Below, one piece after another: positions 1-46,496 of a stretch of 46,496 nt of DNA (within the stretch, counting starts at the first letter, position 1; each line of letters opens with the position of its first letter). The stretch is from Candidatus Peribacter sp. (GTDB lineage Bacteria; Patescibacteriota; Gracilibacteria; Peribacterales; Peribacteraceae). The position numbers and the translations under genes are program-made. Location of the stretch: positions 1-46,496 of the forward strand of contig JAUSKD010000018.1 in the NCBI GenBank assembly GCA_030647195.1, read 5' to 3'. Below the pieces are notes generated by a model, which worked only from the letters and a program-made list of their open reading frames with translations, did no database searches and was not told the origin of the DNA.

Positions 1-1050
1 TTCGAGGACAGTCTTCAGGCGGGTGATTTCCGCCGTCCTCTTCGCAGGATCCCATGGCGCTGCATCGTAGGGGGGTTTGACCTCCTCGATCAGCTTGATG
101 GTTGCCGCAGTTTCCCTCGTAAGCTTATCGATGAGTCCGCGCTCCTCCGGTTTATCCACGCCGGCCAAAATTGCATCATTGATGGCATCGCCGTGTTCTT
201 TCGTGGCGGCGGGGATTCCTGTTCCAATGAGGTCATCATGTTCTTTGGTGAGATCCTTGAGTTTATTGGCATTCTCGGTTTCCTTCTCTTTCAGGGCCTT
301 GGCATCGGTCAGATCCTTCTCTACCTTCTTGGCGGCCGTTTCTGCAGTATTTGCCTTCGTGCGCGCTGTCTCGGCTTTTGTTTTCGCAGTTGCGGTTTCC
401 GTCGCGAGCGTTGCAACGCCGTCATCCACTTCTTTCTCTTCCGCTTTTTGTACGGCGGCAGTCGCCGCAGTCACTTCCGCCTGAGCATTGCGTACACCGC
501 GATCCCGACGGATGGCATTACCTGTCTTATCGTATCGGCTATAGGCCGCCTCCGTCTTGTTCCAATGGTCCATCGCCGTGGTACGCATCTCGCGGGTAAA
601 CCCCTCGGTCTGGCGTTCATAATTGGCGAGCATCCGCTCGAGATTGCCGATGAGCGCATATTTTCGATCCCCCGCCGAATCCACGATTGCACCCTCCCGC
701 TGGTAATCCTGCTCAAGTCTCTGGATCGCATTCAACACTCGCCCCCTTGTATCCTTCTTCAGCCGCTCACCCGCCGTTTCCTGATGAGTACCGGGGCCGT
801 CGGCATGCTGGTACTCGGGTAAGAATGCGGCCATTTTCTGCAAGCGCGCGAGAATCTCGTCACGTTGCGACCGCACACGTTCGACGCGTGCATTGAATTT
901 TTCGCTCTGTTCGCGGAACGCTGCGAATTCCCGGTCATTGCGCTCCTGCATATCCCGCATTTCGCGGCGGAAATTCTCCGCATGGCCCCACTCGTGGAGG
1001 AGTCGTGACTCTTCGGGGGACCAGCCGTAGTTGAAGTGTGTGTGATCCAT
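1..1050 (-). CDS. Coiled-coil protein, unknown function (C-terminus cut by window edge)
   Basis: A reading frame on the minus strand starts with ATG at 1048-1050 and stays open for 350 codons to the left edge of the window, so the protein is incomplete at its C-terminus. It begins MDHTHFNYGWSPEESRLLHEW. It is very rich in Glu, Lys, Arg, Ala and Gln, with long predicted helical stretches. Around residues 190-260 there is an Ala/Thr/Lys/Glu-rich heptad-like segment typical of coiled coils. No signal peptide, membrane segment or catalytic motif is visible. The start lies 10 nt after the stop of the small coiled-coil gene upstream, so the two probably share the promoter at 1395-1423. No Shine-Dalgarno sequence precedes the ATG. 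I do not recognise the family; a structural or filament role is only a guess. Confidence 0.8.
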   Translation of the reverse strand, partial: MDHTHFNYGWSPEESRLLHEWGHAENFRREMRDMQERNDREFAAFREQSEKFNARVERVRSQRDEILARLQKMAAFLPEYQHADGPGTHQETAGERLKKDTRGRVLNAIQRLEQDYQREGAIVDSAGDRKYALIGNLERMLANYERQTEGFTREMRTTAMDHWNKTEAAYSRYDKTGNAIRRDRGVRNAQAEVTAATAAVQKAEEKEVDDGVATLATETATAKTKAETARTKANTAETAAKKVEKDLTDAKALKEKETENANKLKDLTKEHDDLIGTGIPAATKEHGDAINDAILAGVDKPEERGLIDKLTRETAATIKLIEEVKPPYDAAPWDPAKRTAEITRLKTVLE

Positions 1051-1060
1051 GAATAGAAAA

Positions 1061-1372
1061 TTAGGATTTTCGCTTCAGCTTGCTCTCTGCAGCCTTCAGC
1101 GATGTCGCTTGTTCACTCGATTCTGCTTCGGTCCTCTCGAGCGTGCGCATTTCGCGATCCGCGTCCAACACCAAATGCTCAAGCTCTGTAATCGCGCCTT
1201 CCTCCTGCTTCCGGGCATCGCTCATTTGCTCATTGAGCACGGTCAATTCCTGCAGAAGATCATCCTTCAGAGGATCCGTCAGGCCACCGGCAATTTGCAG
1301 TGCGCGAAGCACCTGTCCTTCCGGGAGAGCCTGCAGCTTCTCTGTTGCCTGTTGGAATTGAGAGAGGTTCAT
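1061..1372 (-). CDS. Small coiled-coil protein, unknown function
   Basis: This encodes a 103-aa protein starting MNLSQFQQATEKLQALPEG. The frame is open 17 codons further upstream, but that extension would cross the promoter, so the ATG at 1370-1372 is preferred. The sequence is almost entirely amphipathic helix (LLQELTVLNEQMSDARKQEE) with a basic C-terminus ending KLKRKS, and it has no membrane segment. A weak AGGAAAG ribosome-binding site lies 12 nt upstream. The next gene begins 10 nt downstream and also encodes a coiled-coil protein, which suggests the two products may interact. I do not recognise a named family. Confidence 0.75.
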   Translation of the reverse strand: MNLSQFQQATEKLQALPEGQVLRALQIAGGLTDPLKDDLLQELTVLNEQMSDARKQEEGAITELEHLVLDADREMRTLERTEAESSEQATSLKAAESKLKRKS

Positions 1373-1394
1373 GGATTGGGTGTTCTTTCCTACT

Positions 1395-1423
1395 ATTATA
1401 ACAGAAAGGTATTCCCCCCTCAA
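1395..1423 (-). promoter_or_regulatory. Sigma70-type promoter for the two coiled-coil genes
   Basis: On the minus strand a perfect TATAAT (plus 1395-1400) lies 17 nt downstream of TTGAGG (plus 1418-1423). Transcription would start near 1388, giving a leader of about 15 nt before the ATG at 1372. Confidence 0.7.
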
Positions 1424-1438
1424 TGCGTTATTTTAGCC

Positions 1439-1529
1439 CTTGCCCTAGCCAAAACCTACCCCCTACCCCCTAATCCTATCCCTGGTTCCCGAGTTCCCTA
1501 TTCCCCTAGCTCCCTACTCCCTCCTCAAT
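1439..1529. repeat. Pyrimidine-rich short tandem repeat tract
   Basis: Imperfect repeats of CCCTA, TTCCCTA and CTCCCTA units fill the gap between the lipoprotein gene and the small coiled-coil gene and run into the lipoprotein stop region. The same TTCCCTA-type unit recurs in the paired repeat at 38170-38280, but here only one orientation is present. Confidence 0.6.
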
Positions 1530-1865
1530 CATCTTCTTCCCCTCCTGAATTTTCTTGGCTCCCTCTTGCACTTTGCGCACGCGATCCTGAAATTCCTCGA
1601 GCGTTTCCCCCGCTCGACGCGCCGCGCCGCTTGCGGTATCGATCACCTGTCTCCCCGCTTCGACCGTGGCATTGGCAGTCCCGCGGACCGTCGCCGTCAC
1701 CCCGCTCGCGGTACCTGAAATTTGGGCCCACCACGCCCGCACCCGTGCCTGCTGGCGCTCGATCGGCGCGCAGCCCGAGAGGAGCACACCGAACAGAAAG
1801 AGACTCCAGAGCAGAACGAGCGAGGAACGGAATGGAACGCCGGACCGGACAGGGCGCGCCATCAT
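1506..1865 (-). CDS. Small predicted lipoprotein, unknown function
   Basis: This 119-aa protein has a basic N-terminus, a hydrophobic stretch (about residues 15-31) and a lipobox LLSGC with Cys at about residue 32. These are the features of a type II signal peptide, so it should be a membrane-anchored lipoprotein facing outward. The mature part has an Ala/Thr/Gly-rich segment (about 50-85, GTASGVTATVRGTANATVEA) and then a highly charged helix (about 88-115). Two ATG codons are adjacent at 1860-1865; either could start translation. The gene begins 3 nt after the stop of the zinc-ribbon gene, so the two are almost certainly co-transcribed. The family is not recognised. Confidence 0.75.
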   Translation of the reverse strand: MMARPVRSGVPFRSSLVLLWSLFLFGVLLSGCAPIERQQARVRAWWAQISGTASGVTATVRGTANATVEAGRQVIDTASGAARRAGETLEEFQDRVRKVQEGAKKIQEGKKMIEEGVGS

Positions 1866-1868
1866 CGG

Positions 1869-2312
1869 CTACGCAATATCGGTGCCGGTACCCGTGCTTG
1901 TGTTACTCCCCTCCTTCGCTCTGCGAACTCCCCCCTTCGCCGTGTCTCCGGGGGGCAAGTCCTGCCCAACGCCGAACTTCTTGAACAGCTGGTCGAACGA
2001 GCCATCGGACTGATCCAGCGCCTCGTGGAGCATCTTGACCTCGTGATCGCTCAACTTGAGCGAGGAAGAAACGTTCTGACGGGCATCCGTTTCGATACTC
2101 TTTGCACCCAGCTTTTCGATCCCCTGCAGTGACGCATGCAGCACAATGTAGGCATTGCACGTATCGCACTTGAGCTGCAGCAGCATGGCATTCTCGCTCA
2201 CCACACGTACCGCACCGAAATCCACCGGCACCTGCTTGCCGCACTGCGGGCACCGCATCTGTTGGCGGATCCGGAGGAGTATTTGCTGGAGCGTGTGGGG
2301 ATCCAATTCCAT
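1869..2312 (-). CDS. Zinc-ribbon protein, unknown function
   Basis: This 147-aa protein starts MELDPHTLQQILLRI. It has a four-cysteine zinc ribbon, CPQCGK near residue 21 and CDTC near residue 49, followed by a helical region and a low-complexity Gly/Ser/Thr tail. The open frame extends upstream, but the ATG at 2310-2312 is preferred because a promoter (TTGAAT-17-TATACT) ends 7 nt before it; the upstream extension is antisense to the 5' part of the divergent gene. Such ribbons occur in many small nucleic-acid- or protein-binding proteins, so no specific role can be given. The lipoprotein gene follows after 3 nt. Confidence 0.8.
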   Translation of the reverse strand: MELDPHTLQQILLRIRQQMRCPQCGKQVPVDFGAVRVVSENAMLLQLKCDTCNAYIVLHASLQGIEKLGAKSIETDARQNVSSSLKLSDHEVKMLHEALDQSDGSFDQLFKKFGVGQDLPPGDTAKGGVRRAKEGSNTSTGTGTDIA

Positions 2313-2319
2313 CACTGCA

Positions 2320-2348
2320 AGTATAGCATGGAAGGGGTGCGGATTCAA
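2320..2348 (-). promoter_or_regulatory. Promoter giving a leaderless zinc-ribbon mRNA
   Basis: The minus strand reads TTGAAT (plus 2343-2348), 17 nt, TATACT (plus 2320-2325). The -10 box is only 7 nt from the ATG at 2312, so the predicted transcription start falls on or next to the start codon. Confidence 0.75.
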
Positions 2349-2501
2349 AAAAAACCAGTGCTGGGAAGGTGGCTTTACATGGCCACGAGTACGAAAGGTA
2401 AGAGAGGTCAGGGAAGCCTGAAAAGCGGGAGAGGTCTGATAGCGATGTACTCTCTGAAGAACGTTCGTCATTCCTCTTGGGCCCTCCTCACTTCTACAAC
2501 C

Positions 2502-2530
2502 TCTACAACCTTCCACAACACTGCTACACT
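2502..2530 (+). promoter_or_regulatory. Candidate promoter for the single-pass membrane protein gene
   Basis: TCTACA (2502-2507), 17 nt, TACACT (2525-2530), then 8 nt to the GTG start at 2539. The -35 match is moderate. The layout again predicts a leaderless transcript. Confidence 0.5.
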
Positions 2531-2538
2531 TCCCATCC

Positions 2539-3204
2539 GTGCCACGACCACCAAGGATTTCGCGCAAGAGTGATCCTGATCTGAAGCAGGAATCTGCGGT
2601 GCGCGTGCGCTTTGTCCCGCACAAGAAGAAACGCGCCGCTCCACCGCCGGTTACACCCGCACCCGTCCTCACTGCAATCCCTCTTCAGGAAACGGGCCGG
2701 CAGGGATTCACGCTGCACGCCGCCGCAGCGGTGGCTGCCATCGTTGCCGTCGTCGTGCTCTCGCAGGGGGCGCTGAAGGACGGTGCATCCTCCCTCACGG
2801 CATCGCTCATCGTAGGCGAGCGGATTGAGATCGGTCTGGAGCACACGAAACCCGTCACCCTCTCGCTCTCCTTCACCACCAACGGTGCGAAAGGAGTGAT
2901 GGACATCCGCCACGACGCGCTCGAAACGGTGTATGTCAGCCTTCCCTCGACGTGGACCAAGCGAGAAGTGGGCGGCGTGCCGCTCACTGCCGTCACGTCT
3001 GACCCGCCATCCTTCGGCTTCACGCGATGGAGCGTGCCGGCAGGCGCCTTAGTCTCGTTCGACGTGACGCCCCCCGCAACCATCCTGCTCCATAACCCCT
3101 CCGGCATTCCTGCGGAAATCAGGCTCACCCGCGTGGACCTGACGAAGAATGCTGTCGAACGAGATATCATTCTTGTCCAAGAAGGGTCTGCTCTCCTGTG
3201 GTAA
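2539..3204 (+). CDS. Single-pass membrane protein, unknown function
   Basis: This 221-aa protein starts with GTG. Residues 1-55 are basic and Pro-rich (KKKRAAPPP near residues 28-36) and probably cytoplasmic. A single hydrophobic segment rich in Ala and Val follows at about residues 58-76 (HAAAAVAAIVAVVVLSQ). The rest, about 140 residues, looks like beta-rich extracellular sequence. No cysteine, catalytic motif or sorting signal is seen. It is followed 12 nt later by the CofE-like gene, but that gene has its own extended -10 element at the end of this one. I do not recognise the family. Confidence 0.75.
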   Translation: MPRPPRISRKSDPDLKQESAVRVRFVPHKKKRAAPPPVTPAPVLTAIPLQETGRQGFTLHAAAAVAAIVAVVVLSQGALKDGASSLTASLIVGERIEIGLEHTKPVTLSLSFTTNGAKGVMDIRHDALETVYVSLPSTWTKREVGGVPLTAVTSDPPSFGFTRWSVPAGALVSFDVTPPATILLHNPSGIPAEIRLTRVDLTKNAVERDIILVQEGSALLW

Positions 3205-3207
3205 AAT
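3199..3207 (+). promoter_or_regulatory. Extended -10 promoter for the CofE-like gene
   Basis: TGGTAAAAT overlaps the stop codon of the preceding gene. The -10 box TAAAAT (3202-3207) is 9 nt before the GTG at 3217; no good -35 is seen, as is usual for extended -10 promoters. Confidence 0.55.
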
Positions 3208-3216
3208 GCGCGGCCT

Positions 3217-3978
3217 GTGAACATCCTCCCTCTCGCAACCAGGGTCCTCAAGCGCGGTGACGACCTTGCCGCTCTGTTGACGGATGCGGGCACGTTGCTC
3301 GAGAACGATATCGTCGTGGTGTCGTCCAAGGCCATCGCCATGGTGGAAGGCACCGTGATCGACCTCAAGACCATTACGCCCACTGTGGAAGCGGAAAACT
3401 GGGCGCGCTATGGCAACCGGTCCGCCACGTTCCGTCAGGCCGTGCTCAACGAGACGAAGCGGCTGCGCGGTCGCGTGACCGGCGGGAGCGCACTCGCCAT
3501 GCTCACGGAACTCAAACCCCCCGGCATGAACGGCACCATGCTCGTGCCGAACGCCGGCTTAGACCAGTCCAACGTGCCCGAGGGATTCGCGATCGGCTGG
3601 CCCGTGGACACCCCCGCATCCGCACGGACACTCCGGCAGCGCCTCGAAGAGAGGTCCGGCAGGCGGATCGCGGTGATTGTGAGCGACAGCTGCTGCCGGC
3701 CGCGTCGATGGGGCGTGACCGCTTTCGCGCTCGTCTGCTCTGGATTCAACCCTCTCACCTCTCAGATCGGCAGAAAGGACCTCTTCGGCCGGCCGCTGAC
3801 CATGACGGTGGAAGCGGTTGCGGATCAGCTGGCCACGGCCGCCAATGCGGTCATGGGCAATGCCGATCAATCCATCCCCGCAGCGATCATCCGCGAACAC
3901 GGGTTCACCCTGAGCGACTTCGAGGGCTGGGTGCCGGGCATCGAGCCGGAGGAGGATCTGTTTCAGGGGGCGTTCTGA
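3217..3978 (+). CDS. CofE-like coenzyme F420-0:L-glutamate ligase family protein
   Basis: This 253-aa protein starts with GTG. It matches the CofE family along its length. Family blocks seen are an N-terminal NDIVVVSSKAIAMVEG (about 30-45), PNAGLDQSNVPEG (about 111-123), and a metal/substrate region in which SDSCCRPRRWG (about 155-165) replaces the usual SDTFGRPWR. Then come FGRPLTMTVEAVADQLATAA and a C-terminal MGNADQSIPAAIIREHG. In organisms that make F420, CofE adds glutamates to F420-0 using GTP. No other F420 gene is in the window, and such orphan homologs may ligate another substrate. The altered SD-x-x-x-RP block supports caution about the reaction. Confidence 0.8.
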   Translation: MNILPLATRVLKRGDDLAALLTDAGTLLENDIVVVSSKAIAMVEGTVIDLKTITPTVEAENWARYGNRSATFRQAVLNETKRLRGRVTGGSALAMLTELKPPGMNGTMLVPNAGLDQSNVPEGFAIGWPVDTPASARTLRQRLEERSGRRIAVIVSDSCCRPRRWGVTAFALVCSGFNPLTSQIGRKDLFGRPLTMTVEAVADQLATAANAVMGNADQSIPAAIIREHGFTLSDFEGWVPGIEPEEDLFQGAF

Positions 3979-4004
3979 CGATTGACGGGAGTGCATCAGA
4001 CAAT

Positions 4005-4073
4005 TGTCATGGTGAGCACTGTCGAACCATGACATTCGTAATTTGTCGCACTTCGACAGGGCTCAGTGTGACA
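4005..4073. repeat. Dispersed palindromic element, copy A
   Basis: TGTCATGGT and ACCATGACA form a 9-bp inverted repeat around GAGCACTGTCGA, followed by a partial reverse-complement copy of the same unit (CTTCGACAGGGCTCAGTG, then TGACA). It lies between the converging cofE-like and flavoprotein genes. Copy B at 5544-5605 has the same structure. Confidence 0.85.
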
Positions 4074-4079
4074 AACGCA

Positions 4080-4799
4080 TTACACGTAGTCTTCGGAGTG
4101 AATCCGCTGCTTGGGGATCTTCCATTCCTGCTCGGCCTTGATCCGGACGGCCTTGACCATCTCGGGCCCACCGCACACGTAGATGCTGCGCTCAGGAAGA
4201 TCGGTGATGACCCGGGACGCGATGTCCTGCACATGGCCGGTGAGTCCTTTCCAGCCCGAGGAAGGCTGACTGAGCGAAACGTGTACGTGAACATTCGGAT
4301 ATTCCTGCGCGATCGCCGCAAGCTCTTTCGTCCAGAACAAATCCTCTTCAGTCCGTACGCAGAACGCCATATCCATCATCCTTTTGTCGCCCTGACGCAG
4401 CGCCTCGAGCATCTGGGAACGCAACGGTGCGATACCGGAACACGTCGCAAGGAAGAGCAGACGCTGTTCCTTTCCGGCCGGGGCAAGCGTGAAATTCCCC
4501 AAGGGACCCTGAAACTTCACGTCATCCCCTGCTTTGAGCATTTCCGCAATCCACCGTCCCGCGCGGCCGCCCTCCTTGATCTTGGCGACGAACAGGAGCT
4601 CAGGCTCACTGGGAGCGGATGCAATGGAGAACGCGCGGCCCTGCACGTCGGCAGGATTGTCGACCAGCGGAACCAGGAACATCACGAATTGCCCCGCCTG
4701 AAACGAGAAACCCTTCGGGGTTGCGAGGGTGAACTCATACACATCGTGAGCGATCTTGCGGTGGGCGGTGCAGCGGGCGGAGTAGGTGGACAGGGGCAT
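4080..4799 (-). CDS. FAD/NAD(P)-binding oxidoreductase, ferredoxin-NADP reductase-like
   Basis: This 239-aa protein has the FNR-family layout. An N-terminal FAD-binding beta-barrel ends in the flavin motif RAFSIAS (about residues 55-61). The NAD(P) domain follows, with LATCSGIAPLRSQ (about 117-129), and a C-terminal VCGGPEMV (about 209-216), the nucleotide-binding CGP motif. It lacks the C-terminal 2Fe-2S cysteines of PyrK and the plant-type ferredoxin domain of phenol or benzoate reductases. It should therefore be a stand-alone flavin reductase passing electrons between NAD(P)H and an unknown partner. It is the last gene of the carA-purN-oxidoreductase minus-strand cluster; the paired repeat at 4829-4922 separates it from purN. 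The electron partner cannot be deduced. Confidence 0.85.
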   Translation of the reverse strand: MPLSTYSARCTAHRKIAHDVYEFTLATPKGFSFQAGQFVMFLVPLVDNPADVQGRAFSIASAPSEPELLFVAKIKEGGRAGRWIAEMLKAGDDVKFQGPLGNFTLAPAGKEQRLLFLATCSGIAPLRSQMLEALRQGDKRMMDMAFCVRTEEDLFWTKELAAIAQEYPNVHVHVSLSQPSSGWKGLTGHVQDIASRVITDLPERSIYVCGGPEMVKAVRIKAEQEWKIPKQRIHSEDYV

Positions 4800-4828
4800 G
4801 TTGCGGATACTGTGACAGAGACGAAGTG

Positions 4829-4922
4829 TAAAGGAAATAAAGGAAATAGAGGAGAAAAAGGAAATAGAGGAATGTGAAGAAAAACCGATCCTTTATTTCT
4901 TTTATTTCCTCTCTTTCTTTTT
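4829..4922. repeat. Paired purine/pyrimidine inverted tandem repeats
   Basis: The left arm has repeats of AAAGGAAATA and AGAGGAAATAGAGG (about 4829-4873). The right arm, about 4890-4922, has complementary CCTTTATTTC and TTATTTCCTC units. The two arms can pair as a long imperfect hairpin between the purN stop and the next start, possibly a terminator or mRNA 3' stabiliser. Confidence 0.75.
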
Positions 4923-4928
4923 ATCCCC

Positions 4929-5528
4929 TCACAACTTCAACTCCCCCACTTCGATCATCTGCAATACCCGCGGGTACCATTCTTTCTCCAATTCCTGTAC
5001 GCGCTTCTGCAGCGACTCGGGAGTATCGCCGGGGAGCACAGGGCATTCCTTCTGCAAGAGAACCCGGCCGGTATCCACGCCCTCGTCCATCAGATGGATA
5101 CTGACGCCGCTCTCGCTATCACCCGCGGTCAGCACCGCATCGTGCACATGATGGCCGTACATCCCCTTGCCGCCGTGCTTGGGCAGGAGTGATGGGTGCA
5201 CGTTGATGATCCGGTTCTTCCACGTCGCAATAAACCAGGGCGTGAAGATGAACATCCAGCCCAACGCCGCAATGACCGTCTGCTTGTCCGCCCCCAGAGA
5301 CAAGATGGCTTCGTGCACAAGGAAATCAAACTCCTCGCGGGTCTGACCCTTCACACGTTCGACAATCGTGTACGGGAGCCCGGCTGCCTTCGCCTTGTCG
5401 ATGCACGCCTTGTCCGGACTGTCCGTCACAAGACCGAGACATTGCGCCGTGAGCTCTCCGCGCTTCTGCGCATCGATAACGGCCTGGAATGTCGTGCCGC
5501 GGGAGGAGGAGAGGACGACGAAATTCAC
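4929..5528 (-). CDS. purN: Phosphoribosylglycinamide formyltransferase
   Basis: PurN transfers a formyl group from 10-formyl-tetrahydrofolate to GAR in purine synthesis. The family catalytic residues are visible: Asn and His in INVHPSLLPKHGGKGMYG, and Asp in MDEGVDTG. Length (199 aa from this start) fits the family. The frame also has an ATG at 5547-5549, but the GTG at 5526-5528 (VNFVVLSSSRG) fits the usual PurN N-terminus better. A promoter with TACAAT 6 nt before the GTG would start transcription at that codon. The upstream ATG lies inside a palindromic element, which probably arrived later. The canonical glycine-rich SGxGSN loop is SSSRGTT here. It follows carA. Confidence 0.9.
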   Translation of the reverse strand: MNFVVLSSSRGTTFQAVIDAQKRGELTAQCLGLVTDSPDKACIDKAKAAGLPYTIVERVKGQTREEFDFLVHEAILSLGADKQTVIAALGWMFIFTPWFIATWKNRIINVHPSLLPKHGGKGMYGHHVHDAVLTAGDSESGVSIHLMDEGVDTGRVLLQKECPVLPGDTPESLQKRVQELEKEWYPRVLQMIEVGELKL

Positions 5529-5534
5529 GGTAGC

Positions 5535-5564
5535 ATTGTAGTTTGTCATGGTGAGCTCTGTCGA
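5535..5564 (-). promoter_or_regulatory. purN promoter whose -35 lies in a palindromic element
   Basis: The minus strand has TCGACA (plus 5559-5564), 18 nt, TACAAT (plus 5535-5540), then 6 nt to GTG at 5528. The -35 hexamer belongs to the palindromic element copy B; the -10 box lies outside it. Confidence 0.65.
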
Positions 5565-5605
5565 ACCATGACATGTGTCGCCCTTCGACAGGGCTCAGGG
5601 TGACA
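5544..5605. repeat. Dispersed palindromic element, copy B
   Basis: Same structure as copy A: a TGTCATGGT/ACCATGACA hairpin followed by the reverse-complement half CTTCGACAGGGCTCAGGG and then TGACA. It fills the gap between carA and purN and includes the alternative purN ATG. Confidence 0.85.
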
Positions 5606-5609
5606 CGCT

Positions 5610-6704
5610 CTACCCCAGCACCTTCACAAATTCATCAAACAGATAATTCGCATCCTCCGGCCCGGGCGTCGCCTCGGGATGAAACTGTACCGAGAAAAAC
5701 CTGCCCGACTCGTGCCGGATGCCCTCCACCGTTCCGTCATTGGCATTGGTAAACCAGATGTGCCACCCCTTGGGTAGCTGGTCCGGCTTCACGGCAAAGC
5801 CGTGGTTCTGCGACGTGATGATGCACTTCTTCGTCGGCTTGCCCTGCGCATCGTGCTCGATGCACGGCTGGTTCACGCCGCGGTGGCCGTACTTGAGCTT
5901 GAAGGTATCGCCGCCGATGGCGAGTGCGAGCAGCTGATTGCCGAGACAAATGCCGAAGGTGGGCAGGTTCTGCTTCAGGCTCCACTGGATCTGCCGGATC
6001 GTCGCTACGCAGCTCTTGGGATCGCCGGGACCGTTACTGATGAAGACCCCGTCGAACTTGAGCGGCGACGATGCGAGATCATAATCCCACGGCACACGGT
6101 GGACCGTGACTCCCCTCTTGAGAAAGCTCCTGAGGATATTGTTCTTGATGCCGCAGTCGAAGACGATGACCGATTTGCCGATGGCGTTCTCTTTGGGCTC
6201 ATAGGTCATCGGCTCTTTGCAGCTCACCTCCGCGACGAGGTTCTTCGTATTCGGATCCTCGATTGTTTTGCTCTCCGTGCCTTTCTGCGAAATTCTTCCG
6301 AGCATCACCCCATGCTCCCGGAGCTTCTTCGTGAGGGCGCGCGTATCCACCCCGGTGATGGCGGGGATCTTGTGATGCTCCAGCCACCTCTTGAGCGAAC
6401 TGGCCGCGGAGTGATGGCTGAAGTGCTCGCTGCCCTGCGAAATGATGACCCCGCGCACATGAATGTGTTCGCTCTCCATATTCTGCGCAAACCCGTATTC
6501 GTTCTTCTCTTCCGTCGGCACGCCGTAGTTGCCGATAAGCGGGTACGTAAATACGAGGATCTGCCCCTCGTAGCTGGGATCCGTCAGGCTCTCGACATAC
6601 CCGGCCATCCCTGTGTTGAAGACGACCTCTCCGTCAGCATCCACCGGTGCACCAAACGACTCGCCGGAGAAGACCGTACCATCAGCGAGAATAAGGGAAC
6701 CCAT
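5610..6704 (-). CDS. carA: Carbamoyl-phosphate synthase, small (glutaminase) subunit
   Basis: This 364-aa protein fits CarA in length and layout. The N-terminal CPSase domain starts LILADGTVFSGESFGA and has VFNTGMAGYVESLTDPSY at about 28-45. The C-terminal class I glutamine amidotransferase domain has the nucleophile Cys in FGICLGNQ (about 247-254) and the catalytic His and Glu in VQFHPEATPGP. It releases ammonia from glutamine for the large subunit CarB, which is not in the window, and feeds pyrimidine and arginine synthesis. No Shine-Dalgarno sequence precedes the ATG; TACTCT lies 8 nt upstream on the minus strand and may be a -10 box. purN follows after copy B of the palindromic element. 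Confidence 0.93.
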   Translation of the reverse strand: MGSLILADGTVFSGESFGAPVDADGEVVFNTGMAGYVESLTDPSYEGQILVFTYPLIGNYGVPTEEKNEYGFAQNMESEHIHVRGVIISQGSEHFSHHSAASSLKRWLEHHKIPAITGVDTRALTKKLREHGVMLGRISQKGTESKTIEDPNTKNLVAEVSCKEPMTYEPKENAIGKSVIVFDCGIKNNILRSFLKRGVTVHRVPWDYDLASSPLKFDGVFISNGPGDPKSCVATIRQIQWSLKQNLPTFGICLGNQLLALAIGGDTFKLKYGHRGVNQPCIEHDAQGKPTKKCIITSQNHGFAVKPDQLPKGWHIWFTNANDGTVEGIRHESGRFFSVQFHPEATPGPEDANYLFDEFVKVLG

Positions 6705-6838
6705 TGGCCGCCAGAGTACACGAAGAAAACCGCCCGCTCTACCCGATCCGGCATTTTCTCTTCTCTTGAAACCACTTCCCTCTCAAGGCATCGTCCATGC
6801 TCCTGCACATTTCGCTCTGCATGCTTCCCTCAACGCGA

Positions 6839-7186
6839 TCAGGGCGCTGAAACGGCGGCTTTCACCCTGCCACTCCACCCCGGCCCCCACTCCTGACCAA
6901 GGAGACCGTAAATTTTCCGTTGCGTGGAATTCATGATCTTTCCGACCAAGCCAAACGGATACCCGACCACATCAATCCCTCTGTGGATGGCAGTGGACGT
7001 GCCCCCGACGACGGCGGGCGGCACGGCACCGATCGACGCGAGCAATCTGGAAAATGCGGTACCAAACGTGCCGATCATCTCACCCACCTGCCCCACAAAC
7101 CTCGGCCCGCCTTGCTTCAACGTCTCTGCGCGCTTGGCGGCGGCGGCTGGATCAATGGGCCGGAAGAGGTTGAGGGGGTTGAACAT
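6839..7186 (-). CDS. Small protein, last gene of the giant-protein operon
   Basis: This 115-aa protein starts MFNPLNLFRPIDPAAAAKRA. The ATG at 7184-7186 shares a base with the upstream TGA stop (TGATG), so translation is coupled to the gene before it. The middle (about 30-80) is rich in Gly, Ala, Ile and Val and may associate with membranes (MIGTFGTAFSRLLASIGAV and GIDVVGYPFGLVGKIM), but no segment is a clear transmembrane helix. The C-terminal part is basic. It shares the 'Phe-Gly-plus-amphipathic helix' look of the 290-aa protein upstream. Family unknown. A 134-nt gap without clear signals separates it from carA. Confidence 0.7.
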   Translation of the reverse strand: MFNPLNLFRPIDPAAAAKRAETLKQGGPRFVGQVGEMIGTFGTAFSRLLASIGAVPPAVVGGTSTAIHRGIDVVGYPFGLVGKIMNSTQRKIYGLLGQEWGPGWSGRVKAAVSAP

Positions 7187-8058
7187 CAAATAGGAGGAAC
7201 TGTGGGAATACCGCCTACCTTGGTAACGATTGCCGCAATGAGCTCGAGAATTTTGTTCACAATCCCTCCCGCAGCAGCGATTGTTCCGGCAGGATTGCTG
7301 GCCAATGCGGTGAGCATAATTGCAGCCACAGCAGTGCGAATTGGATGCTCCATTGCCCCCTTAGCCACAACGGCAGTGAGCTTAAAGGGATAGAGCGCCG
7401 CGGCCTTGAGGCCGATCACGCTCGCTGCTACGGGATTGGTGCCTGGCGGCAGCTTGAACTTGTAATTGATACCTTTCATGACATCGCGATGAAGCTCGAA
7501 AACCGTGGCATCAAGGCCACGATAGAGCTTGTCTCCGGAAAATTTGAGCGTATTGATGCCCGCCGCCCCCGCCCAACGGAACGGGAATGCGAGTGTTCTG
7601 AAAACGCTCTTTATTCCTTCAGTGGGCGCGCGAACAAACGTGTCCTTCACAACTTGACCGATACTAAGAGGCTGCTTCGTCATCTTGCTCCCGACATATC
7701 GCCCAATGCCCGCAGCGGCAAGCCCGGCAATGCCCAGAGGAGGAAGAGCGATGCCCAATGTGGTGAGGATGGCATTGCGCGTGTTCCTCATGCCCTCTCC
7801 AATGGTCGGCATCTGTACATACTGCGGGCCCTCTATAGGTGCCTCCGGTGACTCTGCTGGGGGAGGTGCTTCCACTTCCGGGATGGTATCTTTCACGGCA
7901 TCTTTCACTTTATCCGTCTCCTTTTTTACTTGATCTCCACCCTCTTTTTTTAGCTTTGCTTCGGGTTTTTCTTTGCCTGTTTCCGGAGTCTCCTTGGGAG
8001 CTTCGGGAACTGCGGTCTTTGACAGCAGTCGGGATTCTGCACAGGTAACTGTAGGCAT
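7186..8058 (-). CDS. Membrane-associated protein, unknown function
   Basis: This 290-aa protein starts MPTVTCAESRLLSK. The frame extends 21 codons upstream, but this ATG has the only strong Shine-Dalgarno sequence in the window, AGGAGG 4 nt upstream. Residues 15-85 are a charged, Lys/Glu/Pro-rich low-complexity region. Then come hydrophobic segments: about 92-121 (LTTLGIALPPLGIAGLAAAGIG) and about 235-280 (AVAAIMLTALASNPAG and a C-terminal Ile/Ala-rich helix). It is the third gene of a four-gene minus-strand run and overlaps the 115-aa gene by one base. Function is not recognised. Confidence 0.75.
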   Translation of the reverse strand: MPTVTCAESRLLSKTAVPEAPKETPETGKEKPEAKLKKEGGDQVKKETDKVKDAVKDTIPEVEAPPPAESPEAPIEGPQYVQMPTIGEGMRNTRNAILTTLGIALPPLGIAGLAAAGIGRYVGSKMTKQPLSIGQVVKDTFVRAPTEGIKSVFRTLAFPFRWAGAAGINTLKFSGDKLYRGLDATVFELHRDVMKGINYKFKLPPGTNPVAASVIGLKAAALYPFKLTAVVAKGAMEHPIRTAVAAIMLTALASNPAGTIAAAGGIVNKILELIAAIVTKVGGIPTVPPI

Positions 8059-8062
8059 GATT

Positions 8063-8068
8063 CCTCCT
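8063..8068 (-). promoter_or_regulatory. Canonical Shine-Dalgarno sequence (rare in this window)
   Basis: AGGAGG on the minus strand, 4 nt before the ATG at 8056-8058. It decides the start of the 290-aa gene and is the only perfect SD found before a called gene. Confidence 0.75.
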
Positions 8069-8127
8069 TGTGTGAGAGTGGTTTCTGCCGATTCTGAATG
8101 AATGAATTTTCGCATGAGCAAATGATG

Positions 8128-10698
8128 TTATTTTATGCCCAGCAGTCGTTTCACTGTGGCATAGCTGAACTTGGCAAGGGCAACACCACCAACGAGCACA
8201 CCGACGGTGGTCGGGGAAACGACAGCACCAACAGCAGGCACCTGTGCAGCGAGGTAAGCGGTGAGTCCATAAGCGGCCCCGCCTGCGAGTGTCGTGGCTG
8301 CAACGCCGCTCAATGCAATCTTGCCGATCTCTTTGGCCGGAGCAGCAGCGGCAGACCCAAGGGCACCACCCGCCTTTTTCACCCAACCTTCTCCTTTCCG
8401 TTCCTTCAGCTTCTTGAATGTCTGATGCACCTTCACACAGAACGCCCGTACGATCTCCATATTCTGCCCGACAGCCTCCGGGCCCATTGGGCGGTCTGGT
8501 TCTTTCGGCTTCCTTACACCTACATATTCCTGTTCTGCTTTTTCTGCAATTCCTCGCTGTCGTTCAATTTGCCCTCTTTCTGCGAGCCTTCTCCTTGATC
8601 TCTCGATATCAGACTGTAGTTTGCGTTTTCCTGCTTCAGAAGTATCTGGATCATTCACATCTTCCGGCATCCCGATCTTCTGTTCGGCAGCATGTAGCCG
8701 ATCTTCAATTTCGGTTCTCTGTTCTGGCTGCAATCCGGCAAGGGCTTCAATGGCCCCTTGCAGCCGCCGAATTTGCACCTTAAGGACTGGCCCACGTGCC
8801 TTTGCCCTTTCGCTTTCATCCTTTCTTATGGATTTCTCCTGCTGCTCAACAAGGGCCAGCTCATCCTGCAGTTGCTCCAGCTGCGACTGTTTTTGATGAA
8901 GTTCGGTCTCCAGAGCTTCCAGCCTCTGCGACTCTTTCTGAGCTTTTTCTTTGAGGCGAGTTTTCTCTTCTTCATCAACTTTTTTTTGTAGAGCCTTTCT
9001 ACGACCGAGCGTGTGCTGTACATGCGGCGCCGCTGCGAGGGCAAGATCCTGTTCTGTGCGGTATCGCCTGCGGTCAATAACCGCAGCCGGAATGACAATC
9101 ATCGGCAACCATCGCTTCTCTGAATCCGTGAGCTGGCTCTCTTCCGAGTATTCCATGAGAACATCTGGACGATACAGATCCCCCCCCTTCACATGTGCCG
9201 TTTCCGCGGAGAGGATTGGCTCCCCTCCCTTACCTTGTATTTCACCTTTGGCGGAAATCTCCAATCGCTGTGGTACCTTGCGCACAGTGCGGTACAACTG
9301 ACGAAGCCCGAATGCACCAGCACCAATGGCAAGCGGCAGTGGCGACCATGTCGCCACACTGAGAGCCGCAGCGGTCCCGAATGTAGCGCCGGTGATCTGC
9401 CCCTCTCGCTTATCGCGTGCATGATTTGCAAGCAACCGTCCGTAACACACACTGACCTGAAGTAAGTGATCAAGGGCGTCAGTGCTTCCTGCTTCAATCT
9501 GTTGATGAAAACCAGCAAGCTGTTGCCGTTCCTCATCTGTCACGCCCCGCACCCCCCTCGGAGGACTGACCTGCAATCCCTCATGTGCCTCACGGCAGAG
9601 TTGCCGAAGACGTGCAAAACAATATTTCGCATAGCGTTCGACTGAGCAGAGATAGGGCGTCTCAGAGGGCTTGGCTCTCTCAGAATTATGAAGAGCAATC
9701 ACAAGTGTATCTTCTCCCGGTTCATCCAGAAGATCTTTGTCTGCAGTCCACTGCCACTGCCTGATCTTGCCTGTGCAGTCTTTCATCCGTTGCTGCGCAC
9801 CTTCTCCTGCACCAAGAGATGCTTCAAATTCCCTATCCACTTTCGCTCCGTGTGCCAGCCATGCATGTGCCCTCCTCAACACCGGGATGGCAGCAGGCCA
9901 AGCAACCGAGATGCCAGGTAAGTACGAAGGTAACGCATTATTCAGAAGCGCAATCTGCGCGGCATCCGTGCCCATTGCCGCAGTCGTGCCCCAGAGTGTG
10001 AGGCCACCAGCGGCTGCGGGTCTTCCCACTTCATCCAATCCCACAAATTCCGGTTTTTCGCGCAGATCGCGATACCCCCTCAGAAATTCTCCGGACAATC
10101 TATCCTCCTGAGACATCCATGCGAATTTGTTCTGTATCCATTTCATGGCCCTTGCCCATCGTGAAGGAACTGGCGCATGAGGAGCTTCACCGGGAACGGG
10201 AGCGGGGGCGGCCGTCAGTTCTGGTGCTCCATCCGGGACTGCAGATGGCATCGAAGTGAGGACATTCCGCAGATGCTCTCGAGCTTGCTGTGCTTGCTCC
10301 ATAGTGAACGTACCTTCTGCTACGAGACGAGAAATCTCGAACTCCTGTCGGTCTGCCGGAAAAGCTTGGAGCATCACAAAAAGAAGCGCACGATTATCAA
10401 TCGACTCATCTGCTTTTTCAACAGGGCTTTCAGCATCGGCATTACTTGCACCAGCTATAGGACTATTCTCAGCAGGGACTCCGCCAGTTACAACACCACC
10501 GACATCTCCTCTTGTTCCTCCAAGAATCTCTTCCACGGGTTCCCCCTGTGACGGAGACAGTTCGAGACCCTCATCCAAATCTAATGGGGTCAATTCAAAA
10601 TCGCCCTCTGGGGCGCCCTCGCCTGGCGTCGAGTCATCACCATCCATTGGAAACAGTTCATCGTCACCGCCGTCAGGATTGCCTGGTACCGAAGACAT
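8128..10698 (-). CDS. 856-aa membrane and coiled-coil protein, unknown function
   Basis: The N-terminal ~130 residues are very acidic and Gly/Pro/Asp-rich. A helical region follows, then hydrophobic segments at about 230-265 (GGLTLWGTTAAMG through PGISVAWPAAIPVL) and about 430-460 (GTAAALSVATWSPLPLAIGAGAFG). A long charged coiled coil rich in Glu, Lys, Arg and Gln spans about 540-740 (ELHQKQSQLEQLQDELALVE). A C-terminal Ala/Gly/Val-rich hydrophobic region at about 790-845 ends KRLLGIK. The gene starts 33 nt after the 2006-aa gene and is followed 69 nt later by the 290-aa gene. It may be an inner-membrane scaffold, but that is inference; no known domain is recognised. Confidence 0.8.
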   Translation of the reverse strand: MSSVPGNPDGGDDELFPMDGDDSTPGEGAPEGDFELTPLDLDEGLELSPSQGEPVEEILGGTRGDVGGVVTGGVPAENSPIAGASNADAESPVEKADESIDNRALLFVMLQAFPADRQEFEISRLVAEGTFTMEQAQQAREHLRNVLTSMPSAVPDGAPELTAAPAPVPGEAPHAPVPSRWARAMKWIQNKFAWMSQEDRLSGEFLRGYRDLREKPEFVGLDEVGRPAAAGGLTLWGTTAAMGTDAAQIALLNNALPSYLPGISVAWPAAIPVLRRAHAWLAHGAKVDREFEASLGAGEGAQQRMKDCTGKIRQWQWTADKDLLDEPGEDTLVIALHNSERAKPSETPYLCSVERYAKYCFARLRQLCREAHEGLQVSPPRGVRGVTDEERQQLAGFHQQIEAGSTDALDHLLQVSVCYGRLLANHARDKREGQITGATFGTAAALSVATWSPLPLAIGAGAFGLRQLYRTVRKVPQRLEISAKGEIQGKGGEPILSAETAHVKGGDLYRPDVLMEYSEESQLTDSEKRWLPMIVIPAAVIDRRRYRTEQDLALAAAPHVQHTLGRRKALQKKVDEEEKTRLKEKAQKESQRLEALETELHQKQSQLEQLQDELALVEQQEKSIRKDESERAKARGPVLKVQIRRLQGAIEALAGLQPEQRTEIEDRLHAAEQKIGMPEDVNDPDTSEAGKRKLQSDIERSRRRLAERGQIERQRGIAEKAEQEYVGVRKPKEPDRPMGPEAVGQNMEIVRAFCVKVHQTFKKLKERKGEGWVKKAGGALGSAAAAPAKEIGKIALSGVAATTLAGGAAYGLTAYLAAQVPAVGAVVSPTTVGVLVGGVALAKFSYATVKRLLGIK

Positions 10699-10703
10699 AA
10701 AAT

Positions 10704-10731
10704 ATTATGAATTAAATTAAATAAAAGTCAA
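10704..10731 (-). promoter_or_regulatory. Candidate internal promoter for the 856-aa gene
   Basis: TTGACT (plus 10726-10731), 16 nt, CATAAT (plus 10704-10709), then 5 nt to the ATG at 10698. The AT-rich gap contrasts with the GC-rich surroundings. Read-through from the upstream gene is also possible. Confidence 0.5.
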
Positions 10732-13700
10732 TTACGGCATCCATGAGCGATTTTCGAGCTCTTTTAGAAGAGCTGTGATACGTGGCGTAATTGCCCCAAG
10801 AAATACTGCCTCCGAAATATCCCTTCCCATTCTCATGGTTGCACCCGGCATTCTCCGACCATTGTAGGAATAGAGACTGTCTCCGGGGACAGTAAAACCT
10901 TTCCCTTTGAGATATTCCTTATAAGCATCAATCCCACCCGCATCCTTATACTTCCCTCCATAGAGAACAAATTCCAAAGCCATAGAGACAAGATCCGTAT
11001 ACTGATCAGGAGTTGCTATTGTTAGTCCATAGAGTGCCAACAGACTCTGCTCAAATTTACTGATTCTTTCAGCCTTATCTATGTTTGGAATCTGCTCCAC
11101 GACTTTCTGAAGCAGACCCGTTGCAGATCCGTCCAAGAGACACTGTAGTCGTTTGGCATGGACGGGCCCCTGTGTCTCACGCGCCTTTGCAAATGTCTTA
11201 AGGAGCTTGCCGGCTCTGCGCTCGACAATTGCCGGATCATCGGCACCCGCGATAATTGCAGCAACAATAACCTCGCCGTACGTCTTTGCGTCAGCTTCCG
11301 GTACACCGAGAAGGTATTGCACACACGCTGCCCACTCACGCTCACCAGCATCGGCAGAAAATACAGGAGCGGCAGGAACTACCTCCTTGAATCTCTTTCG
11401 AAGCTCTTGCCTCTTTCCTTCCACAACACCCTCACCTCCCAGAGCACGAACAAGATCCGCCGGATTTGGGGTATTGGCGGGATTGATTAATCTATCCACT
11501 TCACTCTCCGCTACACGGGGCCTGTCGGGAGGTGCGGAGGGACCGGAAGGAGCGGCAGGCGCAGCGGCGGCTCTGGCAGCTTCCTCCGCAGCTTTTGCCA
11601 CAGTGTCTGGCACGGGCGAAATCGCAGAAGGAGTGAATTCCTTTACAAGATTCGGGAACTTCTTCACGTGATCAACAGATGGCGCGATGCCACGTCGACC
11701 GTAGAGTTCGAGACGCATTTGCTTGGCTTGCGCCTTGAATAGCTCCAGATCCACCGGTCTCTTTTGAGCACTCAGAATGGTTTCCAGAACCACATTCGTC
11801 ACAAGCGCGTTCAGGTAGGTCTCGTATTGCTTGTATTTCTCGCTGTCTTTTCCACCGAATTCCTTTTCCGCCTCACTGAGGAATCGAGCACGGTAGGCAT
11901 CCACTTGCGGATCCAGAAACTCACTCGCGCGACCTCGGAAAGGCAAGACATAGGAAATTACGGAAAGCCAACCAACTACGGTGTTTTCTTTTCTGGCAGC
12001 CTGCATCGCTCCCACAAAGGTTCGCTCATCCCCCACCATCAAAGGCATCTGGAGCACGGTGTTCGTGTTGTAGTGACTCAGAAGATAATTGTAGGCATCG
12101 AGTGTTTCCTTCGGGAGCGTCTTCACATAATCCTCGAACTTCTGATCTGCGGTCGGCCATGAGACGGCCAGCCGTTCTGTCAGTTTGAAATTCGGATCAT
12201 TGCGTTTTTCAAACAGCTTCACGTGTCTGCAGGCCACAAGGTAGGTAAATACCTGCTTCTTCAGCAAATCAAACCAGAGCATCCGCTCGATGGGATCTGT
12301 AACCTCGGTTTCGAAGTTCGTTTTTCCGCTCAACTTCTTGAGCCAGCCCTCAAGGAGAACCCCGAACGTATCGGGAACCTCCGCGAACGCGCTCACTTGG
12401 TCTGTGAGTGATTTCTGTAATTCTGAGACCTTGGCAAGAGACTCCACATGCGCTGGCAGCGTGAAAGCGGTATCCAGATCCAAATCAAGAGCACTCTTTG
12501 CACTTTCGACAAAATAATTGAGAACAGGGCCCGTTACTCCATTGGAGAGAAGCATAAGATATGTGCTCTTCGCTGCTTCCCTTGCTCCTTCTACTCCTCT
12601 GCCAGTTGTATCAAACATCCATTCACAGGCTTCGGGGGTTTTCTGAATAAAGAATATTTTTGCATCAGCACATTTTTGAGCAATAAGTTTCCAACCAGCA
12701 GCAAAATCCTCTTTTGATTCAGCCCACAATTTGGTCTTCGTAAGTTTTGCCCAATCCCATACTGAGTCTGCCGATGCAAACACCATCCCTTTCCCCGCTT
12801 CCCACATCTCCGGCACCTTATGCACCCCCTGCTTCATCATCACCCACGCCTGCACGCCGTACTTCTTGACGAGTGCTGAGGCTTCGTCGTAGGTGTAACC
12901 GAACATATCCGCGGCGGCCTCGAGGTAGCTTCGATTCTCCAGCATCTCCTTCGTCGGCATCTGGCACTCCGACATGATCACCTCGAACATCGTCGCCGGC
13001 TTGAGGGAGGTCGCACGATTCGCGACATAGCGTCGCTGGATCAGATCCGCGCCCTGCTCGGCATTGGTATCGGTATTGCCGCCGGCAAGTCCGTTGATGC
13101 GGGCCACATCGCCGCACAGCGCCTCGAAGGCGTAGTACGCGACCTCACAGGCCTTTTCGCGCGAGCCCGTGGCACCGAGGTTGTCTTCGATATCCGAAAC
13201 GCGCAGTGACTTGGGAGCGCCGAGCGAGAACTGCTTGCCCCCGCCGGACTTTACGGCATTGCGCCACGCGAGCAGCTCTTGCACCGCAACGGGATTCTTC
13301 TCATTCATCAGGACGCGGATGGCCGCCTGCCCTGACGGCTGCATCAGCACCGCGTAACGCTTGTCGAGCGCGGCGCCGCGCCGGCGGAACGCCTCCAACG
13401 GGGAGCTGCGGTCCTCCTTATTCTTAAAGCGAAGGTTCTCACCCAGGAGGTCTCGGCCCGTCCGCTGCTTCACGATGGCATTCACACCAAGGAGGATCGG
13501 CAGGCCCAGAAGGACGAACTTGCCCTTCTTGCTCTTCCACGCCTCCTTGATCATCCAGTATGCGGCGAAGGCGATGGCGATCACCTCGGCCTTGCCGATC
13601 ATGTCGGTGTTCCACAGATCCTTCATGGATTCAATGCCGGTACGCAGCCATCGGTCGACAGGATTCGTGAATTCGTCTTCATCCTCGATCTGCTCTTTGG

Positions 13701-16700
13701 CTTTGATACTGCCGCGCATCTCGAAGAGGAGTCGCTGCTGGAACGCATTGACCGCCAAACGGGCATCGATCACCGAGACTTTTTCGGTGCGGCCCTGATA
13801 CTCATAAGTCTGTTCCTCGCCCGTGACGAATGCCTCGAGGAAAGCCGCCTTCGCGGGAGAGTCCTCGAGCGCGATCTCGAGCGATGCACGCACCTTTTCC
13901 GGCGGATCCATGATCCAGCGGCCGACGCCTGCGGCGAGGTTCAGTGCGGGATTCGCCGGATCTTTGGCCTGCCGCAGAAGATCGAGGGCACGGGGATTGA
14001 AGTTGAGCCCACGCTGCTTATAAGGAGAGAGAATATCGCGCCCCGCCTGTGTTTCGACGATGGCACGCGCATCGATGGTGCGCAGAAACGCTTTCTTGTC
14101 TGCGGCATTCATCTCGGCCATCTGTTCATCCACGAATGTGTCCTGCTGCTCGGGCGTGTGAAGGGTCTTCGCCTCTTGCAAGAGTTCCAAAGCCGCCTTC
14201 AGGCCCGCTTCGGGATCCGTCTTGGTGCCCTTGTGCATGGCCATCCAGAGCGTCAATTGCCGAAGCCTGCGTGAGCACAAATTCCAACCGAGAACATTCA
14301 ATCGGCCGATCACATACTGGTTGGCCATGAGGAGCGCCTCCGCCTGCACATTGTGCTCCGACGGAGAGACCGCGGGATCTCCGCGGAGTGCCTTCAACTG
14401 GGCTTCTCTGCGGCTATGCAGTCCGGTTTCCGTCGTCTCGAGGAACCGCTGCGCTCCCGAGGATGTCTTGAGCAGCTTCTCGAGCGAGGCCTTGCCGTCC
14501 TTCAGGGCTGCCTGCTGATTCAGCAGTGTGAGGAGGTCGGCATCGTGTTCCGGATCCCAGAAATTCTTGCGGATGCCCGCGATGTAATCCCACCACATGC
14601 TTCCGCCCGCTTTGGCGAGCTTCCAGAATTCGGAGGCATGGAATGCGACGGATTCCTTCCACGTGACCTCATGCACCTTCGCCGTGCGCATCTGCTTGTA
14701 CAGGTCCATCGGCTTCGCTGTGACCGGGAACTCGCCCAAGAGCTGAATGAGCGCAAACTTGTCCACAAGGAACGAATTATCGGCCTGTTGCTTGAGTGGC
14801 CCCCCCGCGGCCTTGAACTCCGCAAGCTTCTCCTTCGCTTTCCGGTCCGCCTCCGTTCCATTCCCGTCGAAAAAGAGGAACGTGAGGTATTCGAGCAGCA
14901 ACGTACCATCGTTCTTAAGCCGGAAACCAGTGCCGGAACCCGTCGGCTCCGTCACGCTCTCGACGATTGCCGTAGCACTTTCTCTTCCGAGGAAGCCTGC
15001 TTCGTCGACATCTGTTTCCACTTTGATTTCCCCGATCTCCTTTTTCAGCAAGTCAAGTTTCGCACTCGCCTCGATGTCATAGTATCCCGCACGCGACGAC
15101 GCTTTGATGACGTTCTTGGTGACGAGGGAATCAAGATATCGCTGCACCGCTTCCGGTGAGGGTGCGTACATGCCCCTCTTCATGATCTCCGAAACGAGTG
15201 CTTTGAGAGAATCGATTTTGACCGAACCTTCTCCGATGGCTGAGCCTGCTTTCGGCTCAAATATTGCATCAACCTTCGGGGTAGCTGCAGGTATGCCGTA
15301 CAGCGCCTCCTTCTTCTTTTTCCCGAACTGTTCCATCTGCGCGATGGAGATGAGCACGCCCGGGCTAGGACGGTAGTTGCCGTCCTCCAGCATCTTCACA
15401 ACCGTATCCGGCATGCGGGCACGAAGCGCCAGCGCCGAGAGCGAAACGCCTGTGGGATTATCGATCTTCACGCCTTCGCTCTTCAGGTACTCCTCCGCCT
15501 TGCCGGTATTCCAGAGACTCAAAAGGTCGCGGGAGAAGTCCTCGATCGAAACAGTGGCGGACGGGGTGGTCTTCTTCAATTCTGTTTCCGACTTCGCGCG
15601 GTCCGCCTCCACCGCATCCCTTCCGCCTTTGAGGATGGCGAGGATGAGCTTCTTGATCTCGTTTGCGTCTTTGATCTGGTACTTCTTCCGGATCCGCTCC
15701 ACCTGCGAAGCCTCCGTCAGTTCCACACTGGTCTTGAGCCCGAGTGCTTCCTCGATTTTCTGTTTCTGACCATCCGTCAGCTTGGTCTTCTTCAGAATTT
15801 CCAGCCGCTGGATCAGCGCATCGAGACGGAACTTTCCGTTGCGCTCAAGCGACAGGTGAATCAGCGCCTCCTGGTCGGTACCGCCGAGGCGGTCCAAGTA
15901 GCGCAGGCGCTCCTGAAACGCATCCGCGATGAGCTTCTGCTGATTCATCTGAAGCTCCGACAACTTGGCATCGATGGCCCGCATGGCGGCCTCCACCTTC
16001 TTGCGCTCATCCGGATTCAAAAGCTCGATGCCGCCGGTCTCGCGAACGATCTTGAGTAATGCCGAGCGCCGTGCAGTCGGCTCGGTGGCAATGGTGTACG
16101 GGTTGAGCTTGGCTTCGGGTATGTCGACTGCCTTGAATTTGTCCGTCCACTTCTTCGCGTTATTGACTTCGTCATCGGTGGCCCAGAGAATGTCTTTCAT
16201 CAGATCGACCAATTGATCGAACCGCTTCTTGAACGTATCGACGTTCGCCTTCTTCGTGAGTATCCCGCTCAGCTCAGCATCAAATCCGGGAAAATCCCCC
16301 ACCCCTCCGGCATCTTTGTAGGCTTTCTGCAGTTTTCGGAGGTCGTCGATGGTCGCCTTCAGGATCTCTGCGCACTTTTTCGCCAGATCCGTGGATTTGT
16401 CCTTGGCGGCATTGATGGCCTGCCCCTCGCCGGTGAATATGTCGTGACTCTTCTGCAGGAACGACAGGGCAATGGCATTCAGCCACTTCTTCGAGTCTTT
16501 GCCCGCAAGCAATTCCACTTGCGAGGCGATCATGTCCAGCGTTTCCTCATTTGCGAGCATCTCTTTGATTTTTGGATCATTCAGCGTCGTTGCGGCGTCA
16601 CGGAGCGCCTTCTTGGCTTCGGCGAATCCGGGGCCGCGCTTCTCTGTATCCAGCCGCATCGCATCGCCGCTGCGCTCCGGCGTCTTGTCGTAAATCAGCC

Positions 16701-16752
16701 GCGCTTCGCGCAGTCCCTCAGACCCGAAATCCGGAAAGAGTTTTTGTGTCAT
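10732..16752 (-). CDS. Giant 2006-aa protein with one central membrane segment, unknown function
   Basis: The protein starts MTQKLFPDFGSEGLREARLIY; an in-frame TTG three codons upstream is less likely. It is mostly charged and helical. There are no cysteine clusters and no nucleotide-binding or protease motif that I can see. Around residues 1055-1095 two adjacent hydrophobic stretches (AEVIAIAFAAYWMIKEAW and FVLLGLPILLGVNAIV) could form a hairpin or a single pass. An Ala/Pro-rich linker (AAPAAPSGPSAPPDRP) lies near 1740, before a conserved-looking helical C-terminal domain. The promoter at 16764-16792 leaves a leader of about 5 nt. It heads an operon with the 856-, 290- and 115-aa genes. Size and neighbours suggest a scaffold of a cell-envelope machine, but this is inference only. 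Confidence 0.85.
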   Translation of the reverse strand: MTQKLFPDFGSEGLREARLIYDKTPERSGDAMRLDTEKRGPGFAEAKKALRDAATTLNDPKIKEMLANEETLDMIASQVELLAGKDSKKWLNAIALSFLQKSHDIFTGEGQAINAAKDKSTDLAKKCAEILKATIDDLRKLQKAYKDAGGVGDFPGFDAELSGILTKKANVDTFKKRFDQLVDLMKDILWATDDEVNNAKKWTDKFKAVDIPEAKLNPYTIATEPTARRSALLKIVRETGGIELLNPDERKKVEAAMRAIDAKLSELQMNQQKLIADAFQERLRYLDRLGGTDQEALIHLSLERNGKFRLDALIQRLEILKKTKLTDGQKQKIEEALGLKTSVELTEASQVERIRKKYQIKDANEIKKLILAILKGGRDAVEADRAKSETELKKTTPSATVSIEDFSRDLLSLWNTGKAEEYLKSEGVKIDNPTGVSLSALALRARMPDTVVKMLEDGNYRPSPGVLISIAQMEQFGKKKKEALYGIPAATPKVDAIFEPKAGSAIGEGSVKIDSLKALVSEIMKRGMYAPSPEAVQRYLDSLVTKNVIKASSRAGYYDIEASAKLDLLKKEIGEIKVETDVDEAGFLGRESATAIVESVTEPTGSGTGFRLKNDGTLLLEYLTFLFFDGNGTEADRKAKEKLAEFKAAGGPLKQQADNSFLVDKFALIQLLGEFPVTAKPMDLYKQMRTAKVHEVTWKESVAFHASEFWKLAKAGGSMWWDYIAGIRKNFWDPEHDADLLTLLNQQAALKDGKASLEKLLKTSSGAQRFLETTETGLHSRREAQLKALRGDPAVSPSEHNVQAEALLMANQYVIGRLNVLGWNLCSRRLRQLTLWMAMHKGTKTDPEAGLKAALELLQEAKTLHTPEQQDTFVDEQMAEMNAADKKAFLRTIDARAIVETQAGRDILSPYKQRGLNFNPRALDLLRQAKDPANPALNLAAGVGRWIMDPPEKVRASLEIALEDSPAKAAFLEAFVTGEEQTYEYQGRTEKVSVIDARLAVNAFQQRLLFEMRGSIKAKEQIEDEDEFTNPVDRWLRTGIESMKDLWNTDMIGKAEVIAIAFAAYWMIKEAWKSKKGKFVLLGLPILLGVNAIVKQRTGRDLLGENLRFKNKEDRSSPLEAFRRRGAALDKRYAVLMQPSGQAAIRVLMNEKNPVAVQELLAWRNAVKSGGGKQFSLGAPKSLRVSDIEDNLGATGSREKACEVAYYAFEALCGDVARINGLAGGNTDTNAEQGADLIQRRYVANRATSLKPATMFEVIMSECQMPTKEMLENRSYLEAAADMFGYTYDEASALVKKYGVQAWVMMKQGVHKVPEMWEAGKGMVFASADSVWDWAKLTKTKLWAESKEDFAAGWKLIAQKCADAKIFFIQKTPEACEWMFDTTGRGVEGAREAAKSTYLMLLSNGVTGPVLNYFVESAKSALDLDLDTAFTLPAHVESLAKVSELQKSLTDQVSAFAEVPDTFGVLLEGWLKKLSGKTNFETEVTDPIERMLWFDLLKKQVFTYLVACRHVKLFEKRNDPNFKLTERLAVSWPTADQKFEDYVKTLPKETLDAYNYLLSHYNTNTVLQMPLMVGDERTFVGAMQAARKENTVVGWLSVISYVLPFRGRASEFLDPQVDAYRARFLSEAEKEFGGKDSEKYKQYETYLNALVTNVVLETILSAQKRPVDLELFKAQAKQMRLELYGRRGIAPSVDHVKKFPNLVKEFTPSAISPVPDTVAKAAEEAARAAAAPAAPSGPSAPPDRPRVAESEVDRLINPANTPNPADLVRALGGEGVVEGKRQELRKRFKEVVPAAPVFSADAGEREWAACVQYLLGVPEADAKTYGEVIVAAIIAGADDPAIVERRAGKLLKTFAKARETQGPVHAKRLQCLLDGSATGLLQKVVEQIPNIDKAERISKFEQSLLALYGLTIATPDQYTDLVSMALEFVLYGGKYKDAGGIDAYKEYLKGKGFTVPGDSLYSYNGRRMPGATMRMGRDISEAVFLGAITPRITALLKELENRSWMP

Positions 16753-16763
16753 AAAATCCAACT

Positions 16764-16792
16764 ATTGTACCAAAAATCGGGTTTTTGTTCAA
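16764..16792 (-). promoter_or_regulatory. Strong promoter of the giant-protein operon
   Basis: The minus strand reads TTGAAC (plus 16787-16792), 17 nt, TACAAT (plus 16764-16769) with an extended TGG before it. The -10 box is 11 nt from the ATG at 16752. The 3' half closely resembles the promoter of the pilin-like operon at 39062-39070. Confidence 0.8.
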
Positions 16793-16798
16793 TGGAGC

Positions 16799-19090
16799 TT
16801 AAAGACGTCGCTTAAGCCAAATCAGGGCGACCCCCACGCTCGAAAGCGCCCCCAGCGCGCTCACTTCGGGCACGGGGGACTTTTCCGCGACAGGAGCTGC
16901 AGCGGTGAGCGTGGCCGGCAGTTCGGACAGGGCGAAGGACATGACGAGGGAACCAGAGGAATGAAAGGAAATAGAGGAAAGAGAAGAAAGAGAGGATCGG
17001 GAAGCCACGACGTAGCGCGTTCGCGAAAAGGCAGGCGTGGTCGCGACGATGGATTTCTTTATGACTGCGACAGAGGGGGCAGGTGACAACACCGTTGTCT
17101 GACAAGCATTCGGTAACTCCGGAGTGGGGTCGGAACTTTTCCATTCCCCATCGCAGAAACTGAGCGAAATTCCTGCTTTGAGTTTCGGGATGGAAACGTG
17201 ATCCGACCAGGAAGCATCCGGAGCGATCAGCCACACGTCATCGCCGGAATCATTGAGCTGAAGCTTGGTCCCGCCGCCGGGAAACAGCCGGTACTCCCCT
17301 GCTCCGATCCGGGAATCCGAAGGGAGCTTATATGGCTTACTGCCGCCATCTTTCAGGTCATCGAGGATCCAGCCTGCAAGGGAAATAGCGTGATCGGTCG
17401 GATTATGTAACTCGATCCACTCGTCGCCCGTCATCTGCACTTCACTCAAGGTCACCCCCGTCTCGACGCGGACTTCCTCCTGCATGCTCATCAGCACGAT
17501 ACTGGAAGAGCTTGATGACGCGCTTGAGCGGGAATGAGAGGAGACCGAGGATGCCGAGGATGCAGATGAGGCCGATGAACGAACGGCTGCTTCCTCCTCC
17601 GGAAGCACGGTGACTGAGAGCTGGGCGACGGAAATGCCGCCGCAAAAATCCCGAACGGTCAGCCGCACGCTGAAATCCCCGGGATCGGAAAACGTGTGCG
17701 ATGGCGGATTGCAGGCACTACTCACCGCATCATCACCCAAGTCCCACGCGCAGCTTGCCGAAGCCAAAGATCCGGCTCCCACGGCGGCCTCAAGATTGAG
17801 CGTCACATGTTCCGTTCCCTGAACGTACGCGCTGCCGACCGACGCCGATCCGGCATCCTGAATGACGATGCGCGGGGCGAGTGATCCTGCGGTATTCGGT
17901 CTGCCTTCACTCGGCACGCAGAACGCACGCAGCTGACCGGGAGCATTGGGATCCCGCCCGAAACTTACCTCCTCCGCGGTCAGCGGATACTCAAACGCAT
18001 CGATGAGCGCAGACCCGTTCATCAGGCTCACACGCTCACCACTGTTACTCAACGGAAGACCGGTGACGGATTTGCGGAAGGATACATACTCGCCTGCCGC
18101 GAGAAGGAAACCCGAACCGGAACGCGGAAGAATGCGATAGACGTGGCTTCCGGCACCGAGTGACCATCCCGCGATGTCCGTGGAATCCGCTCCCAGATTG
18201 GCGATTTCGATCCACTCATCCGTATCCGCGCCGATGGGGTTGGCGAGGACCTCGGTGATGAAGACGGAAAGAGAGGATGCCGAAGAGACAGAGGATGCCG
18301 ACGAAGCAGAGGATGCAGAAGATGCCGACGAGACCGAGGATGCAAACGAAATCGAAGAGGATGACTCGCTGCTCACAGAGGAACCGGAGCCGGAGGATGA
18401 AGAGGAGGAATCCGAAGATGCCGACGAGACCGAGGAGGCAACGGAAGGCGCACTGACGCTCCCGATATATCCCGGCGTGCCGAAGATGGGCGATCCATCT
18501 TTGAATCCGGATGATGCGGTGACCGTCCGCCAGTTTTCCGGAACGTTGCCCGGAGCATGGAGATCGATACGCTCCATGCTGGCCTTGGTGCCTCCCGACG
18601 GATTGGCTCCCGCAAGCGGATTCCCGACTCCGTCATCCACCTCGTCGCGCACAGAGCCTACGGCATCGCGGAGTCTCAGGAGCAACTTGGTATTCGGCAG
18701 ACTCATGGACGACGTCGTGATCCACGGTTCCGACAGAAGCCTCGAAGAAGCGGCGACATAGTGACTGAGCACACGCACGTCCCCGGCCGGGATCAGTGCG
18801 CCCGTCGCAAATGTAACAATCACCGCCTCCTCACCCGTGCTCTTGAGACCCGTGAATGTCCAACCGGAGAGGTCGCAGTCGCTCGTTCCCGCGCACGCGA
18901 TCTCCACCCACTCATCGGCAGTCGAGAGATCGGATCCCATCCACATCACTTCGCTGATGACCGCCGAACCGATCGAAGTGCTGTCATCCGCAAACGCCCG
19001 ATGCATCGCCTGCCCGGGCAAGAGGCAAAGCAGCATTCCTGCCGGAAGCAGGTATGTGAGAAGCCGGTACAGAAACCTGTTCGGTTCCAA
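16799..19090 (-). CDS. Secreted lamin-tail-domain protein with Ser-rich linkers
   Basis: This 763-aa protein has an N-terminal signal peptide (about 1-35, ending near AFADD) and a C-terminal anchor of hydrophobic helix plus KRRL. Three lamin-tail domains are visible from their EWIE signature: about 40-200 (DEWVEIACAG), 273-395 (DEWIEIANLG) and 540-665 (DEWIELHNP). A PKD-like domain (CAWDLGDD, HTFSDPGDF) lies at about 405-497. Long Ser/Ala linkers join them at about 225-272 and 503-530. Such proteins are exported and often surface-bound, possibly to DNA or polysaccharide. The start is a TTG, chosen because no in-frame ATG precedes the signal peptide and an in-frame TGA lies just upstream. No clear promoter was found. 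Confidence 0.85.
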   Translation of the reverse strand: MEPNRFLYRLLTYLLPAGMLLCLLPGQAMHRAFADDSTSIGSAVISEVMWMGSDLSTADEWVEIACAGTSDCDLSGWTFTGLKSTGEEAVIVTFATGALIPAGDVRVLSHYVAASSRLLSEPWITTSSMSLPNTKLLLRLRDAVGSVRDEVDDGVGNPLAGANPSGGTKASMERIDLHAPGNVPENWRTVTASSGFKDGSPIFGTPGYIGSVSAPSVASSVSSASSDSSSSSSGSGSSVSSESSSSISFASSVSSASSASSASSASSVSSASSLSVFITEVLANPIGADTDEWIEIANLGADSTDIAGWSLGAGSHVYRILPRSGSGFLLAAGEYVSFRKSVTGLPLSNSGERVSLMNGSALIDAFEYPLTAEEVSFGRDPNAPGQLRAFCVPSEGRPNTAGSLAPRIVIQDAGSASVGSAYVQGTEHVTLNLEAAVGAGSLASASCAWDLGDDAVSSACNPPSHTFSDPGDFSVRLTVRDFCGGISVAQLSVTVLPEEEAAVRSSASSASSASSVSSHSRSSASSSSSSIVLMSMQEEVRVETGVTLSEVQMTGDEWIELHNPTDHAISLAGWILDDLKDGGSKPYKLPSDSRIGAGEYRLFPGGGTKLQLNDSGDDVWLIAPDASWSDHVSIPKLKAGISLSFCDGEWKSSDPTPELPNACQTTVLSPAPSVAVIKKSIVATTPAFSRTRYVVASRSSLSSLSSISFHSSGSLVMSFALSELPATLTAAAPVAEKSPVPEVSALGALSSVGVALIWLKRRL

Positions 19091-19193
19091 AGCACACCAT
19101 TGCAGCGCAATTCATGGATCAGAGCAGCACTCCCGAGTAAACGAAACAGAGCCGGTGTCTTTTTTTTGGCTTCTGTAAAACAAAAAACAAGTT

Positions 19194-19433
19194 CTATGCC
19201 CCCCCAGAACGTGCAGGCATCAGCCCGTGAATATTCCTTCTTGTTCGTCCCCGCTCTGCGTCAGTTCTTTTCTGTGTCGCCATCAAGAAGTCGTATTCAA
19301 CCCGAGGTTTCTCGGCAGCGAGCGACCGATTTGGCGGTAACCCATAACTATCGTAGATCGGATTACCGAATCGTGTGAACCCTACGACTTTTGCGCACTC
19401 TGGCATTGGCAGTTCGGAGTTATTTCGACGCAT
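19194..19433 (-). CDS. Candidate small protein, 79 aa, unknown function
   Basis: An ATG at 19431-19433 opens a 79-codon frame starting MRRNNSELPMPECAKVVGF and ending in TAG. A good promoter (TTGACT-16-TACAAT) ends 8 nt before this ATG, the leaderless layout seen for many other genes here, and this is the main support. The frame contains FGNPIYDSYGLPPNRS and is basic at its C-terminus. Codon use is less GC-biased at third positions than in neighbouring genes. It could instead be a transcribed RNA or a chance frame. No family recognised. Confidence 0.4.
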   Translation of the reverse strand: MRRNNSELPMPECAKVVGFTRFGNPIYDSYGLPPNRSLAAEKPRVEYDFLMATQKRTDAERGRTRRNIHGLMPARSGGA

Positions 19434-19780
19434 GTAACCGCATTGTATGCATGCATCACAATCAGTCAAGAAAAGATCTTTCTATCCTAAAGCCCATATT
19501 CGTCAACAGAACCTTTTGGCTTCCGGACTGCACGGTGGCTTCACAAAGCGCCGACTTTCTCTCTTCTGCCATGAGCCAAAATCCGATAGAATAGTGGCGA
19601 GCTCACCTATGAGCTTTTTCTCTTCGTTACAAGCATCTTCCCCCTCTGCTCCCTTCCTTTCGAACTCATTCCTGTGACGCATCCATCTCTATTCGCGGCA
19701 ACTCCCCTCTTTATTGAGAGGAGAGACAGGTAAGAAGCGAAAGGCCGAGCAGGGATTTTTTTCCTGTTCCCCTTCGATCC
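19434..19780. other. Gene-poor gap before rny
   Basis: Apart from the promoter at 19442-19469, this stretch holds no gene I can support. A possible plus-strand -10 (TAGAAT near 19585) has only a weak -35. A small hairpin, CTCCCCTC/GAGAGGAG with one mismatch, lies at 19702-19723. No RNA gene fold was recognised. The rny promoter is unresolved. Confidence 0.4.
19442..19469 (-). promoter_or_regulatory. Promoter in front of the 79-aa frame
   Basis: TTGACT (plus 19464-19469), 16 nt, TACAAT (plus 19442-19447) on the minus strand, 8 nt before ATG at 19433. Confidence 0.6.
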
Positions 19781-21337
19781 ATGGACAACACCATTGTATT
19801 CCTCGCACTCCTCGGAGGTGCCGGTCTCGGTGTGCTCGCCGGCTGGTTCCTGTTCAACAAAGGCAAACACGTCAGCGCGACCCTGCAGGCAGACATCAGC
19901 AAAAAGGAGCAGGAAGTCGAGAGGTTGAACCTGCGCATCGCGCAGGCGCAGAGCCAGATCAAGACGGCCGAGGCCGAGGCGCGCGTCGCGGCGAAAGAGC
20001 TCCTCTCGGAGGCGAAAGCGCAGGCGGCAGAGATGGAAGCGAAGCTGGAGAAAGAGCAGGGCCGTATCGAGGAGAAAGAGAAAACGCTCGATGAGAAAGT
20101 CCGCGAGCTGGAGCGTCAGCGCGCGAACATTGCGAAGCAGGAGCAGGAAGTTGTCTCGCTCAAGACCGAATTGACCGCCGCCAGTGCCTCGCACCGCGAA
20201 GCGCTGGAAAAAGTTTCCAAGCTGACGCAGGAGCAGGCGAAGGAACAGCTGAAAGAGGAGCTCGTACACGAGTTCTCATCCTTCTATGCCGGGCAGGCCA
20301 AGCTGGTCAAAGAGCAATTCAAGGAAGAGGCCGAAGAGGAGGCCAAGAACCTGCTGGCCGAAGCCATGCAGCGCTACGCATCAGAGGTCGCGACGGAATC
20401 CACGGCCACCGTGGTGCAGCTGCCGTCCGATGACGTGAAAGGCAAGATCATCGGCAAGGAGGGACGCAACATCACCGCGTTCGAAGCGGCCACGGGCGTC
20501 GACATCATCATCGACGACACGCCCGGTGCCATCGTGATCTCGGGCTACGATCTGGCCCGGCGCTACGTGGCCAAGCTGGCCATGGAGAAACTGATCAAGG
20601 ACGGGCGCATCCAGCCGGCACGCATCGAGGAGGTCGTGGCAAAGATGAAAGAGGAAGTCGGCAAGATGATGCTGGAATTCGGCAAGCGCGCCGCAGAAGA
20701 GCTGAGCATCACCAACTATCCGCAGGACCTGCTCAAGATCATCGGGCGACTCCGCTTCCGCACCAGCTACGGACAGAACGTGCTCAAGCACTCGCTCGAG
20801 ATGGCCAATATCGGCCGCATGCTGGCCGAAGAGATCGGCGCCGACGCCAAGGTGGTGACGGAAGGCTGTCTGCTGCACGACATCGGCAAGGCGCTCGATC
20901 ACGAGATCGCCGGCACGCACGTCGAGATCGGCCTCGAGATCGCCCGCAAGTTCAAGGTCCGCCCCGAGGTGTTGCACTGCATCGCCTCGCACCACGGCGA
21001 TACGCCCATCGAGTCGCCCGAAGCCTTCATCGTGGCGGCGGCGGATGCGATCTCGGGCGCACGTCCGGGTGCGCGGCGCGAATCCTTCGAGGCCTACGTG
21101 CGCCGCCTGAAGGAGCTGGAAGAAGTGGCCAAGGGTTTCGAGGGCGTGAAGCGCGCCTTTGCCATCTCGGCCGGCCGCGAGGTGCGCGTGTACGTGGATA
21201 CGGAAAAGGTGGACGACCTGGGTCAGGCACGATTGGCCAAAGACATCGCCGAGAAAATCGAGAAGGAGCTGACGTATCCGGGCGTCATCAAAGTGAATGT
21301 GATCCGGGAACGGAGAATCGAAGAAGTGGCGAAGTGA
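19781..21337 (+). CDS. rny: Ribonuclease Y
   Basis: RNase Y is a membrane-anchored endoribonuclease that starts mRNA decay. The 518-aa protein has the full family layout: an N-terminal membrane helix (about 5-25), a long coiled coil (about 35-200), a KH domain with GKIIGKEGRNI (about 222-232), and an HD domain with the metal-binding LLHDIGKALDHE (about 364-375) followed by a conserved C-terminal domain (ADAISGARPGARRE). Length matches the usual ~520 aa. The ATG has no Shine-Dalgarno sequence; a C/T-rich stretch (CCTGTTCCCCTTCGATCC) precedes it. The paired 9-nt repeats at 21338-21490 lie directly after the stop. No neighbouring gene is obviously co-transcribed. Confidence 0.97.
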   Translation: MDNTIVFLALLGGAGLGVLAGWFLFNKGKHVSATLQADISKKEQEVERLNLRIAQAQSQIKTAEAEARVAAKELLSEAKAQAAEMEAKLEKEQGRIEEKEKTLDEKVRELERQRANIAKQEQEVVSLKTELTAASASHREALEKVSKLTQEQAKEQLKEELVHEFSSFYAGQAKLVKEQFKEEAEEEAKNLLAEAMQRYASEVATESTATVVQLPSDDVKGKIIGKEGRNITAFEAATGVDIIIDDTPGAIVISGYDLARRYVAKLAMEKLIKDGRIQPARIEEVVAKMKEEVGKMMLEFGKRAAEELSITNYPQDLLKIIGRLRFRTSYGQNVLKHSLEMANIGRMLAEEIGADAKVVTEGCLLHDIGKALDHEIAGTHVEIGLEIARKFKVRPEVLHCIASHHGDTPIESPEAFIVAAADAISGARPGARRESFEAYVRRLKELEEVAKGFEGVKRAFAISAGREVRVYVDTEKVDDLGQARLAKDIAEKIEKELTYPGVIKVNVIRERRIEEVAK

Positions 21338-21490
21338 AAAGGTTTTGAAGGTAATGAAGGTATTGTAGGTAATGAAGGTACTGAAGGTAGTGGAGACCCA
21401 AACCTCCCTTACCTTCTTTACGTTCCTGACCTTCCTTACCTTCCTTACCTTCCTTACCTTCCTGACCTTCCTCACGTTCCTTACTTTCCT
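21338..21490. repeat. Paired 9-nt inverted tandem repeats after rny
   Basis: The left arm (about 21340-21393) has five to six units of GAAGGTAAT-type sequence. The right arm (about 21410-21490) has about nine units of TTCCTTACC-type sequence. The arms are complementary, so the transcript could fold into a long purine/pyrimidine hairpin. It probably ends or protects the rny mRNA. The remainder to 21629 holds no gene; an extended -10 (TGCTAAATA, 21603-21611) may serve the next gene. Confidence 0.85.
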
Positions 21491-21629
21491 TACCTGTCTG
21501 ATCTCACAACGTCCCCCTCACACCCGCAAACATCAATACCAAAAATTACCCTCTTCCCGTCAAGCCATCACGGATGCGCTCAGTTCCAGCAATGGTACGA
21601 TTTGCTAAATACTTCTCCCGCTCTCTCCC

Positions 21630-24600
21630 ATGGTTTCAAAGCGCATTGTTCTTCTTGGAATTTTTTCTCTCAGCGTCGCTGCCGCATTCGCCGGAACGCT
21701 TTGGAATCTGCGGGGAGATGACCTGCAGGGGCAACTCGCCTCAGGAGCATCACAAGTGGTCGATGACGGTGATACGAGCTTCAGGACAAACGGGAAGGGT
21801 TGGCAGACCTTTCAGCACAATCTGGGATATAAGGGAGATATCTCCTCGCCGACTTCTCCTGCCGACCTCACACTGGGGGCAACATGGACGTTTGCGAACG
21901 TGTCTGCGGGCCAGTACAAATTTTTCGTGACCTTCAAGGCCTACAGCCTGCTCACCAATCAGGCGCCGTACGTCATCAGGGACGGAACATCCGCGATCGG
22001 CTCGGCGACGATCAATCAGAAGGTCGACCCCTCGGGTAATACCTTCGACGGCAAAAACTGGATGCTGCTCGGCACGTTCACCGTGAAGGGGCCGACGGCT
22101 TCCATCACCCTCTCCCGTCCGCCATCGCTTTCGGCAAACGGCGTGATTGCGGACGCCGCGCGCATCGAGCGCGTGGGTGGCACCGCTCCTGCCGCTCCGA
22201 CCGCGGCACCGGGCAACTCCCTTCTGCCGAGAGGCGCCGCCTCTTCGTTCGCGCAGGGCATCGCTACTCCCGGCGTTCAGCAAAGCTCCGCGAGGGTCTT
22301 CGGCCTTCCGGTCACCGGTACGCAGACTCAGGGAACCGGCGTGAGCAGCGCCAAACAAGTGAATAATGGAAGCAACACACCCGCTTCCCCTTCTGTAGCA
22401 CTTGGTACCTCTTACATGCCTCCTAATAACCAAAATTGCCCGATCGGCGCCAATAATTGCTCTGGGTGTCGCCTCGGCATGAGTACGCTGGAATGCGGAC
22501 AATGGCTCTGTACGATAAGCGGGAAGGACTACGACCAGAGAACCAATCGCTGCATCTGCCGTCAGGGCACAGGATGTCCCGACGGGAATCAGGATCCCTT
22601 CTGCGAGTGCGCTCCCATCACCTGCCCACCGGGCTACCACCTTGGAGACAAGGGATCTCCCACCACCTGTCTTCCGGATTCCGTCTGCGGAGACAGCTAC
22701 CTTGAATACACTAACGTACCGCGGGAATACTGTGAACTGGATGGCAACCAGGGATGTCCGCCGGAACGTACGTGCAGCACGTGCCAGTCCTGCCTGGTCT
22801 GCGGCGACACCCTGCTCACCAACAACGAAGAATGCGAAACGGACTACACGTGCGCTTCGGGAAAATCCTGCAGCCCCACCTGCACCTGTACGGACTCTTC
22901 TACCCCGCTCACGGCCAATGTCACGACCACACTCGCAAGCAACAGCCGTCTGGCGACGACGACGGTCATCTCGAACGACGTCACGCGCGTAAGCTGGTCG
23001 GTCCCCGTGCGCTCCGGAGAGCTCTACGACGTGTACGTGGCCACACGACCCTCGTGCAATTCGACCAACGTCTGCCCCGAACCAGCGTGTCCGTCCAACT
23101 TCTGGAAAATCTACAATGGCTCACAGGAGGTCCGCCCGCTGCTCATCCCCTTCGGCAACCCCCTCTGCTACACATGGCCCGACCCCCTGAATAGGGGCAC
23201 CGTATGGATCCGTCTCGCACAGGTGCCGGCTTCGTCCTCCACAATCAGGGTACAGCATGAGCCCACTCCCCTCCCCATAAACGGAAATCCCAATGACCCC
23301 GCACGTCGCACTGCCCTCGCAACTTCAATCCGCCTCGTGAAAGTCACCCCCGGTACCGAGGTCCCCGCGCCCCTCGGCGTCACACTCATCGACGACGGGG
23401 ATCAGGGCTTCTCCGTCAGCGGTACCTATCAGACGTCCTCCGCCCCCCCGACTCTCCCCTGGTCCTCAACGGATCAGGGTCAGCTCAGCTTCGGGGACGA
23501 TTTCGTGAGCCCGTCGTACTATCCCTCGTGGGCCTTTACGGTTTCTCCGAACTCCAACTATCGCGTGCTCGTCTCGTATCGTTCTTCCGGTAACACCACC
23601 TACAACAGAACCTACTCGATCACCGACGGGTGGAATAATTCCCTCCCGCCGGCTCCCAGAGGCCAGGAACTGGGGCCCGTCACCATCGATGGAAGGAACC
23701 CCCCGGATGGCGGGTGGTACCGTGGCGTACAGTGGAAAGACATCGGATCATTCACAGTCCGATCGAGCCGGCTCACCATCACCGGCAAGACGGGCTTCTT
23801 CGGTTCCGATGCCATCCGCATTGAGCGGACAAGCGGCCCCGTCTCTTCGCGATCCTCTGCCGCAAGTTCGGTCTCCTCTGCCGCAGCCTGCGCCCGGGAA
23901 GGGGAGATCATCACAGAAATGAATATGCGTCTCTGCTGCACGGGCCTCGTTCTGCGCCCCAGCGTGACTCCTTCGGGCAATCAATGTCCCGATATCTCCC
24001 TCAACTCTGTGTGCACACTGTGCGGCAATGGCACCTGCGGCTTCGGCGAAAACTTCTGTAACTGTCTCGCCGATTGTCCGCGCCCCGCTTCCAGCTCATC
24101 AGTTCGCTCACAATCGTCGGCCAGCTCACAGGCATGGACGGAGTGCCCGACATCCACCTTATGCACGAAACGTTGGGCAAACAATCAGTGCAACAGCCTG
24201 GCCATTGATTGCGCCCCCGGATCCTCCCTGCAGTGCGACTCCACGTGCGGCAACTCTTCCTGCTCCGGCCAGTGCTGCCGGTGTGTGGGAGGGAGCTCTT
24301 CGTCCTCCAGATCTTCTGCTTCCGCCTCTTCTGTTGCCACCTGCTCCGCCGCCCCCTGGACAGCGTGTCCGACGGGATACTTTTGTGGAGCAGCCTGCGC
24401 GGAAGGAAGTTGCTGGCAGGGAGATATCTTTGACTGCCCTTCCGGTCAGCAACCCCAGTACGTCGGCACCTGCGGCAATACGACATGCTCCGGTCGGTGC
24501 GGCCGGTGCGTGGGAGGATCATCCTCCAGCTCCGTTCAAGCCTGCATCGCAGAGGGCCAGACGGGTCACTCCATTCCAACGCCGGGTGACCAGTGCTGTG

Positions 24601-27092
24601 TAGGACTCCAGACGATGCCCACGTTCACGGTCGCCACTGACGGATCGTGCATTGGAAGAACGGACGGTTCGTTCTACTGCACAGCACTCTGCGGTAACGG
24701 ACAATGTGTCGGAGTCGAGAATGCCTGCAACTGTCCGGCAGACTGCCAGCAATCATTGTGCGGCAACGGACAGGTCGACACCGGCGAACAGTGCGATGGT
24801 TCGACCACTCCCTGCCAGAGCGGCCAGAGCTGCACGCTGGACTGTCAGTGCGCCACGGAACCCCCGAGCTCAATCCAGTGGCAAATGGTGGGAAACTCCT
24901 ACCTCGTAAGTACGCTCACTGACTACGCCCTCTTCGGGCACGGCTCCTCCCTCTACCTTGTGGGAGGCATGGACTTCTGGGGCGCGACGAAGAACGAGCT
25001 GCGCTCCACCGACGGCCTCAGCTGGACCAGCGTGGCCTCTCTGCCGCAACCCCTCGCCAATGCCGCTTCTGTGCAAACGGAAGGAAGCGCTTTGCTCCTG
25101 GGTGGCTTGTACAACAGGGATAGCGTGGTGCATTGGGCCTTCGATACCCCCAACCTGCTCACCATCGCCTTCCGCTCCAATCCCGCTCTCGCCCTGCCCG
25201 TCCCCCGCTACGACGGCGCTGCCCTGCGCATGGGGACCCGCACCTTCTTCCTCGGCGGCTTCTACAAAGCCACCCCTCTCGGCGGTTCGCTGCTGGGTTC
25301 GCTGCTGGGAGCCCTCATCGGCCAGACTGCCGTGCCGTACCCCTCCAATGAAATCTATATGCACAACGGCACCAGCTGGACACGGGTGCAGCCGGATCTG
25401 CCGTTCCACGTGACGAAGAACGATGCCTTCTCCCTCGGCGGCAAGCTCTTCATCCTGGACCGCTCCAATCCCCGCAAGGTCTACATGTCCGAGAATGGCA
25501 CCGCGTGGGCACAGGTGTCGACCCTCCCGGCCGCCACCTCAGACATGCCCCTGCTCATGCCTACCCTGCACAAGGGAGCCATTTGGCTCCTCGGCAAATC
25601 CGGCACCTTCGCGGGCTCCGCCGTCGCCACGACCGATGGGCGGCAGTGGCAGACTGTCACGGGAGCCTTCCCCTCTGATCTCAATGATTTCAGACCGGAC
25701 AGCGCCGTCTCTTTCAAAGATGAGCTGTGGGTGCTCGGCACCGTCAGCGACTACTACATCGGCGGCAACGGCCGCAACGGCAAAGTGCTCAAGACCGGTG
25801 CTGCGGGCGGGCCTGTCTGCGGCAACGGACACATAGAAGGAGAGGCCTGTGATGACGGAAATACGGCAAATGGCGATGGATGCGATCAGAGCTGTCACAT
25901 CGAACAAGGCTGGATCTGCGGCGGAACGACCGGACAGCAGAGCGTCTGCTCACACTGGATCGGCTGTGATGACGGATTCTCGTGCTCAGGAAATCCGTTC
26001 TTCGGCAACGACAATGCGTGGCACTGCGGATTTACCGGAGGCCTGGAGCCCGGATGCCATGTGGAACGCAACGGCGCAAGTTGTGGCAATGATGAATGGT
26101 GCCAGTCAGCCACCTGTCAGAAAATCGTCTGCGACGGGTCTTCCTCTTCCGCTTCTTCCTCCTCTTCATCCTCTTCCTCCTCGTCTGTCGCCTGCGCCCA
26201 GAACGGCCAGAAGGTCTACGGTTCCTCACAGTTCGGCCCCACGGTGTGTTGCAGCAAGAATGCCGGCATCAAGCCGAATAGCACACTGGCCGGGAATATG
26301 TGTATCTCCACGAATGACGGATCCAAAGGAACCTGCGTCGACAACTGGTGGCAGACGTGCGGCAACGGCACCTGCGCAACAGGCGAGGATAAGTGCAGCT
26401 GTCCGGCGGATTGCTCCATCCCCTGGACGCAGGTGGGACCCCCTCACCACGATTGGACGACATGCAATGCCGAGTGTGCCTCCCGCGGCAAAACCTGCGC
26501 GCAGGAAGGCTGCACCCCCGCCACAGCCTGGAACGGCACCGTCTTCAGCGGCGGCGAGAAGCTCCTCTCGAACGGCAGCACGACCGTCTCGTATGCGTGC
26601 GACAACGCGTGGGGCACGCTCAACAGCGCTGACAAGAATTACTGCTGCTGCACCGGAGAGACGGTGTCTTCTTCCAGCTCATCTTCCGCCTCGTCTCTCG
26701 CCTGCACGCCCGAAGGCCAGACCCATGCCGTGATCCCCGGTGCCTCCTGCTGCGCAGGACTCACCGATGTCAACACATCCGCCCCGAATGCGGACGGCTC
26801 CTGCACGCCTGCCCCTCTGGGAGTTTCCCGCTGTACCAAATGCGGCGATGGCGTCTGCGGCACAGGAGAGAACAAGTGTAACTGCTCACAGGACTGCCCC
26901 GTCGCCTGCCGCGTTACCCAGCCTCCGCTCTGCATGAACGGCATCCTTGTGCCACAGCTCGGTCCCGATGCGAACGGCTGCAGGCTCCCTCCCGTCTGTT
27001 GTGAGGGCGCCAACAATCCCACGGCCAACTGCAGCATGGATCTGCAATGTGCCGGAGGAACCTGCGTCATCTCTTCGTGCACGTGCCAGTAA
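21630..27092 (+). CDS. Giant secreted Cys-rich mosaic protein (golvesin-like, kelch-like, DUF4215)
   Basis: This 1820-aa protein has a signal peptide (about 1-22). Domains by eye: golvesin/xanthan-lyase-type modules at about 42-185 (VVDDGDTSFRTNG to ARIERVGG) and 586-735 (LIDDGDQGFSVSG to AIRIERTSG); Cys-rich regions at about 268-420 and 798-1080; a kelch-like repeat region at about 1082-1387 (LYLVGGMDFWG, LLLGGLYNR, FFLGGFY); a Myxococcus-type Cys repeat at about 1394-1430 (GEACDDGNTANGDGC); and a C-terminal Cys module at about 1760-1820. Ser-rich linkers separate blocks, the longest near 1504-1520. No membrane anchor or sorting signal is seen at the C-terminus. It is probably an exported adhesin or surface protein; ligand unknown. 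The gene for a related protein starts 25 nt downstream. Confidence 0.9.
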   Translation: MVSKRIVLLGIFSLSVAAAFAGTLWNLRGDDLQGQLASGASQVVDDGDTSFRTNGKGWQTFQHNLGYKGDISSPTSPADLTLGATWTFANVSAGQYKFFVTFKAYSLLTNQAPYVIRDGTSAIGSATINQKVDPSGNTFDGKNWMLLGTFTVKGPTASITLSRPPSLSANGVIADAARIERVGGTAPAAPTAAPGNSLLPRGAASSFAQGIATPGVQQSSARVFGLPVTGTQTQGTGVSSAKQVNNGSNTPASPSVALGTSYMPPNNQNCPIGANNCSGCRLGMSTLECGQWLCTISGKDYDQRTNRCICRQGTGCPDGNQDPFCECAPITCPPGYHLGDKGSPTTCLPDSVCGDSYLEYTNVPREYCELDGNQGCPPERTCSTCQSCLVCGDTLLTNNEECETDYTCASGKSCSPTCTCTDSSTPLTANVTTTLASNSRLATTTVISNDVTRVSWSVPVRSGELYDVYVATRPSCNSTNVCPEPACPSNFWKIYNGSQEVRPLLIPFGNPLCYTWPDPLNRGTVWIRLAQVPASSSTIRVQHEPTPLPINGNPNDPARRTALATSIRLVKVTPGTEVPAPLGVTLIDDGDQGFSVSGTYQTSSAPPTLPWSSTDQGQLSFGDDFVSPSYYPSWAFTVSPNSNYRVLVSYRSSGNTTYNRTYSITDGWNNSLPPAPRGQELGPVTIDGRNPPDGGWYRGVQWKDIGSFTVRSSRLTITGKTGFFGSDAIRIERTSGPVSSRSSAASSVSSAAACAREGEIITEMNMRLCCTGLVLRPSVTPSGNQCPDISLNSVCTLCGNGTCGFGENFCNCLADCPRPASSSSVRSQSSASSQAWTECPTSTLCTKRWANNQCNSLAIDCAPGSSLQCDSTCGNSSCSGQCCRCVGGSSSSSRSSASASSVATCSAAPWTACPTGYFCGAACAEGSCWQGDIFDCPSGQQPQYVGTCGNTTCSGRCGRCVGGSSSSSVQACIAEGQTGHSIPTPGDQCCVGLQTMPTFTVATDGSCIGRTDGSFYCTALCGNGQCVGVENACNCPADCQQSLCGNGQVDTGEQCDGSTTPCQSGQSCTLDCQCATEPPSSIQWQMVGNSYLVSTLTDYALFGHGSSLYLVGGMDFWGATKNELRSTDGLSWTSVASLPQPLANAASVQTEGSALLLGGLYNRDSVVHWAFDTPNLLTIAFRSNPALALPVPRYDGAALRMGTRTFFLGGFYKATPLGGSLLGSLLGALIGQTAVPYPSNEIYMHNGTSWTRVQPDLPFHVTKNDAFSLGGKLFILDRSNPRKVYMSENGTAWAQVSTLPAATSDMPLLMPTLHKGAIWLLGKSGTFAGSAVATTDGRQWQTVTGAFPSDLNDFRPDSAVSFKDELWVLGTVSDYYIGGNGRNGKVLKTGAAGGPVCGNGHIEGEACDDGNTANGDGCDQSCHIEQGWICGGTTGQQSVCSHWIGCDDGFSCSGNPFFGNDNAWHCGFTGGLEPGCHVERNGASCGNDEWCQSATCQKIVCDGSSSSASSSSSSSSSSSVACAQNGQKVYGSSQFGPTVCCSKNAGIKPNSTLAGNMCISTNDGSKGTCVDNWWQTCGNGTCATGEDKCSCPADCSIPWTQVGPPHHDWTTCNAECASRGKTCAQEGCTPATAWNGTVFSGGEKLLSNGSTTVSYACDNAWGTLNSADKNYCCCTGETVSSSSSSSASSLACTPEGQTHAVIPGASCCAGLTDVNTSAPNADGSCTPAPLGVSRCTKCGDGVCGTGENKCNCSQDCPVACRVTQPPLCMNGILVPQLGPDANGCRLPPVCCEGANNPTANCSMDLQCAGGTCVISSCTCQ

Positions 27093-27117
27093 TTCCCCTT
27101 TTCCCTCAAGTGTAACG

Positions 27118-30100
27118 ATGCCCTCTCTCCGCTTGCGCTGGCCGTCTCTGCTCCTCCCCCTCGGTCTCTTCGCGGTCATCGCGGGCGTGATCATCACGCT
27201 GCGCTCAGAGACGCCCTGGACCGCCCAGACCGTCGCTCCCCTGTGCGGCAACGGTGCCGCCGATCCCGGAGAGAACTGCATGGAGCCCGGCCTGGGAACC
27301 TGTGCCACCGGCCAGGAGTGCATCCAGTGCCGCTGCCAGACACCTGATATGAATTTCCGCTGCGGGAACACCTACGGACGGACCGGCGGCTGTTCCCGTG
27401 CGGGAGCGCTCTGCATCATCTCCTGTCTGGGAGGCAGCCGCGTGGTGACGGGCAAGTGCGATGCGAACAGAAACTGCTACGGCTCGTGCGGCGACGGCAT
27501 CGTGCATACCGGCGAACAGTGCGATACCGGCGATAGCAACAGCACCGCGTGCACGGAGTACTGCACCGTCCGATCGGGATGGACGTGCACCGGTTCGCCT
27601 TCGCGGTGCACCATGACTGATGCCGCGGCTTCGGCCTCGGCGGCGGCCTCGGCGGCCTATGCCAATCAACCGGATATCATCCTCGATGATGCGCAGGGAT
27701 TCCTGACAAGCCTGGGGAGTTGGACGACCGCTTCAGTCGGATTCCGGGGGGCACAGCACGTCCATGATTCCGGCCCGCAGGACTGGAACCGGCCTCTGGA
27801 GTACGGCGGCTTCTCCGCCACGATTCCTACTCCGGGCGACTACGGCATCTACGTTACCTGGTCGCCGAACTCCACCTTCTCCGACAGGGTGACACTCTCC
27901 ATCCACCGCTCTTACGGATACGTGGGTTCTCCCTCGGACAACACCGCTTGGGCGCGCACGGACTTGAATCAGCGTTCGAATCCCTCCAATAGCTGGTCGT
28001 GCGACGGAAAGCAGTGGCAGTACATCGGCAGAATCGCGGTCGACTCGACCAACCGGTACGTCGGCGCGTTCTTCTCGACCGGCAACGGCGCCCCGCGGAA
28101 TTCGCGCTTCGCCGTGGACGCGGTGATGTTCGTCCCGGAGTCACGGCGGCCGAACTGCGGAACGTCTTCTTCGGCCTCCTCGGGAGGTGCGGCTTCTTCC
28201 GCCGCCTCTTCGCAGTCTTCCGCCCTCTCCGCCCCCGCCCTGTGCACCGCCAGCATCCTCCCGGCGCCCCAGATTCCGGCGTGGCTCACCAGTGAGGATT
28301 TTAACCGCGATGGACACCCCGACCTCGCAGTGCTCGGCGTCCACAGTTTCGGCTCAGCAGGGGGACAGCTCTCCATCTACCTTAATCGCGGGAACGGCAC
28401 CTTCCTTCCCAAAGCAGACGTCGGCGGCACCCTCTTTCAGGGAATCGCTGCCGGGGATTTCGATCGGGATGGCGCTCCGGATCTCGTGCTCAGCAACAAC
28501 AACGGGTCCCTGTCGGTCCTCCGCAATAATGGCGCCGGACAGTTCCCCACTTCTCCGCAACAAATCACCCTCTCCCCATCCATGAGCGTTCCCGAGCAGA
28601 TTGCCGTCGGGGACATAAACCAGGACGGAGATCCGGATCTGCTTGTCGGCTCGCTCAATGAAGGGGCGAACGTGCTCTACGGCGCTGCAGGTCTCGGTTT
28701 CACGAGCGGCCCGCGCCTCGGAACCACCGGGGGCAATCAGATGAATCCGACCCTCGTCGATGTGAATGCGGACGGCTCTCTCGATGCCATCACGACTCCG
28801 GGCGGTGCGAACGGCCCGAAGCTGGTGGTCTACCTCAACGATCGGACGGGCCATTTCGACAGCGGGACCTCTTATGACTCCACAGGAAATCCCTACACAT
28901 TGAACCTCTTCACCGGTGATCTGAACGGCGACGGAAAGATCGACCTCGTCCAGGCCACAAATCAGAATAAAGAGGTCATCGTCTGGGTAAACAACGGCAA
29001 TGGAACCTTCAGGCAGGCGAGCAAGTTCACCGCAAGCGGAGGCGCACGGGACGGCGCGCTCGCCGATTTCAACGGGGATGGAAAACTCGACTTCTTTGCC
29101 GGCAATTACGTCTGGAATTTCTTCTTCCACCGGGGGAACGGGGACGGAACCTTCGGCCCCTCCCAGTCGATCACTTTCCCGGTCGTGGGACGGCAGGTCG
29201 TAGCGAAGGATTTCGACCGCAACGGATTCCCCGATATCGCCATGGCGCTTGCGGAGAATCAGAATGGCGTTCTCGTGTTCCTGAATAACGGATCATGCCT
29301 CTCCGGCGGGCCGGCGGCTTCTTCCGCCCCCGCATCATCTGCCCCTGTTTCCTCCGCTGCCGCCCGCTCCATCACCATCACGTCACCGAACGGCGGAGAG
29401 ACCTGTACCGTTGGACTACCGTGCTCCCTCGCGTGGACATCCGGTGGTTTGGGCGATGACAGTATCGCCATCGATATTGTCAATTATGCAACGAACAACA
29501 ATGGCGCACCGATTCAGATCGTCAATGCCGCCTGGGGCGTGAAAGCGTCCGACGGGTCGTATTCCTGGACCCCCGTGTCCAACATCACGCCGGGCACGAG
29601 ATTCAAAATCAGAGTGTACGACGAAGATCATTCCGTGACGCCCGTCCGGGTTACGGAGGATTCCAGCGACAATTTCTTCACCATCGTTGCGCCGCCTGTC
29701 TCGTCTCAATCCTCCAGTGCCTCCGCGGGTTCCACCGGAGCCTGCACCGATTCGGACGCAGGGCGCAATTTCACCGTGGTGGGCACGATCACCAACTTCC
29801 TCCATGGCAACCAAGTGGTTCCCTCCTTCGGCGACGTGTGCTTCAAGGACAACAATCACAACCCGGCCATCGATCCCAATATCCTCCTCGAGGGATACTG
29901 CGGAGATGACGGTTACGGTCATCTGGATCAATTCCGGTGCCCCGACGGGTGTGAGAACGGCGTGTGCCTGCTTCCTTCGGGTACAGCCTGTCTGGACTCC
30001 GACGGGGATAACTGGACTGTGCAAGGCACCACCATCGAGTACTTCAACGGGGTCCCTGTTCCGGGGAGACATGCAACGGACTACTGCAATGATGCGTCCA

Positions 30101-33100
30101 CGGTGACCGAGTACACCTGCGATCCCTCGCGGCACGCCATCGGGAACTCGCATCCCTGTCCGAGCGGCTGTCAGAACGGAGCTTGCCCCAGCGCCACACA
30201 ATCTTCCGTCAGCTCCGCTGCCGTTTCCTCCGCGTCTTCACAGGGGGCAACCTGCGGCAATGGGCGCATCGATGCTCCTGCGGAGAATTGTGATGACGGC
30301 AATTCCAACAATGGCGACGGCTGCTCGAGCATCTGCCGCTTCGAGTGCACCGATACGGACCCCTCCAATGACCCCGGTGTGCGCGGCACGGTTCGCAGCT
30401 TCTACTGCAGTAACGGAACGCTCTCGTGCGGAGAATCCGTTCAGCAGGATTCCTGTGTTCCCGGTGCGACGGACCAGATTACCGAATATTCCTGTTCCGA
30501 GAACGCCCCCTACTACGGCGCGGTCAGCGCGTTCACGCACAGATGCAGCGGCAGCCAGCAATGCCAGAACGGCATCTGCGGCCACGGAACCGCCCAATCC
30601 TCCTCCTCCTCGGCGGCTGTCTGCGGAAACGCGCGTGTGGAAGGAAACGAGCAGTGCGATGACGGCAATGCCAACAATGGCGACGGCTGTTACAGCCCCA
30701 CGGCCTCCAATCCCTGTACGGTGGAGAGCGGATGGACGTGCACGGGTTCCCCGAGTGTCTGTACCATGCAGCGCCCCACGCTCACGAGCGTCGTGATCAA
30801 CGGGCAGAACGTCACCGTCATCTACAGCAAAGTATTCGATACCTGTGCCCACCTGCTGTCTGATCCGGGCTCCTCACTCGTTCACACGCAGAACGTTTTC
30901 TGTGAGATAGGAACGAACATCACCGTCACGCAGCCCCTCTCCGAAGTGCGCGTCACCGCCGGCCAGCGTGTGAAGCTCTGTCACGGTAACAATGCCAATA
31001 TCTGCAGCGCCGTTGTCACCGTGACCAGCGGATCCGGCAATCCGCCCGTCTGCGGAAATGGCGTGCGCGAAGGGAATGAGCGGTGTGAAGTCGGCGTTGC
31101 CTGTCCCCAGATCACCTGCCTCGTCGCCCCCTGCCCCCAGCCGCGGTGCGACTACAGGACCTGTACCTGCATCATCTGTCCCGCCGTCTCGCCCCCCGCC
31201 TGCCCGGGCGGTGTGCTCTTTCCGCAGCTGGGAACGGATGCGAACGGCTGCGAACGTCCTCCGGTCTGCTGTGAAGGAGCGGCAAGCGGCGGCCAGTGCA
31301 CGACCAACATGAGCTGTACGAACGGCCGGTGCGTCGTGGATTCGTGCACATGTACCAATCATTGCGCAGCTCCGACTCCCCCCGCCTGTCCGGGCGGCGT
31401 GCTCTTTCCACAGCTTGGCGTGGATGCGGATGGTTGTCAGCGACCGCCGGTCTGCTGCGAGGGTGCTGCCAGCGGCGGCCAGTGCACCACGAATATGAGC
31501 TGTACGAACGGCCGGTGCATCGTGGATTCGTGCACGTGCACAGGACCCGTTTCCTCGGCTTCGAGCAGCATCTCGTCTTCGAGCTCACGTTCCTCGAGTT
31601 TGGGACCGACGCACAAAGATTGTCAGGGGCCGAACGGAGACATCATCTCCGTCCCCATTGATCAACCGTGTCCCACGTTCTCCTCCAGTTCCTCCGCATC
31701 ATCCGTATCTCCGGCGCACGCCAACCTGGCGATTCTGAACTTCACCGGGTTCGGCAACGTGGCCGCCGGAGCTGCAACAACGTACACGGTGTATATCACC
31801 AATGCAGGACCGGACACCGTGCCGAATGTGTATCTCGATTTCTTCTTCCCCGACGGCTTCTCCTTCATTCCCGGATCTTCCTCTGAAGCATGCACGCTGC
31901 GCAATGCGACGGGTGTTCGCTGCATTCCCGGTAACGGCACGATGGCGACGGATGCGAGTGCCACCTTTACGATCGGCGTTCAGTTCCCCGCCACCTGCGC
32001 CACCGTCGGGTACATGCAGGCGGTGCTCGACTCCCCCGATGTGATTGAGACGTTCCCGAGTAACAACCAGCAAACCCTGGTTTCGAACGTGATCTGTTCC
32101 CCAAGCTCCTCATCTTCTTCATCCTCTCTTGCCGCCGTCTGCGGCAATACTATCCGGGAGAATACGGAACCCTGCGATGATGGCAATACGGCCGGCAGCG
32201 ACGGTTGTTCCTCCGCCTGTCAGGTCGAGAGCGGCTGGACGTGTTCCGATGTGTGTTCAGAGGCCTCCAGGCAGGACCACTGGTTCTCGTTCCAATCCAT
32301 CTTCGCTTCCATCTTCTCGTTCTTCACGGGTGAGCCTGCGCAAGTCGCGTCCACCTGCCACAGCGTCTGCACGCGCCAGCAGAGCTCCTCGTCGAGTGTG
32401 CAGAGCTCGGCCTCTTCGCAGGGCTTCACGTTCATCCGGCTCAACCATTCCTCTGCCTCCCTGCCCCTCTCATCAAACGCGCTCTTTGGCACATCGCTCA
32501 CCTCCGTGGGAGATGTAGACAGCGATGGCACGCCGGATCTCGCCGTGTTCGCCCCCGGACCGGATGATCCCGACGAAAGCGGCTTCGTCGATCCAAGCAA
32601 AGCCCACGTTTACATCCTCCACCTGACTCCACAGGGATCGGTGAAGTCCTTCGATACCATCACCTACTTTGTCTCCGACCCCATCCTCGAACGTATCTCG
32701 AACGGAGGAGGCATCACCGCTGTGGGGGACCTTGACGGGAACGGCGTCACCGACCTCGCCGTCGCAACGGAGTTCGACACGACCAACGCATCCCCGACGC
32801 TGCCGTACTACAGCGGGAAGGTCGTCGTCCTCCTGCTGCAAAAGAACTCCGCAGGAGTCGTCAGCGTAAGATCGCAGTACGCGATCTCCGCTCCGACCTA
32901 CTCCCCCGCGCACTGCGGAAGCAGTAATCCCACCCAGTGCCAGGCGAACAAGGTTTCGCTCTTCGGTTCCTCCGTCGCCTATCTCGGCGGCCCCAGGCGC
33001 TCGCTTGTGATCGGCTCCGTGAACGGCGCATGGTACTCGGAACTTTCTGCCACCAGCGCCACCGCCCCGGCACAGTTGGAGGGCTCGTATGCCCATACTC

Positions 33101-33597
33101 CCAACCGGATGCTCTCCGTCGCCAATGCCGGAGTCCACCCATCGTCCAATGTCCATCTTTTGGCGGCACCGTCTCAGTACGGCATCGACTTCTACTACGT
33201 GAATGCCGAAGATCAGATGCAGTCGACGAGCAGAATCGTTTCAGTGGACTCAGCGATTGGCATCGGCCCCAGTGATACCGGTACGCTGGCAATGGCAGGG
33301 GACATGGATGGGAATGGCATCGACGATCTCTTTGTCAGCGGAAATTCCGGCTATCCTTCCTACCTGGGCAGGACAACGAAAATTCTGCTCCAGAAAACGG
33401 GCGGCTATCTGCAACCGAAGGCAATGGAAACCATGAGCAGCTTCACAGACGCAGGCGGCGCCACTGATACTGCCGGAGGCTTCGTTGCTGCCATAGGAGA
33501 TATCGACGGCGATGGAAAACGGGATTTCGCCGTCGGGATACCGCAGAGCACAGGAGGGGGAGCCGTCTGGCTTCTGCTCTCGAAACCGGCTGCGTGA
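27118..33597 (+). CDS. Giant surface protein with FG-GAP propellers, golvesin-like, DUF11 and Cys repeats
   Basis: The frame is open 57 codons upstream inside the previous gene, but the ATG at 27118 opens a signal peptide/membrane anchor (about 9-27), giving 2159 aa. Domains: Cys repeats from about 41; a Myxococcus-type repeat at about 123-163; golvesin-like domain at about 182-341; FG-GAP/VCBS propeller at about 382-729, with repeated DxNxDGxxD (DFNRDGHPD, DINQDGDPD, DLNGDGKID); Ig-like SPNGGE domain at about 752-858; three related Cys repeats from about 876; more CDDGN repeats near 1044, 1167 and 1673; a duplicated 62-aa Cys module at about 1354-1477; DUF11 at about 1535-1655; and a second FG-GAP propeller at about 1795-2159. 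FG-GAP loops bind calcium in known proteins. It likely acts in adhesion with the upstream product. Confidence 0.9.
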   Translation: MPSLRLRWPSLLLPLGLFAVIAGVIITLRSETPWTAQTVAPLCGNGAADPGENCMEPGLGTCATGQECIQCRCQTPDMNFRCGNTYGRTGGCSRAGALCIISCLGGSRVVTGKCDANRNCYGSCGDGIVHTGEQCDTGDSNSTACTEYCTVRSGWTCTGSPSRCTMTDAAASASAAASAAYANQPDIILDDAQGFLTSLGSWTTASVGFRGAQHVHDSGPQDWNRPLEYGGFSATIPTPGDYGIYVTWSPNSTFSDRVTLSIHRSYGYVGSPSDNTAWARTDLNQRSNPSNSWSCDGKQWQYIGRIAVDSTNRYVGAFFSTGNGAPRNSRFAVDAVMFVPESRRPNCGTSSSASSGGAASSAASSQSSALSAPALCTASILPAPQIPAWLTSEDFNRDGHPDLAVLGVHSFGSAGGQLSIYLNRGNGTFLPKADVGGTLFQGIAAGDFDRDGAPDLVLSNNNGSLSVLRNNGAGQFPTSPQQITLSPSMSVPEQIAVGDINQDGDPDLLVGSLNEGANVLYGAAGLGFTSGPRLGTTGGNQMNPTLVDVNADGSLDAITTPGGANGPKLVVYLNDRTGHFDSGTSYDSTGNPYTLNLFTGDLNGDGKIDLVQATNQNKEVIVWVNNGNGTFRQASKFTASGGARDGALADFNGDGKLDFFAGNYVWNFFFHRGNGDGTFGPSQSITFPVVGRQVVAKDFDRNGFPDIAMALAENQNGVLVFLNNGSCLSGGPAASSAPASSAPVSSAAARSITITSPNGGETCTVGLPCSLAWTSGGLGDDSIAIDIVNYATNNNGAPIQIVNAAWGVKASDGSYSWTPVSNITPGTRFKIRVYDEDHSVTPVRVTEDSSDNFFTIVAPPVSSQSSSASAGSTGACTDSDAGRNFTVVGTITNFLHGNQVVPSFGDVCFKDNNHNPAIDPNILLEGYCGDDGYGHLDQFRCPDGCENGVCLLPSGTACLDSDGDNWTVQGTTIEYFNGVPVPGRHATDYCNDASTVTEYTCDPSRHAIGNSHPCPSGCQNGACPSATQSSVSSAAVSSASSQGATCGNGRIDAPAENCDDGNSNNGDGCSSICRFECTDTDPSNDPGVRGTVRSFYCSNGTLSCGESVQQDSCVPGATDQITEYSCSENAPYYGAVSAFTHRCSGSQQCQNGICGHGTAQSSSSSAAVCGNARVEGNEQCDDGNANNGDGCYSPTASNPCTVESGWTCTGSPSVCTMQRPTLTSVVINGQNVTVIYSKVFDTCAHLLSDPGSSLVHTQNVFCEIGTNITVTQPLSEVRVTAGQRVKLCHGNNANICSAVVTVTSGSGNPPVCGNGVREGNERCEVGVACPQITCLVAPCPQPRCDYRTCTCIICPAVSPPACPGGVLFPQLGTDANGCERPPVCCEGAASGGQCTTNMSCTNGRCVVDSCTCTNHCAAPTPPACPGGVLFPQLGVDADGCQRPPVCCEGAASGGQCTTNMSCTNGRCIVDSCTCTGPVSSASSSISSSSSRSSSLGPTHKDCQGPNGDIISVPIDQPCPTFSSSSSASSVSPAHANLAILNFTGFGNVAAGAATTYTVYITNAGPDTVPNVYLDFFFPDGFSFIPGSSSEACTLRNATGVRCIPGNGTMATDASATFTIGVQFPATCATVGYMQAVLDSPDVIETFPSNNQQTLVSNVICSPSSSSSSSSLAAVCGNTIRENTEPCDDGNTAGSDGCSSACQVESGWTCSDVCSEASRQDHWFSFQSIFASIFSFFTGEPAQVASTCHSVCTRQQSSSSSVQSSASSQGFTFIRLNHSSASLPLSSNALFGTSLTSVGDVDSDGTPDLAVFAPGPDDPDESGFVDPSKAHVYILHLTPQGSVKSFDTITYFVSDPILERISNGGGITAVGDLDGNGVTDLAVATEFDTTNASPTLPYYSGKVVVLLLQKNSAGVVSVRSQYAISAPTYSPAHCGSSNPTQCQANKVSLFGSSVAYLGGPRRSLVIGSVNGAWYSELSATSATAPAQLEGSYAHTPNRMLSVANAGVHPSSNVHLLAAPSQYGIDFYYVNAEDQMQSTSRIVSVDSAIGIGPSDTGTLAMAGDMDGNGIDDLFVSGNSGYPSYLGRTTKILLQKTGGYLQPKAMETMSSFTDAGGATDTAGGFVAAIGDIDGDGKRDFAVGIPQSTGGGAVWLLLSKPAA
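31177..31548 (+). repeat. Tandem duplication of a 186-nt Cys-module unit
   Basis: Two consecutive units, 31177-31362 and 31363-31548, encode nearly identical 62-residue modules with shared GGVLFPQLG and CCEGAASGGQCTTNMSC. A diverged third copy ends the upstream 1820-aa protein. Confidence 0.9.
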
Positions 33598-33605
33598 TGC
33601 CCTGT

Positions 33606-34649
33606 TCAATCACAGAGGATGAATTTGCGCGCCCGTTCTGAAACGAGCCTGTCTCGCTGCAGTCGCGCGAGGATGCCCCCCAGCCACTGTCGGTGCCGTG
33701 CGTGGGACCAGTCCGCCGCCACTCGCCGTCCGAGCGCATCCAGACTCAACCCTGCAGGCGCGTCCCTGAGCGCCTCCACAATGCGCCCCCGGACGATGCG
33801 GTTGGGGACGAAGCGGCCAGAGATGCGGCGGCCGGGTTCACGGAGCTTCGAGCTGTGAGCTTCGAGCTGTGAGCGACGACGCTGAGATCGCTCGAAGAGT
33901 TGTTGCGTCGTTTTCATCCGACCACTCCGCGTTAACGGACAGAGACCCCATCTCGGATTCTTCTTGGTCTGCACAAGAGAACCAAAGTCCATGAGCGCCG
34001 CATGCCAGTTTCGCGCATCGTGGGGAATTGCATGCAACGTGTCATGGTGAGGAGCGCAGCGTCTCGAACCATCACGTTGCGACCCCTGAAGAGCTGCATC
34101 CAACACCTCTTCTGCGATGTGCAATACATACCGATCGTCCTTCGCCCATGTCCCATCCGGCCGTTCGGGACCCGCGAAGGTTCGATGGAGGATACGGCGG
34201 ATATTCGTGTCGATGCACGGAGTCGGAATATTGAATGCGAAATTGCGGATCGCTGCTGCCGTGTAGTGACCGATCCCCTTGATGGATTCCAATGGCTTCA
34301 TCTCTTTTGGAAAAACCCCGTTGAAGTCCTCCACAATCCTGCATGCCGCATCCCGGAGCCTGAGCGCGCGGCTGTTGTAGCCCATCCCGCGCCACGCAAG
34401 GATGACTTCCCGATTGGATGCTCCGGCAAGGCGCCGGAGTGTTGGAAACCGTTCCAAAAACCGTTCGTAGATCACCTTCACCCGTTCCACCTGCGTCTGC
34501 TGCAGCATGACCTCCGACACGAGAATCCGGTAGGCCCGCTCCGTGTCGTCACGCAGATCCAGGTCACGCCAGGGAAGTGTGCGCTTCTGGACGGCATACC
34601 ATTGCCAGATTTCCTCTACGAAGCCGGAAATCCGCTCTTCTCTCAGCAT
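33606..34649 (-). CDS. mutY: MutY-like A/G-specific adenine glycosylase, apparently without a 4Fe-4S cluster
   Basis: MutY removes adenine mispaired with 8-oxoguanine. The 347-aa protein has the catalytic Glu in SEVMLQQTQVERV (about 45-57), the helix-hairpin-helix IKGIGHYTAAAI (about 123-134) and the catalytic Asp in CIDTNIRRIL (about 144-153). The four cluster cysteines are mostly missing: the region MDFGSLVQTKKNPRWGLCPL keeps only one Cys. There is no C-terminal NUDIX-like domain; instead a winged-helix-like tail (about 275-347) is present. A palindromic element (34034-34080) is read in frame, adding residues such as QRDGSRRCAPHHD before NWHAALMDFG. It converges with the giant surface gene, 8 nt apart. 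Confidence 0.85.
   Translation of the reverse strand: MLREERISGFVEEIWQWYAVQKRTLPWRDLDLRDDTERAYRILVSEVMLQQTQVERVKVIYERFLERFPTLRRLAGASNREVILAWRGMGYNSRALRLRDAACRIVEDFNGVFPKEMKPLESIKGIGHYTAAAIRNFAFNIPTPCIDTNIRRILHRTFAGPERPDGTWAKDDRYVLHIAEEVLDAALQGSQRDGSRRCAPHHDTLHAIPHDARNWHAALMDFGSLVQTKKNPRWGLCPLTRSGRMKTTQQLFERSQRRRSQLEAHSSKLREPGRRISGRFVPNRIVRGRIVEALRDAPAGLSLDALGRRVAADWSHARHRQWLGGILARLQRDRLVSERARKFILCD
34034..34080. repeat. Dispersed palindromic element, copy C, inside mutY
   Basis: GCAACGTG-TC-ATGGT pairs with ACCATCACGTTGC as a 13-bp stem with a 2-nt bulge. The core TGTCATGGTGAG...CTCGAACCAT matches copies A and B. It is translated in frame and adds about 16-21 residues to MutY. Confidence 0.8.
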
Positions 34650-34743
34650 AGTTTGAGCATAATCGATGAAGCTCCCGAATGATAATCGTGCCGGAACACC
34701 TGCCCAATTTCTCCTCCTTTCCGTGATTTACGCCGTAATTCCG

Positions 34744-34772
34744 TTGACGACCCTCCTCAATCTCCCTAGACT
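34744..34772 (+). promoter_or_regulatory. tuf promoter
   Basis: TTGACG (34744-34749), 17 nt, TAGACT (34767-34772). The predicted start near 34779 gives a leader of about 50 nt that is C/U-rich next to the ATG, with no Shine-Dalgarno. Confidence 0.65.
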
Positions 34773-34828
34773 TTTCGGGCAAAAAGAAGCTAGAGTGCTT
34801 CTGATATCCCCTTTTTCCCTCCTTTGTT

Positions 34829-36010
<1,182 letters not shown>

Positions 36011-36020
36011 GCAAACAAGC

Positions 36021-36060
36021 CCGTAGCCGGGGTTCGCGAACCCCGGCTACGGTTTCTCTC
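36021..36060 (+). terminator. Rho-independent terminator after tuf
   Basis: A perfect 32-nt palindrome, CCGTAGCCGGGGTTCG then its complement (36021-36052), is followed by a T-rich TTTCTCTCT tail. It starts 10 nt after the tuf stop; rpsJ transcription must read through it or start beyond it. Confidence 0.85.
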
Positions 36061-36088
36061 TACTCTGTTCTTTCTCCCCTCCTCTCCC

Positions 36089-36568
36089 ATGGCTCCCCTG
36101 AAGAAGGCTCCGCTCAAGAAATCCGCTCCTGCGAAGAAGGATGCTCCAAAAGCTCCGGCAGCGCATAAGAAGCCGGATGCCCCGAAGAAGGAAGCCGTGG
36201 CTGTTGCCGAAAAGAAAACCGCCCCCGCATCCGCTCCAAAGAAGGCCGCCGAGGGTAAAACCGCCCCGTCGATCCGCATCCGTTTAAGCGCCTTCGATCA
36301 TACGGTATTGGACGAGGCCGCCGCCAAGATCATCGATACCGCTTCGCGTTCCGGCGCCGTGATCCACGGTCCGATCCCCCTCCCCACCAAGATCCGCAAG
36401 TTCACCGTGAACCGCTCGACCTTCGTGCACAAGGACGCGCGCGATCAGTTCGAGATGCGCACGCACCGCCGTCTGATCGACCTCAAAGAGACAACCTTCA
36501 AGACGATGGAGAGCCTGCAGAGCTTGAGCCTGCCCTCCGGCGTCGATATCGAGATCAAAATGGGCTGA
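36089..36568 (+). CDS. rpsJ: Ribosomal protein uS10 with a long basic N-terminal extension
   Basis: Residues about 60-159 are a complete uS10: [17 protein letters not shown], then [39 protein letters not shown], where the family signature is seen. The first ~60 residues are a Lys/Ala/Pro-rich low-complexity tail (repeats of KKxAP) absent from usual ~100-aa S10 proteins. uS10 is part of the 30S head and, with NusB, of antitermination complexes; nusB lies 1.0 kb away on the other strand. The leader is C/T-rich (CTTTCTCCCCTCCTCTCCC) with no Shine-Dalgarno. The ATG at 36089 is the first in the frame. A nearby start within the extension would still leave extra residues. Confidence 0.95.
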
Positions 36569-36569
36569 G

Positions 36570-36662
36570 CTTAGCTTCTTAGGTTGCCCGCCCGTACCGA
36601 ACAGTACGTTCGGACGGGTAGCTTCTTAGCTTGTTAGGTAACTACTAAGAAGCTAATAAGCT
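36570..36662. repeat. Paired inverted repeat and hairpin between rpsJ and rnc
   Basis: AGCTTCTTAG (two copies on the left and centre) pairs with CTAAGAAGCT on the right. Inside it sits a second hairpin, CCGAAC/GTTCGG flanked by CCCG/CGGG. It separates two converging genes and probably terminates both, though no long T run follows. Confidence 0.75.
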
Positions 36663-36668
36663 TATTCA

Positions 36669-37358
36669 TCACTTCCATTTCTTCACTTTGAGGCCGGCTT
36701 CGGCTGCCGCCTGCTCCGCCTCCTGTTTGCTTGCTCCCGAACCACGGGCCACTTCTTCGTCTCCAAGAAACACCGCAGACGTGAATTCCTTGTCATGGTC
36801 CGGCCCGCTCTCCGCAACGACCTCGTAGTGGGGCGTCACGGCATTGAGCTCCTGCGCCTTCTCCTGGAACACGCTCTTGAAGTCCCGATGCTTGCCGGCC
36901 TTGAGCAGCTCGCCCAGACGGGTGAGGATGTGGTCAAAGCAGAACGTGCGGGCCGTCTCGAACCCCTGATCGAGAAAAATCCCCCCGATCAGCGCCTCGA
37001 GCGCATTGGCAAGCGTGGATTCCTTGTCACGGCCGCCGCTCGCCTCTTCTCCGCGGCTCATGAAGAGGTAGTCCCCCAATTTAAGCTCCCGCGCAACGGA
37101 GGCCAGCTGCTTGCCGTTGACGAGTGCGGCGCGCCAGTTGGTCAGCTCGCCCTCGCTCTTGCTCTCGAACGAAAACAGGTACTCGGTGGCCACGAGCTCG
37201 AGGACGGCATCCCCGAGAAACTCCATCCGCTCGTTGTGCTTGTGAATATGGGCCTTGCCCGTGGCGCTGCGGTGCGTAAGCGCCTGTGCGAGCAGGTCTT
37301 TGTCCTTGAAGGAAAGGTGGAGCGATTTCTCGAGGAGACTTATGGGCTGTGGCGGCAT
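36669..37358 (-). CDS. rnc: Ribonuclease III
   Basis: RNase III cuts double-stranded RNA, including rRNA precursors. The 229-aa protein has the catalytic signature NERMEFLGDAVLE (about 42-54), a second acidic cluster in DKESTLANALEALIGGIFLDQG, and a C-terminal dsRNA-binding domain (about 158-227, ending with GSGASKQEAEQAAAEAGL). Length is typical. The ATG is preceded by a C/T-rich leader (CCATACACTCTCTCCGTC) and no Shine-Dalgarno; TACACT 9 nt before the ATG may be a -10 box. It lies downstream of nusB, separated by a paired repeat. Confidence 0.97.
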   Translation of the reverse strand: MPPQPISLLEKSLHLSFKDKDLLAQALTHRSATGKAHIHKHNERMEFLGDAVLELVATEYLFSFESKSEGELTNWRAALVNGKQLASVARELKLGDYLFMSRGEEASGGRDKESTLANALEALIGGIFLDQGFETARTFCFDHILTRLGELLKAGKHRDFKSVFQEKAQELNAVTPHYEVVAESGPDHDKEFTSAVFLGDEEVARGSGASKQEAEQAAAEAGLKVKKWK

Positions 37359-37403
37359 GACGGAGAGAGTGTATGGGAAGGATGGGAGGAACGAAAGTGA
37401 CGA

Positions 37404-37515
37404 TCAAAGAAGGGATCCGGGAATAGGGAATCGGACTTAGGGTGTATTACACGTGCTTCCTTTGTCACGACCTCTTCGAAAAAATTCCGAAGTCCGAATT
37501 CCCATTCCCGATTCC
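37404..37515. repeat. Paired inverted tandem repeats between nusB and rnc
   Basis: The left arm, with GGGAATAGGGAATCGGACTTAG, and the right arm, with GAAGTCCGAATTCCCATTCCC, are complementary over most of their length. The unit GGGAATA also appears at 38170-38280. Probably a hairpin that ends nusB transcripts. Confidence 0.75.
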
Positions 37516-37911
37516 CTAACCCTGCGCAATGGCATTCAGAACCCCATTCACGAACTTGCCGCTCTCGGCGGTGCCGTACTCCTTTGCGATCTCAATGGCC
37601 TCGTTCATCACGACAGCCGGAGGTGCCTCTTTGAGAAAGAGAAGCTCGTAGGCGCCCACGAACAGGACACAGCGCGAAATGGGATCCATGCGTTCCAGCG
37701 TCCAGCCGGGAGCATGCACGGCCACGGCACTTTTCAGCTCCTCTTCCTTCTCGGCAATGCCGAGGAGAAGTTGCTCTGCAAACGGCCGATCCATCTCGCC
37801 CAATTCACCCGCATTCCGCTCCAGTGCCTCCGTCTCATCACAGGGACGACGCTCGCGCTCGAAGAGAGTCTGCATAACGGCAATCCGGGAGAGGTGACGG
37901 CGTCGGGCCAT
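37516..37911 (-). CDS. nusB: Transcription antitermination factor NusB
   Basis: NusB binds boxA RNA with ribosomal protein S10 in rRNA antitermination. The 131-aa protein has the all-helical family layout: MARRRHLSRIAVMQTLFE at the start, RCVLFVGAYELLF (about 80-92), and the C-terminal signature PPAVVMNEAIEIAKEYGT followed by KFVNGVLNAIA. Length is typical. The ATG is preceded by the C/T-rich CCTTCGCTCTTTCCGCTCTTCC and no Shine-Dalgarno. The gene starts 26 nt after the stop of the small basic protein gene, so the two are probably co-transcribed. Confidence 0.93.
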   Translation of the reverse strand: MARRRHLSRIAVMQTLFERERRPCDETEALERNAGELGEMDRPFAEQLLLGIAEKEEELKSAVAVHAPGWTLERMDPISRCVLFVGAYELLFLKEAPPAVVMNEAIEIAKEYGTAESGKFVNGVLNAIAQG

Positions 37912-37937
37912 GGAAGAGCGGAAAGAGCGAAGGCGTT

Positions 37938-38123
37938 TTAAGCCTTGATCCGTGTGATGCCCTTCAGGGCCTTCGCCGCCTTCTTCTTCGGGGCGGCCAG
38001 AGAACCGTACGGGGAACGTTGCTTGTTCAAAAGCTTACGGATGCGCTTCTGCACGTAGATGGAATGCTGCCGTCTGCCGCGGCTTTTCTCGCGCCGTTTC
38101 TTGGGTGTAGGACGTTTGGACAT
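37938..38123 (-). CDS. rpmF: Small basic protein, probably ribosomal protein bL32
   Basis: This 61-aa, strongly basic protein starts MSKRPTPKKRREKSRGRRQH. The N-terminal PKxKxxxSRxxRRxH pattern resembles the bL32 signature with a two-residue shift, and the Pro-Lys-Lys cluster recurs near its C-terminus. bL32 genes often lie near rnc and plsX or fabH; here nusB and rnc follow. The zinc cysteines of some bL32 proteins are absent. It could instead be another small RNA-binding protein. A promoter (TTGCAC-17-TACCCT) ends 8 nt before the ATG. Confidence 0.6.
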   Translation of the reverse strand: MSKRPTPKKRREKSRGRRQHSIYVQKRIRKLLNKQRSPYGSLAAPKKKAAKALKGITRIKA

Positions 38124-38131
38124 ACCGGCCT

Positions 38132-38160
38132 AGGGTAGAGGAGAACAAAGGGTGGTGCAA
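38132..38160 (-). promoter_or_regulatory. Candidate promoter for the bL32-like gene
   Basis: The minus strand reads TTGCAC (plus 38155-38160), 17 nt, TACCCT (plus 38132-38137), then 8 nt to ATG at 38123. The -10 match is weak, but spacing and position fit the leaderless pattern here. Confidence 0.45.
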
Positions 38161-38169
38161 AGAAAAATG

Positions 38170-38280
38170 CAGGGAAACGTGTGTTTCGGGAATAGGGAAT
38201 TAGGGAACTCGGGGGCTCAGGAAGGAGGCATACGAAAAAAACCTGGTTCCCTAGTTCCCTCATCCCTAGTTCCCTATCGT
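38170..38280. repeat. Paired inverted tandem repeats between the BI-1 and bL32-like genes
   Basis: The left arm, with GGGAATAGGGAATTAGGGAAC (about 38189-38212), pairs with the right arm of GTTCCCTAGTTCCCTCATCCC (about 38252-38280) with further TTCCCTA units. The arms are built from 7-nt units, GGGAATA/TTCCCTA type. Likely terminator or RNA-end structure. Confidence 0.8.
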
Positions 38281-38963
38281 CGGTTACCCGAGAGCGCGAG
38301 CATGAAACGGAGGATATACAGGAACAGATTGAAAATATCGAGGTAGAGGCTCAAGGCCAGCAAGAAAGGATTGGCGCCGAGGCGACCGAGGGCCTGCACG
38401 CGCTGTACGTCATAGGCGGTGAATGCCGCGAAGAGCACCACCCCGATGCCCGAGATCACCACTTCTGCCCCGCCGGTGCGAAGTTGAGGGACGAAGAGTT
38501 GGAGGAGCGCGATCACGATGAGCCCGATCAACCCCATGAAGAGCATCCTCCCCATTCCCGACAGATCCGCCTTTGTCGTAAGTGCGAAGACCGCGGAGCC
38601 CGCCGCCATGAAGATCGTGGCGAGCGATGCATTGAGCAGAATGGATGCACCGTTCACATACCCCACAAGCACGTAGAGAATGTACGGCGTCACCGTGAGA
38701 CCGGAGAGCAGGGGGAATATCGCGAACAGGATCATGTTGAGAGGCGATGAGCGCACCCACATCCCTGAAGTAAAGATCAGAATGAGCTCGGCAATAAGAA
38801 ACACGATCTGCACCCCCGAACCGACCAGAATCCGCGCATAGGCAAGCCCCAGAAAGATCCCCACAGCCGTCAGAGCGAGGGCGAGGGCGAAGAGGCCGTA
38901 CACCTTGGCTTCGGAGGAGGAATCGAGGACGACCGGCCGACTGCGGATGGAGGTGAATGCCAT
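38274..38963 (-). CDS. Bax-inhibitor-1/YccA family membrane protein
   Basis: The open frame extends far upstream, but the ATG at 38961-38963 is preferred: it gives a 229-aa protein of BI-1 length. A promoter (TTGCAT-16-TATCAT) ends 8 nt before it, and the upstream extension is antisense to the pilin-like gene. Seven hydrophobic helices are visible (about 22-45, 50-68, 75-93, 95-125, 138-158, 165-185, 200-225). The last part contains FTAYDVQRV and the C-terminal LSLYLDIFNLFLYILR, which match the family's helix 6-7 region with its conserved Asp. Family members are thought to be pH-sensitive calcium leak channels; the role here is unknown. It is divergently transcribed from the pilin-like genes. 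Confidence 0.9.
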   Translation of the reverse strand: MAFTSIRSRPVVLDSSSEAKVYGLFALALALTAVGIFLGLAYARILVGSGVQIVFLIAELILIFTSGMWVRSSPLNMILFAIFPLLSGLTVTPYILYVLVGYVNGASILLNASLATIFMAAGSAVFALTTKADLSGMGRMLFMGLIGLIVIALLQLFVPQLRTGGAEVVISGIGVVLFAAFTAYDVQRVQALGRLGANPFLLALSLYLDIFNLFLYILRFMLALSGNRR

Positions 38964-38971
38964 AGATCCCC

Positions 38972-38999
38972 ATGATAGAGAGGGGGCGGAGGAATGCAA
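38972..38999 (-). promoter_or_regulatory. Promoter of the BI-1 family gene (leaderless)
   Basis: TTGCAT (plus 38994-38999), 16 nt, TATCAT (plus 38972-38977), 8 nt before ATG at 38963. Confidence 0.65.
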
Positions 39000-39061
39000 T
39001 TGCGCTGACTGAAGCCTCGTACAGGCAACCTGTCTTCGCCGTAGCCACAGCACACGATTTC

Positions 39062-39070
39062 TGGTACAAT
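39062..39070 (+). promoter_or_regulatory. Extended -10 promoter of the pilin-like operon
   Basis: CTGGTACAAT includes an extended TGG and TACAAT (39065-39070), 10 nt before ATG at 39081. The sequence TGGTACAAT plus TGGATTT before the start nearly repeats that of the 2006-aa gene. No clear -35. Confidence 0.65.
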
Positions 39071-39080
39071 ACATGGATTT

Positions 39081-39890
39081 ATGCGAAAGCTCTTCATTGC
39101 CCTCTCCGCAGTCGGCGCCGCCCTGCTCCCACAGGCCGCACTTGCGGCCTCGAACCCGAATCCGGCCATCATCCAGACGTGCGTCGTGCCCGGGATTTCC
39201 TGCCTCGGAGGCGATCTGGCCTCCTACATCAACTCCACGATTCTGGACGGGGCGCGCTTCGCCTTCACGGGACTGCTGTTCGGCGCCATCCTCTACTACG
39301 GCATCAAACTCCTCGTCATGCCCGAAAGTGACTCCGCCGTCACCGAAACGAAGCAGGCCTTTGAGTACGCGATATTCGGCACCATCCTCATGCTCGGTGC
39401 CGGGCTGATCGCCGGGAGCTTCGTGACAGGCGGCGTGGTGAACCCTGCGGGGTTGAATACGGTCCTCGACACCGTCGTGACCTTCATGAAGGCGCTCGTG
39501 GCAACCGCCCTGCTCGTCAATATCACCATTCAGGGATTTAACATGATCATGGCAACGGACGAGGGCGGAGTCACCAAGGCACGCACGAAATTCCTCCATG
39601 GAGTCTACGGGGCGGCAATCGTCCTGCTTGCGTCGCCCATCGTGAACATGCTGTACGACAAAAATGCTTCCGCCGGGGAAATCGAGCTCAAGGGGATCGC
39701 CAATTACGTCATTACCATCTTCGGCCTGCTTGCCGTGGTCGCCCTGATCGTGAGCGGCATCCTGCTCGTGATCTCGGTGGACGAGAGCTTCAAGGACCGG
39801 GCGAAGAAACTGGCAACCGCCAGCCTTGTTGCGCTGATCGTGGTGATTTCCGCCGGTGCGCTGATCAACTTCTTCATTATCACAGGATGA
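39081..39890 (+). CDS. VirB2/T4SS-pilin-like membrane protein with three hairpin repeats (first of two)
   Basis: This 269-aa protein has a signal peptide (about 1-22, ending LAA) and six further hydrophobic helices in three pairs. Each pair has a short charged loop: PESDSAVTETKQAFEYA (about 81-97), TDEGGVTKARTKF (about 160-172), and SVDESFKDRAKKLATA (about 233-248). This matches the two-helix VirB2/TrbC pilin layout repeated three times. Two cysteines near residues 34-41 may form a disulfide. VirB2 is the pilus subunit of type IV secretion systems. Many CPR genomes carry pilin-like proteins without a full T4SS; no VirB4 or VirD4 is in the window. The next gene overlaps by 4 nt (ATGA), so they are coupled. 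Confidence 0.75.
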   Translation: MRKLFIALSAVGAALLPQAALAASNPNPAIIQTCVVPGISCLGGDLASYINSTILDGARFAFTGLLFGAILYYGIKLLVMPESDSAVTETKQAFEYAIFGTILMLGAGLIAGSFVTGGVVNPAGLNTVLDTVVTFMKALVATALLVNITIQGFNMIMATDEGGVTKARTKFLHGVYGAAIVLLASPIVNMLYDKNASAGEIELKGIANYVITIFGLLAVVALIVSGILLVISVDESFKDRAKKLATASLVALIVVISAGALINFFIITG

Positions 39891-40693
39891 TGCCACGCCA
39901 AGCACTTCGCTGGCTTTTGACTCTGGGTCTCTGGACGGTTCCGGTCGCCGCCTGCGCCTTCTTTGAGGACACGATTCAGCATGTGGGCGGAGCCCTGCCC
40001 AACGCCATCGGATCGACCGAGTTCGGCGGCATCTTCCAGACGATCATCGAATCCTTCGTCGGCGTCGCCACGATCGTCGGCATCTTCATGATCGTCCGTG
40101 CGGGCCTGGCTCTGACCGTCAGTCAGGATGAAGGGCAATTCGAAAAGACGAAGAAATCGATCATCGCTGTTTCCGTCGCGCTCATCATCATCAACTTAGC
40201 CCCGCGCGTCGCCGAGGCCTTTTTGGCCTACCAGGGCGGCGGCGCAGGCATCCTCGACACGGAAATCCGCGGCTTACTGAGCTTCTTCGAGACCGTGGCA
40301 GCCATCACGGCCGTCATCTTCCTCATTGTGAGCGGTATCCGCGCCGTGATCAGTTACGGGGGAGAAGACGGGACCGCTCATTTGAAACGCGCGATCTTCG
40401 GCATCGGCGCGGGCATCCTGCTCATTGCTGCGAAACTGCTGATCCTGAATGCAGTCGTGGTGGAGCGCACTCCCAGCGGCATTCTCTCCATCATCTCCAA
40501 ATTCATGCAGGTACTGCTCGGGTTCGGAGCCTTCGTCGCCACCATCGTGCTCATCTGGGCGGGACTGCTGATGATCGTGAATCTGGGCAAGGACGAGCAG
40601 TACACACGGGCGAAAAACCTCGTCGTCCGCGTTGCATTGGGGCTCATTGTGATCCTCGTGAGTTTTGCCCTTGTACGTTTCGTGATCGAGTAG
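39887..40693 (+). CDS. VirB2/T4SS-pilin-like membrane protein with three hairpin repeats (second of two)
   Basis: This 268-aa protein has a hydrophobic N-terminus (about 8-23) and three helix-loop-helix pairs. The loops are SQDEGQFEKTKKS (about 79-91), GGEDGTAHLKRAIFG (about 157-171) and NLGKDEQYTRAKNLVVRV (about 230-247), matching the loops of the preceding gene at the same places. The two are clear paralogs. The ATG overlaps the upstream stop by 4 nt, so both should be made in equal amounts and may form a complex. Two adjacent ATG codons are at the start. A pilus, channel or fusion of secretion subunits is possible; no neighbouring T4SS motor gene is seen. Confidence 0.75.
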   Translation: MMPRQALRWLLTLGLWTVPVAACAFFEDTIQHVGGALPNAIGSTEFGGIFQTIIESFVGVATIVGIFMIVRAGLALTVSQDEGQFEKTKKSIIAVSVALIIINLAPRVAEAFLAYQGGGAGILDTEIRGLLSFFETVAAITAVIFLIVSGIRAVISYGGEDGTAHLKRAIFGIGAGILLIAAKLLILNAVVVERTPSGILSIISKFMQVLLGFGAFVATIVLIWAGLLMIVNLGKDEQYTRAKNLVVRVALGLIVILVSFALVRFVIE

Positions 40694-40740
40694 GGCGCAC
40701 ACACATTCGGGAACGGGACAAAACGAGTGACAGCACCGGA

Positions 40741-41013
40741 TCAGACAGCTTCATCTATGGCCTGGTACCCGCGTCGGGCTTGTACCTGGGCTCGCAGGGC
40801 ATCCCATGCATCGTATTGTTCCGAAGCACCCGAAGCGTCGGGCTGCCCCGCCAGATCGCTCTGCCGTTGGTCCAATGCATCCAGGATCTGCGCGACAACT
40901 GTTTCGGAATAGCCCTCCAGCCGCGCAGCAACCGCTTCCGCGTCGGGCAGAGCAGAAAGCTCCTCCAGTTTCTGCTGAATATCGGGGGAAATGCGCAGTG
41001 TGTCCGATGGCAT
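40741..41013 (-). CDS. Small acidic protein, unknown function
   Basis: This frame encodes a 90-aa protein starting MPSDTLRISPDIQQKLEE. A start 9 codons earlier (41040) is possible, but the ATG at 41013 is preceded by the C/T-rich CACTCCTTTCCCCTCATTGC, as before other genes here. The product is acidic, Ala/Gln/Glu-rich and helical, with no membrane segment. No family recognised. It follows glgP (stop 41110; gap 96 nt), possibly in the same transcript. A longer frame on the plus strand across this site is antisense to glgP and is not supported. Confidence 0.55.
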   Translation of the reverse strand: MPSDTLRISPDIQQKLEELSALPDAEAVAARLEGYSETVVAQILDALDQRQSDLAGQPDASGASEQYDAWDALRAQVQARRGYQAIDEAV

Positions 41014-41109
41014 GCAATGAGGGGAAAGGAGTGTTGGCATTGTCGCGGTCTGCCGTCCTGCGTCAAGAAAAAACCGCGGATCGACGACCTTCGTTCCGAA
41101 ACTACCTCC

Positions 41110-42771
41110 TCAGACATTCCACGCCTTCTGCAGATACTCCTGAACGCAGCGGTTCGCGTTGAAGTACCCGAGGAGCCCGATGGCGCGCTTCATGCGGCGG
41201 ATCCAGCGCGCACGCCCGGCATAGTAGTACTCGGGGATGATCTGATACATAAGCTCGGTGTAGATATCCTCCGCATCGATCGAACGCGCCGTATCGTCCG
41301 AAGCGGCCTGCACGAGCGGCCCGATCCTCCATCCGGCTTCCGGATCGCGCTCGTAGCCCTCGATCCACCAGCCATCGAGCGTGGAGAAGTTGAGCACGCC
41401 GTTGAGGCACGCCTTCATGCCGGAGGTCCCCGATGCTTCATGCAGGCGCATGGGAGTATTGAGCCAGACATCCGCTCCCTGCACGAGAAGTCTGGCGAGA
41501 TCGGGATTGTAATTCTCGAGGTAGGCAATCTTCACTTTGTCCTTGAGTGCACGGGATCGCTCCACCATGCGCTGGATCACCCCCTGCGCAAACGCATCGA
41601 ATGGGTGGGCGTTGCCCGAGTGCACGATCTGCACCCGCCCATGACACACATCCGCCAGACGCTCGAGATTGCTGTACAGAAGCTCCGGCTGCTTGTACGA
41701 AACAACCCGGCGCGCGCTCGCGATCGTCAGAATTTCCGGATCGAATGCAAGGCCCGTCCGCCGGTTCACCTCTGCCATCAGGCGCATCTTGGCCGACTGA
41801 TGGGCCTGCCATAATTCGCCGTCTTCGAAATCGCGGCAGGTGGATGCGAGAAGGGAAGGATCCTCTCTCCAGCCCTTGCTCCTGCGATCGAAGAGCGCCT
41901 GCATCTCGGGGCTGGACCACGTGAGGTGATGGACGCCGTTGGTGATGGCATCGATCGATACTCCCGGGAACATGCGTCGCGACACCTCGGCATGAATGCG
42001 CGATACGCCGCAGGTGAAGCGGCTCATCGTCATAGCGAGCTTCGTCATCGAAAGTGCGTTCTCCCCGGCGATCTTGCGGATGTGCCACGGAAGGTTGTCG
42101 CCCGCAATATGCTGCGCAAGGTCATACGGAAACACGTCGTGTCCGGCCTCGATGGGCGTGTGCGTGGTGAAGGCGCAGGACCGCCGAACATCCTCATCCT
42201 TCCACTGCCGCTCACGGAGAAGCTCGAGCGTGAGGAATGCCGCATGGCCCTCGTTCATGTGGTATGTGCCGATGTCGGCGTAACCAAGGGCGCGCAACAT
42301 GCGAACCCCGCCGATGCCCAGCACCAGCTCCTGCCGGATGCGCATGGCCTGGTCGCCACCATAGAGCCTGTGCGTGATGCGATGCACCTCGGGCGGGTTT
42401 TCGGGCAGGCTGGTATCGAGAAAGATCACCGGAACCGTCCCCTTTGCGCCTTTGAGATCCAGCTTCCATGCACCCACGACCACCGGCTGTCCCTCAATGG
42501 TCACCGTGACGCGCTCGGGAAGACGCTTGAGGTATGCCGCCTGATCCCATTCGATTTCCTCGTATCGCTGGGAACCATCCGGATTGAGGGTCTGCCGAAG
42601 GTAGCCGTGCTTCCAGCAACCGGTCACGCACACGGCGTTCACTCCCATGTCCGCGCAGGACTGCATCAGATCCGCCGTGAGAATGCCGAGTCCCCCTGCA
42701 TAGGTGGGAATGGCACTCTTGAGGCCGATTTCCATCGAGAAGTAGGCGACGGTGAGGGGTGTTTGAGACAT
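41110..42771 (-). CDS. glgP: Alpha-glucan (glycogen) phosphorylase, short type
   Basis: The enzyme releases glucose-1-phosphate from glycogen-like glucans using phosphate and PLP. This 553-aa protein matches the short phosphorylase family: AYFSMEIGLKSAIPTYAGGLG at the start (substrate glycine-rich loop), YHMNEGHAAF (about 178-187), and the active-site/PLP region RRVVSYKQPELLYSN (about 364-378), with MRLHEASGTSGMKACLNG (about 442-459) carrying the PLP lysine. E. coli-type enzymes are ~800 aa; this shorter class is normal. Start is ATG at 42769-42771; TATAAT lies 16 nt upstream. No glycogen synthase or branching enzyme is in the window. The phosphoglucomutase-type gene 0.6 kb away could use its product. 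Confidence 0.93.
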   Translation of the reverse strand: MSQTPLTVAYFSMEIGLKSAIPTYAGGLGILTADLMQSCADMGVNAVCVTGCWKHGYLRQTLNPDGSQRYEEIEWDQAAYLKRLPERVTVTIEGQPVVVGAWKLDLKGAKGTVPVIFLDTSLPENPPEVHRITHRLYGGDQAMRIRQELVLGIGGVRMLRALGYADIGTYHMNEGHAAFLTLELLRERQWKDEDVRRSCAFTTHTPIEAGHDVFPYDLAQHIAGDNLPWHIRKIAGENALSMTKLAMTMSRFTCGVSRIHAEVSRRMFPGVSIDAITNGVHHLTWSSPEMQALFDRRSKGWREDPSLLASTCRDFEDGELWQAHQSAKMRLMAEVNRRTGLAFDPEILTIASARRVVSYKQPELLYSNLERLADVCHGRVQIVHSGNAHPFDAFAQGVIQRMVERSRALKDKVKIAYLENYNPDLARLLVQGADVWLNTPMRLHEASGTSGMKACLNGVLNFSTLDGWWIEGYERDPEAGWRIGPLVQAASDDTARSIDAEDIYTELMYQIIPEYYYAGRARWIRRMKRAIGLLGYFNANRCVQEYLQKAWNV

Positions 42772-42787
42772 GTGTGGATTATGTATT

Positions 42788-42793
42788 ATTATA
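42788..42793 (-). promoter_or_regulatory. -10 box of glgP in an AT-rich patch
   Basis: TATAAT on the minus strand, 16 nt before the ATG at 42771. TTCCAT lies 17 nt upstream as a poor -35. The ~45-nt AT-rich patch (about 42772-42815) is unlike the GC-rich surroundings. Confidence 0.55.
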
Positions 42794-42844
42794 CAATATT
42801 ATTGATTTATATGGAAGCTCTCCCCTGACCGTTGCGAACAGACC

Positions 42845-43216
42845 TCAATTGGCTGTCATGCGATCCAGACGGTCAAACACTGCAGGATCAATCCCCTCCT
42901 CCCCTCCCATCACGCAAAGGTACACCCGTCTTCCGATCTGGTCGGTATGGAAACAGATATAGAGCGTGACATCCACATTCGTTAATTCATGATCAGCAAT
43001 CTTCGGATGCGAACCATTCGGCAGAAACACCCTTTCCAGTTCTGGATTCAAATCTCTCAGGACATAGCGGACGCGTCCAAGAAGTTGCTTGAAATCGTCA
43101 TCCTCAATTTCCTGCAGCCACACAGGTCTCCTCTGGCCATCCTCGCAGAACAGCATTTCATCCTTGCACGTATCTGCAAGATCAGCGGGCCGCATTTCTC
43201 CGAGACATATTTTCAT
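42845..43216 (-). CDS. Small protein, 123 aa, unknown function
   Basis: The start at 43214-43216 (MKICLGEMRPADLAD) is chosen because a promoter, TTGACA-18-TATGGT, ends 14 nt before it. An in-frame TTG at 43273 lies upstream of that promoter. The product has a Cys at about residue 4 and others near 16, 23 and 97, and predicted mixed alpha/beta structure with an acidic stretch (EIEDDDF). No membrane segment. It is upstream of glgP on the same strand (73 nt between). No family recognised; a role in regulating the phosphorylase is only speculation. Confidence 0.6.
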   Translation of the reverse strand: MKICLGEMRPADLADTCKDEMLFCEDGQRRPVWLQEIEDDDFKQLLGRVRYVLRDLNPELERVFLPNGSHPKIADHELTNVDVTLYICFHTDQIGRRVYLCVMGGEEGIDPAVFDRLDRMTAN

Positions 43217-43230
43217 GACAGGAGCGGTCG

Positions 43231-43260
43231 ACCATAGGACAAACGGACAACCTTTGTCAA
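43231..43260 (-). promoter_or_regulatory. Promoter of the 123-aa gene
   Basis: TTGACA (plus 43255-43260), 18 nt, TATGGT (plus 43231-43236) on the minus strand, 14 nt before ATG at 43216. Confidence 0.65.
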
Positions 43261-43278
43261 AGAAACTGAACAAAGGTT
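43249..43278. promoter_or_regulatory. Operator-like inverted repeat at the promoter
   Basis: AACCTTTGT and ACAAAGGTT form a 9-bp inverted repeat around a 12-nt spacer, overlapping the -35 TTGACA of the 123-aa gene. Candidate binding site for a repressor. Confidence 0.5.
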
Positions 43279-43294
43279 TCCAAGACTGAAGACT

Positions 43295-43322
43295 GTGACG
43301 GTATTCTTTTCTCCTCTATTCT
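43295..43322 (+). promoter_or_regulatory. Candidate promoter for the short upstream ORF and phosphomannomutase gene
   Basis: GTGACG (43295-43300), 16 nt, TATTCT (43317-43322), then 7 nt to the ATG at 43330. Confidence 0.45.
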
Positions 43323-43329
43323 ATCAATG

Positions 43330-43419
43330 ATGACATCACTCGATCCTCACCCGACTTCGCTCCTCGCCGACACTCGGAGCTCCGCCGGGCAAGCATCTTC
43401 CACTCTCTCCTTTTCATGA
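43330..43419 (+). CDS. 29-codon upstream ORF whose start copies the next gene's start
   Basis: This short frame begins MTSLDPHPTSLL and stops with TGA that overlaps the ATG of the phosphomannomutase gene (ATGA). Its first seven residues, MTSLDPH, are the same as the first seven of the real enzyme, although the DNA differs at four third-codon positions. Its second part carries a GGAGCTCC palindrome. It may be a leader peptide coupled to the enzyme gene, or the remnant of an insertion that duplicated the start. Function unproven. Confidence 0.35.
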   Translation: MTSLDPHPTSLLADTRSSAGQASSTLSFS

Positions 43420-44804
43420 CTTCTCTGGATCCTCATATTTTTAGAGCTTATGACATCCGGGGAAAAGTCCCCGCGCAGATGAATGAAGAGGTCTACCGCC
43501 TGATCGGGCAGGCCTTCGGTTCCATCGTGCGGGAGCTCTACACGATCGAACGCCCCAGGCTTGTCGTCGGACGCGACATGCGCCCCCACAGCGCCGCGCT
43601 GGAAAATGCACTCATCGAAGGCCTGCTCTCGACCGGCTGCGAAATTCTGGATATCGGCATGACGCCCAGCCCCGTGAACTACTTCGTGATCTGCAACCAA
43701 AAGTTGGACGGGGGGCTGCAGGTGACCGCGAGCCACAACCCGACGGAGGATAACGGCATCAAGCTGCAGATCCGCGACGCCGTCGCATTCGCGGGGGACG
43801 ATATCCAGACGCTGTTCAAAAGGATTCAGTCCGGTGCGTTCCTGACTGGCAAGGGATCGGTGCATCCTCTCGACGGAGTCAGCCCGTACTTAGACTGGAT
43901 CGCGAAGCAATTCGGCCGGTGCGCCGACGGGGCGAAGGTCGTGATCGACACGGGCAACGGCACCTCGGGACCCGTGATGATGGAAGCGCTCAAACGCATC
44001 GGAGCGAAAGTCACCGGGCTCTATCTGGAACCGGACGGGACCTTCCCCAACCATCCCGCGGACCCCAGCAAGCGGTCAACGCTTCAGGAGCTGCAGAAGA
44101 GAGTGAAAGCGGAAAAAGCGGACATCGGCTTCGCCCTCGATGGCGACGGAGACCGGCTGGGTGTGGTGGATGAAACAGGGAACATCCTCAGCTGCGACCA
44201 GACGCTGCTCTTTCTGGCCGAGGATTATCTGAAGCGCTTTCCCGGCAAGCCCGTGGTCTTCACGACCAGCATGTCCTCGACACTGGAAACGGAAATCGCC
44301 AAATGGGGCGGCCAGCCCGTCATGTGCAAAGTCGGCCATTCGTTCGTGGAACACGAAATGCAGAAACTCGGCTCCCCTCTCGGGGGCGAGCAGTCGGGAC
44401 ACTTCTTTCTGGAAGATCTCGCCCACGGGTACGACGATGCCCTGATCGTGGCACTGCAGGTGCTCAAAATTCTCAAGCGCGGAACGGAAACCCTCTCGCA
44501 GCGCCTGGCACACTATCCCAAGGTGTACGTGGCGCAGGAACTGCGCCCTACCTGCCCCGATGACCGCAAATTCCAGATCATCGAGAGCATCACCGGATTT
44601 TTTCAGAAGAGCTACCCGGTGAATACGATGGATGGCGCGCGCATCGATTTCGGCGACGGCGCGTGGTCCAACATCCGGGCGAGCAACACCAGTCCCAAGA
44701 TCTCCATCTGCATCGAAGCGCGCTCTGCCGAGAAGCTGGCGGAAATCGAGAAGCTCATTCTCGAGCACCTGAAGACGTATCCAGAGATCAGCCTGAAAGA
44801 ATGA
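43416..44804 (+). CDS. manB: Phosphomannomutase/phosphoglucomutase
   Basis: The enzyme interconverts hexose-6-phosphate and hexose-1-phosphate. This 462-aa protein has all four signatures of the alpha-D-phosphohexomutase family: active-site Ser in VTASHNPTEDNGIK (about 103-116), the metal loop DGDGDRLG (about 241-248), the sugar-binding GGEQSGH (about 325-331), and the phosphate-binding RASNTSP (about 424-430). Length is typical of bacterial bifunctional PMM/PGM. It would link glycogen phosphorylase output to central metabolism or to nucleotide-sugars for the cell envelope. The start ATG follows a C/T-rich leader and overlaps the stop of the 29-codon ORF; neighbouring small genes are downstream. 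Confidence 0.93.
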   Translation: MTSLDPHIFRAYDIRGKVPAQMNEEVYRLIGQAFGSIVRELYTIERPRLVVGRDMRPHSAALENALIEGLLSTGCEILDIGMTPSPVNYFVICNQKLDGGLQVTASHNPTEDNGIKLQIRDAVAFAGDDIQTLFKRIQSGAFLTGKGSVHPLDGVSPYLDWIAKQFGRCADGAKVVIDTGNGTSGPVMMEALKRIGAKVTGLYLEPDGTFPNHPADPSKRSTLQELQKRVKAEKADIGFALDGDGDRLGVVDETGNILSCDQTLLFLAEDYLKRFPGKPVVFTTSMSSTLETEIAKWGGQPVMCKVGHSFVEHEMQKLGSPLGGEQSGHFFLEDLAHGYDDALIVALQVLKILKRGTETLSQRLAHYPKVYVAQELRPTCPDDRKFQIIESITGFFQKSYPVNTMDGARIDFGDGAWSNIRASNTSPKISICIEARSAEKLAEIEKLILEHLKTYPEISLKE

Positions 44805-44813
44805 GCCTTCTGC

Positions 44814-44841
44814 TTGCACCGCTTTTCAGGCGGCATAGGAT
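44814..44841 (+). promoter_or_regulatory. Candidate promoter for the 80-aa gene
   Basis: TTGCAC (44814-44819), 16 nt, TAGGAT (44836-44841), 9 nt before ATG at 44851. Weak -35. An inverted repeat, GCCTGAAA and TTTTCAGGC, spans the manB stop just before it. Confidence 0.4.
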
Positions 44842-44850
44842 GCGTGCTCT

Positions 44851-45093
44851 ATGCCTTCGCTGTGCATCGAGCCCATCCCACTGGCGGAAGCGTTGCGGAA
44901 TGAAAGGGGGCGCAATGAGGAAATCCTTGAAACAACACGCGTAGCAATCGCTGCACTGCATATCGCAGACCTGCAGTGGGGCACGGCGCACGCTCTGCAG
45001 TGCGCACTCTGGGTGAGAGTCCCATCCGAGGCGATGGCATCCCTGCAGCAATTCCTGGATGAGCACGATATGCGCTATGAGGTCTTTGAATGA
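44851..45093 (+). CDS. Small protein, 80 aa, unknown function
   Basis: This frame starts MPSLCIEPIPLAEALRNERG and ends with YEVFE. It is helical, mildly acidic and soluble, with two cysteines. It starts 46 nt after the manB stop. A weak promoter with the leaderless spacing lies in that gap. No known family is recognised. The C-terminal MASLQQFLDEHDMRYEVFE resembles short ligand-binding or ACT-like ends, but not specifically enough for a call. Confidence 0.55.
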   Translation: MPSLCIEPIPLAEALRNERGRNEEILETTRVAIAALHIADLQWGTAHALQCALWVRVPSEAMASLQQFLDEHDMRYEVFE

Positions 45094-45232
45094 ACGACGG
45101 CAGAGCCTGTGCTTCGAACGACGGAATCACGACACAGCGACTTGCCTTGCCCTATCGATCAAAAAATGCGAAGCCCGCCGCAGACCCGAGTGTCGTCAAG
45201 GGGCGAAGGCGGGTGCTCCACCCCTTCCTATG

Positions 45233-45241
45233 TGCTACAGT
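45233..45241 (+). promoter_or_regulatory. Extended -10 promoter of the 55-aa gene (leaderless)
   Basis: TGCTACAGT (extended TGC plus TACAGT at 45236-45241), 7 nt before ATG at 45249. No clear -35. Confidence 0.5.
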
Positions 45242-45248
45242 ACAAACG

Positions 45249-45416
45249 ATGTGGCCATTTCGTCGTCGCAAGGATGAGGAAAAAAAAGGCAACCGCCTGA
45301 TCAAGCGGCTCGTCGTCGGGCTGATCATCGGCGGCGCCATCGGCTCGATCGTGGGGAGCAAAGTGCTCGACAAACACCGTCGCGAGCACGGGGTGGAGAA
45401 GGACGACGAAAGGTAA
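45249..45416 (+). CDS. Small single-pass membrane protein (glycine-zipper), 55 aa
   Basis: The frame is open further upstream, but the ATG at 45249 (MWPFRRRKDEEKKGNR) follows a promoter-like TGCTACAGT by 7 nt and gives a sensible protein. It has a basic N-terminus, one hydrophobic glycine-rich helix at about 20-40 (VVGLIIGGAIGSIVGSKVL) with GxxxG spacing suited to helix packing, and a charged C-terminal tail ending DKHRREHGVEKDDER. It resembles YtxH-type small membrane proteins only in layout. The region between the 80-aa gene and this one (155 nt) has no other gene. Confidence 0.65.
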   Translation: MWPFRRRKDEEKKGNRLIKRLVVGLIIGGAIGSIVGSKVLDKHRREHGVEKDDER

Positions 45417-45516
45417 GGTGAAGGTTAAGGTTTAAGGATAAGGTTGATGTCTACTGCGCAAGCTGACATGCACCAGATTTCTCGATTTCCTTCTCCCTCA
45501 ACCTTCTACCTAAACC
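45417..45516. repeat. Paired inverted tandem repeats before the asparaginase stop
   Basis: The left arm has GAAGGTTAAGGTTTAAGGATAA (two AAGGTTTAAGG-like units) and the right arm has complementary CTCAACCTTCTACCTAAACCC. They lie between converging genes; likely bidirectional terminator. Confidence 0.65.
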
Positions 45517-46496
45517 CTATTCTTCGAGCTCCCCCACCAGGCTCCTCTCCATCAATTCGCGCAGCCTGTGTCCGTTCGTCGTCTGCGTCAGCGCCCACAT
45601 CAGTTTGACGAGTGCGCACTCGAACGTCATATCCTTGCCCGAGATCACGCCGAACTGCTCCAGCGTCGTCTGTTTGCGGAACCGGTGCAGATCGATCTTT
45701 CCCCGGATCGTCTGGGATGTCATGAGAATGGGTACCCCCTGCGCCGTCACCCGCCGGAGCCACGGGAAAAGCCACTCCGGGAGCATCCCCGGACCGTACG
45801 CGCGCATAACGATGCCGTGCGGCTTGGTCGAGAGGATGGCATCGAGAAACGCCGGCTCAATGCCGGGATGCAGCGTGACAGCCGCCACGTGGGAATCGAA
45901 TGTCGGGCGGCAGAGGAGCTGACGCTTGCGCCGGACAGCGCGATGCTCACCCAGATGCACACCCTCGTTGAATTCCGCCAGCGGCGGGATGCGCGTGGTA
46001 TCGAATGTCTGCAGGAGCGACTGGTCCACCTTCTTGGACCGGCAGCCACGCAGCACCCTCGGGCCCAGGACAACGCACACCTCGGCGATATCCAGCTGCG
46101 CGGCGCGGATGGCGTACACCAGATTCATCCGACCGTCGCCGGAAATATCATTGATGGGAAGCAGCGCGCCCGTCAGAATCACCGGCTTGCTCAGACCCTG
46201 CAGGGCGAAACCGAGCGCCGCCGCCGTGTAACTCATGGTGTTCGTGCCGTGCACGACCACGAATCCCTCGAATTCGTCGTAGTACCGTTCGATCGTCTGG
46301 GCGATCTCGACCCAATCCTTTTGTGTGACCTCGGAGGACCCGACATTGTTCAGCGAGTGAAGAACCCTGCGTCTCGCCCTTCGCTGCGGCTCGGGCTTGA
46401 ACGCAGGGCATCCCTCGCTACTCGAGATCGAACAGCTTGAGCTGAATTTCCTGTGGCTTCCTCCCCTGTTTCTCGATGTAGCGTTCGATGGTTTCT
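45517..46496 (-). pseudogene. L-asparaginase split by a palindromic element
   Basis: From 46350 down to 45517 the frame encodes the asparaginase core: NNVGSSEVTQKDWVEIAQTI, then HGTNTMSY (family HGTDTM), TGALLPINDISGDGRMN, and RSKKVD. The usual N-terminal GGTI part with the nucleophile Thr is not in this frame. Across the element at 46352-46419, the other frame encodes GRKPQEIQLKLFDLE and hits TAG at 46418-46420. Joining LFDL to NNVGSS restores a typical asparaginase strand ('LFNLDSS' in relatives). The insertion is about 73 nt, so it shifts the frame and adds a stop. The element and the Asp-to-Asn change in HGTDTM both argue for loss of activity. No in-frame ATG, GTG or TTG exists between the element and GTG at 46260. 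The gene continues beyond the right edge. Confidence 0.7.
46352..46419. repeat. Palindromic element, copy D, inside asparaginase
   Basis: The outer arms AGCGAG-GA-CCCTGCGT pair as an imperfect ~17-bp stem (46352-46372 with 46401-46419). The inner part has GTCTCG and CTTCGCTGCGGCTC, related to the core of copy C. Inserted between codons for LFDL and NNVG. Confidence 0.65.

Follow-up and report, generated by a model that had tools for sequence, protein, structure and literature searches.

What four adjacent genes, whose products match no known family, do for a bacterium of the Candidatus Peribacter lineage is the question raised by one strand of a 46,496-nt stretch of its DNA (the window), which belongs to a genome of 1.35 Mb that is 98.6% complete. 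The genes encode a giant protein (P0001) and three smaller ones, P2, P3 and P4, referred to together as P0001–P0004. Our tentative answer, to which we grant somewhat less than an even chance, is a membrane-associated complex around a giant helical scaffold, encoded at an allele-exchange locus and probably engaged in conflict or host interaction.

Gene layout, promoters and flanking genes

Read along the minus strand, the gene order is exported LTD/PKD protein, giant, P2, P3, P4, carA and purN (Table 1). The first-pass annotation had described proteins of 2006, 856, 290 and 115 aa on one strand, with short gaps and overlaps and a strong promoter, and the coordinates (16752–6839) bear this out: 33 nt separate giant from P2 and 69 nt P2 from P3, while the P3 stop and P4 start overlap by 1 nt (TGATG). 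The promoter (TTGAAC-17-TACAAT) is likewise real. It lies within the 46 nt that separate the LTD stop from the giant ATG, which follows TACAAT after 11 nt, and it is kept in relatives (G001, G002, G034, G029, G194, G136 and G204), even where the giant is only 22–26% identical; in G030 a similar arrangement with a weaker –35 precedes the giant. Similar promoter-like sites also precede P2 in G001, G030 and G194. Because P2 has such a site of its own, the operon is not simply one transcript, and giant and P2 probably each have a transcription start of their own. The start of P3 was chosen on the basis of a strong AAGGAGG ribosome-binding site ahead of it, a kind of site that the giant and P2 starts lack. 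At 16764–16752, 10704–10698 and about 42790–42771 of the window, some genes lack a ribosome-binding site and begin 5–15 nt downstream of a TATAAT-like box, so that a subset of genes may have leaderless transcripts; upstream regions rich in C and T are found at many window genes.

Table 1. Positions in the window of the four genes, their promoters, parts of the giant and the flanking genes.
Feature	Position	Strand	Basis or remark
Giant protein (P0001), 2006 aa	10732..16752	-	open reading frame
P2, 856 aa	8128..10698	-	acidic N-terminus, hydrophobic segments, coiled coil
P3, 290 aa	7186..8058	-	Lys/Glu-rich N-terminus, then hydrophobic segments
P4, 115 aa	6839..7186	-	Gly/Ala-rich, amphipathic, N-terminal NPLNLFRP
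Promoter of giant, TTGAAC-17-TACAAT	16764..16792	-	almost leaderless; kept in relatives
P2 promoter-like site, TTGACT-16-CATAAT	10704..10731	-	5 nt before P2 ATG
Best conserved giant part, aa 1015-1285	12898..13710	-	mean column identity 50% (alignment of 12 giants)
Variable C-terminal part of giant, from about aa 1316	10732..12806	-	DNA similarity to sister G002 stops at 12806
LTD/PKD protein, exported, fixed left flank	16799..19090	-	Pfam LTD 2.3e-33, PKD; paired with rny across family
RNase Y (rny), fixed left flank	19781..21337	+	Pfam RNase_Y_N, KH, HD; in 56/58 relatives
carA, fixed right flank	5610..6704	-	TIGR01368 4.5e-137
purN, fixed right flank	4929..5549	-	TIGR00639 2.8e-45

On the left, the divergent pair of rny and the Ser-rich LTD/PKD exported protein (16799–21337) is kept through the family and also occurs in at least three genomes from other families of the class. 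Beyond it, two very large cysteine-rich proteins with 6.9% and 4.7% Cys are encoded on the plus strand (21630–27092 and 26947–33597), one with a Golvesin C-terminal domain and the other with FG-GAP repeats. As listed, the second gene begins inside the first, and its real start is probably later. Further along are a Bax1-I membrane protein (38274–39905, minus strand), with an additional N-terminal region of ~330 aa in which no domain was recognised, and a protein with a T4SS_pilin domain match (39887–40693, plus strand; Pfam PF18895, 5e-13), no further secretion gene being recognised among the window proteins searched.

Sequence relatives and exchange at the site

The first-pass annotation could name no domain in any of the four proteins, and in profile searches against Pfam, PHROGs, NCBIfam and PADLOC all four likewise returned sub-threshold helix or coiled-coil noise only; matches named SNAP (E 0.005), CENP-Q, Exo70 and the like were discounted as noise from helices. 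Giant and P2 had no match above threshold among PDB sequences, and the giant had none by tblastn in 50,697 phage records and none in plasmid records and viral contigs. A single-protein scan of contigs with the giant gave one named relative, Candidatus Peregrinibacteria CG1_02_54_53. Neither sequence nor structure searches revealed homology to a known machine, and a prior description of this four-gene system was not found in the literature. CPR genomes commonly contain orphan genes, which makes the absence of matches alone weak evidence. The apparent novelty of the system means absence of matches in the libraries searched, and the interest of the locus rests on linkage, a fixed address and swapping.

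The giant was found in 8 of the 58 genomes of the relatives set by single-protein search (its own genome included) and in 12 of 74 family genomes by profile search. Across 288 class and 380 phylum genomes, every clear match lay inside the family, and one marginal match (E 6e-4) lay outside it. Of the 74 genomes, 12 have P3 and 10 have P2, all of them giant carriers except G003, where 12 kb are masked ahead of P2-P3-carA; that genome is a probable carrier, and its reading as a loss was rejected on the same grounds. P3 accompanies the giant wherever contigs allow, and is probably missing from G029 because the contig ends there. Among giants, P2 is found only with one of the two C-terminal subtypes (A) described below. 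Relatives of P4 were found in G001 (38%) and G002 (28%), with small ORFs at the P4 position in G030, G136 and G194 and a P4-sized ORF in G034, in which the operon is spread over two contigs in the order P2-P3-small ORF, followed by an ORF of 423 aa where carA would stand. The genes are thus not scattered in relatives: the giant, P3 and the readable P4 stand together before carA. Values of dN/dS range overall from 0.13 to 0.25, with 0.17–0.22 for conserved parts of the giant (G000, the window's own genome, against G001 and G002) and 0.13–0.24 for giant and P2 of G136/G204; for the giant taken by itself the range is 0.13–0.22. From these values it follows that the genes are maintained. A 2006-codon open frame, conservation across genera and this dN/dS range together exceed what chance would give. 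The four genes are a real, conserved unit under purifying selection, confined to the family as far as sampled. Two relatives of P2 (L068:7516-10395 and L024:1-2382) carry a weak excisionase/MerR-like helix-turn-helix near the N-terminus (E 0.013 and 0.0012, under the Pfam cut-offs), a hint that these relatives may bind DNA.

The giant itself is a mosaic. Compared with that of the sister genome G002, it is 73–96% identical over most of aa 1–1315, apart from a variable stretch around 480–700; identity then falls from about 92% to about 25%. In the DNA, similarity between the two genomes ends at 12806 and returns at 6761. The identity drop at aa ~1316 recurs against G001 and G020, giving three close-relative pairs in all. 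C-termini fall into subtype A, accompanied by P2 (G000, G001, G034, G029, G030, G136, G204 and G194), and subtype B, without P2 (G002, G020 and G026), and the two are intermixed among genomes whose RNase Y is 83–95% identical. Blocks are replaced that include the C-terminal third of the giant together with P2/P3, while promoter and flanks stay fixed. Comparison did not support the type-B C-terminus as a fusion with P2, and type-A and type-B C-termini could not be united as one family, sharing no more than one brief stretch of similarity (E 0.003).

Anchored on the flanks, the same site was read in other family genomes, where rny-LTD and carA-purN enclose giants, other large genes or nothing, depending on the genome. 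Other large unannotated genes, all in the same direction, occupy it in, for example, G004, G024, G017, G033, G014 and G028, and it is essentially empty in G009 and G012, the LTD gene of the latter being followed directly by a carA-type gene. G004, of the same genus as the window, retains 48 bp with the giant's promoter at 98% identity, followed by an unrelated 428-aa gene, and in the DNA comparison with G000 only this promoter is kept ahead of the first gene. An S3-type gene is present at the site in 4 of the 74 genomes, with no overlap with the 12 giant carriers; mutual exclusion was counted for this pair only. Comparison with the giant core by hhalign gave probabilities of 62–71% for S2 and S3 genes (94.5% for S2 to S3), hinting that both may be remote relatives of that core. 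Within one genus, G136 and G204 (L066/L067) have the giant operon, and G008 (L061) has only genes of 422 and 233 aa at the site. Fixed flanks, exclusive contents and sharp recombination boundaries make this an allele-exchange locus. Capsule or O-antigen clusters are allele-exchange loci that encode surface-sugar enzymes, and share with it the fixed flanks, mutually exclusive contents and recombination within the block; the locus described here differs in encoding large proteins in which neither enzyme domains nor export signals were recognised.

Predicted structure and other large proteins

The best conserved part of the giant comprises a hydrophobic helical hairpin (about 1048–1098) and a helical domain (about 1115–1265). 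An AlphaFold model of aa 690–1400, built with 12 sequences, is almost all helix (mean pLDDT 64, pTM 0.46), and one of aa 1015–1285 reaches pLDDT 72 and pTM 0.62, with about 80–94 within the domain. Searches of the PDB with hairpin and domain (aa 1015–1285) gave no E below 1 in Foldseek and no Z of 5 or more in VIA-align; the core (aa 690–1400) had no reliable match in the PDB with either program, and viral proteins, searched with the core only, gave no reliable structural match. The helical domain, modelled with confidence and lacking a clear structural counterpart, is a worthwhile subject for structural study.

All 12 aligned giants have a hydrophobic hairpin, but a Kyte-Doolittle value of 1.6 is reached in only a few of them, and the basic loop of the hairpin leaves the membrane topology ambiguous. 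P3 has several hydrophobic stretches and P4 one weak stretch only; a clear coiled coil is likely in P2 only, at about 560–650. The membrane-plus-coiled-coil layout first attributed to all four proteins therefore applies in part only, the giant being mostly helical and globular with one borderline hairpin. Assessed by simple hydropathy rather than a dedicated signal-peptide predictor, none of P0001–P0004 has a hydrophobic N-terminus.

Very large proteins of other kinds are known from related bacteria. Candidatus Peribacter riflensis has large extracellular Cys-rich proteins that account for much of its strain variation (PMC4736985). These belong to the same bacterial group as the giant and are also very large, but they are exported and contain about 7% Cys, whereas the giant lacks a signal peptide and is 0.50% Cys (0.70% in P2). 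The giant falls outside the known class of large exported Peribacteria proteins, to which the pair at 21630–33597 of the window does belong. Vampirococcus lugosii, like the window's source a CPR bacterium with giants, encodes giant membrane proteins of 1392–4163 aa, whose place in the membrane is inferred (PMC8080830); most of these carry known domains for adhesion or interaction (PKD, DUF11, integrin, fibronectin), none of which was found in the four proteins here.

Candidate roles of the proposed complex

Having no signal peptide, the proteins would stay inside the cell, where hydrophobic segments of the giant, P2 and P3 may attach them to the cytoplasmic membrane from within. In the giant, the conserved middle would then form the assembly core, and the variable C-terminal part, with P2, the end that confers specificity or recognises a partner. 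A core that is kept while the ends are swapped would most likely reflect conflict with a changing partner, with phages or mobile DNA as first candidates and a host cell as second; such a role is ranked first because exchange behind a fixed promoter resembles conflict loci. Several points speak against a membrane-associated conflict complex. Membrane attachment is weak, since the strength of the hairpin is borderline; P0001–P0004 have no PADLOC match and their neighbours are housekeeping genes; and drift with recombination also yields variable loci without conflict. The alignment of the giant, moreover, holds 12 sequences only. We regard as possible, and on balance unlikely, the more far-reaching proposal of an intracellular, membrane-attached giant-protein machine for conflict or delivery that is unique to this Peribacteria family, with a conserved core, one promoter and one address, and with the recognition end and partners exchanged between lineages.

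Just as doubtful in our estimate is an internal scaffold of the envelope or cytoplasm, in which giant and partners would build a lattice or organelle beneath the membrane and variability would be neutral. The large helical products, their hydrophobic segments and the coiled coil, a conserved gene order and purifying selection are all consistent with it; most of the family, however, lacks the operon and has other genes or nothing at the site, and replacement between sister species is block-wise. The envelope or cytoplasmic structure proposed in the first-pass annotation thus survives in part: no known machine was found and the genes are linked, but a unit that is patchy and replaced in blocks is unlike the usual core structural part.

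A delivery or channel complex of giant helical proteins whose amphipathic hairpins would cross a target membrane, akin to the T7 ejectosome (gp14, gp15 and gp16) and directed by a CPR epibiont at its host cell, appears less probable still. Its general make-up would be the same, with a giant, a large protein and small hydrophobic partners, and both the ejectosome and tape-measure proteins share with this locus giant helical proteins with hydrophobic segments. T7 core proteins appear in weak structural rows (Z 3.6–4.4 over 64–70 residues), phage tape-measure and internal virion proteins are among the top viral rows (E above 0.1), and life attached to a host is documented for a CPR relative (PMC8080830). 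All T7 and tape-measure scores, however, are at noise level for helical models, and no sequence relation was found, phage homologues of the giant included. No virion genes lie at the locus, whose chromosomal neighbours are rny, the LTD protein gene, carA and purN, and no export route is known for the proteins. A decayed or domesticated prophage or mobile-element segment would suit the patchy distribution and the large uncharacterised helical proteins typical of phage genes, but is very improbable given that the giant matched nothing significantly in PHROGs, phage records, plasmid records or viral contigs, that site and flanks are the same across genera, that the frames are intact and that dN/dS is well below 1.

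CPR bacteria have very small genomes, and 10 kb spent on four proteins without known relatives therefore points to something costly and useful. Large genes that are swapped, altered or replaced by different ones at a single site suggest a membrane-associated complex under pressure to change. The locus amounts to a natural experiment, in which promoter and flanks are fixed and contents exchanged, and a conserved core is joined to a variable end. If the complex is a machine for conflict or host interaction, it would reveal where the adaptive effort of these bacteria goes, and would offer a testable handle on a family without genetics.
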